Below, in pieces: positions 1 through 64,000 of a stretch of 64,000 bases of DNA. A program made the translations under genes and the position numbers. The notes beneath the pieces are model-generated. The model made no database searches, had not been told where the DNA came from, and was given only the letters and a program-made list of their open reading frames with translations. The stretch covers positions 62,001-126,000 of the forward strand of contig NZ_CAMLJQ010000009.1 in NCBI RefSeq assembly GCF_946480305.1, given 5' to 3'. How positions within the stretch are numbered: the stretch's first letter is position 1; every line of letters starts with the position of its first letter. Source of the stretch: an uncultured Caldimonas sp. (lineage in GTDB: Bacteria > Pseudomonadota > Gammaproteobacteria > Burkholderiales > Burkholderiaceae).

Positions 1-152
1 GCATGCGCCGGCTGATGGCGGTGATCCAGTCCGGGCGCGTGAACCTGGAGCCGTTGGTGACGCACCGCTTCAAGCTCGACGACATCGAGCGGGCTTATGA
101 GTTGTTCGCGCACCAGCGCGATGGGGTGTTGAAGGTGGCGATCACGCCGTGA
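1..152 (+). CDS. Zn-dependent alcohol dehydrogenase (MDR family), C-terminal fragment
   Basis: Only the last 50 or so codons lie in the window; the reading frame is open from the left edge and stops with TGA at 150-152. The tail carries the motifs L-V-T-H-R-F-K-L-D-D-I-E-R-A-Y-E-L-F and G-V-L-K-V-A-I, which are typical of the C-terminal end of zinc-dependent medium-chain dehydrogenases (threonine/sorbitol/alcohol dehydrogenase type). Substrate cannot be inferred from this piece. It is distinct from the full-length FdhA-like gene at 8463-9632. Confidence 0.85.
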   Translation, partial: MRRLMAVIQSGRVNLEPLVTHRFKLDDIERAYELFAHQRDGVLKVAITP

Positions 153-264
153 GGCGTGTTCGTGCACGTGCAGATGGGTGGATCCACCCGTCCCGGGGGT
201 GGCCGGTTGGAAGGCTGGCTTTTATGCTCGAAGCTCCCAATACAACACACCCGAGGGAGTTTCA

Positions 265-699
265 TTGAGCACGATCCAACCCGCGACGCTCGCCGGCAGC
301 GCCGCCACGCCCGCCGCCCGCCTCAATTCGTTCGGAGGCCTTTTTTGGGCGGCTCTTACGGGCAACCTGTTTGCCACTGCCTTGCTGATGTCGCAGAACT
401 ACGCGCAAGTCGGTCAGCAAGACAGGGCTCGCAAAGCGCTGACCTACGCCGGTCTCGCCATGCTGGTGATCCTGGTGCTGGTGGTTGTGCTACCCGAAGA
501 AGTGCCGGTGATCGCATTCAGCGCACCGCAATTGGCAGTCGCCTACTACCTTGCCAAGAGCCACCACGACGAACTGGTGATCCCTCATCTTGCGAAGGGG
601 GGCGCCGTGCACTCCAACTGGCGCGGTGCAGGCATTGGCCTGCTGATCGGCATCGTCACCTTCGCGGTCATGCTCCCGTTCCTGCTGATGCTTGCCTGA
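265..699 (+). CDS. Small membrane protein of unknown function
   Basis: A 144-residue protein. I place the start at TTG 265 because GAGGGA at 253-258 is a good ribosome-binding site six bases before it; the frame also opens upstream at ATG 178 but without such a site. Hydrophobic segments lie at about residues 25-43, 61-78 (very Val/Leu-rich) and 121-142, so an inner-membrane protein with two or three helices is likely. The central stretch has several acidic and histidine residues (S-H-H-D-E-L). I do not recognise a family. It stands alone, between the dehydrogenase tail and the PEP-CTERM gene, with about 100 bp of non-coding DNA on each side. Confidence 0.65.
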   Translation: MSTIQPATLAGSAATPAARLNSFGGLFWAALTGNLFATALLMSQNYAQVGQQDRARKALTYAGLAMLVILVLVVVLPEEVPVIAFSAPQLAVAYYLAKSHHDELVIPHLAKGGAVHSNWRGAGIGLLIGIVTFAVMLPFLLMLA

Positions 700-807
700 C
701 CGAGCTGATACATCGCCCTACACCTTCGCGTTGAAGCGCTGCCCGCGCTCGCCTAGCTTCACTGCACGCGGCAGGAGGCCGTGAACGACAACGCAAGGAG
801 GATGGCC

Positions 808-1659
808 ATGCACGATGGGTGGCGCGTGTGGGTGCGCCTTGTCATTCCGCTGGCAACGATGCTGTGCATCGCGCCCACCGCTCAGGCGGGCGCAGGCGCG
901 CAAGCCCAGTTGCTGAACCTGCACTTCAGCCTGCTCGACCTGGCACCCGACGACGGCATCGCGCCGTCGTTCGCGTTCGTGGCCGACCCCGATGCCCCGA
1001 ACCGCCAGCGCACGGAGCTCACCGTCTCGGCCGAGAACACCGCCACGGCGGAAACGGATGGTGCGATCGAGGCGGATTTTTCGTTCATCGCCACGCTGGA
1101 CCTGGCCCGTTCAGTGACAGGGCAGCAGGCGCATGCGGCGTCCACCGCAATATCGCTCGGCGCGTTCGCGCAGAGCCTCGCGCGCGGCAGCGCGACGGCG
1201 TTCGCCTCCGCGGAAAGCAACGTGTTCTTCGCGGACGACTTCGGTCTGCGCTTGTCACCGATGACTGCGATCACGATCACCGCCGACGCCACGGTCACCG
1301 CGTGGGATACCGGCGCGCCGGGTGCTGAAGGCTTTGCATTCGAGTTCGCGCAGGCACAGGCGTTCGTGCGCATCCGCGGGGCAGACCCCGGCGATGGCAG
1401 CGGCCCGCAGGACATGTTGAGCCAGCGCTCGGCCGCCACCGTGGTCGATGCGACGGGTGACGTGGCCGACGACTCGGGGCAGTTGCTGGTCAGCTTCCAG
1501 AACCTGGGTACCGTTGACCTGTACGGCTACCTCTCGGCTCGCACCACCGTGTCGGCGTTCGGGGTGACGCCAGCGGTGCCGGAGCCGCCGAGCTGGTTGC
1601 TGGCATTGGCCGGCATTGCCGCACTGCTGCTGCGCAGCAGCCGGCGCTCGGGCGACTGA
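808..1659 (+). CDS. Secreted PEP-CTERM sorting-domain protein
   Basis: A 283-residue exported protein. The start is ATG 808, six bases after AAGGAGG (795-801); earlier in-frame starts at 781 (GTG) and 802 are less well placed. The N-terminus is a signal peptide (hydrophobic residues 10-25, ending A-Q-A). The middle is rich in Ala, Thr, Asp and Phe, with beta-sandwich-like composition. The C-terminus has the PEP-CTERM layout: V-P-E-P-P-S-W, a Leu/Ala helix, then R-R-S. In this family the tail is recognised by an exosortase and the protein goes to the envelope or extracellular matrix. No exosortase gene lies in the window. The specific function is unknown. Confidence 0.8.
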   Translation: MHDGWRVWVRLVIPLATMLCIAPTAQAGAGAQAQLLNLHFSLLDLAPDDGIAPSFAFVADPDAPNRQRTELTVSAENTATAETDGAIEADFSFIATLDLARSVTGQQAHAASTAISLGAFAQSLARGSATAFASAESNVFFADDFGLRLSPMTAITITADATVTAWDTGAPGAEGFAFEFAQAQAFVRIRGADPGDGSGPQDMLSQRSAATVVDATGDVADDSGQLLVSFQNLGTVDLYGYLSARTTVSAFGVTPAVPEPPSWLLALAGIAALLLRSSRRSGD

Positions 1660-1679
1660 CGGCCGTCGTTTGCTCCTGC

Positions 1680-2054
1680 TCAGTGCTGCGCGTGGGCGCC
1701 GGTGACGTCGGTCGCGCGTGGGATGAACTCGGTCATCTGCTGGCATTCGCGCGCGCAGCGCCGGCAGGCGCGGGCGCATTGCAGGCACGCATCGAGCCGG
1801 TGGCGTTCGCACTCTTCGGCGCACGCGTCGCACATCATGGCGCAGAAGGCGCACGCGGCGCCGTCATAGGCGCTGGCGCGCGCCATGAAGGCGGCGGCCG
1901 TGCGGCAGGCCTGGGCGCAGTCCATGTTCAATGCAATGCAGCGCGCAAACTGTTGCGGGTCGGGCTCGGCCAGGCAGGCCATCGCACAGTGGTCGCAAGC
2001 GTCGGCGCAGGCATAGCAGGCTTCGATGCAGGAGGTGTGCTGCTCGTGGGCCAC
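1680..2054 (-). CDS. Cysteine-rich four-helix-bundle copper-storage-type protein (Csp/DUF326 family)
   Basis: A 124-residue protein. GTG at 2054 is chosen as start because AAGGAG lies just upstream on the minus strand. It has 19 cysteines, nearly all in C-x2-C or C-x3-C spacing along four amphipathic helices (residues about 9-27, 39-50, 68-82 and 90-104). This is the pattern of copper storage proteins, where the bundle core binds many Cu(I) ions. No Tat signal peptide is seen, so this would be a cytosolic Csp3-like form. It converges with the PEP-CTERM gene with only 20 bp between stops. No copper exporter or CueR-type regulator is adjacent. Zn binding is possible, but Cu(I) is the established role of the family. 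Confidence 0.85.
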   Translation of the reverse strand: MAHEQHTSCIEACYACADACDHCAMACLAEPDPQQFARCIALNMDCAQACRTAAAFMARASAYDGAACAFCAMMCDACAEECERHRLDACLQCARACRRCARECQQMTEFIPRATDVTGAHAQH

Positions 2055-2141
2055 GGCGTTCTCCTTGGGTGGGTGAAACACCCTGCTGGTGTAGCAAACG
2101 GCAGACCCGAAAACCGCGCCCCCAGTGAGGCGACGCCTGGC

Positions 2142-4268
2142 TCAGTAACGCACCTTGGCGTATTGCGTCTTGCGCGAGGCCTCGCGCGCCTGGCCCAGGG
2201 TGCGGATGCCGCGTTCGGCCAGCAGAGGCACCAGCTTCAGAAACACCTCGCCGGTGACGATGGCGTCGCCGAGCGCCGTGTGCCGGCCCACCACCGTGAT
2301 CCCGAGCCGCGCGGCAATGTGTTCGAGCCGGTGTTCCTCGTCAGGGTGGCCCGGGTGCACCAGGGCCGACAGCAGCAGCGTGTCGAGCACGGGCTGCAGG
2401 AAGCGGATGCCGGTCTGCACCTCCTTGAGCTGCAGAAAGCGCATGTCGAACGCGGCGTTGTGCGCGACCAGCACCGTGTCTTCGGCAAAGCGGTGGAACA
2501 CGGGCAGGGCCTGCTCGATCGTCGGCTGGCCGGCCAGCATCTGCGGTGAGATGCCGTGCACGGCCTGCGACTCCTTGCGGATCGGGCGGCGTGGGTCGAT
2601 CAGCTGCTCGTAGCACTCGTGCTTGAGCAGGCGGGCGTTGACGATGCGGATCGCGCCGATGGAGATGATCTCGTCGCCCTCGGAAGGCGACAGCCCGGTG
2701 GTCTCGGTATCGAACACGGTGTACGACAGCTCGCTGAGCAGGCGGTCGTCGAGCTCGCGGCTCTGGCCCGGTTGGTTGAAGAGGTCGAAGTCGTAGTACA
2801 CCGGGCGGCCCTGCGCGGCGGGCGGCGGCACGGCGGTGCGCTCGGGTCGCGTGGTGGGCAGCTGCACCGACAACTGCCCGGTGCCCATGACGCGGTCGCC
2901 GTGGCACCAGATCTCGCCGTCGTGCCGGTGCAGAACCTCGCGCAGCGTGGACGCACCGACCGGCGCGGGCTGCTCCTCCCACTCGTGCAGCAGCTCCGGC
3001 TCGAGCGGTTCGCCGTCCCACCGCAGCGAGAGCACCGCATGCCGGCCTTGTTCGGCCAGCTCGATGACGAGCTCGCGCACTTGCAAGGCCGCCTGCACGC
3101 GGGCAGCCACATGCGTCAACGCCTGCACCAGCGCGTGGCTGTCGACGCTCAGCCACAGCGGCTCGCTGCTGACCGAAAGGCGGGTGGCCAGCCCGAGGCT
3201 GCCTTCCATGCTGCGCTGCAGCGCGAGCACGAGGTCGGCGGCCTGCATGTCTTCGAGCGGCCATTGCGTGCGCAGGGTGTCGGCATCGCGCAGCAGCGTC
3301 TGGTCGAGCCGGGCGGACAGCTGCTGCGCCTCGTCCTGGATCACCTCGATGAAGCGCATGCGGCGCGACTCGTCCATTTGCGGGTACTGGCGCACCGTTT
3401 CCACCGCGGCACGGATGTTGGCGAGCGACGCGCGCGTGCCTTCGGTCAGCGCCTGCAGCACGGCGTCGCGGCGGCTGCCCCGCTCGATGGAGCGGGTGAC
3501 GTCGTCGAGCACGAGCACGAAGCCATCGAGCTGGCCGGAGGCATCGAGCACCGGGGCCATCTGCGCACGCAGCAGACGGGTGGCGCGGGCGGTGACGAAA
3601 TGGGCGCCGGCCTGCATGCCGGGCTGCGCGAGGCGGCGGCGCAGCTGGTCGAGCGCATGCACGATGGCGCCCTTGTCCAGCACGCCGAAGATCGACCGAC
3701 CCAGCCCCACCGGCGAGCCGGCCGGGCCCGCCGGGGCCCCGTCCAGCAACTCGGTGGCCCGGGCGTTGTAGAGCAGGATGCGGCCTTCGGCATTGCAGAC
3801 GATGACGCTCTGCGCCAGCTCCGACATCAGCGCGGCGAGGCGGTTCTTCTCGCGCTCGAGCCGCCGGTTCGATTCCTCGATGCGCGCGTCCAGCCCTTCG
3901 CGCAGCGCGGCGTGCGCCGCGCCGAAGGCGTTGATCTCGGCGGCCAGCTCGCGCAGCTCGCCCGCGCCGCGTGCAGCCACCTGGTGATGCACGTTGACCG
4001 TGTGCAGGATGCGCGCTTCTTCGGCCAGCCGGCGCGCGGCCCGGGGGTAGTCGGCGAACCACTTCCGGAGCACCAGGCCGAGCGCGATCGGCAGCACCAC
4101 CGCGGCCAGCACGACGAGCTGCAGCCGTTGCGCCACGATCGGCCAGAGCGTTTCGCGTTCCCAGCCGGCCAGGTCGCCCCAGAAGGCTGCCACCGCGAGA
4201 GCGGCCACCGCCAGCACCGCGGCATAGAGCGCCGCGAGCCACAGGGCGAACCTGGCCTTCGGCGTCAT
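2142..4268 (-). CDS. PAS-containing membrane sensor fused to DnaQ-like 3'-5' exonuclease
   Basis: A 708-residue protein. It starts at ATG 4268, overlapping the response-regulator stop by ATGA, which implies translational coupling. Two membrane helices (about residues 7-29 and 48-68) are followed by a HAMP-like coiled region, a PAS domain (about 160-290), a kinase-like dimer and ATPase-like region lacking a clear H-box, then a DEDDh exonuclease domain from residue 516. Exonuclease motifs are complete: D520/E522, H603/D608, and H663/D668. The C-terminal domain is therefore probably an active 3'-5' exonuclease of the Pol III epsilon type. It is the last gene of an operon with a CbrA-like kinase and its regulator. 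What nucleic acid it acts on is unknown; the membrane-sensor fusion makes it unlike housekeeping DnaQ. Confidence 0.85.
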
Positions 4269-4645
4269 GGCCCCGGCGCCGTGCCCAACTGCTCGGCCAC
4301 CTGGGCCAGCAGCTCCTTCGTGGAAAACGGCTTGGTGACGTAGACGTCGGCACCGAGGGCGAGCCCTTTGCTCATCTCCACCTCGCGGCCCTTGGCGGTG
4401 AGCATCATCACGCGCACGCCTTGCGTGGCCGGGTTCTCGCGGATCTTCTGGCACACGTCGAAGCCGCTCAGCCTGGGCAGCATCACGTCGAGCAGCACGA
4501 GGTCGGGGCGCTCGCGCTCGATGGCGTCCAGCGCCTCCTGCCCGTCGCGCGCGACCACCACGCGGTAGCCCGCCTGCTCCAGCAGGTACTCGAGGGAGAT
4601 GACGATGTTGGGCTCGTCGTCGGCGATCAGGACGGTCTTGCTCAT
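4265..4645 (-). CDS. Single-domain response regulator (CheY-like receiver)
   Basis: A 126-residue receiver domain with nothing after it. The acidic pocket is D9-D10, the phospho-acceptor is D53 in L-V-L-L-D-V-M-L-P, the conserved Thr is in M-L-T-A-K, and the Lys is in T-K-P-F. It lies six bases downstream of the symporter-kinase gene and overlaps the exonuclease fusion by 4 nt, so the kinase is its probable phosphodonor. Having no DNA-binding output, it may act by protein contact or as a phosphate relay. The product is not a CbrB-type sigma-54 activator, which is the usual partner of CbrA in pseudomonads. Confidence 0.92.
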
Positions 4646-4651
4646 CAGCTT

Positions 4652-7417
4652 TCAGTGCTTTGCGGGTGGCGGCACCTGCCCGCCTGCCTCGTTGTCTCCC
4701 AGGGGCAGCGTGAAGGAGAAGGTGGCCCCTTCCCCGAGCGCGCTGTCCACCCACAGTGTGCCCCCGAAATGTTCCACGATCTGGCGGCTGATCGGCAAGC
4801 CCAGGCCGGTGCCCTGCGGCTTGCCGGTCAGCGTGTCGCCCACCTGGCGGAACTTCTCGAAGATCGTCTCGTGGTGCGCCGGGTCGATGCCGATGCCGTT
4901 GTCGCGCACGTCCACGCGCAGCCGGTCGGCCAGCACATGCAGCGACACTTCCACGCACCCATCGCCACGGTCGCAGAATTTGGCGGCGTTGGAGATGAGA
5001 TTCAGCATCACCTGCATCAGTCGGTCGCGATCAGCGCGCACGGCCGGCACGCTGGCCGGCAGCTTGAGCGCGAGCGTGACACCGTGCTCGCGCAGCAGCT
5101 CGCTCGTGGCAGACACGGCATCCTCGATCACCTGCTTCAGATCGAGCTCGCTCGAATGCCATTCGGCACTGCCCGATTCGAGCTTGGCCAGATCGAGCAC
5201 CTGGTTGATCAGCCGCGTGAGGCGCTCGCTTTCCTTGACGATGATGGACACGAAGTGCGCGCGCCGCTCGGGCGCCATGTCGGGCTGGCCCTGCAGGATT
5301 TCCGAAAACGCGCGGATCGACGTGAGCGGCGTGCGCAGCTCGTGCGTCACGGTGCTGATGAAGTCGTCCTTCAGCCGGTCCAGCTCCTGAAGGCGGGCGT
5401 TGGCCTCGCGCAGCTCGCCGGTCGCGGCCTCCAGCTCGCGCGACTTCTGCTCCAGCTTGCGGCTGTAGGCCATGAGCTGCGAGGCCTCGTCGAGGATGTC
5501 GAGCACCTCTTCCATGCTCAGCGGCTCTTCTTTCACGACCGAGGCGATCATCACGCGGGCCGAGGCCGCCCCGATGGCTCCGGCGAGCAGGTTCTCGGCA
5601 AAGTGCACGAGCGCGGCGTCGGGTTCCAGCGCCGCGGCCGACTTCACGCCGCGACCGGCTGCGTATTCGGCGAACGCCTCCTGCGCGCGCACCGGCCCCA
5701 GGAAGCGCCCCACCAGCGTGATCACCTCCTGCACGGACGCGCTGCCGCGCCACAGGCTGGAGCCGCCGCCGGCCACCTTGAACACGTCGACGAACAGCAG
5801 TGCCTGTGCATGCTCTCGAATGCTCTGCTGCCCGAGCAGCGACACGACCACGTAGCCGCCCACATTGGCGAGCAGGCTCCAGAACAGCGAATGGCTGATG
5901 TCGTCCAACCCTTGCAAGCCGAACAGCGCGAGCGGGTTGAGCCACTCGATGCCCCAGGGCCCCTGCTCGATGAACGAAATCGGCAGCCAGCCCGACTTGG
6001 CGAACGATGGCAGCAACAGCGTGTAGGCCCACAACGCAAAGCCGAGCGTGAGGCCGGTCATCGCACCCGCGTGGGTGCCCTGCTTCCAGTACATGCCGCC
6101 CAACATGGCGGGCGCGAACTGCGCGACCGCGGCAAACGAAACCAACCCGATCGCCACCAGCGCATACGCTTCACCGGCCGCGCGGTAGTAGGCGTAGCCC
6201 AGCATCATCAACAGCACGATGGCACCACGGCGTATGCCCAGCAACAAGCGCGACAGGTCGGCGCGCTGCGCCAGTGCCAGCCCCTTCCAGCGCAGCAGCA
6301 CCGGCATCACGAGGTCGTTGCAGATCATGGTCGACAGCGCGATCGTCTCGACGATCACCATGCCGGTGGCGGCCGACAAGCCGCCGATGAAGACAAGCAG
6401 CGTGAGCGCCTCCTGCTGGTGCGCCATCGGCAACGTGAGCACGAAGGTGTCGGCATCGACCTGCCCGCCGGGAAAGTGCATCAGTCCCGCGAAGGTGATC
6501 GGCAGCACGAACACGTTGATCGCCAGCAGGTAGGCCGGGAACAGCCAGATGGCCTTGGCCAGGTGGTTCTCGTTGACGTTCTCGACCACGCTGATCTGGA
6601 ACTGCCGCGGCAGGAACAGGATGGACAGCATCGACAGGAAGATCAGCGACGCCCACGAGCCATAGGTGCCGGCCGGCCCGCCGAGCGTGAGCAGGCCTTC
6701 CACGTTCGGCAGCTCGCGCGCCTGGGCAAACACGTCCGCAAAGCCGCCATACAGGCCGAAGGTCACGAACACGCCCACCGCCAGAAAGGCCAGCAGCTTG
6801 ACCACCGATTCGAACGCGACCGCGGCCACCATGCCTTCGTGCCGCTCGGTGGCTTCGAGGTGGCGGGTGCCGAAGACGATGGTGAACGCGGCGAGCAGCA
6901 GCGCAACGTAGAGCGCGGTGTCCTGCAGCAGGTCCACCGCCCGGCCCTTGGGGGGCATCACCACCTGGGGGTACTGCAGCAGGATCAGGAAGCTGGTCGA
7001 CACCGCCTTCAACTGCAGCGCGATGTACGGAATGATGCCGACCACCGCGATCACCGTGACCAGCCCGCCGAGCAGGCTGCTCTTGCCGTAGCGCGCGGCA
7101 ATGAAGTCGGCGATCGACGTGATGCGGTTGGCCTTGCTGATGCGGATCATCTTGCGCAGCACCAGCCACCACAGCGCTGCCATCAGCGTGGGGCCCAGGT
7201 AGATCGGCAGAAAGCCCACGCCGCTGGCCGCCGCACGCCCGACGCTGCCGTAGAACGTCCACGACGTGGCATACACCGCCATCGACAGTGCGTAGATGTA
7301 CGGATTGGCGATCAGCGAGCGGCCGGCGTCGGCACGCTTGTCGCCCCAGTAGGCGATGGCGAACAGGATGCCGAGGTAGGCGAACGACGCGACGAGGATG
7401 ACGCCACCGAGCAGCAT
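4652..7417 (-). CDS. Na+/solute symporter-histidine kinase fusion (CbrA-like)
   Basis: A 921-residue protein. Residues 1 to about 480 form an SLC5-type sodium:solute symporter with about 13 membrane helices. A short linker with PAS/STAC-like character and a coiled coil follows, then a HisKA domain with H692 in V-T-H-E-L-R-T-P-L, an N-box (N806/N810) and ATP-binding motifs D-N-G-I-G-I and G-T-G-L-G-L-P. The architecture matches the CbrA/SLC5-kinase family, in which the transporter part also imports or senses a metabolite (histidine in Pseudomonas CbrA). The substrate here is unknown. It follows a small membrane protein by 7 bp and precedes its likely regulator by 6 bp. Confidence 0.92.
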   Translation of the reverse strand: MLLGGVILVASFAYLGILFAIAYWGDKRADAGRSLIANPYIYALSMAVYATSWTFYGSVGRAAASGVGFLPIYLGPTLMAALWWLVLRKMIRISKANRITSIADFIAARYGKSSLLGGLVTVIAVVGIIPYIALQLKAVSTSFLILLQYPQVVMPPKGRAVDLLQDTALYVALLLAAFTIVFGTRHLEATERHEGMVAAVAFESVVKLLAFLAVGVFVTFGLYGGFADVFAQARELPNVEGLLTLGGPAGTYGSWASLIFLSMLSILFLPRQFQISVVENVNENHLAKAIWLFPAYLLAINVFVLPITFAGLMHFPGGQVDADTFVLTLPMAHQQEALTLLVFIGGLSAATGMVIVETIALSTMICNDLVMPVLLRWKGLALAQRADLSRLLLGIRRGAIVLLMMLGYAYYRAAGEAYALVAIGLVSFAAVAQFAPAMLGGMYWKQGTHAGAMTGLTLGFALWAYTLLLPSFAKSGWLPISFIEQGPWGIEWLNPLALFGLQGLDDISHSLFWSLLANVGGYVVVSLLGQQSIREHAQALLFVDVFKVAGGGSSLWRGSASVQEVITLVGRFLGPVRAQEAFAEYAAGRGVKSAAALEPDAALVHFAENLLAGAIGAASARVMIASVVKEEPLSMEEVLDILDEASQLMAYSRKLEQKSRELEAATGELREANARLQELDRLKDDFISTVTHELRTPLTSIRAFSEILQGQPDMAPERRAHFVSIIVKESERLTRLINQVLDLAKLESGSAEWHSSELDLKQVIEDAVSATSELLREHGVTLALKLPASVPAVRADRDRLMQVMLNLISNAAKFCDRGDGCVEVSLHVLADRLRVDVRDNGIGIDPAHHETIFEKFRQVGDTLTGKPQGTGLGLPISRQIVEHFGGTLWVDSALGEGATFSFTLPLGDNEAGGQVPPPAKH

Positions 7418-7424
7418 GCCGTGC

Positions 7425-7622
7425 TCAGGTGTGTCGCTCGACGATCAGGACCGCGAGCACGATCAACAACGCCCAGGCGGCGAACAGATAGGCGTAGAGC
7501 GTCGGGATGCCGAACACCGTGCCGCCGGTGTTGAAGATCGACAGCAGCGGAAAGCTGAACAGCAGACAGCCAAGCAGGAACAGCGCCACCAGCCGCTGCG
7601 CCCGGTTTGCGCGATGGGCCAT
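7425..7622 (-). CDS. Small two-helix membrane protein (CbrX-like position)
   Basis: A 65-residue protein with two hydrophobic helices (about residues 11-30 and 38-60) and a basic N-terminus. It is the first gene of the operon and ends 7 bp before the symporter-kinase gene. Pseudomonads encode a small protein, CbrX, in the same position before CbrA, and many SLC5 transporters have a small membrane partner. An accessory role for the downstream transporter-sensor is therefore likely, but it is inferred from position and size rather than from a motif. The operon promoter should lie in the 278 bp upstream (7623-7900). That stretch also contains a GC-rich dyad at about 7818-7838 and no evident gene. 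Confidence 0.8.
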   Translation of the reverse strand: MAHRANRAQRLVALFLLGCLLFSFPLLSIFNTGGTVFGIPTLYAYLFAAWALLIVLAVLIVERHT

Positions 7623-7900
7623 CTTGGTCGCCCCCTCTTGTCGTGTGCCGCGCGCCTGCGTGGGAAGCAGGAACCGGCGGCGATTATGGTGGAAACACGC
7701 CGGGCGGAGGGAGGCGGGGAACCCTTTGTTCGGCTCTTGTTGTGCCGGTTTCGGGTGCGGAATTGAGCGGGCTCAGGTGCGGGTGGGCGGCCGGTGGCGC
7801 TTCGATGCTACGCCCCCGCCTGCGCGGGGTTGCCCCGCAGTGCTCGGACTTGGGCTGCAAAGGCGCGCCACCAACCGCACGCAAAGACGGCAGAACCCAG

Positions 7901-8440
7901 TCAATGCAGCAAATACGGCTGCAACGCCTCCGGCACCCGCATATCCCGCGGCATCTCGAAGTCGGCCACCGCCGCCCCCCGCATTTCCTCAGGTGCATGC
8001 GGCAGCCCGCTGCGGTCGCTGTAGTCGTGCACCGGTGCCTGCCGCCGCCGCTCCTGCGCACCCAACGCACGCGCACACCCGATATCGACCGCCGTCACGC
8101 CGGCCACCGCGGCGAATGCAGCAACGGCCACCGCACGCTGCGGATTGCGTTGCGTCAATTGCGGCGCCAGCACCGCGAGATCCAGTGCGTCGCCCGCCAC
8201 CCGCTTCCACATCCAGAAGCGCGGGTTGCCGGCGATCAGCAGCCCTGCGCCGGCGATCAGTTCACGCACACCGCAGCTGCGCACCAGCGAGGCCTTGTCC
8301 GGCATGCCGAGCGAACGGGCAATGGCCTGTGGCATCAGCACCTCGGCCAGGCCCAGGCCCAGGCTGAACAAACCCAGGCCACGCGCCACCTTGTGGGGCG
8401 ACGGGCGACGCGGGAACGGGTTCTGTGACGAGTACTTCAT
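7901..8440 (-). CDS. Conserved membrane protein, cyclase/dehydrase-associated type
   Basis: A 179-residue protein with an AGGAGG ribosome-binding site directly before ATG 8440. The N-terminal 120 residues hold about three hydrophobic segments (residues 20-40, 60-75, 100-118). They include a G-L-G-L-F-S-L-G-L-G-L-A-E stretch resembling the membrane half of proteins often annotated as cyclase/dehydrase. The SRPBCC cyclase half seen in longer relatives is absent. The C-terminal 60 residues are polar and Pro/Arg-rich. It starts 22 bp downstream of the FdhA-like dehydrogenase on the same strand, so the two are probably cotranscribed. Its function is not known to me. Confidence 0.75.
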   Translation of the reverse strand: MKYSSQNPFPRRPSPHKVARGLGLFSLGLGLAEVLMPQAIARSLGMPDKASLVRSCGVRELIAGAGLLIAGNPRFWMWKRVAGDALDLAVLAPQLTQRNPQRAVAVAAFAAVAGVTAVDIGCARALGAQERRRQAPVHDYSDRSGLPHAPEEMRGAAVADFEMPRDMRVPEALQPYLLH

Positions 8441-8462
8441 GGCATCACCTCCTGCATGTGGG

Positions 8463-9632
8463 TCAAGGCCGCATCACGACCTTGATGCAACCGTCCTGCT
8501 TCTCGCGGAAGGTCTTGTACATCTGCGGCCCCTCTTCGAGGCTCACGCGGTGCGTGATCACGAACGACGGATCGATCTGCCCTTCCTCGATGCGGCGCAG
8601 CAAGTCGTCCGTCCAGCGGTTCACGTGCGTCTGCCCGGTGCGCACGGTCAGGCCCTTGTTCATCAAGGCGCCGAAGGGGATCTTGTCGACCAGGCCGCCA
8701 TAGACACCAGGCACCGAGATCGTGCCGGCCGGGCGGCACACATAGATCATTTCGCGCAGCACGTGCGGCCGGTCGGTCTCGGCCATCACCGCCTGCTTGG
8801 CGCGGTCATAGATCGAATCGATGGAGCGCGTGACGTGCGATTCCATCCCGACGGCGTCGATGCACTTCTCGGGGCCCTTGCCTTGCGTCAATTCGTTGAG
8901 GCGGTCGATGACGCTTTCTTCCTCGAAGTTGATCGTGATCGCACCACCCGCCTTGGCCATGCTCAAGCGGTCCGGCAGGCGGTCGATCGCGACCACCTGC
9001 TTCGCACCGAGCAGCACCGCGCTGCGGATGGCCATCTGGCCCACCGGCCCCGCGCCCCAGATCGCAACCGTGTCGGTGGGCTGCACGTCGCACTGCACCA
9101 CCGCCTGCCAGCCCGTCGGGAAGATGTCGCCCAGGAACAGCACCTGCTCGTCGGTCAAACCGTCAGGAATCTTCACCGGCGCGCTGTCGGCCAGCGGCAC
9201 GCGCACGTACTCGGCCTGCCCGCCGGGGTAGCCACCGGTGAGGTGCGTGTAGCCGAACAGCCCGGCCGTGGTGTGGCCGAACACCTTGTCGGCCAGGTCC
9301 TTGTTGCGGTTGCTGCGCTCGCACACCGAAAAGTTGCCGCGCCGGCATTGGTCGCATTCGCCGCACGTGATCGTGAACGGCACCACCACGCGGTCGCCGA
9401 CCTTGAGCTTCTTGTTCTGCGAGCCGACCTCGACCACCTCGCCCATGAACTCGTGGCCCATGATGTCGCCCGACTTCATGCCGGGCATGAAGCCGTCGAA
9501 CAGGTGCAGGTCGGAGCCGCAGATTGCGCAGCAGCTCATCTTGATGATGGCGTCGCGCGGGTGCTCGATCTTCGGGTCGGGCACCGTCTCATAGCGGATG
9601 TCGTTCTTGCCGTGCCAGCAAAGGGCTCGCAT
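8463..9632 (-). CDS. Zn-dependent alcohol dehydrogenase, glutathione-independent formaldehyde dehydrogenase-like
   Basis: A 389-residue MDR-family dehydrogenase. I start it at ATG 9632 (M-R-A-L-C-W-H-G), preceded by GGGGAGA; the longer frame to 9683 adds 17 Pro/Gly-rich residues not seen in the family. Catalytic zinc ligands are C38 and H60-E61 (G-H-E-F). The four-cysteine structural zinc lobe is in T-C-G-E-C-D-Q-C with a following C. The NAD(P)-binding motif is G-A-G-P-V-G. The family oxidises alcohols or formaldehyde in the cytosol; the long insert before the Rossmann fold resembles FdhA-type enzymes. The exact substrate is not determinable. Probably in an operon with the membrane protein just downstream. 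Confidence 0.88.
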
Positions 9633-9717
9633 GCCTGTCTCCCCGGCCGGGCCGCCCGGTGGAACCCCGGGCACATCAGCCACCAGCCAACGAGTTCAGG
9701 TGCAGCAAGCAGGGTGC

Positions 9718-10878
9718 CTAGGTTGCGAGCATGACCCGGTTGCGGCCCTTGTTCTTGGCTTCGTACAGGGCTGCGTCCGCACGCTGCAGCACCTGCTCCA
9801 GCGGCTCGCCGGGCTGGCGCTGGGCAGAGCCGATCGACACCGTCGCCTGAAGGCCGGGCACCAGTCGGTCCCAGCCGTGCGCTGCCACCGCGGCGCGGGC
9901 CCGCTCGAAGAAAGGTGCCAGCGGGTCGGCGGCATCGCAGTCGACCAGCAGCACCAGGAACTCTTCGCCGCCGTAGCGGAACACGTGGTCGACCGTGCGC
10001 AAGGCGGCCTGCAGCACGCCGCCCAGTTCGCGCAGCACCGCATCGCCAGCGTGGTGCCCGTGCTCGTCGTTCACCCGCTTGAAGTGGTCCGCGTCGACCA
10101 TCGCGACGCACAGCCGCGAGCCGTTGCGGTCGGCACGCTCGCACTCCACCTCGAGCACGCGCAGCGCCTCGCGCCGGTTCGGCAGGCCGGTGAGTTCGTC
10201 GCGCGTGGCGAGCCGCTCCAGCCGGCCGGACGCGTCGGCCAGTTCCTTGTTGCGTTGCTGCAGGCTGGTGCGCAGCCGCGAGACCTCCGCGTTGATGGCG
10301 AGGAAGCGCCCGAGCACCAGCGCGACGTTGATCAGGAACAGCAGCTTCTCTTCCGGCCGCGACAGCGCCATGCCGAGGTGGAAACCGGTGGACCACAACG
10401 CAAGCCCGATGGCGGCGGTCAACAACACCCAGGCGGCCAGGAAGGAGCGTCGCTCGAAGTAGAGGCTGCCATAGCACAGCGGCACGAACACGTTGATCAC
10501 GAACATGTAGCCGATCTGCGGCGCGAGCGTGAGGGCCACCATGTTGATGCCGCAGGCGGCAGCCACCTGGGGCGCAGTGAGCGACGGGTCGGCCAGCCGC
10601 TTTGACAGGCCCGACGCGATGCCGCCCAGGAAGACGACGTTGAGTGCCAGCGCCAACGCGAACACCAGCCAGGCCACGTCGTAGCCGATGGTGCCCACCG
10701 CGGCATAGCAGAACAGGATGAGCACGTTGACGGCGTAGTCGGCCCCGGCGAATGCGGCAATGCGAAGCCGGATCCGGGTCTTGGCGTCCATGCGCGAGGC
10801 CCTGGCCTCGCCTTTGCCGACGGCGCCGGCCGAACCATGACTCACGACGCGGGCCGCGGAGTGGGGATGCTCGGACAT
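9718..10878 (-). CDS. Membrane-bound diguanylate cyclase (GGDEF)
   Basis: A 386-residue protein starting at ATG 10878; a later start, M-D-A-K-T, is possible. About six hydrophobic helices lie between residues 45 and 210, followed by a short coiled coil and a GGDEF domain. The catalytic motif reads G-G-E-E-F (residues 303-307). The product-inhibition I-site R-T-V-D is present five residues before it, so an active, feedback-inhibited cyclase making c-di-GMP is expected. The N-terminal sensor domain is not a family I can name. The gene is transcribed divergently from the CoA-transferase at 11012. Confidence 0.92.
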
Positions 10879-11011
10879 GCCGGCGATGATGCCATGCACC
10901 CTTGCGCACCCCGAAGGGAAAACCCGGGCCGCCCCCAGGCACGCGCCCTGGGAAATGTCCTCATGGCCGAGAGCACGTACCGGCATGAACATGGCACACC
11001 GAGGAGTACGC

Positions 11012-12946
11012 ATGACGGACCAGGACAAGGCGCGGCAGCGCGTCGTCGCGTTGAAGGGCACCGCGCAAGGCAAGGTGGTGAGCGCCGCGGAGGCGGTGCA
11101 GCTGATCGCCGATGGCGACACCGTGGCGACCGGCGGGTTCGTCGGCATCGGCTTCGCGGAGAACCTGGCGGTGGCGCTGGAGCGGCGCTTCCTTGAAAGC
11201 GCGGCGCCGCGCGACCTGACGCTGGTGTATGCCGCGGGCCAGGGCGACGGCAAGCAGCGCGGGCTCAACCACTTCGGCCATGAAGGGCTGGTGGCACGCG
11301 TGATCGGGGGCCACTGGGGACTGGTGCCCGCGCTTCAGAAGCTGGCGGTGAGCAACCGCATCGACGCGTGGAACCTGCCGCAAGGCGTGATCTCGCACCT
11401 GTTTCGCGACATTGCCGCGGGCAAGCCGGGGCATGTCTCGAAAGTGGGACTCGGCACCTTCGTCGACCCGCTGCATGGCGGCGGGCGCGTCAACGAGCGC
11501 ACGCCCGACACGCTGGTGCGCCGGCTCGACATCGACGGCGAGGACTACCTCTTCTACAAGACCTTCCCGGTGCACGTGGCGCTGGTGCGCGGCACCACGG
11601 CCGACATCGACGGCAACGTGACGATGGAGCGCGAGGCGCTGACGCTCGAAGCACTCGCGATCGCGATGGCCGCGCACAACAGCGGCGGCATCGTGATCGT
11701 GCAGGTGGAGCGGCTGGCCGAGCGCGGCACGCTGAACCCGCGCGAGGTGAAGATCCCCGGCGCGCTGGTCGACTGCGTGGTGGTCGCCGAGAAGCCCGAA
11801 TACCACCACCAGACCTTTGCGGAGCCGTACAGCCCCGCCTTCGCCGGCGAGATCCGCGTGCCGGCGGGCAGCACGGCGCCGATGCCGATGAGCGCGCGCA
11901 AGATCATCGCGCGCCGTGCCGCACTCGAATTGCGCCCCAACGCGGTGGTGAACCTGGGCATCGGCATGCCGGAAGGCGTGGCGGCCGTGGCCGCCGAAGA
12001 GCGCGTGATCGACCTGCTCACACTCACCGCCGAGCCGGGCGTGATCGGCGGCATCCCGGCGGGGGGCCTGAACTTCGGCGCCGCCGTCAACACGCAGGCC
12101 ATCATCGACCAGCCCTACCAGTTCGACTTCTATGACGGCGGCGGGCTCGACATCGCCGTGCTCGGCCTGGCGCAGGCCGATGCCGAGGGCAACCTCAACG
12201 TCAGCAAGTTCGGCCCGCGGCTGGCGGGCGCCGGCGGCTTCATCAACATCAGCCAGAACGCGAAGAAGGTGGTGTTCGTCGGCACCTTCACCGTGGGCGA
12301 TGGGGCGCGCAAGTTCGTGCAGCAGGTGGAGCACCGCACCTTCTCGGGCCGCGAGGCGCTGCGTCGCGGGCAACCGGTGCTCTACGTCACCGAGCGCTGC
12401 GTGTTCCGTTTGCACGAGCGCGGGCTCGAACTCACCGAGATCGCGCCCGGTCTCGACCTCGAGCGCGACGTGCTCGCGCTGATGGGCTTTGCGCCGGTCA
12501 TCGAGCGCCAGCCGGCGCTGATGGACGCGGCCCTGTTCCGCGACGAGCCGATGGGGCTGCGCGGGCGGCTGCTGATGCGCCCGCTCGCCGACCGCCTCTC
12601 CTACGACGCGGAGCAGAACACGCTGTTCGTCAATTTCGAGCGGCTGGCCGTGCGCACGCCGGACGACGTGGAGGCGGTGCGCCAGGAGGTCGTCGGCCGC
12701 ATCGGCCCGCTCGGGCGCAAGGTGTACGGCATCGTCAATTACGACCACTTCTTCCTCGACCCGCAGGTGGAAGACCTGTGGACCGAGATGGTGCAGGACC
12801 TGGTGGACCGCTATTACCTCAAGGTCACGCGCTACAGCACCAGCAGCTTCCTGCGCGCCAAGCTGGGCCCGGCGCTGGCGGCGCGCGGCGTGGCCGCGCA
12901 CATCTACGAAACGGCCGAGGAAGCGCGGGCGGGCGTGCGCGGTTGA
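11012..12946 (+). CDS. Acyl-CoA:acetate/3-ketoacid CoA-transferase, fused alpha-beta form (propionate CoA-transferase/YdiF-like)
   Basis: A 644-residue enzyme. ATG 11012 follows GAGGAG (11001-11006) by five bases. Alpha and beta subunits of a class I CoA-transferase are joined in one chain. The catalytic glutamate is E341 in [10 protein letters not shown], which forms the glutamyl-CoA thioester in this family. The chain extends about 110 residues past the usual beta domain with a conserved tail, making it longer than E. coli YdiF. The reaction moves CoA between short-chain acids (acetate, propionate, ketoacids). It is followed after 50 bp by an 87-residue gene on the same strand. Confidence 0.9.
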
Positions 12947-12996
12947 GGAACGGTGCTTGCTGCGCCCCGCATGCAACGCATGCAGGAGTGACGAAC

Positions 12997-13260
12997 ATGG
13001 CCGACACGATGAGCGACGACGAGATGGCCCTGCGGGCCTACATGGATCTGGTGGCCGACGCGCAGAAGATCCTGGCCGCAACGCGGCTGCCACCGCCGGA
13101 GGGCATCACGCCGGCCGAAGCGGTCGACCAGCTGGTCGTGCTGCTCGACGGCCCCACCGCCACGGGCGCCTTGCAGATGGCGAAGGTGGCGCTGCACGAG
13201 GCCACCGCGGCCGACTTCCGGGAGCCGGACGGCAGCGTCACGCCGCCGCCGCCCCTGTAG
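12997..13260 (+). CDS. Small acidic hypothetical protein
   Basis: An 87-residue protein starting at ATG 12997, with AGGAG eight bases upstream. It is soluble and helical, with an acidic N-terminus (S-D-D-E-M) and a C-terminus ending in five prolines and Leu. No motif or family is recognised. It lies 50 bp after the CoA-transferase and about 95 bp before the SRPBCC gene, so it could be read from the CoA-transferase promoter. Confidence 0.7.
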   Translation: MADTMSDDEMALRAYMDLVADAQKILAATRLPPPEGITPAEAVDQLVVLLDGPTATGALQMAKVALHEATAADFREPDGSVTPPPPL

Positions 13261-13354
13261 AGTCCAGCGCCGCCTGTCGAAACGCGCCCTCTTCGCTCGT
13301 CGTGCGTACGCAAGCTTGTGTATCGTCACGCCGCCAACAAGAGGAGGTTCAACC

Positions 13355-13891
13355 ATGTTCAAGACCATCATCGCGGTGATCGCCGCCGCGATTGCCGCTG
13401 TCCTGCTGTACGCCGCCACGCTGCCCGACACCTTCCGCGTCGAGCGCACCACCACGATCGAGGCACCGCCGGAGCGGGTGTTCCTGCACGTCAACGACTT
13501 CCATCGCTGGATCGCCTGGTCACCCTGGGAGAAAAAGGACCCGGCCATGCAGCGCAGCCACAGCGGCGCGCCCGCCGGCAAGGGCGCGGCCTATGCGTGG
13601 GACGGCAACCAGAAGGTGGGCCAGGGCCGCATGGAGATCGTCGAGTCCGACGCGCCGCAGCGCGTGAAGATCCAGCTCGACTTCCTCAAGCCCTTCGAGG
13701 CACGCAACATGGCTGAATTCAGCTTCACCCCGGCCGGCAACGGCACGCAGGTCACCTGGGCGATGTACGGGCCCACGCCGTACCTGTCGAAGGTGATGCA
13801 GGTGTTCGTGAGCATGGACCGCATGGTGGGCCCGGACTTCGAGGCCGGCCTCGTCAACCTGAAGCAGTTGGTGGAGCAGCCGCCGCAATAG
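13355..13891 (+). CDS. SRPBCC (START-like) protein, polyketide cyclase/dehydrase type
   Basis: A 178-residue protein. ATG 13355 is seven bases after GAGGAGG. One N-terminal hydrophobic helix (residues 4-22) acts as a membrane anchor or signal. The rest is a SRPBCC fold, with the typical start T-T-I-E-A-P-P-E-R-V-F, a W-x-x-W-S-P-W-E motif and a helical C-terminus (G-P-D-F-E-A-G-L-V-N-L-K). Such domains bind hydrophobic ligands. No catalytic residue can be assigned. Confidence 0.85.
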   Translation: MFKTIIAVIAAAIAAVLLYAATLPDTFRVERTTTIEAPPERVFLHVNDFHRWIAWSPWEKKDPAMQRSHSGAPAGKGAAYAWDGNQKVGQGRMEIVESDAPQRVKIQLDFLKPFEARNMAEFSFTPAGNGTQVTWAMYGPTPYLSKVMQVFVSMDRMVGPDFEAGLVNLKQLVEQPPQ

Positions 13892-13988
13892 GGAAGAAAG
13901 CGACGGGGCCACAGCGGCAGGCCGCAAAACGCGTGAACAAGCCGCGTCCGCCACGCGGCGGCACGTGCCGGATCGCAGCGCCTGCGCT

Positions 13989-15683
13989 ATGGTGCGCGTG
14001 CGCCGACTGCGCGCCCCCGTTGCCGTGAACACGCTCGCCCTCCCCGCCACCCGCTGGCCCGCCCGCGCCCCGACGCAGCCTTCGCTCGCCCAGTGCGTGA
14101 CGTTGGCCGTGCTGCTGCACGTGCTGGTGGTGCTGGTGTTCGGCACGGTGCAGGGCGGCGGCTCGCCGGATGGCGACCGCACCGGCGGCCCGTTGACCGT
14201 GACATGGCGCGAGCTGCCTCCCGGCCCACCGGGGCAGGCCGGTGCGTCGACAGCGGCAGAACCCGCCGGCACGGTGGCACCGCCCGCTCAACAGTCGGGG
14301 CCCCCGGCCGGTGCCACGATCGGTCTGCGCCCGGCCCCGGAGGCCGCGCCGCCCGCAGCACCGGCCCGGCCCGTGCGACCCCCTTTGCCCGGTGCTCGCA
14401 CGGCAGCACCGGTTGCCCCGGCCGCCACCGCCCGGGTGGAGCGCTCGCCCGCCGCACCCGCTGAGACCAAGGAACCAGCCGCCCCGGTGCGCCGCGAAAG
14501 CGAGCCGACCGCGCTGCCCCCCACGCCCGCCGCGGCGCCCGCCACACCGCCGCGCCAGGAAGAGGCAACGGCGCTCCCGATGGAGCCGGCGCCGCTCGAA
14601 GCTCCGCTACCCACGCCACGCATCGAGGCCCCAGCGGCGCCTCGCGTTGAATCCGAGCCGGTCGCGCCCCCGGCGCCGCCGGCAGCCCCTCCCACACCCG
14701 CGACGCCGGAGACACTACCGGCTCCTTTGCCACCCGCACCGGTACCCGCCCCCACACCTGCGCCCACGCCCACGCCCGCGCCCGTTCCTGCGCCGGCCCC
14801 ACCGCCCCCGCCCGCCCCCACACCGTTGCTCCAAGAGGCACCGCCCCGCACCGAGCGGGAACCTTCGCCACTGCCCGCGATGGCGCCACCCACCGCGCCG
14901 CCTGAGCCCGCGCCGCCCGTTGCAGCGCCTGCACCCGAGGCAACGCCACCCACCCCGGCAGTGGCTGCGCCTCTGCCAGCCCCGCCCGCTTCGGCCCCGG
15001 CACCCGAGCCGGCCCGCCCGGCCCCGCCCGTCGAGGTGGCTCGGCCGTCGGCACCTGTCGCTCCCGCACCGACACCGCCCATCGAAACCCCCACGCCCAG
15101 GTCTGCGCCTGCGATCCCGCAGCCGCCGGCGCCTCCCAAGTTGGCGGAAGACGTACCGCCGCCGGCCAAGCCACTGGAAGAAATCCGCCCGCCCGCACCG
15201 AAGCCCCTCGACGAGATCCGCCCCTCGCCGCAAACCGCGCCGGAGCCCGTGCCGCGCCCCACCGAGACACCGGCAGCCAAGCCCCCGACCATGCCGGAAC
15301 CCATCGAGCCACCGGGGCGCACCGCCGCCCCGCCGATCGCCGAGCCCGGCCGCCCCGCCGCCGCCCCGCACGCGGCCCCACGTGGGCCGGAGACTGCCTC
15401 GCCCTCAGCCGCCCCAGGCGTCATGGCGCCGCCGGCACCGCCTGCGCCGGGTGCACCGCTGAACCTGGACGTGGTGCGTCCGCGCTTCGGGCCCATGAAC
15501 AACCAGGGCATGCGCGGCGTCGTGCCGCTGCTGCCGCCACCGCCCGAGCGCAAGTCCAAGCTGGCCGAAGACATTGAAAAAGCCGGCAAGCCCGACTGCC
15601 GCACGGCGCATCGCGACAAGGGCCTGCTCGGGGTGGTGCCGCTGGTGGCCGATTCCGTGCGCGACGGCGGCTGCCGCTGGTAG
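13989..15683 (+). CDS. Pro/Ala-rich TonB/TolA-like inner-membrane anchored protein
   Basis: About 564 residues. The start is uncertain: ATG 13989, GTG 13965 and GTG 14025 are in frame and none has a strong ribosome-binding site. One membrane helix (about residues 35-55, L-A-V-L-L-H-V-L-V-V-L-V-F) is followed by roughly 400 residues of Pro/Ala-rich linker. A short conserved-looking C-terminus then contains two repeats of G-V-V-P-L and two cysteines (P-D-C-R; G-G-C-R-W). The helix plus periplasm-spanning linker recalls TonB, but the tail does not look like a TonB C-terminal domain, and no ExbB/ExbD genes are nearby. Envelope location is likely; function unknown. Confidence 0.75.
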   Translation: MVRVRRLRAPVAVNTLALPATRWPARAPTQPSLAQCVTLAVLLHVLVVLVFGTVQGGGSPDGDRTGGPLTVTWRELPPGPPGQAGASTAAEPAGTVAPPAQQSGPPAGATIGLRPAPEAAPPAAPARPVRPPLPGARTAAPVAPAATARVERSPAAPAETKEPAAPVRRESEPTALPPTPAAAPATPPRQEEATALPMEPAPLEAPLPTPRIEAPAAPRVESEPVAPPAPPAAPPTPATPETLPAPLPPAPVPAPTPAPTPTPAPVPAPAPPPPPAPTPLLQEAPPRTEREPSPLPAMAPPTAPPEPAPPVAAPAPEATPPTPAVAAPLPAPPASAPAPEPARPAPPVEVARPSAPVAPAPTPPIETPTPRSAPAIPQPPAPPKLAEDVPPPAKPLEEIRPPAPKPLDEIRPSPQTAPEPVPRPTETPAAKPPTMPEPIEPPGRTAAPPIAEPGRPAAAPHAAPRGPETASPSAAPGVMAPPAPPAPGAPLNLDVVRPRFGPMNNQGMRGVVPLLPPPPERKSKLAEDIEKAGKPDCRTAHRDKGLLGVVPLVADSVRDGGCRW

Positions 15684-15725
15684 GCCGCGAGGGCCGCTGT
15701 GCGGCGCCAAGACGCCGCTTCAGCT

Positions 15726-16661
15726 TCAGACCGGGGTGAGCAGCGGCTGGCCGGCAAAGTGCCGGCGTGCGTTGTCGATGAACAACCGCACCGAGGCATC
15801 GATCGCCTCCGGCGACCAACCGGCCACATGCGGCGTCAGCACCACGTTGGGCAGATCGAGCAACGGCGCCGGCGGCTGCGGCTCGCTCTCGTACACGTCG
15901 AGCCCCGCACCGGCGACGCGGCCGGCGCGCAACGCATCGGCGAGGGCTTGTGTGTCGACCACGCTGCCCCGCGCGATGTTGATCAGGTAGCCGCCGGGCC
16001 CGAGCAGTTCGAGCACGCGTTCGTCGATCAGGTGCCGGGTGGCCGCACCGCCGGGTGTTGCCACCACCAGGCAGTCGCTCCATTCGGCCAGCGCCGCCAC
16101 GCTGTCGAAGTACGCGTGCTCCACCTCGGGGCGACGGCTGCGGTTGTGATAGCCCACCTGCATGTCGAAGGCCAGGCCGCGCCGCGCGATCTTGCGGCCG
16201 ATGGTGCCGAGCCCCAGCACGCCCAGCCGCTTGCCGGCGAGGTGCGGACGCAGCGGCAGCTTGTCGCGCCAGATGCCGTCGCGGCATGCCCGGTCCTGCG
16301 CCGGGATGCCGCGCACCACCGCGAGCAGCAGTGCCCAGGCATGGTCTGCCACGCAGTCGTCGTTGGTGCCGGCGCCGTTGCTCACCGCAATGCCGCGCTC
16401 GCGCGCACGGTCGAGTGCGATGTTCTCGTAGCCGGCGCCCAGCGCGCTCGCCAGTGCGAGCCGGGGCATCGCGTCGATTTCCTGTGCGGTGAGGCCGGTC
16501 GTGCCGTTGGTCAGCACGGCACGCACCTCGGCACCGCGCTCGCGCACCTGCTGCTCGCGTTCGGCGGCACTGGGTGCATAGACGAGTTCGAAGTGCTCCG
16601 CGATCAATGCGCGGTGTGCTTCGGAGAGGTGGATCAGGGCAAGCAGGAGGGGTTTCGTCAT
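15726..16661 (-). CDS. D-2-hydroxyacid dehydrogenase (NAD(P)-dependent)
   Basis: A 311-residue enzyme of the D-isomer-specific 2-hydroxyacid dehydrogenase family. The nucleotide-binding motif is V-L-G-L-G-T-I-G. The catalytic Arg is in I-N-I-A-R-G-S-V-V-D, the Glu in G-L-D-V-Y-E-S-E-P, and the His in L-T-P-H-V-A-G-W-S. Starting at ATG 16661 gives normal family length. It probably reduces a 2-oxoacid such as glyoxylate or hydroxypyruvate; the substrate is not fixed by sequence. It converges with the Pro/Ala-rich gene (42 bp between stops). The 205 bp between it and the MFS gene show no gene. Confidence 0.9.
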   Translation of the reverse strand: MTKPLLLALIHLSEAHRALIAEHFELVYAPSAAEREQQVRERGAEVRAVLTNGTTGLTAQEIDAMPRLALASALGAGYENIALDRARERGIAVSNGAGTNDDCVADHAWALLLAVVRGIPAQDRACRDGIWRDKLPLRPHLAGKRLGVLGLGTIGRKIARRGLAFDMQVGYHNRSRRPEVEHAYFDSVAALAEWSDCLVVATPGGAATRHLIDERVLELLGPGGYLINIARGSVVDTQALADALRAGRVAGAGLDVYESEPQPPAPLLDLPNVVLTPHVAGWSPEAIDASVRLFIDNARRHFAGQPLLTPV

Positions 16662-16867
16662 GGGAGGAACGTTGCGGCGATGAAGCGCACCGATGCTACT
16701 GCCGCGAAGCGCTGAACTCGCGCCCCCCTGCGCTTGACGGTGCGATGGGCGCCCCTGGCGGCCCCGCACACCGCAGCCCAGGCGCGTGCGGTCATTCAAG
16801 CCGTCGTGGCGCTGGCGCAACCGAGGCGCAAGAGCGAACGGCGGGCTGACGCCCGCCGCGTGTTCGA

Positions 16868-18172
16868 TCACGTCCGTGCGGCTTGCGCAACGTCGGCCAC
16901 GTCCCGCATGCGGGAGCCGACTGATGCGATCGCAACGGTGAGCAGCAAGGCCGCACCGCACAGCGCGAACAGCGGCCCGACCGACACGACGCGCATGACC
17001 CAGCCGGTGAGTGCGGCGGATACCGGCGCCAGGCCCATGAAGATGAACATGAAGATGCTCATCGTGCGGCCCAGATAGCTCGGTGGCACGCGGCGCTGTA
17101 TCCACGTGAACACGGCGACCTGCACGAAGCCGCCCAGCAGGCCAACGAGCAGCAGCAGAACCACGCCCTGCCACAACGCGGTGATGTAGCCGAGCGGCAG
17201 CACCAGCACACCGATGGACGCATCGACCGCAAGCAGCGTGAGGCCCAGCGTGCGCAGTCGCCACGAAGGCCGCGCGCCCGCCATGCCCATGCCGAGCAAC
17301 GTGCCGCCGCCGTGCGCGCCCATCAGGAGGCCGAAGGCCGCGGCGCCCAGGCCCGGTTGCTCGCTGACGAGCACGGGCAGCGCGATCTGCATGGGCCCGG
17401 TCACGAGCAACGCGATGGCCGACCAGTACAGGAAGCAGGTGCGCAGGTCACGGTCGTTCCAGCTCCAGCGCAACCCGTCCAGCACCGAGGCCCACACCGC
17501 CTGCCGGGCTGCACCGGCCGTCGCCTGCGCGCCCAAGGTCTGCATGCGGACCTTGGAGAGCGTCCAGGCCGACAGCACGAAGCTGAACGCATCGACCAGG
17601 AATGCGGCACTCACGCCGCGGGGGTCGAACGAGCTGGGCTGCGCCGTGTCGCCGAACCACACGATCAGCCCACCGGCCAGCAGCGGCCCGACGAACATCG
17701 ACAGCTGCCGCAAGCCCAGCATCACGCCATTGGCCGGAGGCAGCAGCGATGCAGGCACCACATAGGGCAGCATCGACGTGCCGGCCGGGATGCTGAAAGC
17801 CATGGCCAGCCCGAGCACGAAGCCGAGGAGACCCACCGACCACAGCGTCGCGTGCCCGGTCAACAGCAGCACCACGAGCAATCCGAGGCTCGCCGCGCTC
17901 ATGTGCTTCGTCCACATCATCACGCGCTTGGGGTCGTAGCGGTCGACGAGCGCGCCACCCAGCAGCATGAACAGCGCACGCGGCAGGCTGGTGGCGGCAA
18001 GCACGAGGCCGAGCGCCATGGGATCGCCCGTCATCTTGAGCACCAGCCAGGGCAGCGCGATGAGCGTCAGCTGGTCGCCCAGCATCGACACGACGGCGCC
18101 CGCAAGCAACCAGCGGAAATTTGGATCGCGGAACAACGCGCCTTGTGCGCCGCCGCCCGATTGAACTGACAT
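16868..18172 (-). CDS. MFS transporter (enterobactin exporter/EntS-like drug exporter)
   Basis: A 434-residue protein with 12 predicted helices. The start ATG 18172 is preceded by CAGGAG. The N-terminal half has the D-R-Y-D-P-K-R loop between helices 2 and 3 and G-D-Q-L-T in helix 1, as in the EntS/MefA-like MFS-3 group that exports drugs or small metabolites. It lies 36 bp downstream of a MerR/TipA-type regulator gene and has its own MerR-type promoter at 18198-18228, so drug-induced efflux is the likely role. The compound is unknown. Confidence 0.88.
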   Translation of the reverse strand: MSVQSGGGAQGALFRDPNFRWLLAGAVVSMLGDQLTLIALPWLVLKMTGDPMALGLVLAATSLPRALFMLLGGALVDRYDPKRVMMWTKHMSAASLGLLVVLLLTGHATLWSVGLLGFVLGLAMAFSIPAGTSMLPYVVPASLLPPANGVMLGLRQLSMFVGPLLAGGLIVWFGDTAQPSSFDPRGVSAAFLVDAFSFVLSAWTLSKVRMQTLGAQATAGAARQAVWASVLDGLRWSWNDRDLRTCFLYWSAIALLVTGPMQIALPVLVSEQPGLGAAAFGLLMGAHGGGTLLGMGMAGARPSWRLRTLGLTLLAVDASIGVLVLPLGYITALWQGVVLLLLVGLLGGFVQVAVFTWIQRRVPPSYLGRTMSIFMFIFMGLAPVSAALTGWVMRVVSVGPLFALCGAALLLTVAIASVGSRMRDVADVAQAART

Positions 18173-18197
18173 GCTCTGACTCCTGTTGAAGCCCGGG

Positions 18198-18228
18198 AGT
18201 CTGGAGCCTCACGCAGCGTGAGGGTCAA
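18198..18228 (-). promoter_or_regulatory. MerR-type promoter/operator for the MFS gene
   Basis: On the minus strand, TTGACC (18223-18228) and CAGACT (18198-18203) are separated by 19 bp, the long spacer typical of MerR-controlled promoters. A perfect dyad, CCTCACG-CAG-CGTGAGG (18207-18223), fills the spacer and overlaps the regulator's stop codon. The -10 box is weak (3 of 6), as expected for an activated promoter. A sister site lies upstream of the regulator gene itself. Confidence 0.75.
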
Positions 18229-19225
18229 GCACTGCGTGTGTGGCTTCGTCGAGGTAGCCGCGCACGTCGGGCGGTAGCGGAGAGCCGGCCGCGACGAACG
18301 GGTCAGTGCGGTGGGCGGCCAGCAGCCGGGCAGCGAGCGATGCGTCGTGGCCCACCGCGCGGTGGAGCAGTGCCAGGCGTTGCCGACCGATGGCCTGGCC
18401 TTCAATGCTGCCCGGGGGATGCCCCTGGCGCATCGCATCACGCGCTGCCGCGGCCAGGACGGCCCACTCACGCGGCGGTACAGGCCGAAGCTGGCGCAGC
18501 TCTTCCAGCGTGAAGTGCCGGCAGAGTGCCTGCAGCCGGCGCTCGATGGCGCCCTCAATGTACGCGACCATCGCCAGCGTCGGCCCGCTGTCGTTGCGAG
18601 TGGCCGGCTCGCGCTTGTACATCTCGCCCCAGCGTCGCATCAGGTCGAGGTCGCCCTCGAGCCACTGGCTCATCAGCAGCATCCAGCGGTGCGCGAGCGG
18701 CTGCACTTCGACGCTGTCGGGCGGAATACCGCCGTCCATGGCCTCGCGCACATCCAGCATCAGCGCGGAGAAGTCGGCGGCGATCCGCGGCCAGTTGCCG
18801 AAAATGAGCTTCAGCTCTTCTGCGCTGAAGTACCGGTCGCAGGTGGTCATGGATCGCAACGTGGCGAGCCAGTCCCCGGTGGCCGGCTCCTCGCCGGCCG
18901 AGAACTTGGCCTGCATCAGGCCCAGCAGCCGCCGCAACTGCGTGGCCTGCTCGATCTGGCGGTCGAGTGCGCGAACCTGCTGCTCGATGATCACGGGCAG
19001 CGTTTCCCGGCCGCCGTCGTCAAGCAGGCGACGGATCTCGTCGAGCGTAAGCCCGAGATGCCGCAGCGCCTGGATGCCGTGCAGCCGCTCGATTTCGTGG
19101 TGGGTGTAGAGACGGTAGCCTGCCTCGGACCGACCGGAGGGTCGCAGCAGGCCGATGTCGTCGTAGTGGTGCAGCGTGCGCACCGTCAGCCCGGCGTGCC
19201 GGGCCAGTTCACCGATCTTGAGCAA
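18209..19225 (-). CDS. MerR-family transcriptional regulator with TipAS-like C-terminal domain
   Basis: A 338-residue protein if TTG 19225 is the start (GAGG five bases before it; the product begins L-K-I-G-E-L-A-R-H-A-G). The frame continues to another TTG at 19252, which would almost coincide with the predicted transcription start. The N-terminal winged helix-turn-helix has the MerR signature T-V-R-T-L-H-H-Y-D-D-I-G-L-L and a dimer helix. Two repeats of a helical ligand-binding region (about 130-330) resemble the TipA drug-recognition domain. It lacks the clustered metal-binding cysteines of metal sensors. It probably activates its own gene and the MFS exporter. Confidence 0.88.
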   Translation of the reverse strand: MLKIGELARHAGLTVRTLHHYDDIGLLRPSGRSEAGYRLYTHHEIERLHGIQALRHLGLTLDEIRRLLDDGGRETLPVIIEQQVRALDRQIEQATQLRRLLGLMQAKFSAGEEPATGDWLATLRSMTTCDRYFSAEELKLIFGNWPRIAADFSALMLDVREAMDGGIPPDSVEVQPLAHRWMLLMSQWLEGDLDLMRRWGEMYKREPATRNDSGPTLAMVAYIEGAIERRLQALCRHFTLEELRQLRPVPPREWAVLAAAARDAMRQGHPPGSIEGQAIGRQRLALLHRAVGHDASLAARLLAAHRTDPFVAAGSPLPPDVRGYLDEATHAVLDPHAA

Positions 19226-19259
19226 GAGAGCCTCGCAACACGTTGTGCGCAAAGGCTCC

Positions 19260-19290
19260 AGTGTGAACCCTGACGTTGCGTCAGGCTCAA
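19260..19290 (-). promoter_or_regulatory. MerR-type promoter/operator for the merR/tipA-like gene (autoregulation)
   Basis: On the minus strand TTGAGC (19285-19290) and CACACT (19260-19265) are 19 bp apart. The dyad CCTGACG-TTG-CGTCAGG (19269-19285) sits in the spacer. It matches the site before the MFS gene in length and layout, with consensus CCTSACG-N3-CGTSAGG. Both sites read into genes of the same operon. Confidence 0.75.
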
Positions 19291-19352
19291 GTGAATGTGC
19301 GCCCGGAGCCCGTGTCGGCGCTTGGCGGAGCGCAGCGTCGCCCGGCTTGCGC

Positions 19353-19583
19353 TCAGTTGCGCCGCTGCAGGTGACGGAACGTGATGCGGCCTTTGCTCAG
19401 GTCGTAGGGCGACAGCTCCAGCGACACGGCATCACCCGCCAGGATGCGGATGTGGTGCTTGCGCATCTTCCCGGAGGTGTAGGCGACGAGTTGGTGACCG
19501 TTGTCGAGGGTCACCCGGTAGCGCGAGTCGGGCAGGATCTCGTTGACCACGCCGTTCATCTCGATGAGTTCTTCCTTGGCCAT
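19353..19583 (-). CDS. infA: Translation initiation factor IF-1
   Basis: A 76-residue OB-fold protein with the IF-1 core: [29 protein letters not shown] and [12 protein letters not shown]. It binds the 30S A site during initiation. ATG 19583 follows AAGGAGA. It is away from any ribosomal-protein operon, so it is probably the second, stand-alone IF-1 copy found in many Burkholderiales. A 559-bp gene-free region precedes it and may include a long leader. Confidence 0.95.
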
Positions 19584-20142
19584 GCCAGTCTCTCCTTGTA
19601 GTCAGTGGGAATTGCGCAATGCCGGGCGCCGCGAGGCAGCGGCCGACGGATATCGGTGGGGCCGGGAGCAGCACCCGTTGCACGGGCTCCGCTGCCACCG
19701 CCCAAGGTCTGTTCGAGTCGCGATCGAAGGTCTCCAGGGCACCCCGCGCGGAGCCGAAGCCATGCGCGGCGGTCGTTGATCGAAAACGTCGCACCAGCGT
19801 GAGCGGCGGCCTCCGCAGGAGGCTTCTTTCCGTCTGCGCAACCCGAAACGGGAGGCGCTGTCAGAGGAGTGAGGAGGGTCCGGATCCCGAGGGCCGTTGC
19901 GGCCTTCGGCTCGATCGAACGTCGCCCGCTCCTATGCGGCAGCACGCGCTGATGCAGCGCAGAGACGCCAAGAAAGTCATCGACGGGGGATTCGACGGGA
20001 ACCTGCCGGCAAAGAGCCGGCAGAAAACAGAAGAGACCTACGAAAAGACGGTCTTGTGCATACCTACGGGCACGAATGGTACTCCTGTGCCCTTCCACAT
20101 GATGGAAGCAGTGGTTTTGGCCTGGGGCAAGGCGGCAAGCGC
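19584..20142. other. 559-bp gene-free region upstream of infA
   Basis: No frame here shows a convincing protein or start site. The longest frames are rich in Arg/Pro and lack ribosome-binding sites. It holds a perfect stem, CTGCCGGC-AAAGA-GCCGGCAG, at 20003-20023 with no U-tract in transcription direction on either strand, and a smaller dyad at 19892-19904. On the minus strand it could be the leader of infA or the trailer of the small gene at 20143. Confidence 0.6.
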
Positions 20143-20454
20143 TCAGTCCTTCAGCTGGTCGCGCTTGGCGGCGTTGGCAGCGCCGCCGGCAGTGCGCCCG
20201 TCGCCAAGGGAATTGCCGCTGCCGGCGACGTCGCTGCGCCAGGCTTCGGCGTCGTTGCGCTCCGGTTCGTCGTCGGCACGTTGCTCATCCGGCGCGCCCT
20301 CGGCAGGAGCGCGGGGGCTGCGCTGTGCCGGAGAGCCGCCCCGGTCGGCGGGGCTGGCGTCATAACGGGAGTCGTCGCTCTCGGGTGCACCCTCGGCAGG
20401 GGCCCGTGTACTGCGCTGCGGCGTGTCGCGCGCGGGGGTGCGGGATGTCGGCAT
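20143..20454 (-). CDS. Small low-complexity hydrophilic protein with internal repeat
   Basis: A 103-residue protein. ATG 20454 is preceded by GGAG. It is charged and disordered in composition (Ala, Asp, Arg, Pro, Glu). It contains a repeated unit, Q-R-S-(T/P)-R-A-P-A-E-G-A-P-(E/D), at about residues 13-25 and 43-55. It starts 43 bp downstream of the Gly/Thr-rich lipoprotein on the same strand, so they may form an operon. No family is recognised and it could be a chance frame, but the start site and spacing favour a gene. Confidence 0.5.
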   Translation of the reverse strand: MPTSRTPARDTPQRSTRAPAEGAPESDDSRYDASPADRGGSPAQRSPRAPAEGAPDEQRADDEPERNDAEAWRSDVAGSGNSLGDGRTAGGAANAAKRDQLKD

Positions 20455-20497
20455 CTGTGGCTCCAGGCGGGCGGCACTCGCCGCCCGCGTGCTTCGG

Positions 20498-20983
20498 TTA
20501 CTGGGTGGTCGTCGTCCCGCCTTGTTGTTGGCGGCGACGCTCCTCTTCCGTCATCGGCGTGCCGGTGGTGCCGGTCGAACCGGAAACACCGGTGCCCGTG
20601 GCGCTGGTGCTGCCTGTCGCATCGGTGCCGGTGGTTCCCGTGGTGCCCGCCGGGGTGCCGGTCGTGCCCCCCGCGCCCGTTGTGCCGCCGGCGGCATCGG
20701 TACCCGTGCCAGTGGTGCTGCCATCCACCGACGGCGTGGTGGTTCCGGTCGCGCCGGTGGTGCCGCCGGTGCCCATCGTGCCCGCCGCGCCCGTGGACCC
20801 GGTGGTGTCGGTCGTGGCGCCGGGGCTCGTGGTCGTGCCCGTGGTGCCGGTCGCCGGCGCGGTCGGGTCGGCCTGGGCCACCGGTTCCGGGGCGGCCTCG
20901 TCGCGCCGGTCGCAACCGGCCAGCGCAAAGACCGACGCCGCGGCAATGCTCGTCAAGGCAAGCGTGCGCTGCAGAGTATTCAT
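20498..20983 (-). CDS. Gly/Thr-rich lipoprotein
   Basis: A 161-residue protein with a lipoprotein signal peptide (residues 1-23, lipobox L-A-G-C, Cys 24) and AGGAG before ATG 20983. After about 20 residues of acidic and polar sequence, nearly all of residues 45-150 consist of T-G-T, G-T-T-G and related short units. It ends in a charged [10 protein letters not shown] tail. The repeat array is the kind that changes length by slippage. It is presumably an outer-membrane or periplasmic lipid-anchored filament or linker; no enzymatic motif is present. Confidence 0.75.
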
Positions 20984-21355
20984 GCGTGTGCTCCTAAAAG
21001 GTCATGAGTCGTGAGAACGGTGCTCGACGCCGGAGGGCTGCAACGCGTCGCGCACCACCCGGAACGTGGCAGGCGGCGTGCCTGCGCCCCGTTCGAGTGC
21101 CTGCCGAGCGCTGCCTTGGTGCCACTGCGTAAAAAAGCGCCGCCCGCTGCCAGCTTTGCTGCCATTGCAGCGGCGAAACGCGCGGCTGTCGGACACCACC
21201 GACACGCCAGTCAGCGATCCAGGAGTCGCGCGCCTTGCCTGCGCTCCCTAGCATCCCTTTACATCGAAAGCATCTCCTGCATGCGGTTACCGGCCCGGGA
21301 ACCGCCCTTGCACGGCAGCAGATGCGACCCCTTCCCACCCTCGAGAAAGGCACAC
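20984..21355. other. 372-bp intergenic region between divergent genes
   Basis: This lies between the lipoprotein (minus) and the hydrolase operon (plus) and must hold both promoters. The short frames present are Arg/Ala-rich and unsupported. I cannot place -35/-10 boxes with confidence, and I see no tRNA, repeat or terminator in it. Confidence 0.5.
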
Positions 21356-22138
21356 ATGACGCACGGCGCCCTCGTTCACTCTCCGTCGCTTGCACTGCTG
21401 GCCCTGGAGCCCGTGCGCGCAGCCCTCGAATACGCCACCAGCCGGCTGGCCGCGCACGAGCAGCACCCACCCGGCGACGGTCACCCCGTGGTGATCTTTC
21501 CCGGCCTTGCCGCCGACAAGATGGCCGTGGGCCCGCTGCGCGGCTTTTGCGAACGCATGGGCTACGCAGCCTACGACTGGGGCCGCGGCGTGAACACCGG
21601 CCCCAAGGGCGACCTGGAGGAGTGGATCGACGACCTCTGCGCCGACGTGCTCACGCACCACGAAGAGCACGGCCGCCGCGTGAGCCTCGTGGGGTGGAGC
21701 CTCGGCGGCATCTACGCACGCGAAGTCGCGAAGAAGATTCCGTTCGCGATACGCCAGGTGGTGACGCTCGGCGCGCCCTTTGGGGGCAGCGGGGAGCACA
21801 CCAACGTGGGGTGGCTCTACAAGCTGCTGTCCGGCCAGGCGCCGGTGGTCGATGAGGTGCTGCGCCGCCGCTTGTGCACACCGCCGGACGTGCCGACCAC
21901 CGCCATCTACAGCCGCACCGACGGCGTGGTGGCGTGGCAGTGCTGCGTGGAGCGCGACGCCGAGCATGTGGAAAGCATCGAGGTCAATGAGGCGAGCCAC
22001 ATCGGCCTGGTTTGGAACGCGCGGGTGTGGGCCATCCTGGCAGACCGGCTGAGCCAGCCCGAAGGACGCTGGCGCCCGTATGCGCGGGGCGCGTCCGCCG
22101 CATGCCCGCTCGAGCTCGCCGAGCAGGACTACAACTGA
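21356..22138 (+). CDS. Alpha/beta hydrolase (lipase-like)
   Basis: A 260-residue protein whose nucleophile elbow is G-W-S-L-G-G (Ser 115). The oxyanion-side motif is V-I-F-P-G-L near residue 50. A late Asp (Y-S-R-T-D-G-V-V) and His (A-S-H-I-G-L) complete a plausible triad. ATG 21356 follows GAAAGG. It is the first gene of a four-gene run; the next gene begins 11 bp after its stop. With cardiolipin-synthase and flippase-like genes downstream, a role in lipid turnover is likely but not shown. Confidence 0.85.
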
Positions 22139-22149
22139 AAGGCGCCGAC

Positions 22150-22923
22150 GTGAGACACGCAGCCGGTGCCGCACCGTTGTCCGTGCGGGTGTTGACGGTC
22201 AACACCCACAAGGGATTCACGCCGCTGAACCGCCGCTTCATCCTGCATGAGTTGCGCGAGGCGGTGCGCAGCGTGTCGGCCGACATCGTGTTCCTGCAGG
22301 AGGTGCTGGGCACCCATGCCCGCCACCCCGAGCGCTTCGCGAACTGGCCGCAGGCGCCGCACTACGAGTTCCTGGCGGACTCGATGTGGAGCGACTTCGC
22401 CTACGGGCGCAACGCGATCTATCCGCACGGTCACCATGGCAACGCGGTGCTGTCGAAGTTTCCGATCACGCGCTATCAGAACCGCGACGTCTCGATCGAG
22501 CGCAGCAAGGAGCGTCGCGGCCTGCTGCACTGCGTGCTGACGGTGCCGGGCGACGACAGGCAGGTGCATGTGATCTGCGTGCACCTGGGCTTGCGCGAGT
22601 CGCACCGCCGGCAACAGTTGCAGCTGCTGTGCGAACTGATCGAGCTGGAAGTGCCCGCCGATGCGCCGCTGGTGATCGCGGGCGACTTCAACGACTGGCG
22701 CCTGCGCGCCCACGAAGTGCTGCAACGCTGCGCCGGCCTGCGCGAGGTGTACGTCGAATCGCACGGCCACGCCGCGCGCACCTTCCCGGCACGCTGGCCG
22801 GTGCTGCGGCTCGATCGCATCTACGTGCGCAACACGCGTTCTCACCGCCCCCTCACCTTGCCGCCCCGGCCGTGGTCACACCTTTCGGACCATGCGCCGC
22901 TGGCGGCGGAGATCACCGTATGA
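22150..22923 (+). CDS. Endonuclease/exonuclease/phosphatase-family protein (YbhP-like)
   Basis: A 257-residue EEP-fold protein starting at GTG 22150. Fold motifs in order: [29 protein letters not shown] and S-D-H-A-P-L, which supply the metal-binding Glu, Asp/Asn and catalytic His. The family cleaves phosphodiesters (DNA, phosphoinositides, sphingomyelin). Its stop overlaps the clsB start (ATGA), the same neighbour relationship as ybhP and clsB (ybhO) in E. coli. A lipid-phosphate substrate is therefore more likely than DNA. Confidence 0.88.
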
Positions 22924-24197
22924 ACAGCGACGCCTCCTCTTCTTCTTCGTCCTGGAAATCCGGCCACCGCCTGCGCCTGCTGGAAAACGGCGAGGAGTTC
23001 TTCCCCCGGGTGTTCGAGGCGATTCGCGCCGCGCGGCGCGAGGTCCTGCTCGAAACCTTCATCCTGTTCGACGACAAGGTGGGCCGCGAGCTGCGCGAAG
23101 CGCTGATCGACGCGGCCCGGCGTGGCGTGCGCGTGGCGGTCACCGTCGACGGCTACGGCTCGCCCGATCTCTCGAAGGAGTTCGTCGAAGGCATGACGGT
23201 CGCCGGCGTGCGCTTCCAGATGTTCGACCCCAAGCCCAAGCTGATGGGCATGCGCACCAACCTGTTCCGGCGCATGCACCGCAAGCTGGTGGTGGTGGAC
23301 GAGCGCAGCGCCTTCGTGGGCGGCATCAACTTCTCGATCGAGCACCTGTGGGAGTTCGGCCCCGCGGCCAAGCAGGACTACGCGGTGGAGGTGGAAGGCC
23401 CGGTGGTGCAGGACATGCATCGTTTCGTGCTCGAGCAGATGGGACTGGAGCCGCTCGCCCCGCGGCGCCTGCGGCTCGTGCAGGGCACGGCCGCGCAAGG
23501 CGACCTGGGCGGGGCACTGGTGCGTTTCGTCACGCGCGACAACCAGGAGCACCGCACCGACATCGAGCAGCAGTACCTGTCGGCGCTGCGCTCGGCACGC
23601 CGCCAGATCGTCATCGCCAATGCGTACTTCTTCCCCGGCTACCGGCTGCTGCGCGAGATCCGCCGCGCGGCCCGACGCGGCGTCGACGTGCGGCTGGTGC
23701 TGCAAGGCGAGCCCGACATGGCGATCGCGCAGATGGCAGGCCGCGTGCTGTATGACTTTCTGCTGCGTGACGGCGTGAGGGTGTACGAATACTGCGAACG
23801 GCCGCTGCACGGCAAGGTGGCCGTGGTCGACGACGAATGGGCCACCGTCGGCTCCAGCAACCTCGACCCGCTGAGCCTGTCGCTCAACCTTGAAGCCAAC
23901 GTCGTCGTGCGCGACCCGTACTTCGCACACCAGCTGCGCGCCAAGCTCGCCTCGCTGATCCACAAGCATTGTCGCGAGATGGGTCCCGAGCACCGCCCGC
24001 GCCCGCGCTGGTGGCAGATGAGCTTCGGGCTGCTGATCTTTCACGTGTTGCGGCGCTTCCCCGCGTGGGCCGGCTGGCTGCCGGCGCACACGCCCAAGCT
24101 CTCCACCGTGCCGCCGCCCGCACAGGCCGCCGCCGAGATGGCCGACCAGCAACCCGCGCATGCCCCCAGCCGCCCCCTGACGAAAGGCGCGCGATGA
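22920..24197 (+). CDS. clsB: Cardiolipin synthase B (phospholipase D family)
   Basis: A 425-residue enzyme with two H-x-K-x4-D motifs: H120/K122/D127 and H297/K299/D304, the second followed by G-S-S-N-L-D. It has no N-terminal membrane helices, which fits ClsB rather than ClsA. A hydrophobic patch near residues 370-385 may help membrane binding. ClsB makes cardiolipin from phosphatidylglycerol, and in E. coli can also use phosphatidylethanolamine-derived donors. Four-base overlaps with the genes before and after show tight translational coupling. Confidence 0.92.
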
Positions 24198-25201
24198 ACA
24201 CCGCTGCCCACAAGCGCCTGCACGCCGCGGCCGACGAGAACGACGGTGCGACCGGCTGGCGCGCCAGATGGCCGTTGATCAAGCGGGTGCTGACCTATGC
24301 GTTTTTCGCGGCCGTGCTTGCGCTGCTCGTCTCGCACGCGCGGCAGGTCGATTGGTCGGAGGTGGCCAATACGTTGCGTCGCTATCCGTTGCCCACGCTC
24401 GCGCTGGCAGCAGGGCTGGGTGCCGTCAGCCACCTGCTCTACAGCTGCTTCGACCTGTTCGGCCGCCGCTATACCGGCCACGGACTGCGCCGCGCGCAGG
24501 TGATGACGGTCGGCTTCGTCAGCTATGCCGTGAACCTGAACCTGGGAGCGCTGGTCGGCGGTGTCGCCTTCCGCTACCGGCTCTATTCGAGGCTGGGTCT
24601 GGACAACGGCACGATCACCCGTGTGCTCGGCATGAGCGTGCTGACCAACTGGCTCGGCTACCTGATGCTCGCGGGCGCGGTGTTCGCGTCCCGCGCGATC
24701 GAAGTGCCGCCGCAGTGGAAGATCGGCAGCGGCGGCCTGCAACTGGTGGGGCTGGCGCTGCTGGCCGTCGTGGCGGCCTACCTGGTGGCGTGCGTGCGTT
24801 CCCGGCGCCGCAGCTTCAGCGTGCGCGGGCACGAGATCGAACTGCCGCCGTGGCGCATGGTCGTCGTGCAACTGGCACTGTCATGCGCCAACTGGCTCGT
24901 GATTGCGGGTGTCGTGTATGTCTTGCTGCAACAGAAGGTGGACTACCCGGTGGTCGTGGCCGTGCTGATGGTGAGCGCGGTGGCGGGCGTGCTGACGCAC
25001 ATTCCCGCCGGCCTGGGCGTGATGGAGGCGGTGTTCATCAGCCTGCTCGGCGGCCAGGTGCCGCAAGGCCAGTTGCTGGCCGCGCTGCTGGCCTATCGGG
25101 CGGTGTATTACCTTGCGCCGCTGGCCGTGGCCGGGTTGCTGTACCTCACGCTGGAAGCCGGCGCCAAGAAGGCCGGGCCGCGCGAAGGAGCAAACGAGTG
25201 A
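24194..25201 (+). CDS. YbhN-like membrane protein (LPG-synthase transmembrane/UPF0104 family)
   Basis: A 335-residue inner-membrane protein with about eight helices. The motifs N-L-N-L-G-A-L-V-G-G-V-A-F-R-Y-R-L and I-P-A-G-L-G-V-M-E-A are those of the flippase-like transmembrane domain shared with MprF/lysyl-phosphatidylglycerol synthases. The catalytic aminoacyl-transferase domain is absent. It overlaps clsB by ATGA. E. coli has ybhN next to clsB (ybhO) and ybhP, so this operon is conserved. It probably takes part in membrane-lipid movement, though this is unproven. Confidence 0.88.
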   Translation: MNTAAHKRLHAAADENDGATGWRARWPLIKRVLTYAFFAAVLALLVSHARQVDWSEVANTLRRYPLPTLALAAGLGAVSHLLYSCFDLFGRRYTGHGLRRAQVMTVGFVSYAVNLNLGALVGGVAFRYRLYSRLGLDNGTITRVLGMSVLTNWLGYLMLAGAVFASRAIEVPPQWKIGSGGLQLVGLALLAVVAAYLVACVRSRRRSFSVRGHEIELPPWRMVVVQLALSCANWLVIAGVVYVLLQQKVDYPVVVAVLMVSAVAGVLTHIPAGLGVMEAVFISLLGGQVPQGQLLAALLAYRAVYYLAPLAVAGLLYLTLEAGAKKAGPREGANE

Positions 25202-25203
25202 AG

Positions 25204-25425
25204 CTACTGCTTGGTGGCCGAGAACGGCGCCACCACGCCGGCGCTTTCGGCAAGCTCGGCGAGCATCGCGCGGGCCACCGGACTCAACGACTCGTTGTGC
25301 GAGGCGGCCTCCAGCGCCGAGGCGAAGGTGGCGTAGTTGCACTTGGAAGCGGCTGCCAGCGCGAGCAGCGACTGGCGCCAGACTTGCTGGAGGATGTCCA
25401 GGGTTTCGGTCTGAGTCGGATTCAT
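25204..25425 (-). CDS. Small helical hypothetical protein
   Basis: A 73-residue, Ala-rich and probably all-helical protein (M-N-P-T-Q-T-E-T-L-D-I-L-Q-Q-V-W-R-Q-S). Its pattern slightly recalls phasins but is too short to assign. It converges with the ybhN-like gene with 2 bp between stops. The 220 bp upstream to the esterase contain no other gene. Confidence 0.6.
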   Translation of the reverse strand: MNPTQTETLDILQQVWRQSLLALAAASKCNYATFASALEAASHNESLSPVARAMLAELAESAGVVAPFSATKQ

Positions 25426-25645
25426 CGGCGTCCTGCGAGGTAGGTGTCGTCAAGTTGCCGGGCCGAAATGGGCCCCGGCGCCGCTCTCTCGTCGGCACGA
25501 ACGATGCAGCATACGCCGTACCCACCTCCATGTGAATTCACCAGATGTTGCGGCGCCTGCCCCTGCTCCTGTCGGTTCTGACAGCCCTGATCGTCGCTGC
25601 CGGCGCGCACCGCGGCCACCTCGACGGCAGCTGCCGTGTCTGCCA

Positions 25646-26638
25646 ATGAAGAGCGCAGCATGCACCGTACGCGCCGCCACCTGCGCGCTGCTGGCGCTCG
25701 GCCTGCAGGCCGCCGGGGCCGCCGAGACCCTGCCCTCGCTGGCAATCGACCGCGAGGGCATCACCGTCTCGGGCCTGTCGTCGGGCGGGTACATGGCGGT
25801 GCAGTTGCAGGTGGCCTACGCCGCCACCTTCAGCGGCGTGGCAGCCGTGGCCGCCGGCCCCTACTACTGCGCCGAGGGCTCGGCGCGCCACGCGAGCGAG
25901 CGCTGCCTGACCGGCGAGCCCGAACCCCCGGTGACGCGCCTTGCCGCCATTACACGCGCATGGGCGGCGCTGGGCCTGATCGACGCCACGCATCACTTGC
26001 GGCACACCCGCGCCTATCTCTTCTCGGGTCAGCGCGACAGCGTGGTGCGCCCCGCCGTGACCGACGCGCTGGCCCGCTACCTGCGCGCCTTCGTGCCCGA
26101 AGCCGCCACGCGCTACCGCAACGACGTGCCGGCCGAGCACGGCATGGTCACCGACGACCATGGCCAGCCGTGCGGGCGCAAGGGCCGGCCGTTCATCAAC
26201 GACTGCGATTTCGACCTCGCCGGCGAACTGCTGGCGCACCTGTACGGCCCCCTGCAGCCGCGCGGCCCGTCCCAGCCACCCGGCGGCCGTTTCGTCGAGT
26301 TCGACCAGCGCGAGTTCATCCGCGGCCGGGGCATGGCCGACAGCGGCTGGCTGTTCGTGCCCGACACATGCCAGCGCGACACTGGTTGCCGCCTGCACGT
26401 GGTGCTGCACGGCTGCGGTCAGAACACGCAGCGGCTGGGCGACGAATACGTGCGCCACACCGGCTACAACCGCTGGGCCGCGACCAACCGCATCGTCATG
26501 CTGTACCCGCAGACCAGCAGCGATGCGCCGCACGCCTGCTGGGATTGGTGGGGCTACACCGGCCCCCACTACGCCCAGCGCACCGCGCCGCAGATGGGCG
26601 CCATCAAGGCCATGGTCGAGCGCCTCACCGGCCGTTGA
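25646..26638 (+). CDS. Extracellular PHB-depolymerase-like esterase
   Basis: A 330-residue secreted esterase. Its signal peptide ends near residue 25 (A-A-G-A-A-E). The nucleophile motif is G-L-S-S-G-G-Y-M (Ser 45), close to the mature N-terminus as in short-chain poly(3-hydroxybutyrate) depolymerase-like enzymes. A second conserved block is H-V-V-L-H-G-C-G-Q-N. The C-terminal W-D-W-W-G-Y-T-G-P-H-Y-A motif and paired cysteines are also typical. It may hydrolyse PHB or other short-chain polyesters outside the cell. There is no substrate-binding or fibronectin domain, unlike classic exo-depolymerases. Confidence 0.85.
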   Translation: MKSAACTVRAATCALLALGLQAAGAAETLPSLAIDREGITVSGLSSGGYMAVQLQVAYAATFSGVAAVAAGPYYCAEGSARHASERCLTGEPEPPVTRLAAITRAWAALGLIDATHHLRHTRAYLFSGQRDSVVRPAVTDALARYLRAFVPEAATRYRNDVPAEHGMVTDDHGQPCGRKGRPFINDCDFDLAGELLAHLYGPLQPRGPSQPPGGRFVEFDQREFIRGRGMADSGWLFVPDTCQRDTGCRLHVVLHGCGQNTQRLGDEYVRHTGYNRWAATNRIVMLYPQTSSDAPHACWDWWGYTGPHYAQRTAPQMGAIKAMVERLTGR

Positions 26639-26765
26639 GCCGCCCGCCGCAAACCCCCACGACTTGTTGAACCGCTCCTAAAGAGTCCTTAAACACGACT
26701 TTCCACAATCGCTCCCATCGGCAGGCGGCGTGTGCTCGCCCCGCCCAACAAAGCAGGAGTAGGGA

Positions 26766-27677
26766 ATGGATCGACTGCACTCGATGCGTGCGTTTGCGAA
26801 GGTGATCGACGAAGGCGGCTTTGCGGCGGCAGCCCGTGCGATGGATGTGTCGGCCGCTGCGGTGACGCGGCTGGTGGCCGACCTGGAAAAACACCTGGAA
26901 GTGCGACTGATCCACCGCTCCACCCGCCGCCTGTCGCTCACGCCCACCGGCCAGGGCTACCTGGAACGCGTGCGCTCCATCCTGAAGCAACTCGACGAGG
27001 CGGAAGCCCAGGTGGACGCCACCGTGCGCAAGCCGGCCGGCACCGTGAAAGTCAGCGTGCCGTCTGCCGCAGTGGCCCGGTTGCTCACTGCACGCCTGCC
27101 GGCGCTGCAGCAGCAACACCCCAAGCTCGACGTGAGCCTGCGCGTGGCGGACAGCGCCGCCGACAACGAGGCCGACATCGCCCTGGTGCTCGGCGGCCAC
27201 CAGGCCCCCGCCAGCCTGGAGGCCGACACCGTGGCCCGCGCGGTGCTGCGCAGCCGGGGCGTGCTATGCGCCGCCCCCGCCTACCTGAAGCGCGCCGGCA
27301 CACCGCTCGAGCCGCAAGATCTGCAGCGCCACGCCTGCCTGCTGGCCAGCCCGGAAGGCACCGGCACACCGCAGCCCTGGCAACTCACGAGCGAGCACGA
27401 CCGCCATGCGCGCCAGCAGGTGGCGGGCAACTCGAGCCTCAGCGCGCAGCACCCCGACACTCTGTATGCCGCTGCGCTGGGTGGCCTGGGCATCGTCGGC
27501 CTGCCTTCGCTGCTGCTCGAAGATGCACTGGCCGAAGGCCGCCTGGTCCCCGTGCTGCCCGAATGGGAGCCGCCCACGTTCACGCTGTATGCGGCCATGC
27601 CGTCGCGCAAGTTCGTGCCGGCGCGCACGCGGGCCGTCATGGAATTCCTGGCGCACGGGCTCAAGACCGATGCGTAG
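26766..27677 (+). CDS. LysR-family transcriptional regulator
   Basis: A 303-residue protein starting at ATG 26766, a few bases after AGGAG. Residues 1-60 hold the LysR helix-turn-helix (F-A-A-A-A-R-A-M-D-V-S-A-A-A-V-T-R-L-V-A-D-L-E), and the rest is a substrate-binding-type effector domain. No gene is divergently oriented beside it, so its target is not obvious. A possible promoter is TTGAAC (26667-26672) and TTAAAC (26689-26694), 16 bp apart. Confidence 0.9.
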   Translation: MDRLHSMRAFAKVIDEGGFAAAARAMDVSAAAVTRLVADLEKHLEVRLIHRSTRRLSLTPTGQGYLERVRSILKQLDEAEAQVDATVRKPAGTVKVSVPSAAVARLLTARLPALQQQHPKLDVSLRVADSAADNEADIALVLGGHQAPASLEADTVARAVLRSRGVLCAAPAYLKRAGTPLEPQDLQRHACLLASPEGTGTPQPWQLTSEHDRHARQQVAGNSSLSAQHPDTLYAAALGGLGIVGLPSLLLEDALAEGRLVPVLPEWEPPTFTLYAAMPSRKFVPARTRAVMEFLAHGLKTDA

Positions 27678-27787
27678 GTTTTGTCCTACATGCGGATCGG
27701 ACGACCGCCCCTCCACAACGAAGCCGCCGTTCCGTACAGTCCTTGCATCAACCCCTATGGAAACGCTTTATCTTCCTGGGTGACGCA

Positions 27788-28024
27788 ATGGACAGAACAA
27801 ATAGCGGCAAGTACCTTCTTCTCGTCGGCAACCCTGAAGCGCCCCGCGCGCTGCTGTTCGGATGCCGGCACGACTATCTCGCAGAGCTGGAACACGACGA
27901 GTTCGTGATCGAAGACCTGATGAAAGCCGGCGCGCCGTGCCCGCCGCCCGAGCCATTGGCACGCAACATCGCCCCGGACCTCGACCCCACGCAGACCCGC
28001 TGCTACCAGCTCGCCGACTGGTGA
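27788..28024 (+). CDS. Small hypothetical protein
   Basis: A 78-residue acidic protein (pattern K-Y-L-L-L-V-G-N-P-E-A-P-R, then C-x-H-D-Y-L-A-E-L-E-H-D). Three cysteines and two histidines are spread along it. The start ATG 27788 has only a weak ribosome-binding site. Family unknown; composition and codon use fit a real gene. Confidence 0.55.
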   Translation: MDRTNSGKYLLLVGNPEAPRALLFGCRHDYLAELEHDEFVIEDLMKAGAPCPPPEPLARNIAPDLDPTQTRCYQLADW

Positions 28025-28072
28025 GTGCCTGAGAGGGTTGCGCCACCACCGCGCAGCCCACCACCGCCCCGG

Positions 28073-28393
28073 TCAATCGACCACGCTGGTGATCTGCCAG
28101 CGCAACGGGCTGTGCGGGCGAGCGTCGTCGCCCGCTTCGATCAGCACGCCCTCCCCTTGCTGGCCGCGGCCGACAGACGCCGGATCGCAACCATGCAGCA
28201 CGATCGCCGGCCCCATGTCGTTGGCAATGCGCAGCACGGTGTCATCGCCGTCCACCTCGAACGGCCCGTCGTGCCAGCGCAGGCACCGGCCGGGGTCGTC
28301 GGCCAACCACCGGCCTGCACGCAGCTCGAAACTGGCGTGGCGCTGTTCGTCGAGGTGCAAGGTACCCAGCACCACCCGCGACGTCGTCTGCAT
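28073..28393 (-). CDS. Hypothetical protein
   Basis: A 106-residue protein with AGGAGG just before ATG 28393. The sequence alternates hydrophobic and polar residues like a small beta-rich domain (R-V-V-L-G-T-L-H-L-D; L-R-W-H-D-G-P-F-E-V-D). No family is recognised. It follows the 92-residue gene by 17 bp and is probably cotranscribed with it. Confidence 0.65.
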   Translation of the reverse strand: MQTTSRVVLGTLHLDEQRHASFELRAGRWLADDPGRCLRWHDGPFEVDGDDTVLRIANDMGPAIVLHGCDPASVGRGQQGEGVLIEAGDDARPHSPLRWQITSVVD

Positions 28394-28410
28394 GATCGGC
28401 CTCCTCGTGC

Positions 28411-28689
28411 TCAGGTGCCGATCGACAACGAAGGCGTGCCTTCGGTCGGGTCATGATCCGGCGAGTGGTGGAGATGCTGAGCGCCTCCGGCCCGCCGCGC
28501 CTCGCGCCAACGGTCGAACTCGCGGCAGAAGCGCTGATAGCGCTGCTCGCACCATGCGCGGTAGTCCTCGTCCAGCCGGCGGGCGTGCTCTTCGCGCCAC
28601 TGGCGGTAGTGCTCGTCGGTCGGGTCGTGCACCGGTGCGTGGGAAGGTGTGCGGTCGCGGCCATGGTGGCCGAAGAAGCTGGAATGCAT
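28411..28689 (-). CDS. Small charged protein with repeated DxxYRxW motif
   Basis: A 92-residue protein rich in His, Arg, Asp and aromatic residues. The units D-E-H-Y-R-Q-W-R-E-E-H and D-E-D-Y-R-A-W-C-E-Q-R-Y repeat a D-x-x-Y-R-x-W pattern, followed by F-D-R-W-R-E-A. Short proteins with this pattern occur in many Burkholderiales genomes, but I know of no function. First gene of a likely two-gene unit. Confidence 0.65.
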   Translation of the reverse strand: MHSSFFGHHGRDRTPSHAPVHDPTDEHYRQWREEHARRLDEDYRAWCEQRYQRFCREFDRWREARRAGGAQHLHHSPDHDPTEGTPSLSIGT

Positions 28690-28778
28690 GGCAAGGGCTG
28701 ATGTGAGGCTGCAAACGCCTACGCCTCAGCAAGCCATGTTCCCAGCGGTGCGGATGCCTGGCACCCGCGGCGCCACAT

Positions 28779-29456
28779 TCATGCAGCCGTCGTATCTGCC
28801 ACCGGGCCCGTCGCCACCTTCATGTGCTGCGGTGACGTGACCCCCATCGACACATAGATGCTCGTCACTGCCTCCACGCCGATGTCTTCGGCCGGCTCCA
28901 CCCAATCGACCGGGACGTACAACAAGCCGCCGCCAATGGGCACCGGTGCGGTCGGCACCAGCACCGCGTGATACGTGCGCCCGTTCAACAGCAACGGCGC
29001 CGGTGTCGACAACAACGCCAGCACCGCCACACCGCCCGGCCCGCCGAAGTGGCACCACACCGGGCTCATCGACTTCAGCCCTTCCTTCTCGCGCTGCGTG
29101 ATCACGTCGACAAAGCGCTTGGTGAAGTCATACAGCGTGCGCACCACCGGGATGCGCAGCAGCACCGACTCCACCGCCCGCCGCAGCCCCTTCTGCAAGC
29201 CGGACTCCACCAGCACGCCGAGGCCGAACACCGCCACCATCACGACCACCAGCCCGAGCAGGTAGGCAATGACCTCCGAGCCCGTGACGCCCACACCAAT
29301 CGCCACGAGCACCCCACCCACCAGGCTCTCCGGCCCGATCCACGCCAGGAAGAGCTGCGCGATCCACAACAGCACCACCACTGTGACCGCCAGCGGCAGC
29401 ACAGCCACGAGGCCCGTGAGGAAGGTACGCAGAAGGGGGCGCAGGCGGGTTTTCAA
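28779..29456 (-). CDS. DUF502-family membrane protein
   Basis: A 225-residue protein. TTG 29456 is the best start, with AAGGAG seven bases before it; the frame continues upstream to 29546 without such a site. Two long hydrophobic helices (about residues 10-35 and 60-85) are followed by the DUF502 core: V-R-T-L-Y-D-F-T-K-R-F-V-D, then F-G-G-P-G-G, V-P-T-A-P-V-P-I-G-G-G-L-L-Y-V-P, and a polar end with S-M-G. Its function is unknown; relatives are envelope-associated in diverse proteobacteria. Confidence 0.88.
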   Translation of the reverse strand: MKTRLRPLLRTFLTGLVAVLPLAVTVVVLLWIAQLFLAWIGPESLVGGVLVAIGVGVTGSEVIAYLLGLVVVMVAVFGLGVLVESGLQKGLRRAVESVLLRIPVVRTLYDFTKRFVDVITQREKEGLKSMSPVWCHFGGPGGVAVLALLSTPAPLLLNGRTYHAVLVPTAPVPIGGGLLYVPVDWVEPAEDIGVEAVTSIYVSMGVTSPQHMKVATGPVADTTAA

Positions 29457-29606
29457 TTGACGGCTCCTTGGGATGGCGGGGCGTATTGTGGCGGGTGCGG
29501 AAGCGTCCGAGCCGTGGAGTTGTTTGTCAGTGACCGCCGCCTGCACGTACAGCGCAGCGCGGCGGGAAAAAGCGTTCTCTTTCAGATCGCACAGGTCTGC
29601 AATCGG

Positions 29607-30326
29607 TCAACGCTTGAAATAATACTCACCATATTCTTCATTTTGCTTATCCAAGGGGACCGCCTTTAGTTTCGATGTCTTCTTCAAGTTTATTTTCTTG
29701 ACGTTCTCCCATCCCAAAGCGTCAAATATCTTTTCAGCCATCACACAAAAGCTTCTCATTGTTATGTAACGAGCCCAAGCACCGACCGTGGCGACAGTAA
29801 AAATTATGGCTGCCAAATTGATTCCCATGGAGCTAACCATAGCATCAAAATACGAACCACTCATCACCCAAGACAACAAGGCAACCCAAACAAAAAACAG
29901 GACAAGAAAAAAGACCCCCGCGCAACGTATTAATCGCTTGATATACGCCGATCTGCCATAGATGACGTGAGGATACAATGCGACCACGCCATCTTTTTCT
30001 CTACAAATCGCGACAAGGCTGTACATTTCACCTTGAGGATGAGCGACCACCTCCACCACATCCCCATCTCCAAATGGAGCACTCCAAATCCATCCCTTTA
30101 CCATTTTTCCGTCAATCGAAAATTCAACCCAATCTGCACGTGCAGTGGGGTCCTCCACGCGCATGACACCAAGCGCCGTAGCCGAATTTCCTGTAAGCGC
30201 CGCCCCTATTGCAACCGCGGCATCCAAACCCTCACTTGAAAAACCTTTCTGAAAATCTCTCCGGTGTCGAACTGCGGAGTAGTTAGATATCACGCCTTTT
30301 AGAACAACAGGTTTATCAGAAAACAA
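29607..30326 (-). CDS. AT-richer membrane protein at the end of the T6SS cassette, unknown
   Basis: A 239-residue protein. TTG 30326 is preceded by a strong GGGAGG. Residues 1-130 look like a cytoplasmic or periplasmic beta domain with a G-N-S-A-T-A-L-G motif. Two membrane helices (about 132-155 and 165-185) and a Lys-rich C-terminus follow. The DNA is visibly richer in A and T than its neighbours, suggesting recent acquisition. It lies downstream of, and on the same strand as, the T6SS effector and DUF6708 genes. An effector or an immunity protein is plausible, but I do not recognise the family. Confidence 0.7.
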   Translation of the reverse strand: MFSDKPVVLKGVISNYSAVRHRRDFQKGFSSEGLDAAVAIGAALTGNSATALGVMRVEDPTARADWVEFSIDGKMVKGWIWSAPFGDGDVVEVVAHPQGEMYSLVAICREKDGVVALYPHVIYGRSAYIKRLIRCAGVFFLVLFFVWVALLSWVMSGSYFDAMVSSMGINLAAIIFTVATVGAWARYITMRSFCVMAEKIFDALGWENVKKINLKKTSKLKAVPLDKQNEEYGEYYFKR

Positions 30327-30440
30327 AATTTCCTCCCTTTAGTGTCTTGAATTTTTCCATTTACTTCTTCTTGAAGGCCTCGCGAGTGCGCAACACCGCA
30401 AGTAGGCTATCCGGTCGCCGAGCTGATGTTCAAAGGGTGC

Positions 30441-31580
30441 TCACGCAGCATCTGCATTGACAGGCTGAGGGGTATCGCTTGATTCAGAGGTCGCTGCATT
30501 GGCCTGTTTCGACAACGCCTCCAAGTCCAGCCGCTCGCCCGCGCCGGCCAGCATCTGCGGAGGCAGCTCGATGTCCCGGTCGAAGAAGTGGCTGATCCAG
30601 TTGAAGACGATGGAGAGCGTCATCACGCTGCCCATGAACGCGGGGGCGGTGTACCAGATGTTCTCGTCACCATGCTCGTGCCGCCAGATGTTGTAGGCGC
30701 CCCAGGCTAAGGCCGCCACGCCCAGCGGCCACACACCCGGCAGCATGGCCTGAGCCGACTGCAGCAGGTTGCTCGGATACGCCGGTGCCGGCGTGTCGCC
30801 CTTGTGCATCACCGGCCCGTCTTCTTCCATGTACCGCCGCACGAACTCCCACAGGTCCATCGCCATGCTGCGGCCGATCAGCAGCGGCGACGCCAGCGTG
30901 AAGCTGCCGATCACCCAGTTGCTGTCTGGCTGCTCCTTCACGTAGAACTGCAGCACGCGCAGCGTCTTGGCCACCTTGCCCATCAACACTGTTTCTTCGA
31001 AATACTCCGCCTCCAGGCAATCCCAGTCGTACTCGATCAGCACCATCGGCGACCAGGGCTGGAAGGCCGTCAGCCAGTATTTGAAGATGCGGACCGGGTT
31101 GCTCAAATCTCGCTCGGGCATCTGCTGGACGAATTTGTAGACCTTGCGTGTCTTGCGGTTGAGTACCAGCGGCACGTCTTTGGGGCCGAAGAGTTCGATG
31201 CGCCAGCCGCGAACTGAGGTTGAAGTAAGTGCGAAGGCAAGCAGCAGAAACACAAAGGCCAGAAACGTAAAAGGCAAAACATACCCACCGACATCTTCTG
31301 CGTATGTCAGCTTAAGGATTGTCGATCCGGCATATGTGCTAAACGCTGCCCCGCATAACAAGACGACGCCAACAACACTCACGTACCCGCGCATGCCCGT
31401 CGGCGCCAATTGCAGGCTCACTGCATGCTCGTGGGCTCGCGACACCAGATGCAAGTTGTGAGGCGTCTCCGACGCCTTCTGATCCTTCGGCAGATGCCGA
31501 GCATGCTTGGCTCGGTCCTTCACCGACAGCAGGCCGGCCTCGCGCAGCTCATGCGCCGTCTTGTGCAGATAGTTCGTCAT
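30441..31580 (-). CDS. DUF6708-type T6SS-associated membrane protein, copy 2
   Basis: A 379-residue protein with an N-terminal soluble stretch (residues 1-60), two helices in a variable region (about 65-120), then a conserved block (R-I-E-L-F-G-P-K-D-V-P-L-V-L-N-R-K-T-R-K-V-Y). Further helices lie near 275-295 and 305-325. The block resembles the DUF6708 family of T6SS loci. It begins 40 bp after the stop of its near twin at 31621-32769. Most of the two proteins is identical; only the residues around the first two helices and the last dozen differ. A likely role is immunity to, or anchoring of, the upstream effector. Confidence 0.75.
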   Translation of the reverse strand: MTNYLHKTAHELREAGLLSVKDRAKHARHLPKDQKASETPHNLHLVSRAHEHAVSLQLAPTGMRGYVSVVGVVLLCGAAFSTYAGSTILKLTYAEDVGGYVLPFTFLAFVFLLLAFALTSTSVRGWRIELFGPKDVPLVLNRKTRKVYKFVQQMPERDLSNPVRIFKYWLTAFQPWSPMVLIEYDWDCLEAEYFEETVLMGKVAKTLRVLQFYVKEQPDSNWVIGSFTLASPLLIGRSMAMDLWEFVRRYMEEDGPVMHKGDTPAPAYPSNLLQSAQAMLPGVWPLGVAALAWGAYNIWRHEHGDENIWYTAPAFMGSVMTLSIVFNWISHFFDRDIELPPQMLAGAGERLDLEALSKQANAATSESSDTPQPVNADAA

Positions 31581-32376
31581 GGCGAACCGTTAACCCGCCA
31601 AGCCCATGCTCAAAGGGTGCTCACGCGGTATCTGCATTGGCAGGCCGAGGGGTGTCAGGTGACGCAGGCACCGTCCCGTTGGCCTGTTTCGACAACGCCT
31701 CCAAGTCCAGCCGCTCGCCCGCACCGGCCAGCATTTGCGGCGGCAGTTCGATGTCCCGCCCGAAGAAGTGGCTGATCCAGTTGAAGACGATGGAGAGCGT
31801 CATCACGCTGCCCATGAACGCGGGGGCGGTGTACCAGATGTTCTCGTCACCATGCTCGTGCCGCCAGATGTTGTAGGCGCCCCAGGCTAAGGCCGCCACG
31901 CCCAGCGGCCACACACCCGGCAGCATGGCCTGAGCCGACTGCAGCAGGTTGCTCGGATACGCCGGTGCCGGCGTGTCGCCCTTGTGCATCACCGGCCCGT
32001 CTTCTTCCATGTACCGCCGCACGAACTCCCACAGGTCCATCGCCATGCTGCGGCCGATCAGCAGCGGCGACGCCAGCGTGAAGCTGCCGATCACCCAGTT
32101 GCTGTCTGGCTGCTCCTTCACGTAGAACTGCAGCACATGCAGTGTCTTGGCCACCTTGCCCATCAACACGGTCTCTTCGAAATACTCCGCCTCCAGGCAA
32201 TCCCAGTCGTACTCGATCAGCACCATGGGCGGCCAGGGCTGGAAGGCCGTCAGCCAGTATTTGAAGATGCGGATCGGGTTGCTCAAATCTCGCTCGGGCA
32301 TCTGCTGGACGAACTTGTAGACCTTGCGTGTCTTGCGGTTGAGCACCAGGGGCACGTCTTTGGGGCCGAAGAGTTC
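30501..32376. repeat. Tandem gene duplication with near-identical DNA (two units offset by 1180 bp)
   Basis: Bases 30501-31196 match 31681-32376 almost perfectly. A central tract, about 30583-30955 against 31763-32135, appears identical. Between the two conserved ends of each gene, bases 31198-31395 and 32378-32576 are unrelated, although both encode membrane helices. The N-terminal coding ends become similar again. This is the pattern of a tandem duplication with gene conversion or swapping of a middle segment. Confidence 0.85.
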
Positions 32377-32769
32377 GATGCGAAAGATCCGAATCGCGAT
32401 GCTGAGCGACAAGAAGGCACACACCAAGAGCCCTGCGATCAGGACGTCCATTACAAGCGTCCACACGTCTGCTGGGTATGTATCGGTTAAATGAATCAGA
32501 ACAATGAATTGGTAGACCCAATACAGACAAAACGCCGATCCAAAGAGGAAGCCAACTCCAAAAACACTTACGTAGCCCCGCATGCCAGTGGGTGCCAACT
32601 GCAAGCTCACCGCATGCTCATGAGCACGCGACACCAAATGCAGGTTGTGCGGCGTCCCTGACGCCACCTGATCCTTCGGCAGATGCCGGGCATGCTTCGC
32701 ACGATCGCTGACCGACAGCATGCCTGCTTCGCGCAAGTCATGCGCCGTCTTGTGGAGGTAGTCCGTCAT
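31621..32769 (-). CDS. DUF6708-type T6SS-associated membrane protein, copy 1
   Basis: A 382-residue paralogue of the gene just downstream. ATG 32769 overlaps the stop of the 1167-residue effector gene by 4 nt, so its synthesis is coupled to that of the effector. The layout is as in copy 2, but the segment at about residues 70-125 is different in sequence while still hydrophobic. Tight coupling to the effector and membrane location make it a candidate immunity protein; a chaperone or co-effector is the alternative. Confidence 0.78.
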   Translation of the reverse strand: MTDYLHKTAHDLREAGMLSVSDRAKHARHLPKDQVASGTPHNLHLVSRAHEHAVSLQLAPTGMRGYVSVFGVGFLFGSAFCLYWVYQFIVLIHLTDTYPADVWTLVMDVLIAGLLVCAFLSLSIAIRIFRIELFGPKDVPLVLNRKTRKVYKFVQQMPERDLSNPIRIFKYWLTAFQPWPPMVLIEYDWDCLEAEYFEETVLMGKVAKTLHVLQFYVKEQPDSNWVIGSFTLASPLLIGRSMAMDLWEFVRRYMEEDGPVMHKGDTPAPAYPSNLLQSAQAMLPGVWPLGVAALAWGAYNIWRHEHGDENIWYTAPAFMGSVMTLSIVFNWISHFFGRDIELPPQMLAGAGERLDLEALSKQANGTVPASPDTPRPANADTA

Positions 32770-35700
32770 GATCGCGATTTTGCTGGTTCAAGCCGCGGGA
32801 ACGGGCCTTCTGCTTCCTGCACCTTGTCCCAGGTGAGTGCATCGGCCTGGGCTTTTTGCAGTGCCCGCACAAACGCCTGTTCTTCAGGATCCCAGCGTTT
32901 GGGATCGTCATAGCCTTGCCCCAGCTTGCGGTACTTCGGGCTGTTGCCGAAGTAGCTGTGCTCGACCCACTCTTCCAACGGCGTGCGGTCCATGTACATC
33001 AGCAACCCTTCAGCCGAGAAGGCCAACACGGTGAGCACCAGCCCCCAGCCAGTGAGGCTCAGCCCCAGCCGTGCCCAGCCGTAGCCGAAGCGAAGGCCCA
33101 CATAGCGCCCCGCCGAGTTCTTCACGCCACGCAGCGTGACGCCCTCGAGCAGCTGACGTTCAAGTATCCAGTGGTAGCCAACTTCAACTGCGGCGGCACC
33201 TCCAAAGCCGCCGCCCACCAAATGGGCGGCTCCCACCGAAATGAAAGCAGCCCCTTTGCCACGCTTTCCATCACCCCACTTATCCAATCCTCGCTTGAAG
33301 TTCTGGGCCGCATTCATGACCCCGCCGACGGCCCCAGCCAGTCCTGCCACCAAGAAGAACGTCGCCGCCACACCCGACATTGCCTTGCTGGCAAACGCCC
33401 CTTGCGCGAACTTCGCCTGCCGCATGTCGGCCGCCGCAAGGCCGGCCAACTCGAACATGCCCCCCGTCATCCCGGCCTGGTTGTCCCAAAGCCCCAGCTT
33501 GGTCATCAGGATCGCGTCGTTGATGGCCTGCTTCTGCTCCTCTGTGAGGTCCGGCCACTTCAACAGGCGCTCGCGCAACTGCTCGATCTTGGCGTCGTTC
33601 GTCTGGTACAGACTCCACTGCAACGCCACGCCAAACACCGACAGGCAACCGCCCAGGCCCGCAGCTTCCGACGCCGAAAGCGCGCGGCCCACCTGCTGCA
33701 CGCCGCGCCCTGCAGCCCCGGCGACCTCCACCGCACCCCTGACCCCGCGTTCGATCGTGCCACCAGGGCCGGCAACGGTCTTCACGCCTTCGAGCGCACC
33801 GCGTGCCGGCGTCGACAACGCGAGCAAAGCCGCCGTGCTGGCCATCGGGATGCCTTCGCTTGCCACGCGCAAGGTGGAATTCTTGAGCTTGTCGAAGCGA
33901 TGCGCCCGCGCAAAATGCTCGGCCAGCCACGCGGTGGTGACGTCGATAGTACGCATCAGCTTGGCGCCGCCGCCCAGCACGGTCAGCCGCAGGCTGGTCG
34001 ATTCACGCCCCAGTGCCATCACGTCCTGCGAGTTGCGCAGCGTCACGTCGTCGCTGACCAGCTCGATCCACATGGCCTCGCGCCCGACCTTGCGCGCGAA
34101 CGCCTCGTCGGTCATGACCTTGTTCCACAACGTGCGGGTCTTGCGGTTGAAGTTGACGCCGCGCTGCGACAGGTGCTCCACCAGCTCCAGGAACTGCTCC
34201 AGCTCGATCCACACGCGTACGCGCACCGGGCGCGGTGGCGGCTGCCGGAACAGCACGCCGCGCAGCAGCATGCTGAACTGCTCGCTCCAGGCGTTGATCT
34301 TGTTGGAGAGCTTTTCTTCGGCCAGCTCCAGCAATTGCAGCCCGCGGTCCGCGCGGCTCACCGTGCTGGTCTGCGCATTCTTGGCGGCTTGCTCGGCCGC
34401 CTTGGCGAAGGCCGAGCTTTTGAGGTGTTCCGCCGCCCCTGAAAGAAACGCCTGCACGCTGAGGCTGAGTTCGATTCCAGCCTGGCTGAGCCAGCCGAAC
34501 TTGGCGCGCACGTAGCCGCCGGTGTAGTCGTCGCTCAGCAGTGCCTTGAGGGTGTCGTAGCTCTTGTCGAGCTTGGCGTCGGGGTTGGTGTACCAGTTGA
34601 CCGTGGCCGCCCAGAAGCTTTCCAGCTCGGCCACCAGCGCCTGCTGGTTGGCCACCATGGCACGCAGCACCCAGCCGGCGTCGCTGCTGGGTACGGCGGT
34701 GAGCCACTGGCGCATCAGCTCGGTCAATGCGGCCGTCGGCGGGCCGGCCATGAGCACGGCGCAGCATTCGCTCATGTACGCTTCGCCGGGTTTGTGCGGG
34801 CGCTGATGACTGTTGGGATCAGCCGGGTCGTAGTGCTTCTGCATGTAAGCCGCAAGCGGCGCCCAGCTCAGCAGCCGCTCGCGGTCGCGGTCGTGCTGCT
34901 CGACCAGCGCTTCGTAGCGCTTGACCTCCTGCTCGTACTGCTGCACGAACGCCTGTAGCGCAGCGCGGTTGTGCAGGCGGTCCATCTTCTGCGTTGCCTG
35001 TCCCGTGTTGATCTGCGCCAGTTGCTCGCGGGTGGTGAGAACGAGCCCTTGCGACGGGTTGTCGGCGTACTTGAGGTACACCGCCTCGGCATGCACGTTG
35101 CGATGGATTTTCTTGTCGTTTTCGTAGCTCTGATAGCTCGTTTCCTGCTGCTGCAGCCATATGCCGCTTTTGGCAAGCTGCAGCGCAAGCCGAGCGTCTT
35201 TCTCGGTGAAGCGTTGGCGCCCCGATGAGGTTTTCAGATCGGCTTGCGTGAACGGCTTCAATGCACCGGATGCACCGGCCTTTTCTCGCGCCTGCTCGAG
35301 TTGGGCATCGTAGATCTTGGCGCGGATCATTTCGATGGTGCCGGCGGATTTCAGCCCATGGCTCTTGCTGTGGGCGTAGTCCAGGCTCTGCTTGTAGCGT
35401 GCCCCGGAGATGTGCGCCAGCGCCTGGGCCGTGCCCACCGGGTCGCGCAGAACATAGGCAAACCCCTTGCCGGCCGTCTGCGGGTGGCCGGCCGACAGCG
35501 CCTGGATGCGTTGGGCAAGCAAGGTGCCGTTGCCTTTCACGGCCGCCAGCGGTTGCGCTCCGGCGTACCGTGCATGCTCCAGCGTATGCAACGCAAAGTC
35601 GGCCACATGTTTGTTGAACCACTGTGCGTCCGGCGCAGGAACGAAGGGCGACGCCTTGCGCGGCGCCTTCATGAACGCCTCGGTGTTGCCGGCCAGCGCC

Positions 35701-36269
35701 GCCTGGATGTCGATGCGCTCCATGACGGCGAGGTCGCCCTTGTTGCGAGCACGCAGCTCGCGGCTCCAGAGGTTGCCGCTCACGGCCACCCGGATGCCAG
35801 TGGCCAGATGCGCGTCGCGCAGCCTATAGGTCATGGCGGTGTAGATGTGCGTGCCGCCGTCCTTGGTGCAGGCGAACGGGGCCGGCGCGTCGAAGCACGG
35901 GTGGTCCTGAGGCACCAGCGCGCCCCCGGGGATCATGCGCAACACTTCCCAGTGGGCCTCGTCGGGATCCCTGTCCTTGGGTGCGCGGCGCTTGTCGAGT
36001 TCGGCGGCCCGTTTCTTCAGCCACGCGGGCGGAGTCTCGTGGTAGATGTGCAGGTAGGTGCCCGGCCGCAAACTGCGCAGCACCAGCTTGGCCGCGGCGA
36101 GTGTGGGTAACCCGAGAGCGGCGACGGAGTCGCCGTGCGTCTCGAGTTCGCTGGCCTCGCTGGGTGCAAGGGTTTGGTCGATGGCGACGGCGGCATGGCT
36201 CAGGAAGACGATGCCCAGACCGCTGTAGTCGCAGATGGAGCAGGTGGACGTCGGTTGCGGTTGCGTCAT
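32766..36269 (-). CDS. Large T6SS effector, VasX/BTH_I2691-like, membrane-active
   Basis: A 1167-residue protein. It starts at ATG 36269, overlapping the adaptor gene by ATGA. The N-terminus has a C-x2-C pair (C10, C13 in C-S-I-C-D-Y-S-G) and L-R-P-G-T-Y-L-H-I-Y, resembling the N-terminal region of VasX and BTH_I2691-family effectors. A long helical middle follows. At the C-terminus three hydrophobic helices stand out (about 962-985, 1007-1032 and 1068-1093), as in colicin-like pore formers. No nuclease, lipase or peptidase motif was seen. Its position behind vgrG and a DUF4123 adaptor supports VgrG-borne export. It probably damages target-cell membranes, by inference from the family. Confidence 0.82.
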   Translation of the reverse strand: MTQPQPTSTCSICDYSGLGIVFLSHAAVAIDQTLAPSEASELETHGDSVAALGLPTLAAAKLVLRSLRPGTYLHIYHETPPAWLKKRAAELDKRRAPKDRDPDEAHWEVLRMIPGGALVPQDHPCFDAPAPFACTKDGGTHIYTAMTYRLRDAHLATGIRVAVSGNLWSRELRARNKGDLAVMERIDIQAALAGNTEAFMKAPRKASPFVPAPDAQWFNKHVADFALHTLEHARYAGAQPLAAVKGNGTLLAQRIQALSAGHPQTAGKGFAYVLRDPVGTAQALAHISGARYKQSLDYAHSKSHGLKSAGTIEMIRAKIYDAQLEQAREKAGASGALKPFTQADLKTSSGRQRFTEKDARLALQLAKSGIWLQQQETSYQSYENDKKIHRNVHAEAVYLKYADNPSQGLVLTTREQLAQINTGQATQKMDRLHNRAALQAFVQQYEQEVKRYEALVEQHDRDRERLLSWAPLAAYMQKHYDPADPNSHQRPHKPGEAYMSECCAVLMAGPPTAALTELMRQWLTAVPSSDAGWVLRAMVANQQALVAELESFWAATVNWYTNPDAKLDKSYDTLKALLSDDYTGGYVRAKFGWLSQAGIELSLSVQAFLSGAAEHLKSSAFAKAAEQAAKNAQTSTVSRADRGLQLLELAEEKLSNKINAWSEQFSMLLRGVLFRQPPPRPVRVRVWIELEQFLELVEHLSQRGVNFNRKTRTLWNKVMTDEAFARKVGREAMWIELVSDDVTLRNSQDVMALGRESTSLRLTVLGGGAKLMRTIDVTTAWLAEHFARAHRFDKLKNSTLRVASEGIPMASTAALLALSTPARGALEGVKTVAGPGGTIERGVRGAVEVAGAAGRGVQQVGRALSASEAAGLGGCLSVFGVALQWSLYQTNDAKIEQLRERLLKWPDLTEEQKQAINDAILMTKLGLWDNQAGMTGGMFELAGLAAADMRQAKFAQGAFASKAMSGVAATFFLVAGLAGAVGGVMNAAQNFKRGLDKWGDGKRGKGAAFISVGAAHLVGGGFGGAAAVEVGYHWILERQLLEGVTLRGVKNSAGRYVGLRFGYGWARLGLSLTGWGLVLTVLAFSAEGLLMYMDRTPLEEWVEHSYFGNSPKYRKLGQGYDDPKRWDPEEQAFVRALQKAQADALTWDKVQEAEGPFPRLEPAKSRS

Positions 36270-37285
36270 GAGCGTTCTCCCTCGGCGCGGTCGATGCCGC
36301 GTGTTGTTGTGGTGTCGAGTGCCTCTTGCGTGGGGCTCGTCGCGAGCGCTGCGAGGCGGTCATCCAGGCTGCCGGGGTCGACTGCCGCGGCAGCCACGCA
36401 CGCTTGCGCTGCCGCGGCGAAGGCCAGCCCCGGGGAGACGACGGCACGCCAAACGTAGGCCTGCAGGTCGCCGGGATGGTTGATGCGCCGGCCGAGTGCA
36501 TGGTCCAAGGCGTCCCAGGCAGTGGCGTGCGCGTGGGTCGGCAGGTGCCCGGTGTGCGCCTGTGCGGTGGTCAACGCCTTGGAGACCACGACGCTGTAGC
36601 GCTCCAGCCGGCGGTACTGCATGAGGTCGATCGGCGCATGCGCAGGCGTTTGCTCGAAGCGGGCGAGCCGCTCGGCGCGGCGGAAGAAGTCTTCTTCGGC
36701 GTCGATCAGGCTTTCGTCGGCCAAGCCGAGATGGCTAGCCCAAAGGCCATCGCGTTGGCGCACGTGCCAACGCGCGATGGGGCCGAGCCACTTGGCGACC
36801 ACATCAGTCCCGAGCAGGCCGGCGAGCATCTCGAAGCCGCGCGGGTCGGCCACTTGCAGGTAGGGCTTGCCGCCGTAGACGCGGCCTTTCCACATCTCCT
36901 GCAGGCGCAGCATGAGGCGCTGGGCCGGCAGGGCGGTTTCGATGAAGGCGCCCATGGTGAAGGCGCCTTTGCCGGATTCGGCAGCTGCCGCAGCTTCTTG
37001 GCGGGCGAACTCGAGCAACTGGGCGTACAGGGGGTCTTGGGGGCCCTCCAGGGCTACCAGATAGGGCAGCCGCAGGGGATCGTTGGCAGGCTGGTCGCTT
37101 TCAGCCAGCTCGATCGGCCGACCGCCCCATGCCTCGGCGCGCTTGGCGCGCAGTTCGTCAAAGCTGCTCGCGTGGGTGCCAGCGCCTAGCAACGAGGGTT
37201 CGCCGGCAAATGCGTTGATCAAGGCGTAGAGTGGCAGGCCGCACAAGCTGGGTTGCGGGCCGGTCATGAGGAGCCGGGCGGTCAC
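36266..37285 (-). CDS. DUF4123-containing T6SS effector adaptor/chaperone
   Basis: A 339-residue protein. GTG 37285 overlaps the vgrG stop (GTGA), so I prefer it to the upstream in-frame opening at 37333; ATG 37267 is a further option. The N-terminus (P-L-Y-A-L-I-N-A-F-A-G-E-P) and the following block resemble DUF4123 adaptors (Tap/Tec type), which load a specific effector on VgrG. The rest is helical with no enzymatic motif. It lies exactly between vgrG and the effector, overlapping both by 4 nt, which is the usual place for such an adaptor. Confidence 0.82.
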   Translation of the reverse strand: MTARLLMTGPQPSLCGLPLYALINAFAGEPSLLGAGTHASSFDELRAKRAEAWGGRPIELAESDQPANDPLRLPYLVALEGPQDPLYAQLLEFARQEAAAAAESGKGAFTMGAFIETALPAQRLMLRLQEMWKGRVYGGKPYLQVADPRGFEMLAGLLGTDVVAKWLGPIARWHVRQRDGLWASHLGLADESLIDAEEDFFRRAERLARFEQTPAHAPIDLMQYRRLERYSVVVSKALTTAQAHTGHLPTHAHATAWDALDHALGRRINHPGDLQAYVWRAVVSPGLAFAAAAQACVAAAAVDPGSLDDRLAALATSPTQEALDTTTTRGIDRAEGERS

Positions 37286-40128
37286 GGGAAGAGCGCTCCG
37301 TCCAGGCCGTCTTGCATGCTGGTCTGCGGACACGGCGGCAGCGTCTTGGGCTGAGGCAAGGTGAGCGAAGTGCTGGCACTTTGCGGCCCCGTCAACTCCT
37401 TCATGCTCGCCTTGAACCTCGCCGCGCCCGGAGTGGTCAGCGTGATGTTGCCGCCCTCGAGGCGCAACGCCGAGCCGCCGGCCGTGAGCAGCACGTGATT
37501 GGGTGCGCCCATCTGGATGCTGTCGTGCGTGCTGGTCGCATCGATGCTCTTGTCGGCGGTGAGCTTGATCGCGTCTTTGTGTGCATGCACCGCCACATTG
37601 CCAGTGCCGGCGTGCAGCTTGATCCCCGTCTCCTGGTTCGGCTTGCTCGCGTTGCTCGCCTTGCCATACGTGAACCAGCTGATGCCGTTGGCCACCACCA
37701 GGCTCTTGTGACGTTGGGCGTTGGTGGTGAGATCCTGGCCTGCGACCAGGCTCAGGGTGCTGCCCGCGCTCCAGACGGCATGGGCCGGTGTGAAGACGCC
37801 GATGCCGGCCGGGGCGCTGACGAGCAGGTTGGGCTTGAGCCAGGCTTTGACGGAACCGGCTCCGCCGTCGACCTGGTTCGGGTCTCCCGTGCCGGCATGG
37901 CCGCGCTGGTCGGTCGCCTCGGTCTGTTCCTTCAGCGCCTGCTGCGCCTTAGGCGTCGGCAACTCCTTCGGCGCCGGCTCGTCCTTCAGCTGCGCCTTGT
38001 GCTTCTGCGCAGTGTCGATCAGCGTAGTGGTGAGTTCGGCCGCCTGCTGCAGTTGCTGCTCGGCCTCGCCGGTGTCGAGCTGGTGCGTGCTGCCGGTCGA
38101 GCCTGCAGCCCTGTTGTGCGCGCTCAGCAGCAGGCCTGCGCCAGCGCGCAAGGCGCCTTGCGCTTCCGTTTGCAGCTCGGCCCCGTGGCCACGGTCGTGC
38201 AGTCTTCGGTTGTCTTGCTGATGAATCGCGTGGCCGAGGTTGAGCTGGCTGCGCTTGGTGGTGGTGGCGAGCTGGATGCGGCCCTGGGTGGGGCTGTCGT
38301 CGAAGACGAGCTGGTTGTAGCCGCCGGCCCCGTGCTGGCTGGCTTGCAGCTCCTGGGTCTTGAAACCGGCCATCACGGCCGGGTGCTGGTGGCCCTGGTG
38401 CTTGCCGCTGGCCTGGGTGCCGGGGAACCAGGCCGGGGCGTTGCCGGTGGCGGTGGCGGCACCGCCTGCAACCTGGTTGCCTTGGGCATCCGGCTGGCCG
38501 GTGCCGTTGTAGACGCTGCCGATGCACACGGGGCGGTCGATGTCGCCGTCGAGATAGGCGATCAGGACTTCCTGGCCGAGCCGGGGGACGAAGTTGGCGC
38601 CCCAGTTGGCGCCGGCCACGGGGGTGGCCACGCGCACCCAGGTGCCGCTGCCGTCGCTGGCGGGGGCGTTGTCGGTGGTGGGGTGGGCCAGGCGGTGGCT
38701 GGCGTTGCCGCCGCGCTGCCAGTGGAACTGGACCTTGATGCGGTGGTCGCGGTCGGTGTGCACGGGGTGGCTCAAACCCACGACGATGGCGGTCTGGGTG
38801 CCGTGGATGGTGGGCCGGGCGTGGCGCACGGTGGCCTGCGGGCCGGCGGTGGGGGCGTGGGTGTCGTCGAGGGCGGCGGCACGCAGCGGCACGTCGGCCT
38901 GCAAGGCAGTGAGCTCGACGGTGTACAGCGGCTCGTCGCTGGCGTTGGCGGTTGCCGTGGCCAAGGGGCTGTGGCCGAGCAGCGCAGTGATGTGGGCCTG
39001 GTGGTCGGCGCTCAGGTTGTTGCGGGCGCGGTGCTTGAGCTTGAGGAGGGTGTAGCGGTCTTGCTCGCTGCCGTTGTGCAGGGGGTGGTCGCGCAGCGTG
39101 AAGGTGGTGCCGGGGGCGAAGCTGCGCACGGTGCCGGCGCCGCTGTGGAGCTGGGCGGCGGCGTCGAGCGCTTCTTGCTGGCGGCGCGCGAGGCGTTCGC
39201 CCTGGCGGCTGTCTTCGTAGGCGTAGAGGCCGGGCACGTCGGTGCAGCCGGCGCTGGGCAGCGGGTGGGTCACGACGCTCTGGGCGTTGACGGGGCGCAG
39301 GTGCACGCCGCGGTAGTCCCAGCTGGCGATGGCGACGCTTGCGGTGTGCACGCGGCGGCGGGCGCCCCAGGTGCGCAGGCTGTCTTCCTTGAGGGTGGCG
39401 CCGGGCTGGGTGTAGCGTACTTGTGCTTGCGCGTTGGGCGGGCAGGCGCCGTTGTGGTCGGCGATGACCAGGGTGTGGCTGCCGTAGGGGTCGCTGCGGG
39501 CGTCGCCCTGGTGTTCGAACCAGCAGAACAGGCCTTCTTCGCGCAGCAGGCGCTGCACGAAGGCGAGGTCGCTCTCCTGGTACTGGATGCACAGGGAGCG
39601 TTGGGGGTAGGCCTCGGGGTCGGCCAAATCCCAGCGCCAGGCGGGGGTCAGGCGGCCTTGGCCCTGGTAGGTGTTGAAGACTTCTTCGACGATCTCGATG
39701 ACGCTGCGGTGCTGGAACACTCGGCTGTCGCGGCGCCAGTCGAGGAAGGCGAGCCAGGGGCGCACGACGAGCCGGTAGCGGGCGAGGCCGCCGTCGGCAC
39801 CGAGCAGCGCGGCTTCGGTGAAGTGGCCGTGGAAGGGGCGCAGCTCGCTGCGGCTGGCCTGGGTGAGCAGCTCCAGCAGCACGGGCTGGCCGATGAGTTT
39901 CTTGAGTTGGATGTGGGTGTCGGCGCTCAGCGCGGTGAGCTGCAGGCAGAAGCCGCAGGCGTCGAGCGCGCTCTCGCCGCTGGGGGCGATGGATTCGTCG
40001 ATCTGCACGCGCTCGGCGAGCAGCACTTCAGGCCCGAGCGGGGTCGACAGGCGCAGCAGCCGGTCTTGCTGGGTGTAGCCGGAGACGATGGCCTGCGCGA
40101 CGGAGGCGAGTGAGAGGCGGTCGTTCAT
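37282..40128 (-). CDS. vgrG: Type VI secretion spike protein VgrG with DUF2345 extension
   Basis: A 948-residue protein. It has a gp27-like N-terminal part (about residues 1-430) and a gp5-like OB domain (about 450-560, with G-A-N-W-G-A-N-F-V-P-R-L-G-Q-E-V and a following Y-L-D-G-D). A long DUF2345-type beta-helix region runs to about 900, with spaced G-x-x-L, H-A-x-x and L-x-A repeats. It forms the tip of the T6SS needle. No catalytic extension is evident at the C-terminus. It heads the effector cassette. No core T6SS (tss) genes lie in this window, so this is an orphan vgrG island served by an apparatus encoded elsewhere. Confidence 0.95.
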   Translation of the reverse strand: MNDRLSLASVAQAIVSGYTQQDRLLRLSTPLGPEVLLAERVQIDESIAPSGESALDACGFCLQLTALSADTHIQLKKLIGQPVLLELLTQASRSELRPFHGHFTEAALLGADGGLARYRLVVRPWLAFLDWRRDSRVFQHRSVIEIVEEVFNTYQGQGRLTPAWRWDLADPEAYPQRSLCIQYQESDLAFVQRLLREEGLFCWFEHQGDARSDPYGSHTLVIADHNGACPPNAQAQVRYTQPGATLKEDSLRTWGARRRVHTASVAIASWDYRGVHLRPVNAQSVVTHPLPSAGCTDVPGLYAYEDSRQGERLARRQQEALDAAAQLHSGAGTVRSFAPGTTFTLRDHPLHNGSEQDRYTLLKLKHRARNNLSADHQAHITALLGHSPLATATANASDEPLYTVELTALQADVPLRAAALDDTHAPTAGPQATVRHARPTIHGTQTAIVVGLSHPVHTDRDHRIKVQFHWQRGGNASHRLAHPTTDNAPASDGSGTWVRVATPVAGANWGANFVPRLGQEVLIAYLDGDIDRPVCIGSVYNGTGQPDAQGNQVAGGAATATGNAPAWFPGTQASGKHQGHQHPAVMAGFKTQELQASQHGAGGYNQLVFDDSPTQGRIQLATTTKRSQLNLGHAIHQQDNRRLHDRGHGAELQTEAQGALRAGAGLLLSAHNRAAGSTGSTHQLDTGEAEQQLQQAAELTTTLIDTAQKHKAQLKDEPAPKELPTPKAQQALKEQTEATDQRGHAGTGDPNQVDGGAGSVKAWLKPNLLVSAPAGIGVFTPAHAVWSAGSTLSLVAGQDLTTNAQRHKSLVVANGISWFTYGKASNASKPNQETGIKLHAGTGNVAVHAHKDAIKLTADKSIDATSTHDSIQMGAPNHVLLTAGGSALRLEGGNITLTTPGAARFKASMKELTGPQSASTSLTLPQPKTLPPCPQTSMQDGLDGALFP

Positions 40129-40288
40129 CGCTGCGCCCCCAGGTTGCCGGTGGACGCGCCTGCCGAGGCGCAGGACACGATGAAAAGCGCATGCTGGAAG
40201 CAGGCGCTCGCATGGGGTTGGCGATGCACAGGAACTCCCCCTGATGAATCTTCTTGGATGACGGCGCCGGGAAAGCGCCGGAGCAGCT

Positions 40289-40343
40289 GCTGAAAAAGGC
40301 CGCTGGCGGCGGCCGCTGGTGCGGCTTCTGCGGCCTTTTCAGC
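40289..40343 (-). terminator. Probable terminator of the hybrid kinase gene
   Basis: Imperfect inverted repeat: GCTGAAAAAGGCCGC (40289-40303) pairs with GCGGCCTTTTCAGC (40330-40343), with a GC-rich interior. Read on the minus strand the stem ends in GCGGCC followed by TTTTT. It lies downstream of the kinase stop (40417) and upstream of vgrG (40128), insulating the two. The other 230 bases of this gap hold no gene. Confidence 0.6.
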
Positions 40344-40416
40344 GTGCGGGGAGTTTAGTCGGCGGGCCTGCGGATTCGCTCCCGCACTCCCCCAACCCAG
40401 GGGCCGGCGATTGCTA

Positions 40417-43400
40417 CTAGATGTGTCTTTCTGAAGTCGATTCCGCGCCGACCGGCTCGGCATCGCCGATGTCTTCGTGCAACAGGCGTTCCAGCGCGGC
40501 CGGCTCCACGGGCTTGACGAGATGCTGGTCGAAGCCCGCCTCGCGCGAGCGGCGGCGGTCTTCTTCCTGCCCCCAGCCGGTGAGCGCGACGATCAGCGCG
40601 CGCCGGCCCCAAGGCTGCTCGCGCATCAGCTGCGCGGTCTCGTAGCCGTTGAGCCGGGGCATGCCGATGTCTAGCAGCACGATGTCGGGGCTGAAGCCTC
40701 CTGCCAGCTCGAGCGCCTCGACGCCGTCGTGCGCCACACGGGTTTCGTGGCCGAGCAGCTGCAGCATCACGGCCAGGCTGAGCGCGGCGTCCTTGTTGTC
40801 GTCGACCACCAGCACGCGGCGCTGGCCAGGCACGGCTTGCGTGGGCAGCCCCTGCGGCGTGAAGCTGGCGGCCGGCACCGGCGCCAGCGGCAGGTGCACG
40901 ACGAACTCGCTGCCCTGCCCCGGGCCGGCACTGCGGGCCTCGACACTGCCGCCATGCAGGTCGACCAGCCGTTTCACGAGCGCGAGGCCGATGCCCAGTC
41001 CGCCCTTGGCGCGTTCGATGGAGCGGTCGCCCTGGCTGAACATCTCGAACAGCCGCGGCAGCAGCGGCTCGGCGATGCCCATGCCGTTGTCCTGCACGAC
41101 GATGCGGGCGGCGTCGCCCTCGCGCTCGGCGCGCAACACGATGCGCCCGCCAGCCTCGGTGTACTTGGCTGCGTTGTTCAGCAGGTTGGCCACCACCTGC
41201 GCCAGCCGGGTGTGGTCGGCATCGACGAACAGGGCCTGCTCGGGCAACTCCACCTGCAAGCGGTGGCCGGCCTCCTCGATCAGCGGGCGGCTGGTTTCCA
41301 CCGCGTCGCGCAGCGCAGCGGCCAGCTCCACCCGGGCCATGCGCAGCTTGATCTTGCCGCGGCTGATGCGGCTCACGTCGAGCAGGTCGTCGATCAGCCG
41401 CACCATCTGGCCAAGCTGCCGTTCCATCACGCGGCGCGCCCGCTCCACCGCACGGGCGTCGCCTCCGGCGAGCCGCATGATCTCCAGGCAGTTGCGCAGC
41501 GGCGCCAGCGGGTTGCGCAGCTCGTGGGCCAGCGTGGCAAGGAACTCGTCCTTGCGCTGGTCGGCTTCCTGCAGCGCCGAAGCCTGGCGCTCGAGCGTGG
41601 CACGCGACTGCATGGCCTCGGTGACGTCGCGCATGATCTTCAGGAAGCCGCGTTGCGGCCCGCCCGCGCGCAGCGGCATCAGCAGGCCGCTGGCATAGAA
41701 GCGGCTGCCGTCGCGGCGCACGTGCCAGCGCTCGTCCTCGGCCTGCCCGTCCATGAGCGCCTTTTCCATCTCGCGCTCGAAGGCGCCCTCGGCCACGTCT
41801 TCGGGTGTGTAGAGGATGGCGGCATCCCGGCCGACGATCTCGGCGTCCTCGTAGCCGAGCAGGTGGCGGCCGCCCGAGTTCCAGGTGGTGACGCGGCCTT
41901 CGACGTCGAGCGTGAAGATGGCGTAGTCCTTCGCGCTTTCCACCATGAGGCGGAAGCGCTCTTCGCTCTGCCGCAGGGCCTCCAGCGCTTGTTGGCGATC
42001 GTCGATGTCGCTGCAGGTGGCGATCCATTCGCGCACGTCGCCGGCGCTGCCGTGCACCGGCACAGCGCGGCCGTGCACATAACGCCAGCTCTGGCTCCCG
42101 GCGTGCCAGAGTCGCGCTTCGATCTCGTAGGGGTCGCCGGTGTCTAGCGCGCGCCGCCAGGCCTGCTGCACACGCGTGCTGTCTTCAGGATGCAGGGCAT
42201 CGAGCCAACCCCAGCCGCGGTGGGCCTCCCACGGCTGGCCGGTGTAGGCCTGCCACGAGGGCTGCGGCGCCACGAAGCTGCCCTGGGCATCGGTGGTGTA
42301 GACGATGGCGGTGGTCGCCAGCACCAGCGAGCGGAAGCGCTCGGCGCTGCGGTGCTGCGCGGCCTCGGCGCGCTTGCGTTCGGTGATGTCGCGCCAGCAG
42401 TTGACGGCGCCGATGATGTGGCCGTTCGCGTCGCGGATCGGTGCGGCATCCACGAGCACCGACACGCGGGTGCCGTCGGCGCGCTGCACGAGCAGCTCCT
42501 CGTTGTTGACGCGCTCGCCGTGCCGCGAGGCACGGAACAGCGGCAGCTCTTCGGTGGCGAGCGGGCGCGAGCCGTCGGGCGCCAGCACGGCATAGGCACC
42601 GTGCACGGCATCATCGTCTTCGGTGCCGGCCGGCACGCCGATCAGTTCGCTGCCGAAGCGACTGTTCGCGAGCACGGGGTAGTCGGGCGGCCCGCCGACC
42701 CAGACGATGCCCTCCGGCAGGTTGTCGAAGATGGTCTGCAGCAGGGCCTTGGCCTCCTCGGCTTCGCGTGCGCGACGCTCGGCCTCGGTGCGCGCGGCCT
42801 CCACCGCCAGCTCGGCCAGCTTGCGGTCCGAAATGTTGAGCATCACGCCGACAAGACCCACCACGTGCTCGGTCGCGTCGATCTCTGGCGCATAGGCGCA
42901 ATGCAGGTGCTGCAGCCCGCCCGACGGATGCGGAATCTGCACCTCGAACTCCACCTGCACGCCGGCGAGCACGGCATCGATGTACGGCAGGAAACTCGCA
43001 TAAGCCTCCTCGCCCACCACCTCCTGCATGTGGCGGCCCACCAGGTCCTTCGGGTGCAGGCCGAAGCGCTGCGCATAGGCCCGGTTGACGAACTTGTAGA
43101 GGCCTTGGGCGTTGCAGTGCGCGATCAGCACCGGCACGTGGTCCGCCACCAGACGCAATTGCTCGCGGCCTTGCCACACGGCGGCCTCCACCCACTTGCG
43201 CTGCGTCATGTCGACGAACACGCCGAGTGCGCCGCGCACCTCGCGATCACGGTCGAACAACGGCACCGCGTTGCCCATCACCCACGCACTCGGCCGGCCG
43301 GGCACCACGATCTCCATCTCGGAGCCGAGCACCGGCACGCCGAGGCGGGCGGCCTGTTGCAGCGGCAGTTCGCCGGCATCTACCGGGCTGCCGCCGCGCA

Positions 43401-44370
43401 GCAGCCGGCTCATCGGGGTGCGGCCATCGGGGCCCGGGGCGGCGATGTTGGTGCCGGGCGTCAGGCCCATGAGGTCGTCTGCATAGCGGTTGCCGGTGAT
43501 GCACCGGCCCGCAGGGTCGTGCGCGACCCAGATGGCCACCGGCGCGGCATCGAACAGCACCTGCAACTCGGCCACCCGGTGCTCGAGTTCGCTGTTCAGC
43601 TGGCGGATGCGCCGCTCCCATTCGCGGCGCTCGGTCGTGTCGCGGCCCGCGCCGTGCAGTCGCACGACCCGGCCGCGTTCGTCGCAGATCGGGCGCACCT
43701 TGAAGTGCAGCCACACGCTGCGCCCGTCCTTGGTGACGTGGCGCATCTCCGACTCCACCTCTTCGCCCGCGAGCACGCGTTGCATGCATTCGCGGGCCAG
43801 CGGTTTTTCTTCCGGCGCCACCACGGCGCGCCAGCCGCCGCCTTCCATCGCCTCATCGAGCGTGAAGCCGAGCACCTTGCTGAAGCCCTGCGTCACTGAT
43901 TCGGTGACGATGCGGCCGTCGGGCAGCACGCGGGCGTCGAAGGCGAAATCGGTGGTGAGGTCGGCGATCGAGCGGTGGAAGGACTCGCTCAGTTCCAGCT
44001 TCTGCTGCTGAGCTTCCAGCCGGCGTCGGGTGGCGTGCAACGCGCCGCAGACAACGCTGGTGGACAACCCGATCGCTACGAACAACGCCACGGCCAATGC
44101 GTTGTCGAGGCCCTCCACCGCCATCGAGTGCCGCGGCGGCACGAACAGGTACACGAACAGCATCGTGGACAACGCCGTCGCCAGCATTCCAGGCCGCACG
44201 CCGCCGCACGCCGCGGCGGCCAGCACCGCCAGCACGGCCGGCAGGAACACCAGGTCTCCTTGCGCCCACGCCTCCATGCCCACCGCCAAGCCCGCGGCAG
44301 CCGCCGTGGCGACGATGGCCACGCCATACGCACCGGCCTCGCGGGCTCGGTCTCCCTTGAACACACTCAT
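40417..44370 (-). CDS. Hybrid sensor histidine kinase with DUF4118 membrane domain and multiple PAS domains
   Basis: A 1317-residue protein. Four membrane helices in residues 8-110 (KdpD-like DUF4118: Y-L-F-V-P-P-R-H-S) are followed by about six PAS/PAC units, each with a W-x-x-x-P or G-R-x-x-x-x-N-x-A motif. Then comes a HisKA domain with His 949 (A-H-E-L-R-N-P-L), a HATPase domain (D-N-G-M-G-I; G-L-G-I-G-L) and a C-terminal receiver (V-V-D-D-N, L-L-D-I-G-M-P, V-K-P). The signal is unknown. No DNA-binding partner lies beside it. Confidence 0.92.
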   Translation of the reverse strand: MSVFKGDRAREAGAYGVAIVATAAAAGLAVGMEAWAQGDLVFLPAVLAVLAAAACGGVRPGMLATALSTMLFVYLFVPPRHSMAVEGLDNALAVALFVAIGLSTSVVCGALHATRRRLEAQQQKLELSESFHRSIADLTTDFAFDARVLPDGRIVTESVTQGFSKVLGFTLDEAMEGGGWRAVVAPEEKPLARECMQRVLAGEEVESEMRHVTKDGRSVWLHFKVRPICDERGRVVRLHGAGRDTTERREWERRIRQLNSELEHRVAELQVLFDAAPVAIWVAHDPAGRCITGNRYADDLMGLTPGTNIAAPGPDGRTPMSRLLRGGSPVDAGELPLQQAARLGVPVLGSEMEIVVPGRPSAWVMGNAVPLFDRDREVRGALGVFVDMTQRKWVEAAVWQGREQLRLVADHVPVLIAHCNAQGLYKFVNRAYAQRFGLHPKDLVGRHMQEVVGEEAYASFLPYIDAVLAGVQVEFEVQIPHPSGGLQHLHCAYAPEIDATEHVVGLVGVMLNISDRKLAELAVEAARTEAERRAREAEEAKALLQTIFDNLPEGIVWVGGPPDYPVLANSRFGSELIGVPAGTEDDDAVHGAYAVLAPDGSRPLATEELPLFRASRHGERVNNEELLVQRADGTRVSVLVDAAPIRDANGHIIGAVNCWRDITERKRAEAAQHRSAERFRSLVLATTAIVYTTDAQGSFVAPQPSWQAYTGQPWEAHRGWGWLDALHPEDSTRVQQAWRRALDTGDPYEIEARLWHAGSQSWRYVHGRAVPVHGSAGDVREWIATCSDIDDRQQALEALRQSEERFRLMVESAKDYAIFTLDVEGRVTTWNSGGRHLLGYEDAEIVGRDAAILYTPEDVAEGAFEREMEKALMDGQAEDERWHVRRDGSRFYASGLLMPLRAGGPQRGFLKIMRDVTEAMQSRATLERQASALQEADQRKDEFLATLAHELRNPLAPLRNCLEIMRLAGGDARAVERARRVMERQLGQMVRLIDDLLDVSRISRGKIKLRMARVELAAALRDAVETSRPLIEEAGHRLQVELPEQALFVDADHTRLAQVVANLLNNAAKYTEAGGRIVLRAEREGDAARIVVQDNGMGIAEPLLPRLFEMFSQGDRSIERAKGGLGIGLALVKRLVDLHGGSVEARSAGPGQGSEFVVHLPLAPVPAASFTPQGLPTQAVPGQRRVLVVDDNKDAALSLAVMLQLLGHETRVAHDGVEALELAGGFSPDIVLLDIGMPRLNGYETAQLMREQPWGRRALIVALTGWGQEEDRRRSREAGFDQHLVKPVEPAALERLLHEDIGDAEPVGAESTSERHI

Positions 44371-44529
44371 CTCGCGGCGCCCCTGTGTTTTCTCCCTGAG
44401 GTCGAGGCGACATCAACGGGACGCGCAGCCTCTCCGGGTTCGCCGGCGTCCCCACCCGGCGCAGATCATGCGGCGGCTGTCACGCGAGTTTGGTAAGGAA
44501 CTGCTGCAGAAAATGCAGGCGCGCAAGAA

Positions 44530-44550
44530 GGGCCGCGCGACGCGCGGCCC
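44530..44550 (-). terminator. Perfect GC hairpin, probable terminator of the 77-residue gene
   Basis: GGGCCGCGCG-A-CGCGCGGCCC is a perfect 10-bp palindrome with a one-base centre, 50 bp after the stop of the 44601-44834 gene. On the minus strand it is followed by TTCTT, a weak U-tract. Confidence 0.55.
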
Positions 44551-44600
44551 CGAACCGCTGGCCGGATGCAAGCGGCAGTAACAAGACAGGAAACAGCTGC

Positions 44601-44885
<285 letters not shown>

Positions 44886-45020
44886 TCAATCGACTTTTTT
44901 CTCCGTCGCGCATCGGTGCGGGTCTCCAGCCCCTGCGGGGAGGCCTCGGGGTGAATGCGGATGCACCATCACGAAGCGCCCGCCATACTCCCTTTTCGTC
45001 CTTCTACCTGGGAGGAGACC

Positions 45021-46616
45021 ATGTCGAGAAGCACACTTGTCGGCGCGTTGTCGGCCTTGTTCATAGGCGGGTTTTCCTGGGTGAAGGCAGCTGACGCTCC
45101 GACGCGCCCGTCATCCTCCCCTCCAGAGAGCACTGCTGTCACCGTGGTCCGTCCCAGCGAGGCGACCGTGCCACGCGTGCTATCGCCTTGCACTCCGGGG
45201 TCGTGCCTGTTTGCGGGACAGAAAGTGACGGTGATCGCGACGAAGAGCGCGATCAGCATCGCCTTGCTCGAAGTCAAGGAAGAGTTCGAGGCGGCCACCG
45301 GCGCGCAGCTCGAAATCGTCCGCCTGCCGGGGGTGGAGCACTATCCAAGCATCATCACCGACCTCACCAACCGCACCGGGAAATACGATGCCTCGATCGC
45401 CGGCGGCTGGTGGGTGGGCGACATGGTTGCCGGCGACCACCTGCGGTCGTACGACGACCTCTACGACGACCCTCGCTTCCCGAAGTGGAACTTCGACGAC
45501 GTGCTGCCCGGACCGCGCGGGCTCCTGACCTACAGCGGCAAGAAGTACATGGTGGCCTACGACCATGACGGGCAGGTTCTCTACTACCGCCGCGACCTGT
45601 TGAACGCCCCCCAGCATCAGGCGGGGTTCAAGCGGAAATACGGCTACCCGCTCGCCGTGCCACAGACCTGGAAACAGCTGCGTGACGCACTCGAATATTT
45701 CCACGGGCAGGATCTCAACGGCGACGGCACCGCCGACCACGGCATCGTGCTCGCGCTCAAGCCCGGCAGCCAGGGGATGTTCAACTACATGACGCTGTCG
45801 GGCTCTTTCGTGATAGGCCCCGCCAATCCCAAGCTGTACTGGTTCGACCCGCAGACGATGAAGCCGCTGATCACGAGCCCCGGACACGTGCGGGCACTCG
45901 AGCAGTTCATCGAGTTGGTCAAGTTCGGGCCGCGCGAAATGCTGACCTGGGACCACGGACGCGGCTGGGACGAGTTTCTCGCGGGCCGTTCCGCGTTCGC
46001 CTTGAGCTGGGGCGATCTCGGCGCGCTGGCGCAGCAGCCCGGCAGCCGCGTCAAGGGCAAGACCGGTGCCGCGCCGGTCCCCGGGACACACGAGTACTTC
46101 GACCTCACCCGCCAACGCTGGGTCAAGACAAGTACGTTGAACCGTGTGGGCAACACAACCGGCGCGTCGTGGGCTGGCGTCATCTCGAAGTACTCGAAGG
46201 TACCCGAGGCCACCTACTTCCTGCTGGCGCTGCTGGCGACGAACGAGAAATCGAAGGTCTATGCCGCACGCGGCTCCGACGGCGTCGACCCCGGCCGCAA
46301 GTTCCACTTCCTGCCGCCCGATGGCACGGGAAGCCCCGAGCCGTACCTGCAAGCCGGCTGGGACGAGGCGGACGTGCGCGACTACCTCAGCGCTTTCCAC
46401 CAGGTGTTCAGCGACAGGCAGCAGTTTCCCTATCTGCGCATTCCGGGCACCTACAGCTACTGGCTGGCCCTGGACCTCCACCTCGTCGAAGCCGCAGGCG
46501 GTCAACTGAGTGCGGCCGCGGCACTCCAGGCGGCGGCGGCTGATTTCGAGGAGATCACCATCCGGCTCGGCCGTGCTCGTCAACGCGCGGCCTATCGAGC
46601 CTCGCTCGGCTTCTGA
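45021..46616 (+). CDS. Periplasmic extracellular solute-binding protein (family 1-like), kinase-linked
   Basis: A 531-residue exported protein. ATG 45021 follows GGAGGAG. The signal peptide ends near V-K-A-A-D (residue 23-24). The mature part has the fold pattern of ABC-type sugar-binding proteins ([22 protein letters not shown]; a late Tyr-rich lobe), and [10 protein letters not shown] is an EF-hand-like loop that may bind calcium. No permease or ATPase genes are adjacent. The hybrid kinase follows after 7 bp, so it probably serves as a ligand-sensing partner and not a transport component. Confidence 0.85.
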
Positions 46617-46623
46617 CCCCCCC

Positions 46624-49458
46624 ATGCGCCGTATTCCCGGCCTGGCCGCCCTGGGCATCGGCGCCAAGCTCAACCTGAGCTTCGGTGTCCTCATCGGCCT
46701 GACGCTCCTGGTCGTTGCGCTGGCCATCGTCGGCGGACGCGACGCCACGCGGGAGATCGACCTCAGCGCCGCCGCGAGGGCCCCCGCCGTACTGGCCTCG
46801 GCACAGGCGCACGAAGCCCTGCTGCGCATGCAACTCCATTTGCGGGGCTACCTTGTGCTTTCCGACCAGGACGACGTGAGCCGGTACGAGGCAGCCAAGC
46901 AGGAGTTCGAGCGGGCGTTGGCCTCCTTGCAACAGCTATCTACCAGCTGGTCGACCGACGACCGAGGTCTGGTCGAAGCCCTGACCCGGAACTACGAGCG
47001 CTGGAAGAGCCTGCCGCCCCATCTCTTTTCGCTGCACCAGGATCACTTGCGCAATCGTCCTGCGCTGCGACTGTCCAGCATCGAGGTGCAGGACAGGCGT
47101 GTTCGCGTGATGGCCGAGCTGGAACAGATGATCGCGTTGCAGCGCACGAGAACCGACGATCCTCGGAACAGAGAGACGCTCGCCGCCCTCCTGTCGCTGC
47201 AAAGCTCGTTCGACGCGCTCACCACCAACGTGATGGCCTTCGGCGCATCGGGCGAGAACAACTTCCGCCTCGCATACGGCCCGCAACTGGTGACCAACGC
47301 GGCACTGTGGGACGCGGTGAACGCTGCGCGCCCGTGGCTCACCAGGAAGCAGCTGCAACACCTCGATCGCATCGCGGCACTGCGCATCGAGCTGACCAGC
47401 CTCGCGCTGGAGGTGCGCACCCTGATCGAGGGCGACCGCGCCTATGAGGATCTGTTTCTGTACCGCACGCAGGTGGCCCCGCAGGCTGCCGGCCTGGTGG
47501 ACCTGCTGCACGAGGTGACGGCCCGCCAGCAGACGCAGCTGCAGGCGGAATTGCTGCGGGCCAGGGACAGCCTGGCGCGGTCGCGCTCGCAGACCCTCGC
47601 CGGCGGCCTGCTCGCCCTGGCGACGGGGCTGGTGTTGGCCATCGTCCTGCGCCGCGGCATCGTCGGCCCCGTGCAGCGCCTGACGCAGGTGGCCGCGCGC
47701 ATTGCTTCCGGCGATCTGCAGGCGCGGGCGAAGGTCGAATCGAGCGACGAAACCGGCAGGCTGGCCGACAGCTTCAACACCATGACGGCCCGGCTGCTCG
47801 AGACGATCGCTCACCTGGAGTCGGCCTACGCCGAGGCGCGACAAGCCAGGACCGTGGCCGAACGGGCCAACCAGGCCAAGAGCAGCTTCCTTGCCAACAT
47901 GAGCCACGAGATCCGCACGCCGATGAATGCGATCCTCGGCATGTCGCACCTGGCCTTGCAAAGCGGACTCAACCCGAAGCAGCAGAACTACGTGCAGAAA
48001 GTGCATATCGCCGCGAAGTCGCTGCTGGGCGTGATCAACGACATCCTCGATTTTTCCAAGATCGAAGCCGGCAAGCTCGACATCGAGTCGATCCCGTTCA
48101 ACCTGGTCGACGTGCTCGACAACACGGTCAACGTGCTGAGCATGAGAGCCGACGAAAAGGGCCTGGAGCTTGTGATGGACCTCGCCCCCGATCTGCCGCC
48201 GGCCTTGATGGGCGACCCGTCTCGCCTGGGCCAGGTGCTGCTGAACCTGGGGAACAACGCCGTCAAGTTCACCGAGCGAGGCGAGGTCGTGCTGAGCGTG
48301 AGGCTGATGGAGCGAGACGACGCATCGGCGCGCCTGTTGTTCGAGATGCGCGACACCGGCATCGGCATGAGCGAAGAGTTGCAGCAGCGGCTGTTTCAAC
48401 CCTTCACGCAAGCGGACGCATCGACCAGTCGACGGTATGGCGGTACCGGTCTGGGACTGGCGATCAGCCGCCACCTGGTGCAATTGATGGGCGGCAGCTT
48501 CGGGGTCGAGAGCTCGCCGGGCCAGGGCAGCCGCTTCTTCTTCGAGCTGCCGTTGGGGCTGCAAACCACACCGGCCGGGCCCCAGCGCGACACGCACTCA
48601 GTGCAGGGCATGCGCGTGCTGATCGCGGACGACAACGCCACCGCCCGCGAGGTGCTGGCCGCGATGAGCCGCACGCTCGGCATGCAGGCGGACGTGGCCG
48701 CAGACGGCCACGAGGCCGTGCGCCGGGTCGAGCAGGCCGATGCGGACGACGAACCGTACCACTTGCTGGTGCTGGACTGGAAGATGCCTGGCATGGACGG
48801 CGTGACCTGCGCGCAGATGCTCGCGCAACACGATGCCTTGCGCCACCCCGCGCCGGTGGTGATGATGGCCACCGCGTTCGGACGCGAGGAAGTGCGGCAA
48901 CTCCTCGCCGACCGCGGTGTCGCCGTGGCCGCGCTGCTGACCAAGCCGGTGGTTGCCTCCGCCCTGCTCGACGCATGCGCGACGACGCTAGGACACGCAC
49001 CGGTCGCCGCCAGCAACGAGTCCTGGGGCCGCCGCCGGCGCATGCGCAACGGCCTTGGCGCCAAGCTGGCCGGTGCGCGTGTCCTGCTGGTCGAGGACAA
49101 CGCGTTCAACCAGGAACTCGCCACCGAGCTGCTTGCCGGTGCCGGCATCGAAGTGCGCCTCGCCGCCGACGGAGAGCAGGCGCTGAAGACACTGGAGCAT
49201 GAATCGTTCGATGCCGTGCTGATGGACTGCCAGATGCCGGTGATGGACGGCTACGAGGCCACCCGGTTGCTGCGCCAGCGGCGCGAGCTGCAGGCCCTCC
49301 CTGTGATCGCGATGACGGCGAATGCCATGACGGGCGACCGGGAAGCCGTGCTGGCGGCCGGCATGAACGACCACATCGCGAAGCCGATCGCGATCGACGA
49401 AATGTTCGCGACACTGGCCCGCTGGATCAAGCCCAGGCAAGGACAGCCGCCGGAGTAG
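46624..49458 (+). CDS. Hybrid sensor histidine kinase with two receiver domains
   Basis: A 944-residue protein. It has a membrane helix (about residues 12-38), a large helical periplasmic domain (about 40-320), a second helix (about 323-342), HAMP, a HisKA domain with His 428 in [10 protein letters not shown], and HATPase (D-T-G-I-G-M; G-T-G-L-G-L). Two receivers follow (from about 660: I-A-D-D-N, L-D-W-K-M-P; from about 818: V-E-D-N, M-D-C-Q-M-P). No HPt domain is seen, so phosphotransfer must go to a separate protein. The gene starts 7 bp after the binding-protein gene, implying joint function in sensing. Confidence 0.93.
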
Positions 49459-49496
49459 GCGGTACTGCCGCAGCCCAAGCGGCACCGTACGAAGGC

Positions 49497-50429
49497 TTAC
49501 TCCACCTTCTTCTTCACGAGCGCGTCGAAGGTTTCCTGGTTCACCGGCGAACGCAGGCGGCCGTTGTTGAGCAGCAGCAACACGGTGTCGACGTTGTCTT
49601 CCTGCACGACGATGCGGCCGTCCTGCACCACCAGGCCCCATTGCTCCTTCTCGTTGAGTTCGAGCAGGCGTTGCATGAAGCGCCGGTCGCGGTAGTAGCC
49701 GTTGCGGTCGAGCGCGGAGATGCGGCGCAGCCGCGGCAGGCTGGTGCCCACCGCATCGCGCAACGGTGCGACGTCGACGAAGATGCCCGCCTCATCGAAC
49801 TCCTGCAGCACCGCGTCGCGCACGCGCTCCATGCCGAGCCGGAAGTTCAGCGCGCTTTCGAACTGCCGCTTGTTGCAGATGAACAGCGCGCCGCCGTGTG
49901 CAAAGAAGTCGAAGCCGCTCGCCAGCGTGAACACCTGGCGCTCTTCGAGGTCGATCAGCATGTGGTCCTGCCACAGCAGGTTGCGCAGCCCCTTCACGCG
50001 GCGGGTGCTGCTTTGCGCGGCGGTTTTCTTCACCGCATCGAGCACGGCTTCCTTGTGCTGCAGGCGCACCACGTAGCACCAGGAGTTGAGCAAGTCGTCG
50101 AGCGATTGCGCGCGCGGCGCATCGAGGCCCTTGTCGATCTTCTTCGCGATCAGCGGGTAGTCGGTCTCTTCGGCGGGCAGCGTCAGCACGCTGTCGTCCT
50201 GGTCCTCGGAGATGAACTCATACGGTTCGGTGCGATGCGGGCTCGCCGCCAGCGCGGTCACCTCCTCGTGCAACCGCTGTTGCAGGCGCGTGTCGATGTC
50301 CACCCCCGTCACGTCGTAGCGTGCCCGCCGGTCGGCCAGCCGGCGCTTGACGATCCACAGGCTGGCCGTGGCGGCGGACCAGTCCGCCTGCTGCAAGGCT
50401 CTCAGCGGCGCGGAGCTGTCGTCTTTCAT
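49497..50429 (-). CDS. kwaB: DUF4868 protein, KwaB-like (Kiwa anti-phage system)
   Basis: A 310-residue protein. ATG 50429 overlaps the stop of the membrane-protein gene (ATGA). The C-terminal half shows the DUF4868 pattern: I-D-L-E-E-R-Q-V-F, G-F-D-F-F, L-F-I-C-N-K-R-Q-F-E-S-A-L-N-F, then a long helix and a basic stretch R-R-I-S-A-L-D-R. E. coli KwaB is of similar length and carries DUF4868. In the known Kiwa system KwaB works with a membrane partner, KwaA, to block phage replication and binds DNA. The gene order here (membrane gene then DUF4868 gene) matches. Assignment rests on motif and context; I could not run a profile search. Confidence 0.78.
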   Translation of the reverse strand: MKDDSSAPLRALQQADWSAATASLWIVKRRLADRRARYDVTGVDIDTRLQQRLHEEVTALAASPHRTEPYEFISEDQDDSVLTLPAEETDYPLIAKKIDKGLDAPRAQSLDDLLNSWCYVVRLQHKEAVLDAVKKTAAQSSTRRVKGLRNLLWQDHMLIDLEERQVFTLASGFDFFAHGGALFICNKRQFESALNFRLGMERVRDAVLQEFDEAGIFVDVAPLRDAVGTSLPRLRRISALDRNGYYRDRRFMQRLLELNEKEQWGLVVQDGRIVVQEDNVDTVLLLLNNGRLRSPVNQETFDALVKKKVE

Positions 50430-50974
50430 GCCTCGCGCTCCACGCGCGTGACGAAGTAGAGGAAGTTCGACAGCCGCGTGACGTGGCAGCGGTCGCCGGG
50501 CCTGAACTCGTCGCGCGACAGCAGCAGCCCCTGGCGCTCGTGCGCGCCTTCCTTGAAGGTGCTGTCGTACAAGCCGTAGCCCACCAAGCCGAGGATGGGG
50601 TTCACGAGGATGCTGCGCGTGCGGTGGGCCAGCGAGAACATCATCGCCAGGAACAGCCCCAGGCAGAGCAGCGTGCGCCAGTCTCCGAGGTTGAAGTTGT
50701 AGAACGAGATCATGTAGGGCACGGTGTACGCGAACAGCTCGCCGGACTTGTTGCCGACCTTGGTCACCAGCACGGGCAGCCCGTCGGGGATGGTGCGCAC
50801 CACCAGGCCGAGCGCCAGCAGGCACAGCACCGCGCTCAACGCGATCACGCCGGCAAACACCGGGTGTTGCGGATGGGCGGTGACTGGGTCGAGATCCTTG
50901 ATGATGACGATGACCGCGAGCGGAAAGTACGAGCCCGCGAAGATCAGCAGCGACGGCCACAGGCGCAGCTTCAT
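50426..50974 (-). CDS. KwaA-like four-helix membrane protein (Kiwa anti-phage system)
   Basis: A 182-residue protein with four hydrophobic segments (about residues 5-25, 39-62, 93-112 and 121-140). Between helices 2 and 3 is a conserved-looking F-A-Y-T-V-P-Y-M-I-S-F-Y-N-F motif. The soluble C-terminus is about 40 residues. Size and topology fit KwaA, the membrane sensor of Kiwa, and it directly precedes and overlaps the DUF4868 gene. It begins 14 bp after the protease-nuclease gene. As a short membrane protein its assignment depends mainly on context. Confidence 0.7.
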   Translation of the reverse strand: MKLRLWPSLLIFAGSYFPLAVIVIIKDLDPVTAHPQHPVFAGVIALSAVLCLLALGLVVRTIPDGLPVLVTKVGNKSGELFAYTVPYMISFYNFNLGDWRTLLCLGLFLAMMFSLAHRTRSILVNPILGLVGYGLYDSTFKEGAHERQGLLLSRDEFRPGDRCHVTRLSNFLYFVTRVEREA

Positions 50975-50988
50975 GCGGCAACGCCTGG

Positions 50989-52902
50989 TCAACGTTTGCG
51001 GCGCGGGAAGCGCACGTCTTCGGGCCGTCGGATCTCGATGCCCGGCATCCAGCGCGGCACGCGCTCCGGGCCGATGCGATCGGCATAACGGTCGGCCTCG
51101 CGCAGTGCCTTGCCGAAGTGCAGGCCAGTGAGCTGCTCGATGCGCACGAGCGGCACCTGGTAGGTCTTGAAGCGCCCGTAATGGAACGCCTCGGCCACCA
51201 TCGTCTCCTGCGACAGCAGGTAGGCCGCGCAGGCGAGCTGTTGCGTGTCGGCCTCCACCAGCACGGCCACCTTCCAGAAGCGCATGGGCACCTGCACGCC
51301 GAGCACCACCGGGTCCGCATCGGTGAACACCGGGCCGGTGAACACGCTCACCTTCAGGTCCAGCGCGTCGGCGTTGTCGAGCACGTAGTCTTCGAGCTCC
51401 AGCCATTCCTTCTGGTTGAGCCCCGGGTGCTGGGGCGCCGCGTTGGTGTAGTGGAAGCTGTCTTCGTTGGCGCGCGCAGCCTCGTCCGCCGCGCCCCATA
51501 CCGGGTCTTCGCGCCGCACCATGTGACCGCGGTCGAAGCCGGTGGGGCCGTAGAACTCGCCGCCCACCTGTTGCTCGCGCGCGATGCGCGAATCGAAGAA
51601 CCAGGTCTGCCCCTTGCGTGACAGCTTCATGCGCGCGGTGCCGTCGATGTTGACGGCCGTCACCGCAGGCAGCCGACGTTGCTCGTGCATGCGCACGCTG
51701 AAGTGGGTGTAGTCGAGCCGCCACGGGTCCTTGCCGTCGCCCACCTTCAGCAAGCCCTCGCCCTTCGGCGGTTTGGGCAGCGGTACCTGCGGGCCGAGAA
51801 AGCGCTCGTCGTAGCCGGCGGCCGTGTAGGCCTTGCGGGGGCGCAGCTTCTCGGCCAATGGCTCCAGCGACGCGCCGGGCACGGTGGTGCGGGCGCGCGC
51901 GACGTGCAGCATCTCGAACACCGTGTCGATGCGCACGGCGTAGTTCGCCTTGCGATGCGCGCCGGCGTAGTGCAACCCCAGCGCCTTGCCGGTTTCCAGA
52001 TCGAGGATCACGCTGCCCGAGTTGCCGCCCAGCGTGGTCGCGTCGTGCTCGAAGTACCACTGGTCGCGTTCGGCGGCCATCACCTCGCCGGGGGCGAAGC
52101 GTTTCACGTCGTAGATGTCGCCGAAGATGCGGTCCATCAGGCGCGAGTCGCTGCGGCTGTCGCGTGCCGGGTAGCCCACCACCGCCATGAAGCGGCGCTT
52201 GCGCAATGCCTTGGCGAGTGCCTCCACCGGCTGGATCGGCGGCGGCAGCGCCGCGCCGTCGGCGCCGGGCACCACACGAAGAAAGGCCACGTCGGGCGAG
52301 CCTTCGCTGTGCGGCGCAATGTAGAGCACACGCTCGATGCGGAACTCCGCCGCCACCACCGAGCGGTATTCCTCATGAAAGTCGATGCGTGGCAGCACCT
52401 CGGCCCCCGCCTGGTTGCGGATGAAGACGTAGCCCAGCCCCGTGGCATCGCGCCGCGAGAATTCGTCGGCCACGTGGCGGTTGGTCACGATCACGTCCTC
52501 CTCGATCATCCAGCCGGTGCCCACCCAGTCCAGCTCCGGGTGCCCGACGAGCTCGACACGCCCCACCGAGCGCAAGGCCGGTTCGAAGGCGCTCGCATGC
52601 TTCGCAATGCGGCGCGACAGCACGTCGGACGACGGCAAGGTCACCCGGTGGTTCTCGACCAGCAGCACAGGCCGTGCCTGCGCGCGCACGATCGCCTCGG
52701 AGAGCGGACGGCTCTCGAACTCGTCGCCGGAGGGGGCTTCGTCGAGCAGGGAAACCAGCGTGCGGGTGTCGACGTCCCACTGGCTGCCGAGTTCGTTGTC
52801 TGCGGCGCGGCGCTGCAGTTCGCAGCGCAACTCCTTGTCGCCGAGGATGGAGGTCATCGTGCGCCGGCGGGCGCTGCGTTCGAGTTCGCTGTCGGTCGGC
52901 AT
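50989..52902 (-). CDS. Trypsin-like protease fused to NUC1-type DNA/RNA non-specific endonuclease
   Basis: A 637-residue protein. Residues 1-110 are an uncharacterised charged region. A trypsin-fold domain (about 115-335) has a complete triad: His 143 (V-T-N-R-H-V-A), Asp 204 (S-P-D-V-A-F-L) and Ser 295 (G-G-N-S-G-S). A NUC1 domain (about 390-605) has the D-R-G-H motif (457-460, catalytic His 460) and metal-binding Asn 487 (N-A-A-P-Q). No signal peptide is seen, so a toxic nuclease would stay in the cytoplasm and must be controlled. It is first in an operon with KwaA- and KwaB-like genes. The protease may activate or release the nuclease on infection, which is inference. Confidence 0.85.
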   Translation of the reverse strand: MPTDSELERSARRRTMTSILGDKELRCELQRRAADNELGSQWDVDTRTLVSLLDEAPSGDEFESRPLSEAIVRAQARPVLLVENHRVTLPSSDVLSRRIAKHASAFEPALRSVGRVELVGHPELDWVGTGWMIEEDVIVTNRHVADEFSRRDATGLGYVFIRNQAGAEVLPRIDFHEEYRSVVAAEFRIERVLYIAPHSEGSPDVAFLRVVPGADGAALPPPIQPVEALAKALRKRRFMAVVGYPARDSRSDSRLMDRIFGDIYDVKRFAPGEVMAAERDQWYFEHDATTLGGNSGSVILDLETGKALGLHYAGAHRKANYAVRIDTVFEMLHVARARTTVPGASLEPLAEKLRPRKAYTAAGYDERFLGPQVPLPKPPKGEGLLKVGDGKDPWRLDYTHFSVRMHEQRRLPAVTAVNIDGTARMKLSRKGQTWFFDSRIAREQQVGGEFYGPTGFDRGHMVRREDPVWGAADEAARANEDSFHYTNAAPQHPGLNQKEWLELEDYVLDNADALDLKVSVFTGPVFTDADPVVLGVQVPMRFWKVAVLVEADTQQLACAAYLLSQETMVAEAFHYGRFKTYQVPLVRIEQLTGLHFGKALREADRYADRIGPERVPRWMPGIEIRRPEDVRFPRRKR

Positions 52903-52972
52903 GAAAAGGCGCGAGGGTGATGGCGCAAGAGCGTAGCGCCACGGCCGCCGCGCAGTGGTAACAAGGGGCGCT

Positions 52973-53317
52973 TCAGCGGTGGTGGTCGCGACTGTCCTGC
53001 GGTGCCTGTTCGCGCTCGTGCATGCCGTAGTCGCGCAGCACCGAAGCCACGCGCAGGCGGTAATCGCGGAACACGCCGCCCCGCCCCGCCGCCTGCGCCA
53101 TGCGGTGTGCTTCGAGCTGCCGCCATTGCTGCACCGCGGCCTCGTCGCGGAAGAACGACAGCGACAGCATCTTGCCCGGCTCGGTGAGGCTCTCGAAGCG
53201 CTCGACGGAGATGAAGCCGTCGACTTGCGCCAGCTCGCTGCGCAACCTGGCGGCGATGTTGAGGTAGTGGTCGCGGCGGCCGTCCTGTGGCCAGACTTCG
53301 AAGATGATCGCGATCAT
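52973..53317 (-). CDS. Antibiotic biosynthesis monooxygenase (ABM) domain protein
   Basis: A 114-residue dimeric ferredoxin-like-fold protein: M-I-A-I-I-F-E-V-W-P start, G-F-I-S-V-E-R-F-E-S-L core, then S-L-S-F-F-R-D-E and Q-Q-W-R-Q-L-E-A-H. ABM proteins are cofactor-free monooxygenases, haem-degrading enzymes or simple binding modules. ATG 53317 overlaps the P450 stop (ATGA), so the two proteins are probably made together and act on the same compound. Confidence 0.88.
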   Translation of the reverse strand: MIAIIFEVWPQDGRRDHYLNIAARLRSELAQVDGFISVERFESLTEPGKMLSLSFFRDEAAVQQWRQLEAHRMAQAAGRGGVFRDYRLRVASVLRDYGMHEREQAPQDSRDHHR

Positions 53318-54453
53318 GCGGGGGTCTCCTGATGGAAGTGAGGAATGCGTGCGTTGACCGAGGGGCGGTATCGAGGATGAAGCTGCCACTCGCGCACGAT
53401 GTCGATCACGGCCTCGTCGACACACGACATGGCCCCTTGCGCGAGCTTGGCAGCAAGCATGGTCCCAGGGCATTGGTGCCTGCCCGCCCCGAAGCCGTGC
53501 TGCCGACGCGCGCCGCGCTGCAGCATGAAGCGCTCGGCGTGCGGCTGCGCGCTGTCATCGCGGTTGGCAGAAGCGAGCAGCACCAGCACCGCCTCGTGCG
53601 CACCGATGCGCTGGCCGAGCAGTTCGATCGCCTCGTCGTGCGCGAAGCGGCGGGTGTTCTGGATCGACGGATCGTGGCGCGCAACCTCGTCGATGGCATC
53701 GACCAGCAAGGCGACGTCGTCGCGCGTCATCGCGAACAGACCCGACTCGCGCGCAAACGCCACCAGCGTGTTGCCCAGCAGCCCCGCGGTGGCCTCGCAG
53801 GTCTGCGACAGCAGCCCCACGAGGTTGGCGGCCCAGATGTCGCGCGGCACCCCGTGGGGCACCGGGCCGGCCCAGGCGCCGATACCGCCATCGAAGCACT
53901 GCAGCAGGGCCTGGGCGGCATCGCCTGCCGCGGCCAGCTGCGAGGCACTGCCGAGCGGCGACAGGCCCGCGACGAAGGAGTGCGCGTGCGCGGCCACCTG
54001 CGCGAGGGCGGCATCCGGCACGCCGAGCGATTCGGCCATGGCGAGCAGCGGCACCTGGAAGATCCAGCGGTCCAAGGCCCGCGCATCACGAGGCAGCATC
54101 TGCTGCGCGTGCCGCCGTGCGTTCCCGGGTACCGCCTGGGCCGGCAAGGCCGCCAGGTGGGCCGTCAATGCCCGACGAGCGGCGGCATGGGCGGGGCCGT
54201 CGTTCATGCGCGCCAGCTTCGAGAACACGGTACCTGCCGGCGTGCCCGCAATGCCGCGGGGCACGGGCTCGGTCTGCGGGCGCACGTACAACCCCGGGTG
54301 CGCCAGCGCAGCCTCCACTGCCTCGGCACTGCTCGCCACCCAAAGCTTCAGCGGCTCGTTCCAGCGGCACGGCGACGCGGCACGCAACGAGGCGTAGTAC
54401 GGATACGGGTCCGCCGCCGTGACGGCGGCAACGGGGTCGGTGATGTGCTGCAT
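53314..54453 (-). CDS. Cytochrome P450-like protein
   Basis: A 379-residue soluble protein with the haem-thiolate motif H-G-F-G-A-G-R-H-Q-C-P-G (Cys 328). A possible E-x-x-R is in D-E-V-A-R. The I-helix threonine region is less canonical (L-S-Q-T-C-E-A-T-A-G), so catalytic competence as a standard P450 is likely but not certain. It is shorter than many bacterial P450s. No ferredoxin or reductase gene is adjacent. It is divergent, across 71 bp, from an ArsR-type regulator that probably controls it. Confidence 0.85.
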   Translation of the reverse strand: MQHITDPVAAVTAADPYPYYASLRAASPCRWNEPLKLWVASSAEAVEAALAHPGLYVRPQTEPVPRGIAGTPAGTVFSKLARMNDGPAHAAARRALTAHLAALPAQAVPGNARRHAQQMLPRDARALDRWIFQVPLLAMAESLGVPDAALAQVAAHAHSFVAGLSPLGSASQLAAAGDAAQALLQCFDGGIGAWAGPVPHGVPRDIWAANLVGLLSQTCEATAGLLGNTLVAFARESGLFAMTRDDVALLVDAIDEVARHDPSIQNTRRFAHDEAIELLGQRIGAHEAVLVLLASANRDDSAQPHAERFMLQRGARRQHGFGAGRHQCPGTMLAAKLAQGAMSCVDEAVIDIVREWQLHPRYRPSVNARIPHFHQETPA

Positions 54454-54524
54454 GCGGTGTGTCTCGTGAGCGATGCCCGCAGTCTGCTACGCTGCGCGGA
54501 TCACGCTTCCATGGAGAACGAAAT

Positions 54525-55205
54525 ATGGATGCAGACGCGGGCATCGCTGCCATCGCCTCCGCCATTGCCGAGCCTGCACGTGCGCGCATGCTGTGCGCGC
54601 TGCTCGACGGACGCGCACGCACCGCCACCGAGCTGTCCGCCGTGGGCGAGGTGGCAGCCTCCACCGCGAGCGCGCACCTCGCGCGGCTGACGGAGCAACG
54701 GCTGGTCGACTGCGTACCGCAAGGCAAGCACCGCTACTACCAGCTCGCGGGTGCCGATGTGGCGCGGGCACTGGAAGCGCTGCTCGTGGTGGCGGGCGTG
54801 CCTCGCCCCAGCTTCGAACCCAGCACACCGCCCGCGCTGCGCAACGCGCGCACCTGCTACGACCACATGGCGGGCGAGGTGGCCGTCGCCCTGCTGGCAC
54901 AGATGAAGCGGGAGCGCTGGTTGACCACCCATGGCGGCGAGTACCGGCTGAGCGCACAGGGCGAACAGGCCCTGGCGAACTGGGGCGTGGATATCGACGC
55001 GACCCGGCGCCTGCGCCGCAAGTTCGCATGCGACTGCCTGGACTGGAGCGAGCGCCGCCCTCACCTTGGCGGTGCGCTGGGTGCCGCACTGCTCGGCACC
55101 GCGCTGCGGCGCAAGTGGCTGCAACAGGACCTCGACGGCCGTGGGCTGCAGGTCACGGCCAAGGGGCGCCGCGAGTGGCTGGTGCCGCAAGGCATCGGGA
55201 GCTGA
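54525..55205 (+). CDS. ArsR-family transcriptional regulator
   Basis: A 226-residue protein starting at ATG 54525 (GGAG eight bases before). The N-terminal winged helix has the ArsR pattern L-S-A-V-G-E-V-A-A-S-T-A-S-A-H-L-A-R-L. A C-terminal domain of about 120 residues includes C-D-C-L-D-W-S-E-R-R, seen in ArsR proteins often placed beside P450 or monooxygenase genes. The shared 71-bp intergenic region with the P450 gene suggests repression of both transcripts until an inducer appears. Confidence 0.88.
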   Translation: MDADAGIAAIASAIAEPARARMLCALLDGRARTATELSAVGEVAASTASAHLARLTEQRLVDCVPQGKHRYYQLAGADVARALEALLVVAGVPRPSFEPSTPPALRNARTCYDHMAGEVAVALLAQMKRERWLTTHGGEYRLSAQGEQALANWGVDIDATRRLRRKFACDCLDWSERRPHLGGALGAALLGTALRRKWLQQDLDGRGLQVTAKGRREWLVPQGIGS

Positions 55206-55305
55206 GTGTCTTGTGGGCGGGTGTTCGCACTGCAGCGTGCATTGCTGCCCAAGGGAAGTCGATCCGGAGGGACGCGGAGTGTCGGCACCGGCCCCCCTCA
55301 CACCC

Positions 55306-56223
55306 TCAACTGAAGCCCGGCTGGCGCTGCGCTATCAGCCTGTCGAGCATTTCGAGGAACACCTTGGTGCGCGCCGGCATCAGCCGACGGCCGGGCAGCA
55401 CCGCCCACGCCGGCGACTCGGGCAGGCACCACTGCGGCAGCACCCGTACGAGGCGCCCCGCGCGCTCCGGCGGGCCGGCCACCACATCGGGCGCGGCCGC
55501 GATGCCGGTGCCTTCCAGCGCCAGGCGCACCAGCAACTCCGGCGAGTTGGCCGAGGCACGCGGCGGCGCCAGCCCCACCCAGCGTTGCTCGCCCTGCAGC
55601 AACACCCAGGGCACCGGCTCGCCGCTGCGGGCTCTCAGGGGCAGCCCGGCATGCTGCAACAGGTCGGCCGGCTCACGCGGTGTGCCGTGCAACGCCAGGT
55701 AGTTCGGCGCGGCATACAGGCCCCAGGTGTGCGTGAACAGTTTGCGTGCGGTGAGCGTGGCGTCGTCGGGCAGGTCGCCCATGCGGATCGCAAGATCGAA
55801 GTTCTCGCCGATCAGGTCCACCCGGCGGGCCGAGAGATCCACCTCCAGCGAGATCGCCGGGTAGCGGACCAGGAAGTCCGCCATGAAACGGGCGATGTCC
55901 AGCCCGGCGAAGTCGCCCGGCATCGACACGCGCAGGCGCCCGCTCGGCTGCGCCTGCCGGTGCAGCACCAGTGAGGCTGCGGCGTCCACCTCGGAAGCCA
56001 CCTGCCGCGCATGGTCGAGCAGCGCGAAGCCGAAATCCGTGAGGCTCAGCTTGCGGGTGGTGCGCGACAGCAGGCGCTCGCCGAGTTGCTTTTCCAGCGC
56101 CGAGATGCGGCGCGAGACGGTGCTTTTCGGCAGCCCCACCCGCTCGGCTGCCCGGGTAAAGCTGCCGGTTTCAGCCACGCGGGCGAACAGCAGCAGGTCG
56201 TTGGGATCGAGGTTCAGCTCCAT
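55306..56223 (-). CDS. LysR-family transcriptional regulator of the azoR/pirin operon
   Basis: A 305-residue protein with an N-terminal LysR helix-turn-helix ([19 protein letters not shown]) and the substrate-binding-like domain of the CrgA/AaeR-type group (L-R-V-S-M-P-G-D-F). It is divergent from azoR. An inverted repeat covers its start codon (56222-56243), so autorepression together with control of azoR is likely. Confidence 0.9.
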
Positions 56224-56243
56224 TGTTCCTCCGGCGGAACAAT
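56222..56243. promoter_or_regulatory. LysR operator between lysR and azoR
   Basis: ATTGTTCC-TCCGGC-GGAACAAT has 8-bp perfect arms and contains a T-N11-A core (T56227 to A56239), the LysR consensus. It overlaps the LysR start codon. About 10 bp further toward azoR, TTGCATCG occurs twice (within 56253-56276). Confidence 0.7.
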
Positions 56244-56326
56244 GTTATCCATTGCATCGCCTTTTTGCATCGGTTTATCGTCAATACAGTTGCTTCATCC
56301 GCTTCCCATCCCTGAAAGGACACGCG

Positions 56327-56926
56327 ATGAACATCCTGCAAGTCAACTCCAGCGCCCGCGCCGACGGTTCTCACTCCACCCGCTTGGCGAACACCATCGT
56401 GGAGCGCCTGCGCGCCGCGCATCCCGACGCCGCCGTGACGGTGCGTGACCTGGCCCGCACACCGCACCCCGCGCTCGACGAAGCCGCACTGCAGGCCTTG
56501 TTCACCGACCCCGCCCAGCGCACGCCTGAGCAGGCGGCCCGCGTGGCACTCGACGACGCGCTGATCGCCGAGATCCAGGCCGCCGACGCGGTGGTGCTGG
56601 GCGTACCGATGTACAACTTCGGCATTTCCACGCAACTGAAGAACTGGATCGACGCCATCTCGCGCGCCCGGGTCACCTTCCGCTACACCGAGACCGGCCC
56701 GCAAGGCCTGCTCACCGGCAAGAAGGTCTACGTGGCGCTGACGCGAGGCGGCCGTTACCGCGACACGCCGGCCGACAGCCAGGTGCCCTACCTGCGCACG
56801 GTGCTTGCGTTCCTGGGCATGACGGACGTTCAGTTCTTCTACGCTGAAGGCTTGGCGATGGGTGCCGATGCCGAGCGCGAAGGGTTGAACACCGCCGAGC
56901 AAGAGATCGACAGCGCCCTCGCCTGA
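56327..56926 (+). CDS. azoR: FMN-dependent NADH-azoreductase
   Basis: A 199-residue flavodoxin-fold protein beginning [11 protein letters not shown] with phosphate-loop residues S-x-S-T-R. The FMN-contact motif is [15 protein letters not shown], and later T-R-G-G-R-Y is present. It reduces quinones and azo compounds by two-electron transfer using NADH. ATG 56327 follows GAAAGGA. A pirin gene starts 34 bp after the stop, and together they form an electrophile/quinone-response unit under the divergent LysR. Confidence 0.92.
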
Positions 56927-56960
56927 CACCGATCGCCACTGCAACACTGAAGGAGTTCTC

Positions 56961-57836
56961 ATGTCGACCGCCCTCGCCTCCGACACCGTCACCCGGCCGC
57001 GCACCGTCGAGCGCCTGGTGAATGGCATCGCCACCTCCGACGGCGCCGGCGTGAAACTGACGCGCGTGCTCACGCAGCCGCTGCAACGCCGGCTCGACCC
57101 CTTCCTGATGCTCGACAGCTTTCGCAGCGACGACCCGGACGACTACGGCGCCGGCTTCCCCGACCACCCGCACCGCGGCTTCGAGACGGTCACCTACATG
57201 ATCGCGGGCCGCATGCGCCACCGCGACAGCGCCGGCAACGAGGGGCTGCTGAGCAACGGCGGCGTGCAGTGGATGACCGCCGGGCGCGGCGTCATCCACT
57301 CCGAGATGCCGGAGCAGGAAGACGGGCTGATGGAAGGCTTTCAGCTGTGGCTCAACCTGCCCGCGCAGGACAAGATGACCACGCCGTGGTATCGCGACTT
57401 CCAGAGCAGCGAGGTGCCGCAGTTCACCACACCCGAAGGCGTGACGGCGCGCGTGATCGCGGGCGCCAGCCACGGCGTGGCGGGCGCGGTGCAGCGCGCG
57501 CACACCGAGCCGCTGTACCTCGACCTGCACTTTGCGGCGGGCAGCCGCTTCGAGCAGGCCCTGCCAGCGCAGCACAACGCGTTCGTCTACGTGTACGCCG
57601 GCGAGTTGCAGGTGGCCGGCACTGCGGTACCCGAAAAGCGCATGGCAATTCTTGCCAACCAGGGTGAGCCCGATGGCGTGGTGCTGCAAGCGGAGCAACC
57701 GGCACGTGCGCTGCTGATCGCCGGGCGGCCGCTCAACGAGCCGATCGCGCAGTACGGCCCGTTCGTGATGAACAGCAACGAGCAGATCTTCCAGGCGGTG
57801 GAAGACTTCCGCGCCGGACGCTTCGCGCACGGCTAG
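56961..57836 (+). CDS. Pirin family protein (cupin)
   Basis: A 291-residue bicupin. Metal ligands are H69 and H71 (H-P-H-R-G-F-E-T) with H113 and E115 (G-R-G-V-I-H-S-E-M). Bacterial pirins often show quercetin 2,3-dioxygenase activity or act as redox-linked modulators. AAGGAG precedes ATG 56961. It forms an operon with azoR. Confidence 0.92.
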   Translation: MSTALASDTVTRPRTVERLVNGIATSDGAGVKLTRVLTQPLQRRLDPFLMLDSFRSDDPDDYGAGFPDHPHRGFETVTYMIAGRMRHRDSAGNEGLLSNGGVQWMTAGRGVIHSEMPEQEDGLMEGFQLWLNLPAQDKMTTPWYRDFQSSEVPQFTTPEGVTARVIAGASHGVAGAVQRAHTEPLYLDLHFAAGSRFEQALPAQHNAFVYVYAGELQVAGTAVPEKRMAILANQGEPDGVVLQAEQPARALLIAGRPLNEPIAQYGPFVMNSNEQIFQAVEDFRAGRFAHG

Positions 57837-57905
57837 CCGAAGCAGGCTCGGCCACGCATCTTGGCGCATGTGGGGACGCTAACGATCCGCTGCGGTCGTC
57901 GGCGC

Positions 57906-58013
57906 GAGATCGGGCAGACGCGGTGTTCTGCTGCGCTCATGTCCCCCGTCCCGGGCTGTGCCCGGGCCTCCTCCTTTACTTCGCTACGCAGAACACCGCG
58001 CCTGCCCGATCTC
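57906..58013. repeat. 108-bp imperfect palindromic element
   Basis: Outer arms of 26 bp (57906-57931 and 57988-58013, starting GAGATCGGGCAG) are complementary with a single mismatch. A second perfect inverted repeat, CCCGGGC-TGT-GCCCGGG (57950-57966), lies in the loop. The element fills most of the gap between the pirin and MarR genes, which converge. It may be a REP/MITE-like dispersed element; on transcription it would fold into a long hairpin. Confidence 0.75.
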
Positions 58014-58041
58014 CGGTTTCAATGCCAACCGAACACGTCAC

Positions 58042-58554
58042 CTAGCGGGCAGCGGCCTTCGCAGCCCGGGGTGCCGCGCGGGTGGTCTTGCGTGCAATCG
58101 GCAGCTTGACGGGTTCTTCGAGCGTGGGGTCCGGCAGCGCGGCCACCTGATCGAGCAGCGTGAACAACTGGGTCAGCACCTGCGGCCCCAGATGCGACTC
58201 GATCAGGTCGTAGCGCGCGTCGATGCGCGCGGCCATCTTCTCGACCAGCTTGCGGCTCTTGGGTGTGAGCTCGACCACCACCTTGCGCTGGTCGGTCGAG
58301 ATCCGGAAGCGGCGCACCAGGTCGTCGCGCTCCATGCGCTCCAGCACGCCGGTGAGGCTGGGGCCGGGGATGCAGCACTGCTCGGCAATCTGGCCGATCT
58401 CCATCTCGCCTTCGCGCGAGAGCGTGCGGATCACCCGCCATTGCTGCTCCGTCACGCCGGCCTGCTTGAGGTTGGGGCGGAAGTAGCGCATCACCGCCTC
58501 GCGTGCCCGCAGCAAGGAATGGGGCAGGTTGCGATGCTGGATCGTGGCCGACAT
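58042..58554 (-). CDS. MarR-family regulator, HpaR-like
   Basis: A 170-residue protein with AAGGAG before ATG 58554. Its winged helix is of MarR type (Q-I-A-E-Q-C-C-I-P-G-P-S-L-T-G-V-L-E-R-M, D-Q-R-K). The overall layout matches HpaR, the regulator of homoprotocatechuate degradation, but no hpa genes lie nearby. A basic Arg/Ala tail extends about 25 residues. It may control itself and wrbA. A palindromic site lies in its promoter. Confidence 0.85.
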   Translation of the reverse strand: MSATIQHRNLPHSLLRAREAVMRYFRPNLKQAGVTEQQWRVIRTLSREGEMEIGQIAEQCCIPGPSLTGVLERMERDDLVRRFRISTDQRKVVVELTPKSRKLVEKMAARIDARYDLIESHLGPQVLTQLFTLLDQVAALPDPTLEEPVKLPIARKTTRAAPRAAKAAAR

Positions 58555-58573
58555 GAAGTGTCTCCTTTGTTCT

Positions 58574-58609
58574 TGAAGCGGATGCTTCAGATATTCTAGG
58601 AGCGCTTCA
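58574..58609 (-). promoter_or_regulatory. MarR gene promoter with palindromic operator
   Basis: On the minus strand TAGAAT (about 58594-58599) is a 5-of-6 match to the -10 box. TGAAGC-GGAT-GCTTCA (58574-58589) is a perfect dyad just downstream, and one more half-site, GCTTCA, lies at 58604-58609 just upstream. This fits autorepression. The -35 match is poor. Confidence 0.55.
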
Positions 58610-58630
58610 TGCGCGGGATGCCCTGAGCGG

Positions 58631-59257
58631 CTACGGCGCCTCCACCTTCAGGCGAGCGGCGATCTGCGTGGCATGCCGCCCCTGGAAGCGGGCCATCGCC
58701 AGTTCGTTGTCGCTCGGCATGCGCGAGCCATCGCCACCGGTGATGGTGGTGGCACCGTAGGGGGTGCCGCCGGTGATCTCGGTCAGCGACATCTGCCGTG
58801 CCTCGGAGTACGGCAGGCCGACGACCACCATGCCGTGATGCAGCAGCGTCGTGTGAAAACTGAGGAGCGTCGACTCCTGCCCGCCGTGCTGCGTGGCCGT
58901 GCTGGCGAACACGCTGCCCACCTTGCCGATCAACGCACCCTTGGCCCAGAGGCCGCCGGTCTGGTCGAGGAAGTTGCGCATCTGCGCGCACATGTTGCCG
59001 AAGCGCGTGGGCACACCGAACAGGATCGCGTCGGCCTCGGGCAACTGGTCCGGCGAAATGACGGGCACGTGCGCAAACGCCGCGCGCGCCGCCTTCGCGC
59101 CGCTCTTTTCCAGCACCTCGTCGGGCACCAGTTCCGGCACCTGCCAGAGCTGCACCTCGGCCCCCTGCACCGAGCGCGCGCCCTCGGCCACGGCTTCGGC
59201 CATGCGATGGATGTGACCGTACATGCTGTAAAAGACGACATGGACCTTGGTGCTCAT
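58631..59257 (-). CDS. wrbA: NAD(P)H:quinone oxidoreductase WrbA
   Basis: A 208-residue flavodoxin-like protein. ATG 59257 follows AGGAGG. Motifs: F-Y-S-M-Y-G-H (FMN phosphate loop), [12 protein letters not shown], and T-Q-H-G-G-Q-E. It reduces quinones by two electrons and protects against redox cycling. MarR follows on the same strand after 76 bp with its own promoter-like sequence. azoR nearby has a similar role. Confidence 0.93.
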
Positions 59258-59368
59258 CGAAAACCTCCTGTGGAAACGGTGGTGGAACGTCGCGGACCAT
59301 CGTAGGCCGCAGGCACCAACGCTGCTGCAATCAGGGGTATGGCGCACCCCGCCCCATCCGGAGAAGAC

Positions 59369-60094
59369 ATGACCCAACCATCCTCCCCTTCCGCCGCGCA
59401 CCCCCTCAGCGACACGATCGAGTCGCCGCACATCCCCTTGCCCTATCGCTACCGCCCGGCACAGTCCAGCGACACGCGGCGCCCGCTGCTGCTGTTGCTG
59501 CATGGCGTGGGTGGCGACGAGAGCAGCCTCGCGCCATTGATCGAACGCCTGCCGGCCGACATCCACGTGGTGCTGCCGCGCGGCCCGCTCGCCGGCCCGA
59601 ACGGCGGCCATGCCTGGTACAGCATGCAGGTCACCGAAGCAGGCGTGCGGGCGCATCCGCTGGAATCGGAGGCCGCACGCGTGCAGGTGCTGCACTTCAT
59701 CGACGCCTTGCGGCAGGCCCATTCGTTCGACCCGCGGCAGGTCTACGTCGCCGGGTTCAGCCAAGGCGGCGTGATCAGCGCGAGCGTCGGCCTCACGCGG
59801 CCCGACAAGGTGGCCGCGATCGGCTTGCTGTGCGGCCGCATCCTGTCGCAGGTGAAATGGCAACTCGCGCCCGACGACCAACTCTCGCGGCTGCAGGCCT
59901 TTCTCGGGCACGGCGGTGCCGATGGCGTGATCCCGTCCGACTACGCGGTCGATGCCATGCACACGATGGCCGAGCACCGGGTGCAGTTGCTGTACCGCGA
60001 CTACCCGGGCGGGCACGAGATCTCGGCGCAGATGGCGGACGACTTTGCGCACTGGGTCGCGCAGCGGGCCGTGCTCGCATACGTCCACCATTGA
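59369..60094 (+). CDS. Carboxylesterase/phospholipase (alpha/beta hydrolase)
   Basis: A 241-residue protein starting at ATG 59369 (GGAG five bases before). The nucleophile motif is G-F-S-Q-G-G (Ser 131), the acid is in G-G-A-D-G-V-I-P and the His in P-G-G-H-E-I-S, all as in the small carboxylesterase/LYPLA family. No signal peptide is evident, so it is cytosolic. It is divergent from wrbA. Confidence 0.88.
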
Positions 60095-60212
60095 ATGCCG
60101 CAGAAGCTGTAGGAGACGGACTACGGTGAGAGCTCAAGCCGTGTGACAGAAGCGGCTGCAGGGTGCGCCTAATCTCCAACCGTGTTCAACACATGGAGCA
60201 AAGGAAGTCGCT

Positions 60213-60593
60213 ATGAATGCCAAGAATCTTCTCGGTGGCCTGATCGCTGCGGTGTTTGCGGTGGGTGTTTCTGCACAGTCTGGTACGGGCACCTTCATCG
60301 AGCAACCGGCGCAGGGCCAGCAGTCCGACCGGTCGCAGATGGAACAGGGCGCGACCACCGACACGCAAGGCGGCTCGATGAACTCGTCGACCGACACCAG
60401 CACGGGTTACTCGGACACCAGCAACTCGAGCAGCTATTCCTCGCTCAACTCGGCGAACAACGACATGCACAAGCCAGCCCAGGGCGACGAGCGCCTGGAG
60501 AAAGGCCCGGTGTCCGACGGTGAACTGACGGTGTGGTGGCCGGGCATGGATGCGGCCGCCGAGAACGCTTCCTCGGGCGAGCTGCAGCAGTAA
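60213..60593 (+). CDS. Secreted Ser/Gly/Gln-rich small protein
   Basis: A 126-residue protein with an N-terminal signal peptide (residues 1-21, ending V-S-A-Q). The mature part is low-complexity, rich in Ser, Thr, Asn, Gln and Gly, ending with T-V-W-W-P-G-M-D. AAAGGAAG precedes ATG 60213. A strong terminator follows. Short Ser/Asn-rich exported proteins of this kind are common in Burkholderiales; their function is unknown. Confidence 0.78.
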   Translation: MNAKNLLGGLIAAVFAVGVSAQSGTGTFIEQPAQGQQSDRSQMEQGATTDTQGGSMNSSTDTSTGYSDTSNSSSYSSLNSANNDMHKPAQGDERLEKGPVSDGELTVWWPGMDAAAENASSGELQQ

Positions 60594-60610
60594 GCGCGCC
60601 CCTCCTGAAG

Positions 60611-60643
60611 AGCGCACCGGCTTCGCGGCCGGTGCGCTTTTTT
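60611..60643 (+). terminator. Rho-independent terminator
   Basis: AGCGCACCGGC-TTCGCG-GCCGGTGCGCT is a perfect 11-bp stem, with a run of six T starting at its last base. It ends the secreted-protein transcript, 17 bp after its stop codon. fadH (minus) ends just beyond it. Confidence 0.92.
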
Positions 60644-60657
60644 CCTGGCCGAGCTGC

Positions 60658-62757
<2,100 letters not shown>

Positions 62758-62925
62758 CTATCAGTCGGCAAAAACTACTGCGTGAGCATCTGCTGACCGG
62801 TTCTCGCGCAGGGCACCCCGGGCATGCAATTTGATTCCCGCAGCAAGCCGCCCTGGAAAGCCCATGCACCCCTTGCCCCCACGCCCGCTCCGCGAGACCT
62901 CCGTGCACTGCGCAGAGGAACGCAC

Positions 62926-63342
62926 ATGCCCTGGTTGAAGCTGCTGCACATTGCCGCCGTCCTCGTGTGGTGCGGCGCGCTGCTCTACCTCCCCCCCGCC
63001 GTGGCAGCCGGCACGGCGCGCGCGAACGGCGAACTGTTCCGAGCGCCGCATGGGGAGATGGCGCGCAGCGTGTTCACGCTGGTGGCAACGCCGGCGGCGC
63101 TGGTTGCCATCGCCTCGGGCACTGTGGTCTTTCTGCTCGACCAGACGCTGGCCGTGTGGCTCGTCGCCAAGTTGACGCTGGTGTGCGCGCTGGTGCTGTG
63201 CCACGCCGCCTGCGGCGTGCTGTTGCTGCGCGTCGAGCGCGACCGAGAACGGCCGGTGCACCTCGCCTGCAGCGTGGCGGGTGGGCTGTCGGTGCTGCTC
63301 ATCCTCGCGATCCTGGCGCTGGTGCTGGGCAAGCCGTTCTGA
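62926..63342 (+). CDS. HemJ/CopD-like membrane protein
   Basis: A 138-residue protein with four hydrophobic helices. ATG 62926 follows GAGGAA. The first helix, W-L-K-L-L-H-I-A-A-V-L-V-W, carries a His at the place seen in HemJ and CopD-like proteins, where it can ligate haem or copper. HemJ is a protoporphyrinogen oxidase, CopD a copper importer; which applies here is open. It neighbours a DUF2231 protein and a cytochrome oxidase gene, which favours a haem/copper role. A 234-bp gap separates it from fadH. Confidence 0.75.
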   Translation: MPWLKLLHIAAVLVWCGALLYLPPAVAAGTARANGELFRAPHGEMARSVFTLVATPAALVAIASGTVVFLLDQTLAVWLVAKLTLVCALVLCHAACGVLLLRVERDRERPVHLACSVAGGLSVLLILAILALVLGKPF

Positions 63343-63359
63343 TGCGCACGCCGATGTCG

Positions 63360-63818
63360 CTACCCGGTCACGTCGACCCCCACCGCATGCTCGTAGACCA
63401 GGCGCCCGCCGAGGTAGGCGGCCAGCGCGATCATCGCGGCGGTCAGCAGCGAAACGTACAACCCCCACGGCACCACCAGGGCCTGGTCGTCGCCCACACG
63501 CAGCAGCCAGTTCAGCGACGCCAGCGACAGCATCATCACGGCGATGATCGCGTGGCACCACGCGGTGACGAGCCGGCGTATCGGCCCCACCGTCACCAGG
63601 TCGACCACGCCGGCGAGGCTGGCCACCCATCCGCCCACGGCCCCCACCCCCGCAAGCCAGAGGCCGGCGCGGGCCCAGAACGGGTCTCCCCCCACGATGT
63701 AGGCCACGTCCACTGCGACGAGGCCGAGCAGGGCCGCGACCGGGAAGTGAATCATCATCGGATGCAGCGGATGCCCGGCAATGGCCGCGCGGCTGACGAT
63801 GGGGTCCTGTCGGGGCAT
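63360..63818 (-). CDS. DUF2231-family membrane protein
   Basis: A 152-residue protein with AAGGAG before ATG 63818. Four hydrophobic helices (about residues 24-45, 52-73, 86-106 and 115-138) and the motif A-G-H-P-L-H-P-M-M-I-H-F-P define DUF2231, whose conserved histidines suggest haem or metal binding. It is often found next to cytochrome oxidase genes. It converges with the HemJ/CopD-like gene with 17 bp between stops. Confidence 0.88.
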   Translation of the reverse strand: MPRQDPIVSRAAIAGHPLHPMMIHFPVAALLGLVAVDVAYIVGGDPFWARAGLWLAGVGAVGGWVASLAGVVDLVTVGPIRRLVTAWCHAIIAVMMLSLASLNWLLRVGDDQALVVPWGLYVSLLTAAMIALAAYLGGRLVYEHAVGVDVTG

Positions 63819-64000
63819 CGGCGGAAGCTCCTTGCGCTGACGGCGTTGCATGCGCTGGCCGGCTGTGGCGGGCCTCAGTCGGCGGTCGACCCCGCGGGGC
63901 CGGCGGCGCACACGATCGCCACGCTGTGGTGGTGGATGTTCGGATACGCGACGCTGGTGCTGGCGGCCGTCATCGCCTTGTGGCTCCATGCGCTGTACCG
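63771..64000 (+). CDS. Cytochrome c oxidase subunit II (lipoprotein), N-terminal fragment
   Basis: The frame is open to the right edge. A lipobox A-L-A-G-C (Cys codon at 63864) is followed by G-G-P-Q-S-A-V-D-P-A-G-P, which is typical of CoxB of caa3/aa3 oxidases, and then the first membrane helix (L-W-W-W-M-F-G-Y-A-T-L-V-L-A-A-V-I-A-L-W-L-H). The start is unclear: ATG 63771 is in frame but would overlap the divergent DUF2231 gene by 48 bp. Only about 75 codons are visible, so the copper site cannot be checked. Confidence 0.72.
   Translation, partial: MPGNGRAADDGVLSGHRRKLLALTALHALAGCGGPQSAVDPAGPAAHTIATLWWWMFGYATLVLAAVIALWLHALY

What the first reader, a model, noticed from the sequence alone, without database searches (positions are those of the whole stretch)
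49497..52902. Kiwa-like anti-phage operon carrying an extra trypsin-NUC1 endonuclease
Three minus-strand genes are tightly packed: a cytoplasmic trypsin-fold/NUC1 nuclease fusion with complete active sites (His143/Asp204/Ser295; D-R-G-H at 457-460 and Asn487), a four-helix membrane protein 14 bp later, and a DUF4868 protein overlapping it by ATGA. Kiwa (KwaA membrane protein plus DUF4868 KwaB) is an established two-gene anti-phage system. I know of no described Kiwa type with a protease-nuclease as an integral third gene. A plausible logic, as inference: KwaA-like senses phage at the membrane, KwaB-like transmits, and protease-gated non-specific nuclease destroys nucleic acid, giving abortive defence.
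Basis: partly seen in the sequence, partly recalled or inferred. Interest (0 to 1): 0.92.

Follow-up and report, generated by a model that had tools for sequence, protein, structure and literature searches.

The report
Kiwa operon with added protease-nuclease gene
A bacterial anti-virus gene pair called Kiwa, which is thought to grip viral DNA without cutting it, here has a third gene joined to it whose protein carries a protein-cutting and a DNA/RNA-cutting domain, and a few related bacteria have kept the three genes together.

Summary
Window 52902-49497 (minus strand) encodes a probably cytoplasmic trypsin-NUC1 fusion (637 aa, named catalytic residues present), a four-helix KwaA (PADLOC PDLC00215, 4e-52) and KwaB (PF16162, 2e-25). 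Among the nine genomes of that genus the trio is all-or-none, and one has an empty site. Elsewhere the fusion was not seen: 2 of 34 kwaAB loci from the first scans have it (both in this lineage), 0 of 17 further regions, 0 of 6 plasmid loci. So this is one lineage at one chromosomal spot, not a widespread Kiwa type. The fusion belongs to a known large family (NucA-trypsin 'System 3'; LypC). Best reading: a Kiwa variant that gained a LypC-like protease-nuclease, giving a DNA-binding membrane sentinel a cutting arm. Functional coupling is inferred, not shown; the main rival is an independent effector sharing the operon. New variant of a known kind.

The parts
50989..52902 (-). trypsin-NUC1 fusion gene (637 aa), first gene of the operon
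   Evidence: PF13365 1.8e-13 and PF01223 1.5e-47; homologues in four further trio loci
51973..52521 (-). trypsin-like domain, residues 128-310; catalytic His143, Asp204, Ser295
   Evidence: Ser295 in 87 of 87 family rows, His143 and Asp204 in 86 of 87 with one gap each; region 70-325 also matches a PADLOC 'nacht' model (PDLC03010, 8.2e-20); solved kin by profile include V8-type glutamyl endopeptidases
51721..51900 (-). linker between protease and nuclease, residues 335-394; candidate self-cleavage region
   Evidence: least conserved of six regions in the seven-member clade (mean column identity 0.75; protease 0.91, nuclease 0.89). Cleavage is inference
51100..51720 (-). NUC1 (Endonuclease_NS) domain, residues 395-601; DRGH 457-460, Asn487
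   Evidence: His460 and Asn487 in 87 of 87 rows; solved kin NucA-type nuclease and Endonuclease G
50426..50974 (-). kwaA, four-helix membrane protein (182 aa)
   Evidence: PADLOC PDLC00215 4.2e-52; PDB KwaA 9o0i and 9mrg, E about 6e-4; helices
49497..50429 (-). kwaB (310 aa), overlaps kwaA by ATGA
   Evidence: PF16162 2e-25; PDLC00235 6.3e-117; no PDB match by single sequence, PDB KwaB 9o0i/9mrx by profile, weak E 0.008-0.010

Best explanation
A three-gene Kiwa variant. KwaA (membrane) and KwaB (DNA-binding) form the usual Kiwa sentinel at the inner membrane, and a cytoplasmic trypsin-NUC1 protein of the LypC / NucA-trypsin family has been added as the first gene of the operon. Proposed working: KwaA recruits the complex to the site where a phage injects DNA; KwaB binds that DNA; crowding of the fusion protein there switches on its trypsin domain, which cleaves its own linker (or a partner) and frees the NUC1 domain to degrade nucleic acid close to the injection site, or throughout the cell. 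Shown here: gene content, active sites, tight same-strand packing in five genomes, all-or-none presence in the genus, purifying selection. Taken from published Kiwa work: membrane sensing and non-cutting DNA binding. Inferred: that the fusion is triggered by KwaA/KwaB, that the protease gates the nuclease, and the target.
For: Domain and family hits. Same order in window, L001, L002, L088 and L089; fusion-to-kwaA spacing +14, -4, +56, -4, +8 bp, so the end of the fusion gene overlaps the kwaA start in two of five genomes. dN/dS 0.16-0.33 for the fusion, 0.12-0.32 for kwaA, 0.21-0.34 for kwaB. In the nine genomes of the genus, the four with the fusion are the four with this KwaB beside it; a fifth has a different kwaAB and no fusion; four have neither (adjacency). 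Empty site in L110. The seven rows P0003-P0009 form one clade, SH-aLRT 100; kwaAB linkage is seen for four of the seven. Protease-activated nucleases are established in Hachiman and AVAST, with a different nuclease (PMC12799240). Published KwaB binds but does not cut DNA (PMC12904381), so a nuclease would add a missing function.
Against: All five loci share one chromosomal position, so the association counts as a single event. Relatives of the fusion outside the clade can stand alone (Pseudomonas aeruginosa, Paracoccus), so it may not need KwaAB. In LypC the protease residue was needed for lysis but the nuclease residues were dispensable (PMC13236601), which weakens a nuclease-kills model. No adaptor domain was recognised in the fusion by Pfam. 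No structure or complex could be modelled. No sigma-70-like promoter was found in 49380-53200, so co-transcription is inferred from spacing alone. kwaA and kwaB fall below the NCBIfam cut-offs, so even the Kiwa part may behave differently from the studied one.
Confidence: 0.5

Rival explanations
1. Two independent defence modules share one operon: a self-sufficient trypsin-NUC1 effector with its own trigger, and an ordinary two-gene Kiwa. They are co-expressed and co-inherited but do not act together.
For: Family members stand alone in P. aeruginosa and Paracoccus and occur with unrelated partners elsewhere: EAD5-trypsin beside MoxR (L075), a trypsin plus AAA_16 ATPase pair (L076), an S8 peptidase (L077). 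Related kwaAB pairs occur without it, and some sit beside other defence genes: of ten neighbouring proteins scanned from eight loci, three are SNF2-type helicases, one a DNA methylase, one a reverse transcriptase and one an S8 peptidase.
Against: Overlap with kwaA in two of five genomes. The neighbours of the trio that I scanned (antibiotic monooxygenase, P450, ArsR-type regulator, solute-binding protein) are not defence genes. No clade member whose surroundings I saw lacks kwaAB.
Confidence: 0.33
2. The protease is the working effector: on Kiwa activation it cuts a host or phage protein (or KwaA/KwaB), and the NUC1 domain is a structural or secondary part.
For: LypC S296A abolished lysis while H471A and N505A did not, and removing the domain destabilised the protein (PMC13236601).
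Against: The key NUC1 residues are conserved in the clade and in the wider family (His460 and Asn487 in 87 of 87 rows). The nuclease domain is about as conserved in the clade as the protease (0.89 against 0.91).
Confidence: 0.12
3. The trio is not a defence system but a lineage-specific stress or housekeeping operon.
For: Conserved chromosomal position in the lineage and no tRNA or Rfam element in 44000-56000.
Against: KwaA and KwaB match defence-family models strongly; presence/absence with an empty site is usual for defence genes (general knowledge).
Confidence: 0.05

Closest known systems
Kiwa (KwaA + KwaB), as studied
   Same: Adjacent four-helix KwaA and KwaB; matches to KwaA and KwaB models and to solved KwaA
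   Different: Far below NCBIfam equivalog cut-offs; has a third, upstream protease-nuclease gene; described Kiwa is two-component and its KwaB does not cut DNA
LypC of LypABC (CARD-NLR-like system, Caulobacter)
   Same: Trypsin then endonuclease in one protein; catalytic Ser296/His471/Asn505 against Ser295/His460/Asn487 here (PMC13236601; compared by published numbering, no alignment made)
   Different: No LypA-like (CARD-trypsin-ATPase) or LypB-like (NLR) gene directly beside the trio; the partners are KwaA and KwaB
System 3, NucA-trypsin conflict system (predicted, Kaur et al. 2020)
   Same: NucA-type nuclease fused to trypsin, proposed to be activated by proteolysis (PMC7159879 section 32)
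   Different: Described with STAND NTPases, S8 peptidases and EAD1, mostly in alphaproteobacteria; Kiwa is not mentioned in the section read
Protease-gated nucleases of Hachiman (HamM) and AVAST (Tuck et al. 2025)
   Different: There the nuclease is a separate MBL-fold protein and the protease is fused to the core defence gene; the word Kiwa does not occur in that main text

Membership tests
Kiwa | KwaB-family protein | tested here: met
   PF16162 2e-25, over its cut-off; PDLC00235 6.3e-117
Kiwa | KwaA-family membrane protein directly upstream of kwaB | tested here: met
   PDLC00215 4.2e-52; four helices, one weak; 4-bp overlap
Kiwa | NCBIfam equivalog cut-offs for KwaA and KwaB | tested here: not met
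   52.2 of 100 bits and 22 of 200 bits: a divergent branch rather than NCBI's equivalog
Kiwa | KwaA-KwaB membrane supercomplex; KwaB binds phage DNA | not testable with these tools
   structure prediction was off; only weak profile similarity to solved KwaB (E 0.008)
Kiwa | Protection against phage | not testable with these tools
   needs plaque assays
LypC / NucA-trypsin (System 3) protein | Trypsin and NucA-type nuclease in one polypeptide with intact active sites | tested here: met
LypABC operon | CARD-trypsin-ATPase and NLR-like partner genes | tested here: not met
   the genes beside the fusion are kwaA on one side and an antibiotic-monooxygenase and P450 gene on the other; a LypABC-like layout was seen for a relative, L076
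Tuck et al. nuclease-protease pair | Separate MBL-fold nuclease gene upstream of a protease fused to a core defence gene | tested here: not met
   the nuclease is NUC1 (PF01223) and is fused to the protease

The most novel reading that the evidence does not exclude
Kiwa can be a modular sensor: in this lineage the KwaA/KwaB lattice, which elsewhere only binds incoming phage DNA, directly activates a self-contained trypsin-NUC1 zymogen at the injection site. That would be the first Kiwa with a catalytic effector and the first NucA-trypsin protein controlled by a membrane sensor instead of a STAND/NLR ATPase.
Probability: 0.4. Interest if true: 0.75.

Novelty: new variant of a known kind. Interest (0 to 1): 0.55.

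Why it matters
Published Kiwa senses phage at the membrane and blocks its DNA without cutting it, and how KwaA senses infection is unknown (PMC12904381). A natural Kiwa with a linked protease-nuclease would give that sensor an enzymatic read-out (cleavage of the fusion protein, DNA loss), making activation directly measurable. It would also add Kiwa to the defence systems that have recruited a protease-nuclease effector, by a different nuclease fold and architecture from the published Hachiman and AVAST cases.

Tried and rejected
Looked for the fusion gene in viral contigs with patterns from the window's own protein, which reach close kin only (four stretches, none a relative), and in phage records (4 records, matches in the nuclease region covering 23-31% of the query); KwaB in phage records (no match). 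Looked for a tRNA or Rfam element near the site (none). Looked for a promoter (none; 3 terminator-like sites against 2.1 expected by shuffling, all on the other strand). PHROGs gave one unnamed family for KwaA, a nuclease and an unnamed family for the fusion, none for KwaB. Tested whether the sister proteins P0010, P0011 and P0014 are Kiwa-linked: their contig lengths do not occur in the KwaA and KwaB lists, and a search of 399 genomes of the order with P0010 at E <= 1e-40 found only the C. mangrovi trio (60%) and two partial matches (37-38%). Inconclusive, since those contigs are short and the genomes a sample. Considered a second, independent Kiwa-protease pairing: a plasmid of Paraburkholderia terrae has a separate Trypsin_2 gene 145 bp after kwaB (L151), a single case. 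The S8 peptidase upstream of kwaA in L023 is IetS next to IetA by PADLOC, a known separate pair. Rejected: artefact (the gene order recurs in five genomes) and a widespread Kiwa subtype.

Searches of the held papers for a described Kiwa with a protease or nuclease third gene showed none in the titles and abstract starts listed, but only part of the matching papers was listed each time (30 of 120, 25 of 203, 25 of 44, 12 of 18, 15 of 2,313). The primary Kiwa paper (PMC12348683) is not held, so its text and supplements were not seen.
Full report
What is there. On the minus strand, 52902-50989 encodes a 637-residue protein with Trypsin_2 (PF13365, residues 128-310, 1.8e-13) and Endonuclease_NS (PF01223, residues 395-601, 1.5e-47). 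Its protease region (70-325) also matches a PADLOC 'nacht' model (8.2e-20). H143, D204, S295, D457-R-G-H460 and N487 are present and nearly invariant in an 87-row family alignment (S295, D457, G459, H460 and N487 in 87 of 87; H143 and D204 in 86 of 87 with one gap each; R458 is Lys in 55). No hydrophobic segment over the threshold shows, so it is probably cytoplasmic. Fourteen bases on, 50974-50426 encodes a 182-residue protein with four candidate helices, the last weak, matching PADLOC KwaA (PDLC00215, 4.2e-52) and, weakly, solved KwaA (about 6e-4). It overlaps by ATGA the 310-residue protein at 50429-49497, which matches PF16162 KwaB (2e-25), PADLOC KwaB (6.3e-117) and, by a profile of 23 sequences, solved KwaB only weakly (0.008). 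Both fall well below NCBIfam's equivalog cut-offs: a divergent Kiwa branch.

How widespread is the trio? A profile of KwaB relatives scanned over one genome per species gave 34 loci, and viral contigs gave one more. kwaA lies directly before kwaB in 34 of these 35; the remaining one, L032, is cut by the contig end. The fusion gene is present in 2 of the 34: Caldimonas mangrovi (L001) and Aquabacterium sp. A7-Y (L002). Genomes behind 32 of the 34 genome loci were searched whole: a full-length fusion was found only in those same two; five others have only partial matches in the nuclease region. For wider sampling, KwaB was sought in 369 genomes of the class of G001 (8 with a match, 7 over the cut-off) and 296 of the phylum of G012, Labilibaculum (12 with a match). 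I fetched 17 of these 20 regions, leaving out two already held (G001, G012) and one under the cut-off (G722). KwaA is recognised in 16 of the 17 and the fusion in none. Of nine plasmid records with KwaB I looked at six; none has the fusion. Some contigs end close to kwaA (for example L006), so 'absent' means absent from the sequence held.

The lineage that has it. In the genus of G001, nine genomes are held. Four carry the full fusion (G001, G002, G429, G431) and the same four have this KwaB type beside it. G025 (C. caldifontis, L030) has a different kwaAB (36% KwaB identity to the window) and no fusion. The other four (G321, G383, G430, G161) have neither, though G430 has two partial nuclease matches. 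G429 and G431 match the contig lengths given for Caldimonas brevitalea and Eleftheria terrae. With the window this makes five trio genomes. Both flanks are syntenic with the window in the other four. In G161 (L110), sequence homologous to window 44598-44837 is followed after 77 bases by sequence homologous to 52979-53380: an empty site lacking the trio, and also the solute-binding and sensor-kinase genes that lie between in the window. L110 also lacks the kinase at 40.4-44.4 kb. L111, L112 and L114 keep the right flank from about 55.3 kb; L113 keeps that and a short piece of the left flank (44616-44771) with 1.75 kb of unmatched sequence between. So the trio is all-or-none in this group, but because position is shared it counts as one event, and whether the empty site is original or a loss was not resolved.

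Signs of an operon under selection. Fusion-to-kwaA spacing is +14 (window), -4 (C. mangrovi), +56 (A7-Y), -4 (C. brevitalea) and +8 (Eleftheria); kwaA-to-kwaB is -4 in four and +2 in one (starts chosen as the codon nearest the homologous position). Pairwise dN/dS (Nei-Gojobori with Jukes-Cantor, my script) is 0.16-0.33 for the fusion, 0.12-0.32 for kwaA and 0.21-0.34 for kwaB over ten genome pairs. No sigma-70-like promoter was found in the region, so co-transcription rests on spacing.

Where the fusion comes from. The family is large: 3334 hits among 7998 scored candidates, 120 listed. In a tree of 87 of the listed rows plus the window, P0003-P0009 form one clade (SH-aLRT 100) whose sister is P0010, P0011 and P0014 (99; joint 100) (quick search); FastTree gives the joint stem a length of 0.388. 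kwaAB linkage is seen for four of the seven clade members (window, C. mangrovi, C. brevitalea, A7-Y); P0004, P0005 and P0008 come from contigs I could not open. In the family of G001, 76 of 399 sampled genomes had some match, but only G001 itself over the full length at high identity; most others match the nuclease region alone. Of six plasmid relatives whose surroundings I read (of 192 records with a match), two stand alone (Pseudomonas aeruginosa L072, Paracoccus L073), one follows a trypsin gene and an AAA_16 ATPase gene (Paraburkholderia L076; a LypABC-like layout), one lies beside an EAD5-trypsin gene and MoxR (L075), one follows an S8 peptidase (L077) and one precedes unassigned, PAS and CHAT-domain genes (L074). 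The fusion is thus a portable part. Contig lengths suggest that the nearest relatives of this kwaAB outside the lineage (KwaA P0149 70% and KwaB P0131 54%, both on a 32,593-base contig) lack a close fusion, because none of the 120 listed has that contig length. That favours gain of the fusion in this lineage over loss elsewhere, but is indirect.

What is known. Kaur et al. 2020 described NucA-trypsin proteins as 'System 3', predicted to be activated by a proteolytic cascade (PMC7159879, passages and section 32). LypC of Caulobacter has the same layout; S296A abolished lysis while H471A and N505A did not (PMC13236601, passages). Tuck et al. 2025 showed protease-gated MBL-fold nucleases in Hachiman and AVAST (PMC12799240, outline, part 1 of 6 and passages); the word Kiwa does not occur in that main text. 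A 2026 review says KwaA senses phage at the membrane and KwaB binds injected DNA without cutting it (PMC12904381, passages and one section). An S. thermophilus study, citing a preprint, says KwaB can act without KwaA (PMC11514479, passages). The primary Kiwa paper is not held. My searches of the held open-licence papers showed no Kiwa with a protease or nuclease third gene among the listed part of the results.

Mechanism. The best-supported reading is a Kiwa that has gained a catalytic arm: sensing and DNA capture by KwaA/KwaB, then activation of the trypsin domain by crowding and release of NUC1 by cleavage in the linker. The first half rests on published Kiwa work and homology, the second on analogy with HamM/HamAB. 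The main rival, two independent modules in one operon, is nearly as well served by the data because relatives of the fusion occur without Kiwa and kwaAB pairs occur without the fusion. The LypC result warns that the protease, not the nuclease, may be what matters. Among the solved proteases matched by profile are V8-type glutamyl endopeptidases, which hints at, but does not show, cleavage after acidic residues.

Verdict. A new variant of a known kind, of interest because it would give a membrane sensor an enzymatic read-out.

Noticed in passing
window 30441-40128 (-): A type VI secretion set: VgrG (37282-40128), a VasX_N-domain protein (32766-36269) and two neighbouring DUF6708 genes (30441-31580, 31621-32769), possibly a duplicated immunity gene.
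   Followed up: no
window 44955-49458 (+): A solute-binding protein gene overlapping a hybrid sensor kinase gene lies between the trio and its left flank; it is missing at this place in L001, L002, L088, L089 and the empty site L110, so it looks like a later insertion in the window's lineage.
   Followed up: partly
L151 5397-7836 (Paraburkholderia terrae plasmid pPT70): kwaA-kwaB followed after 145 bp by a separate same-strand Trypsin_2 protease gene whose best PADLOC matches are LmuA, RT-Protease and HamA models: a possible second Kiwa-protease pairing, one case only.
   Followed up: partly
L003, L004, L012, L022, L023: Related kwaAB pairs lie beside other defence-type genes: DrmD-like helicases (L003, L004; a DNA methylase too in L003), an SNF2 helicase (L012), an AbiP2-like reverse transcriptase (L022) and the IetAS pair (L023).
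   Followed up: partly
L076 1884-8788 (Paraburkholderia phenoliruptrix plasmid): Trypsin protein (603 aa), AAA_16 ATPase (1031 aa) and trypsin-NUC1 fusion in a row: looks like a LypABC system.
   Followed up: partly
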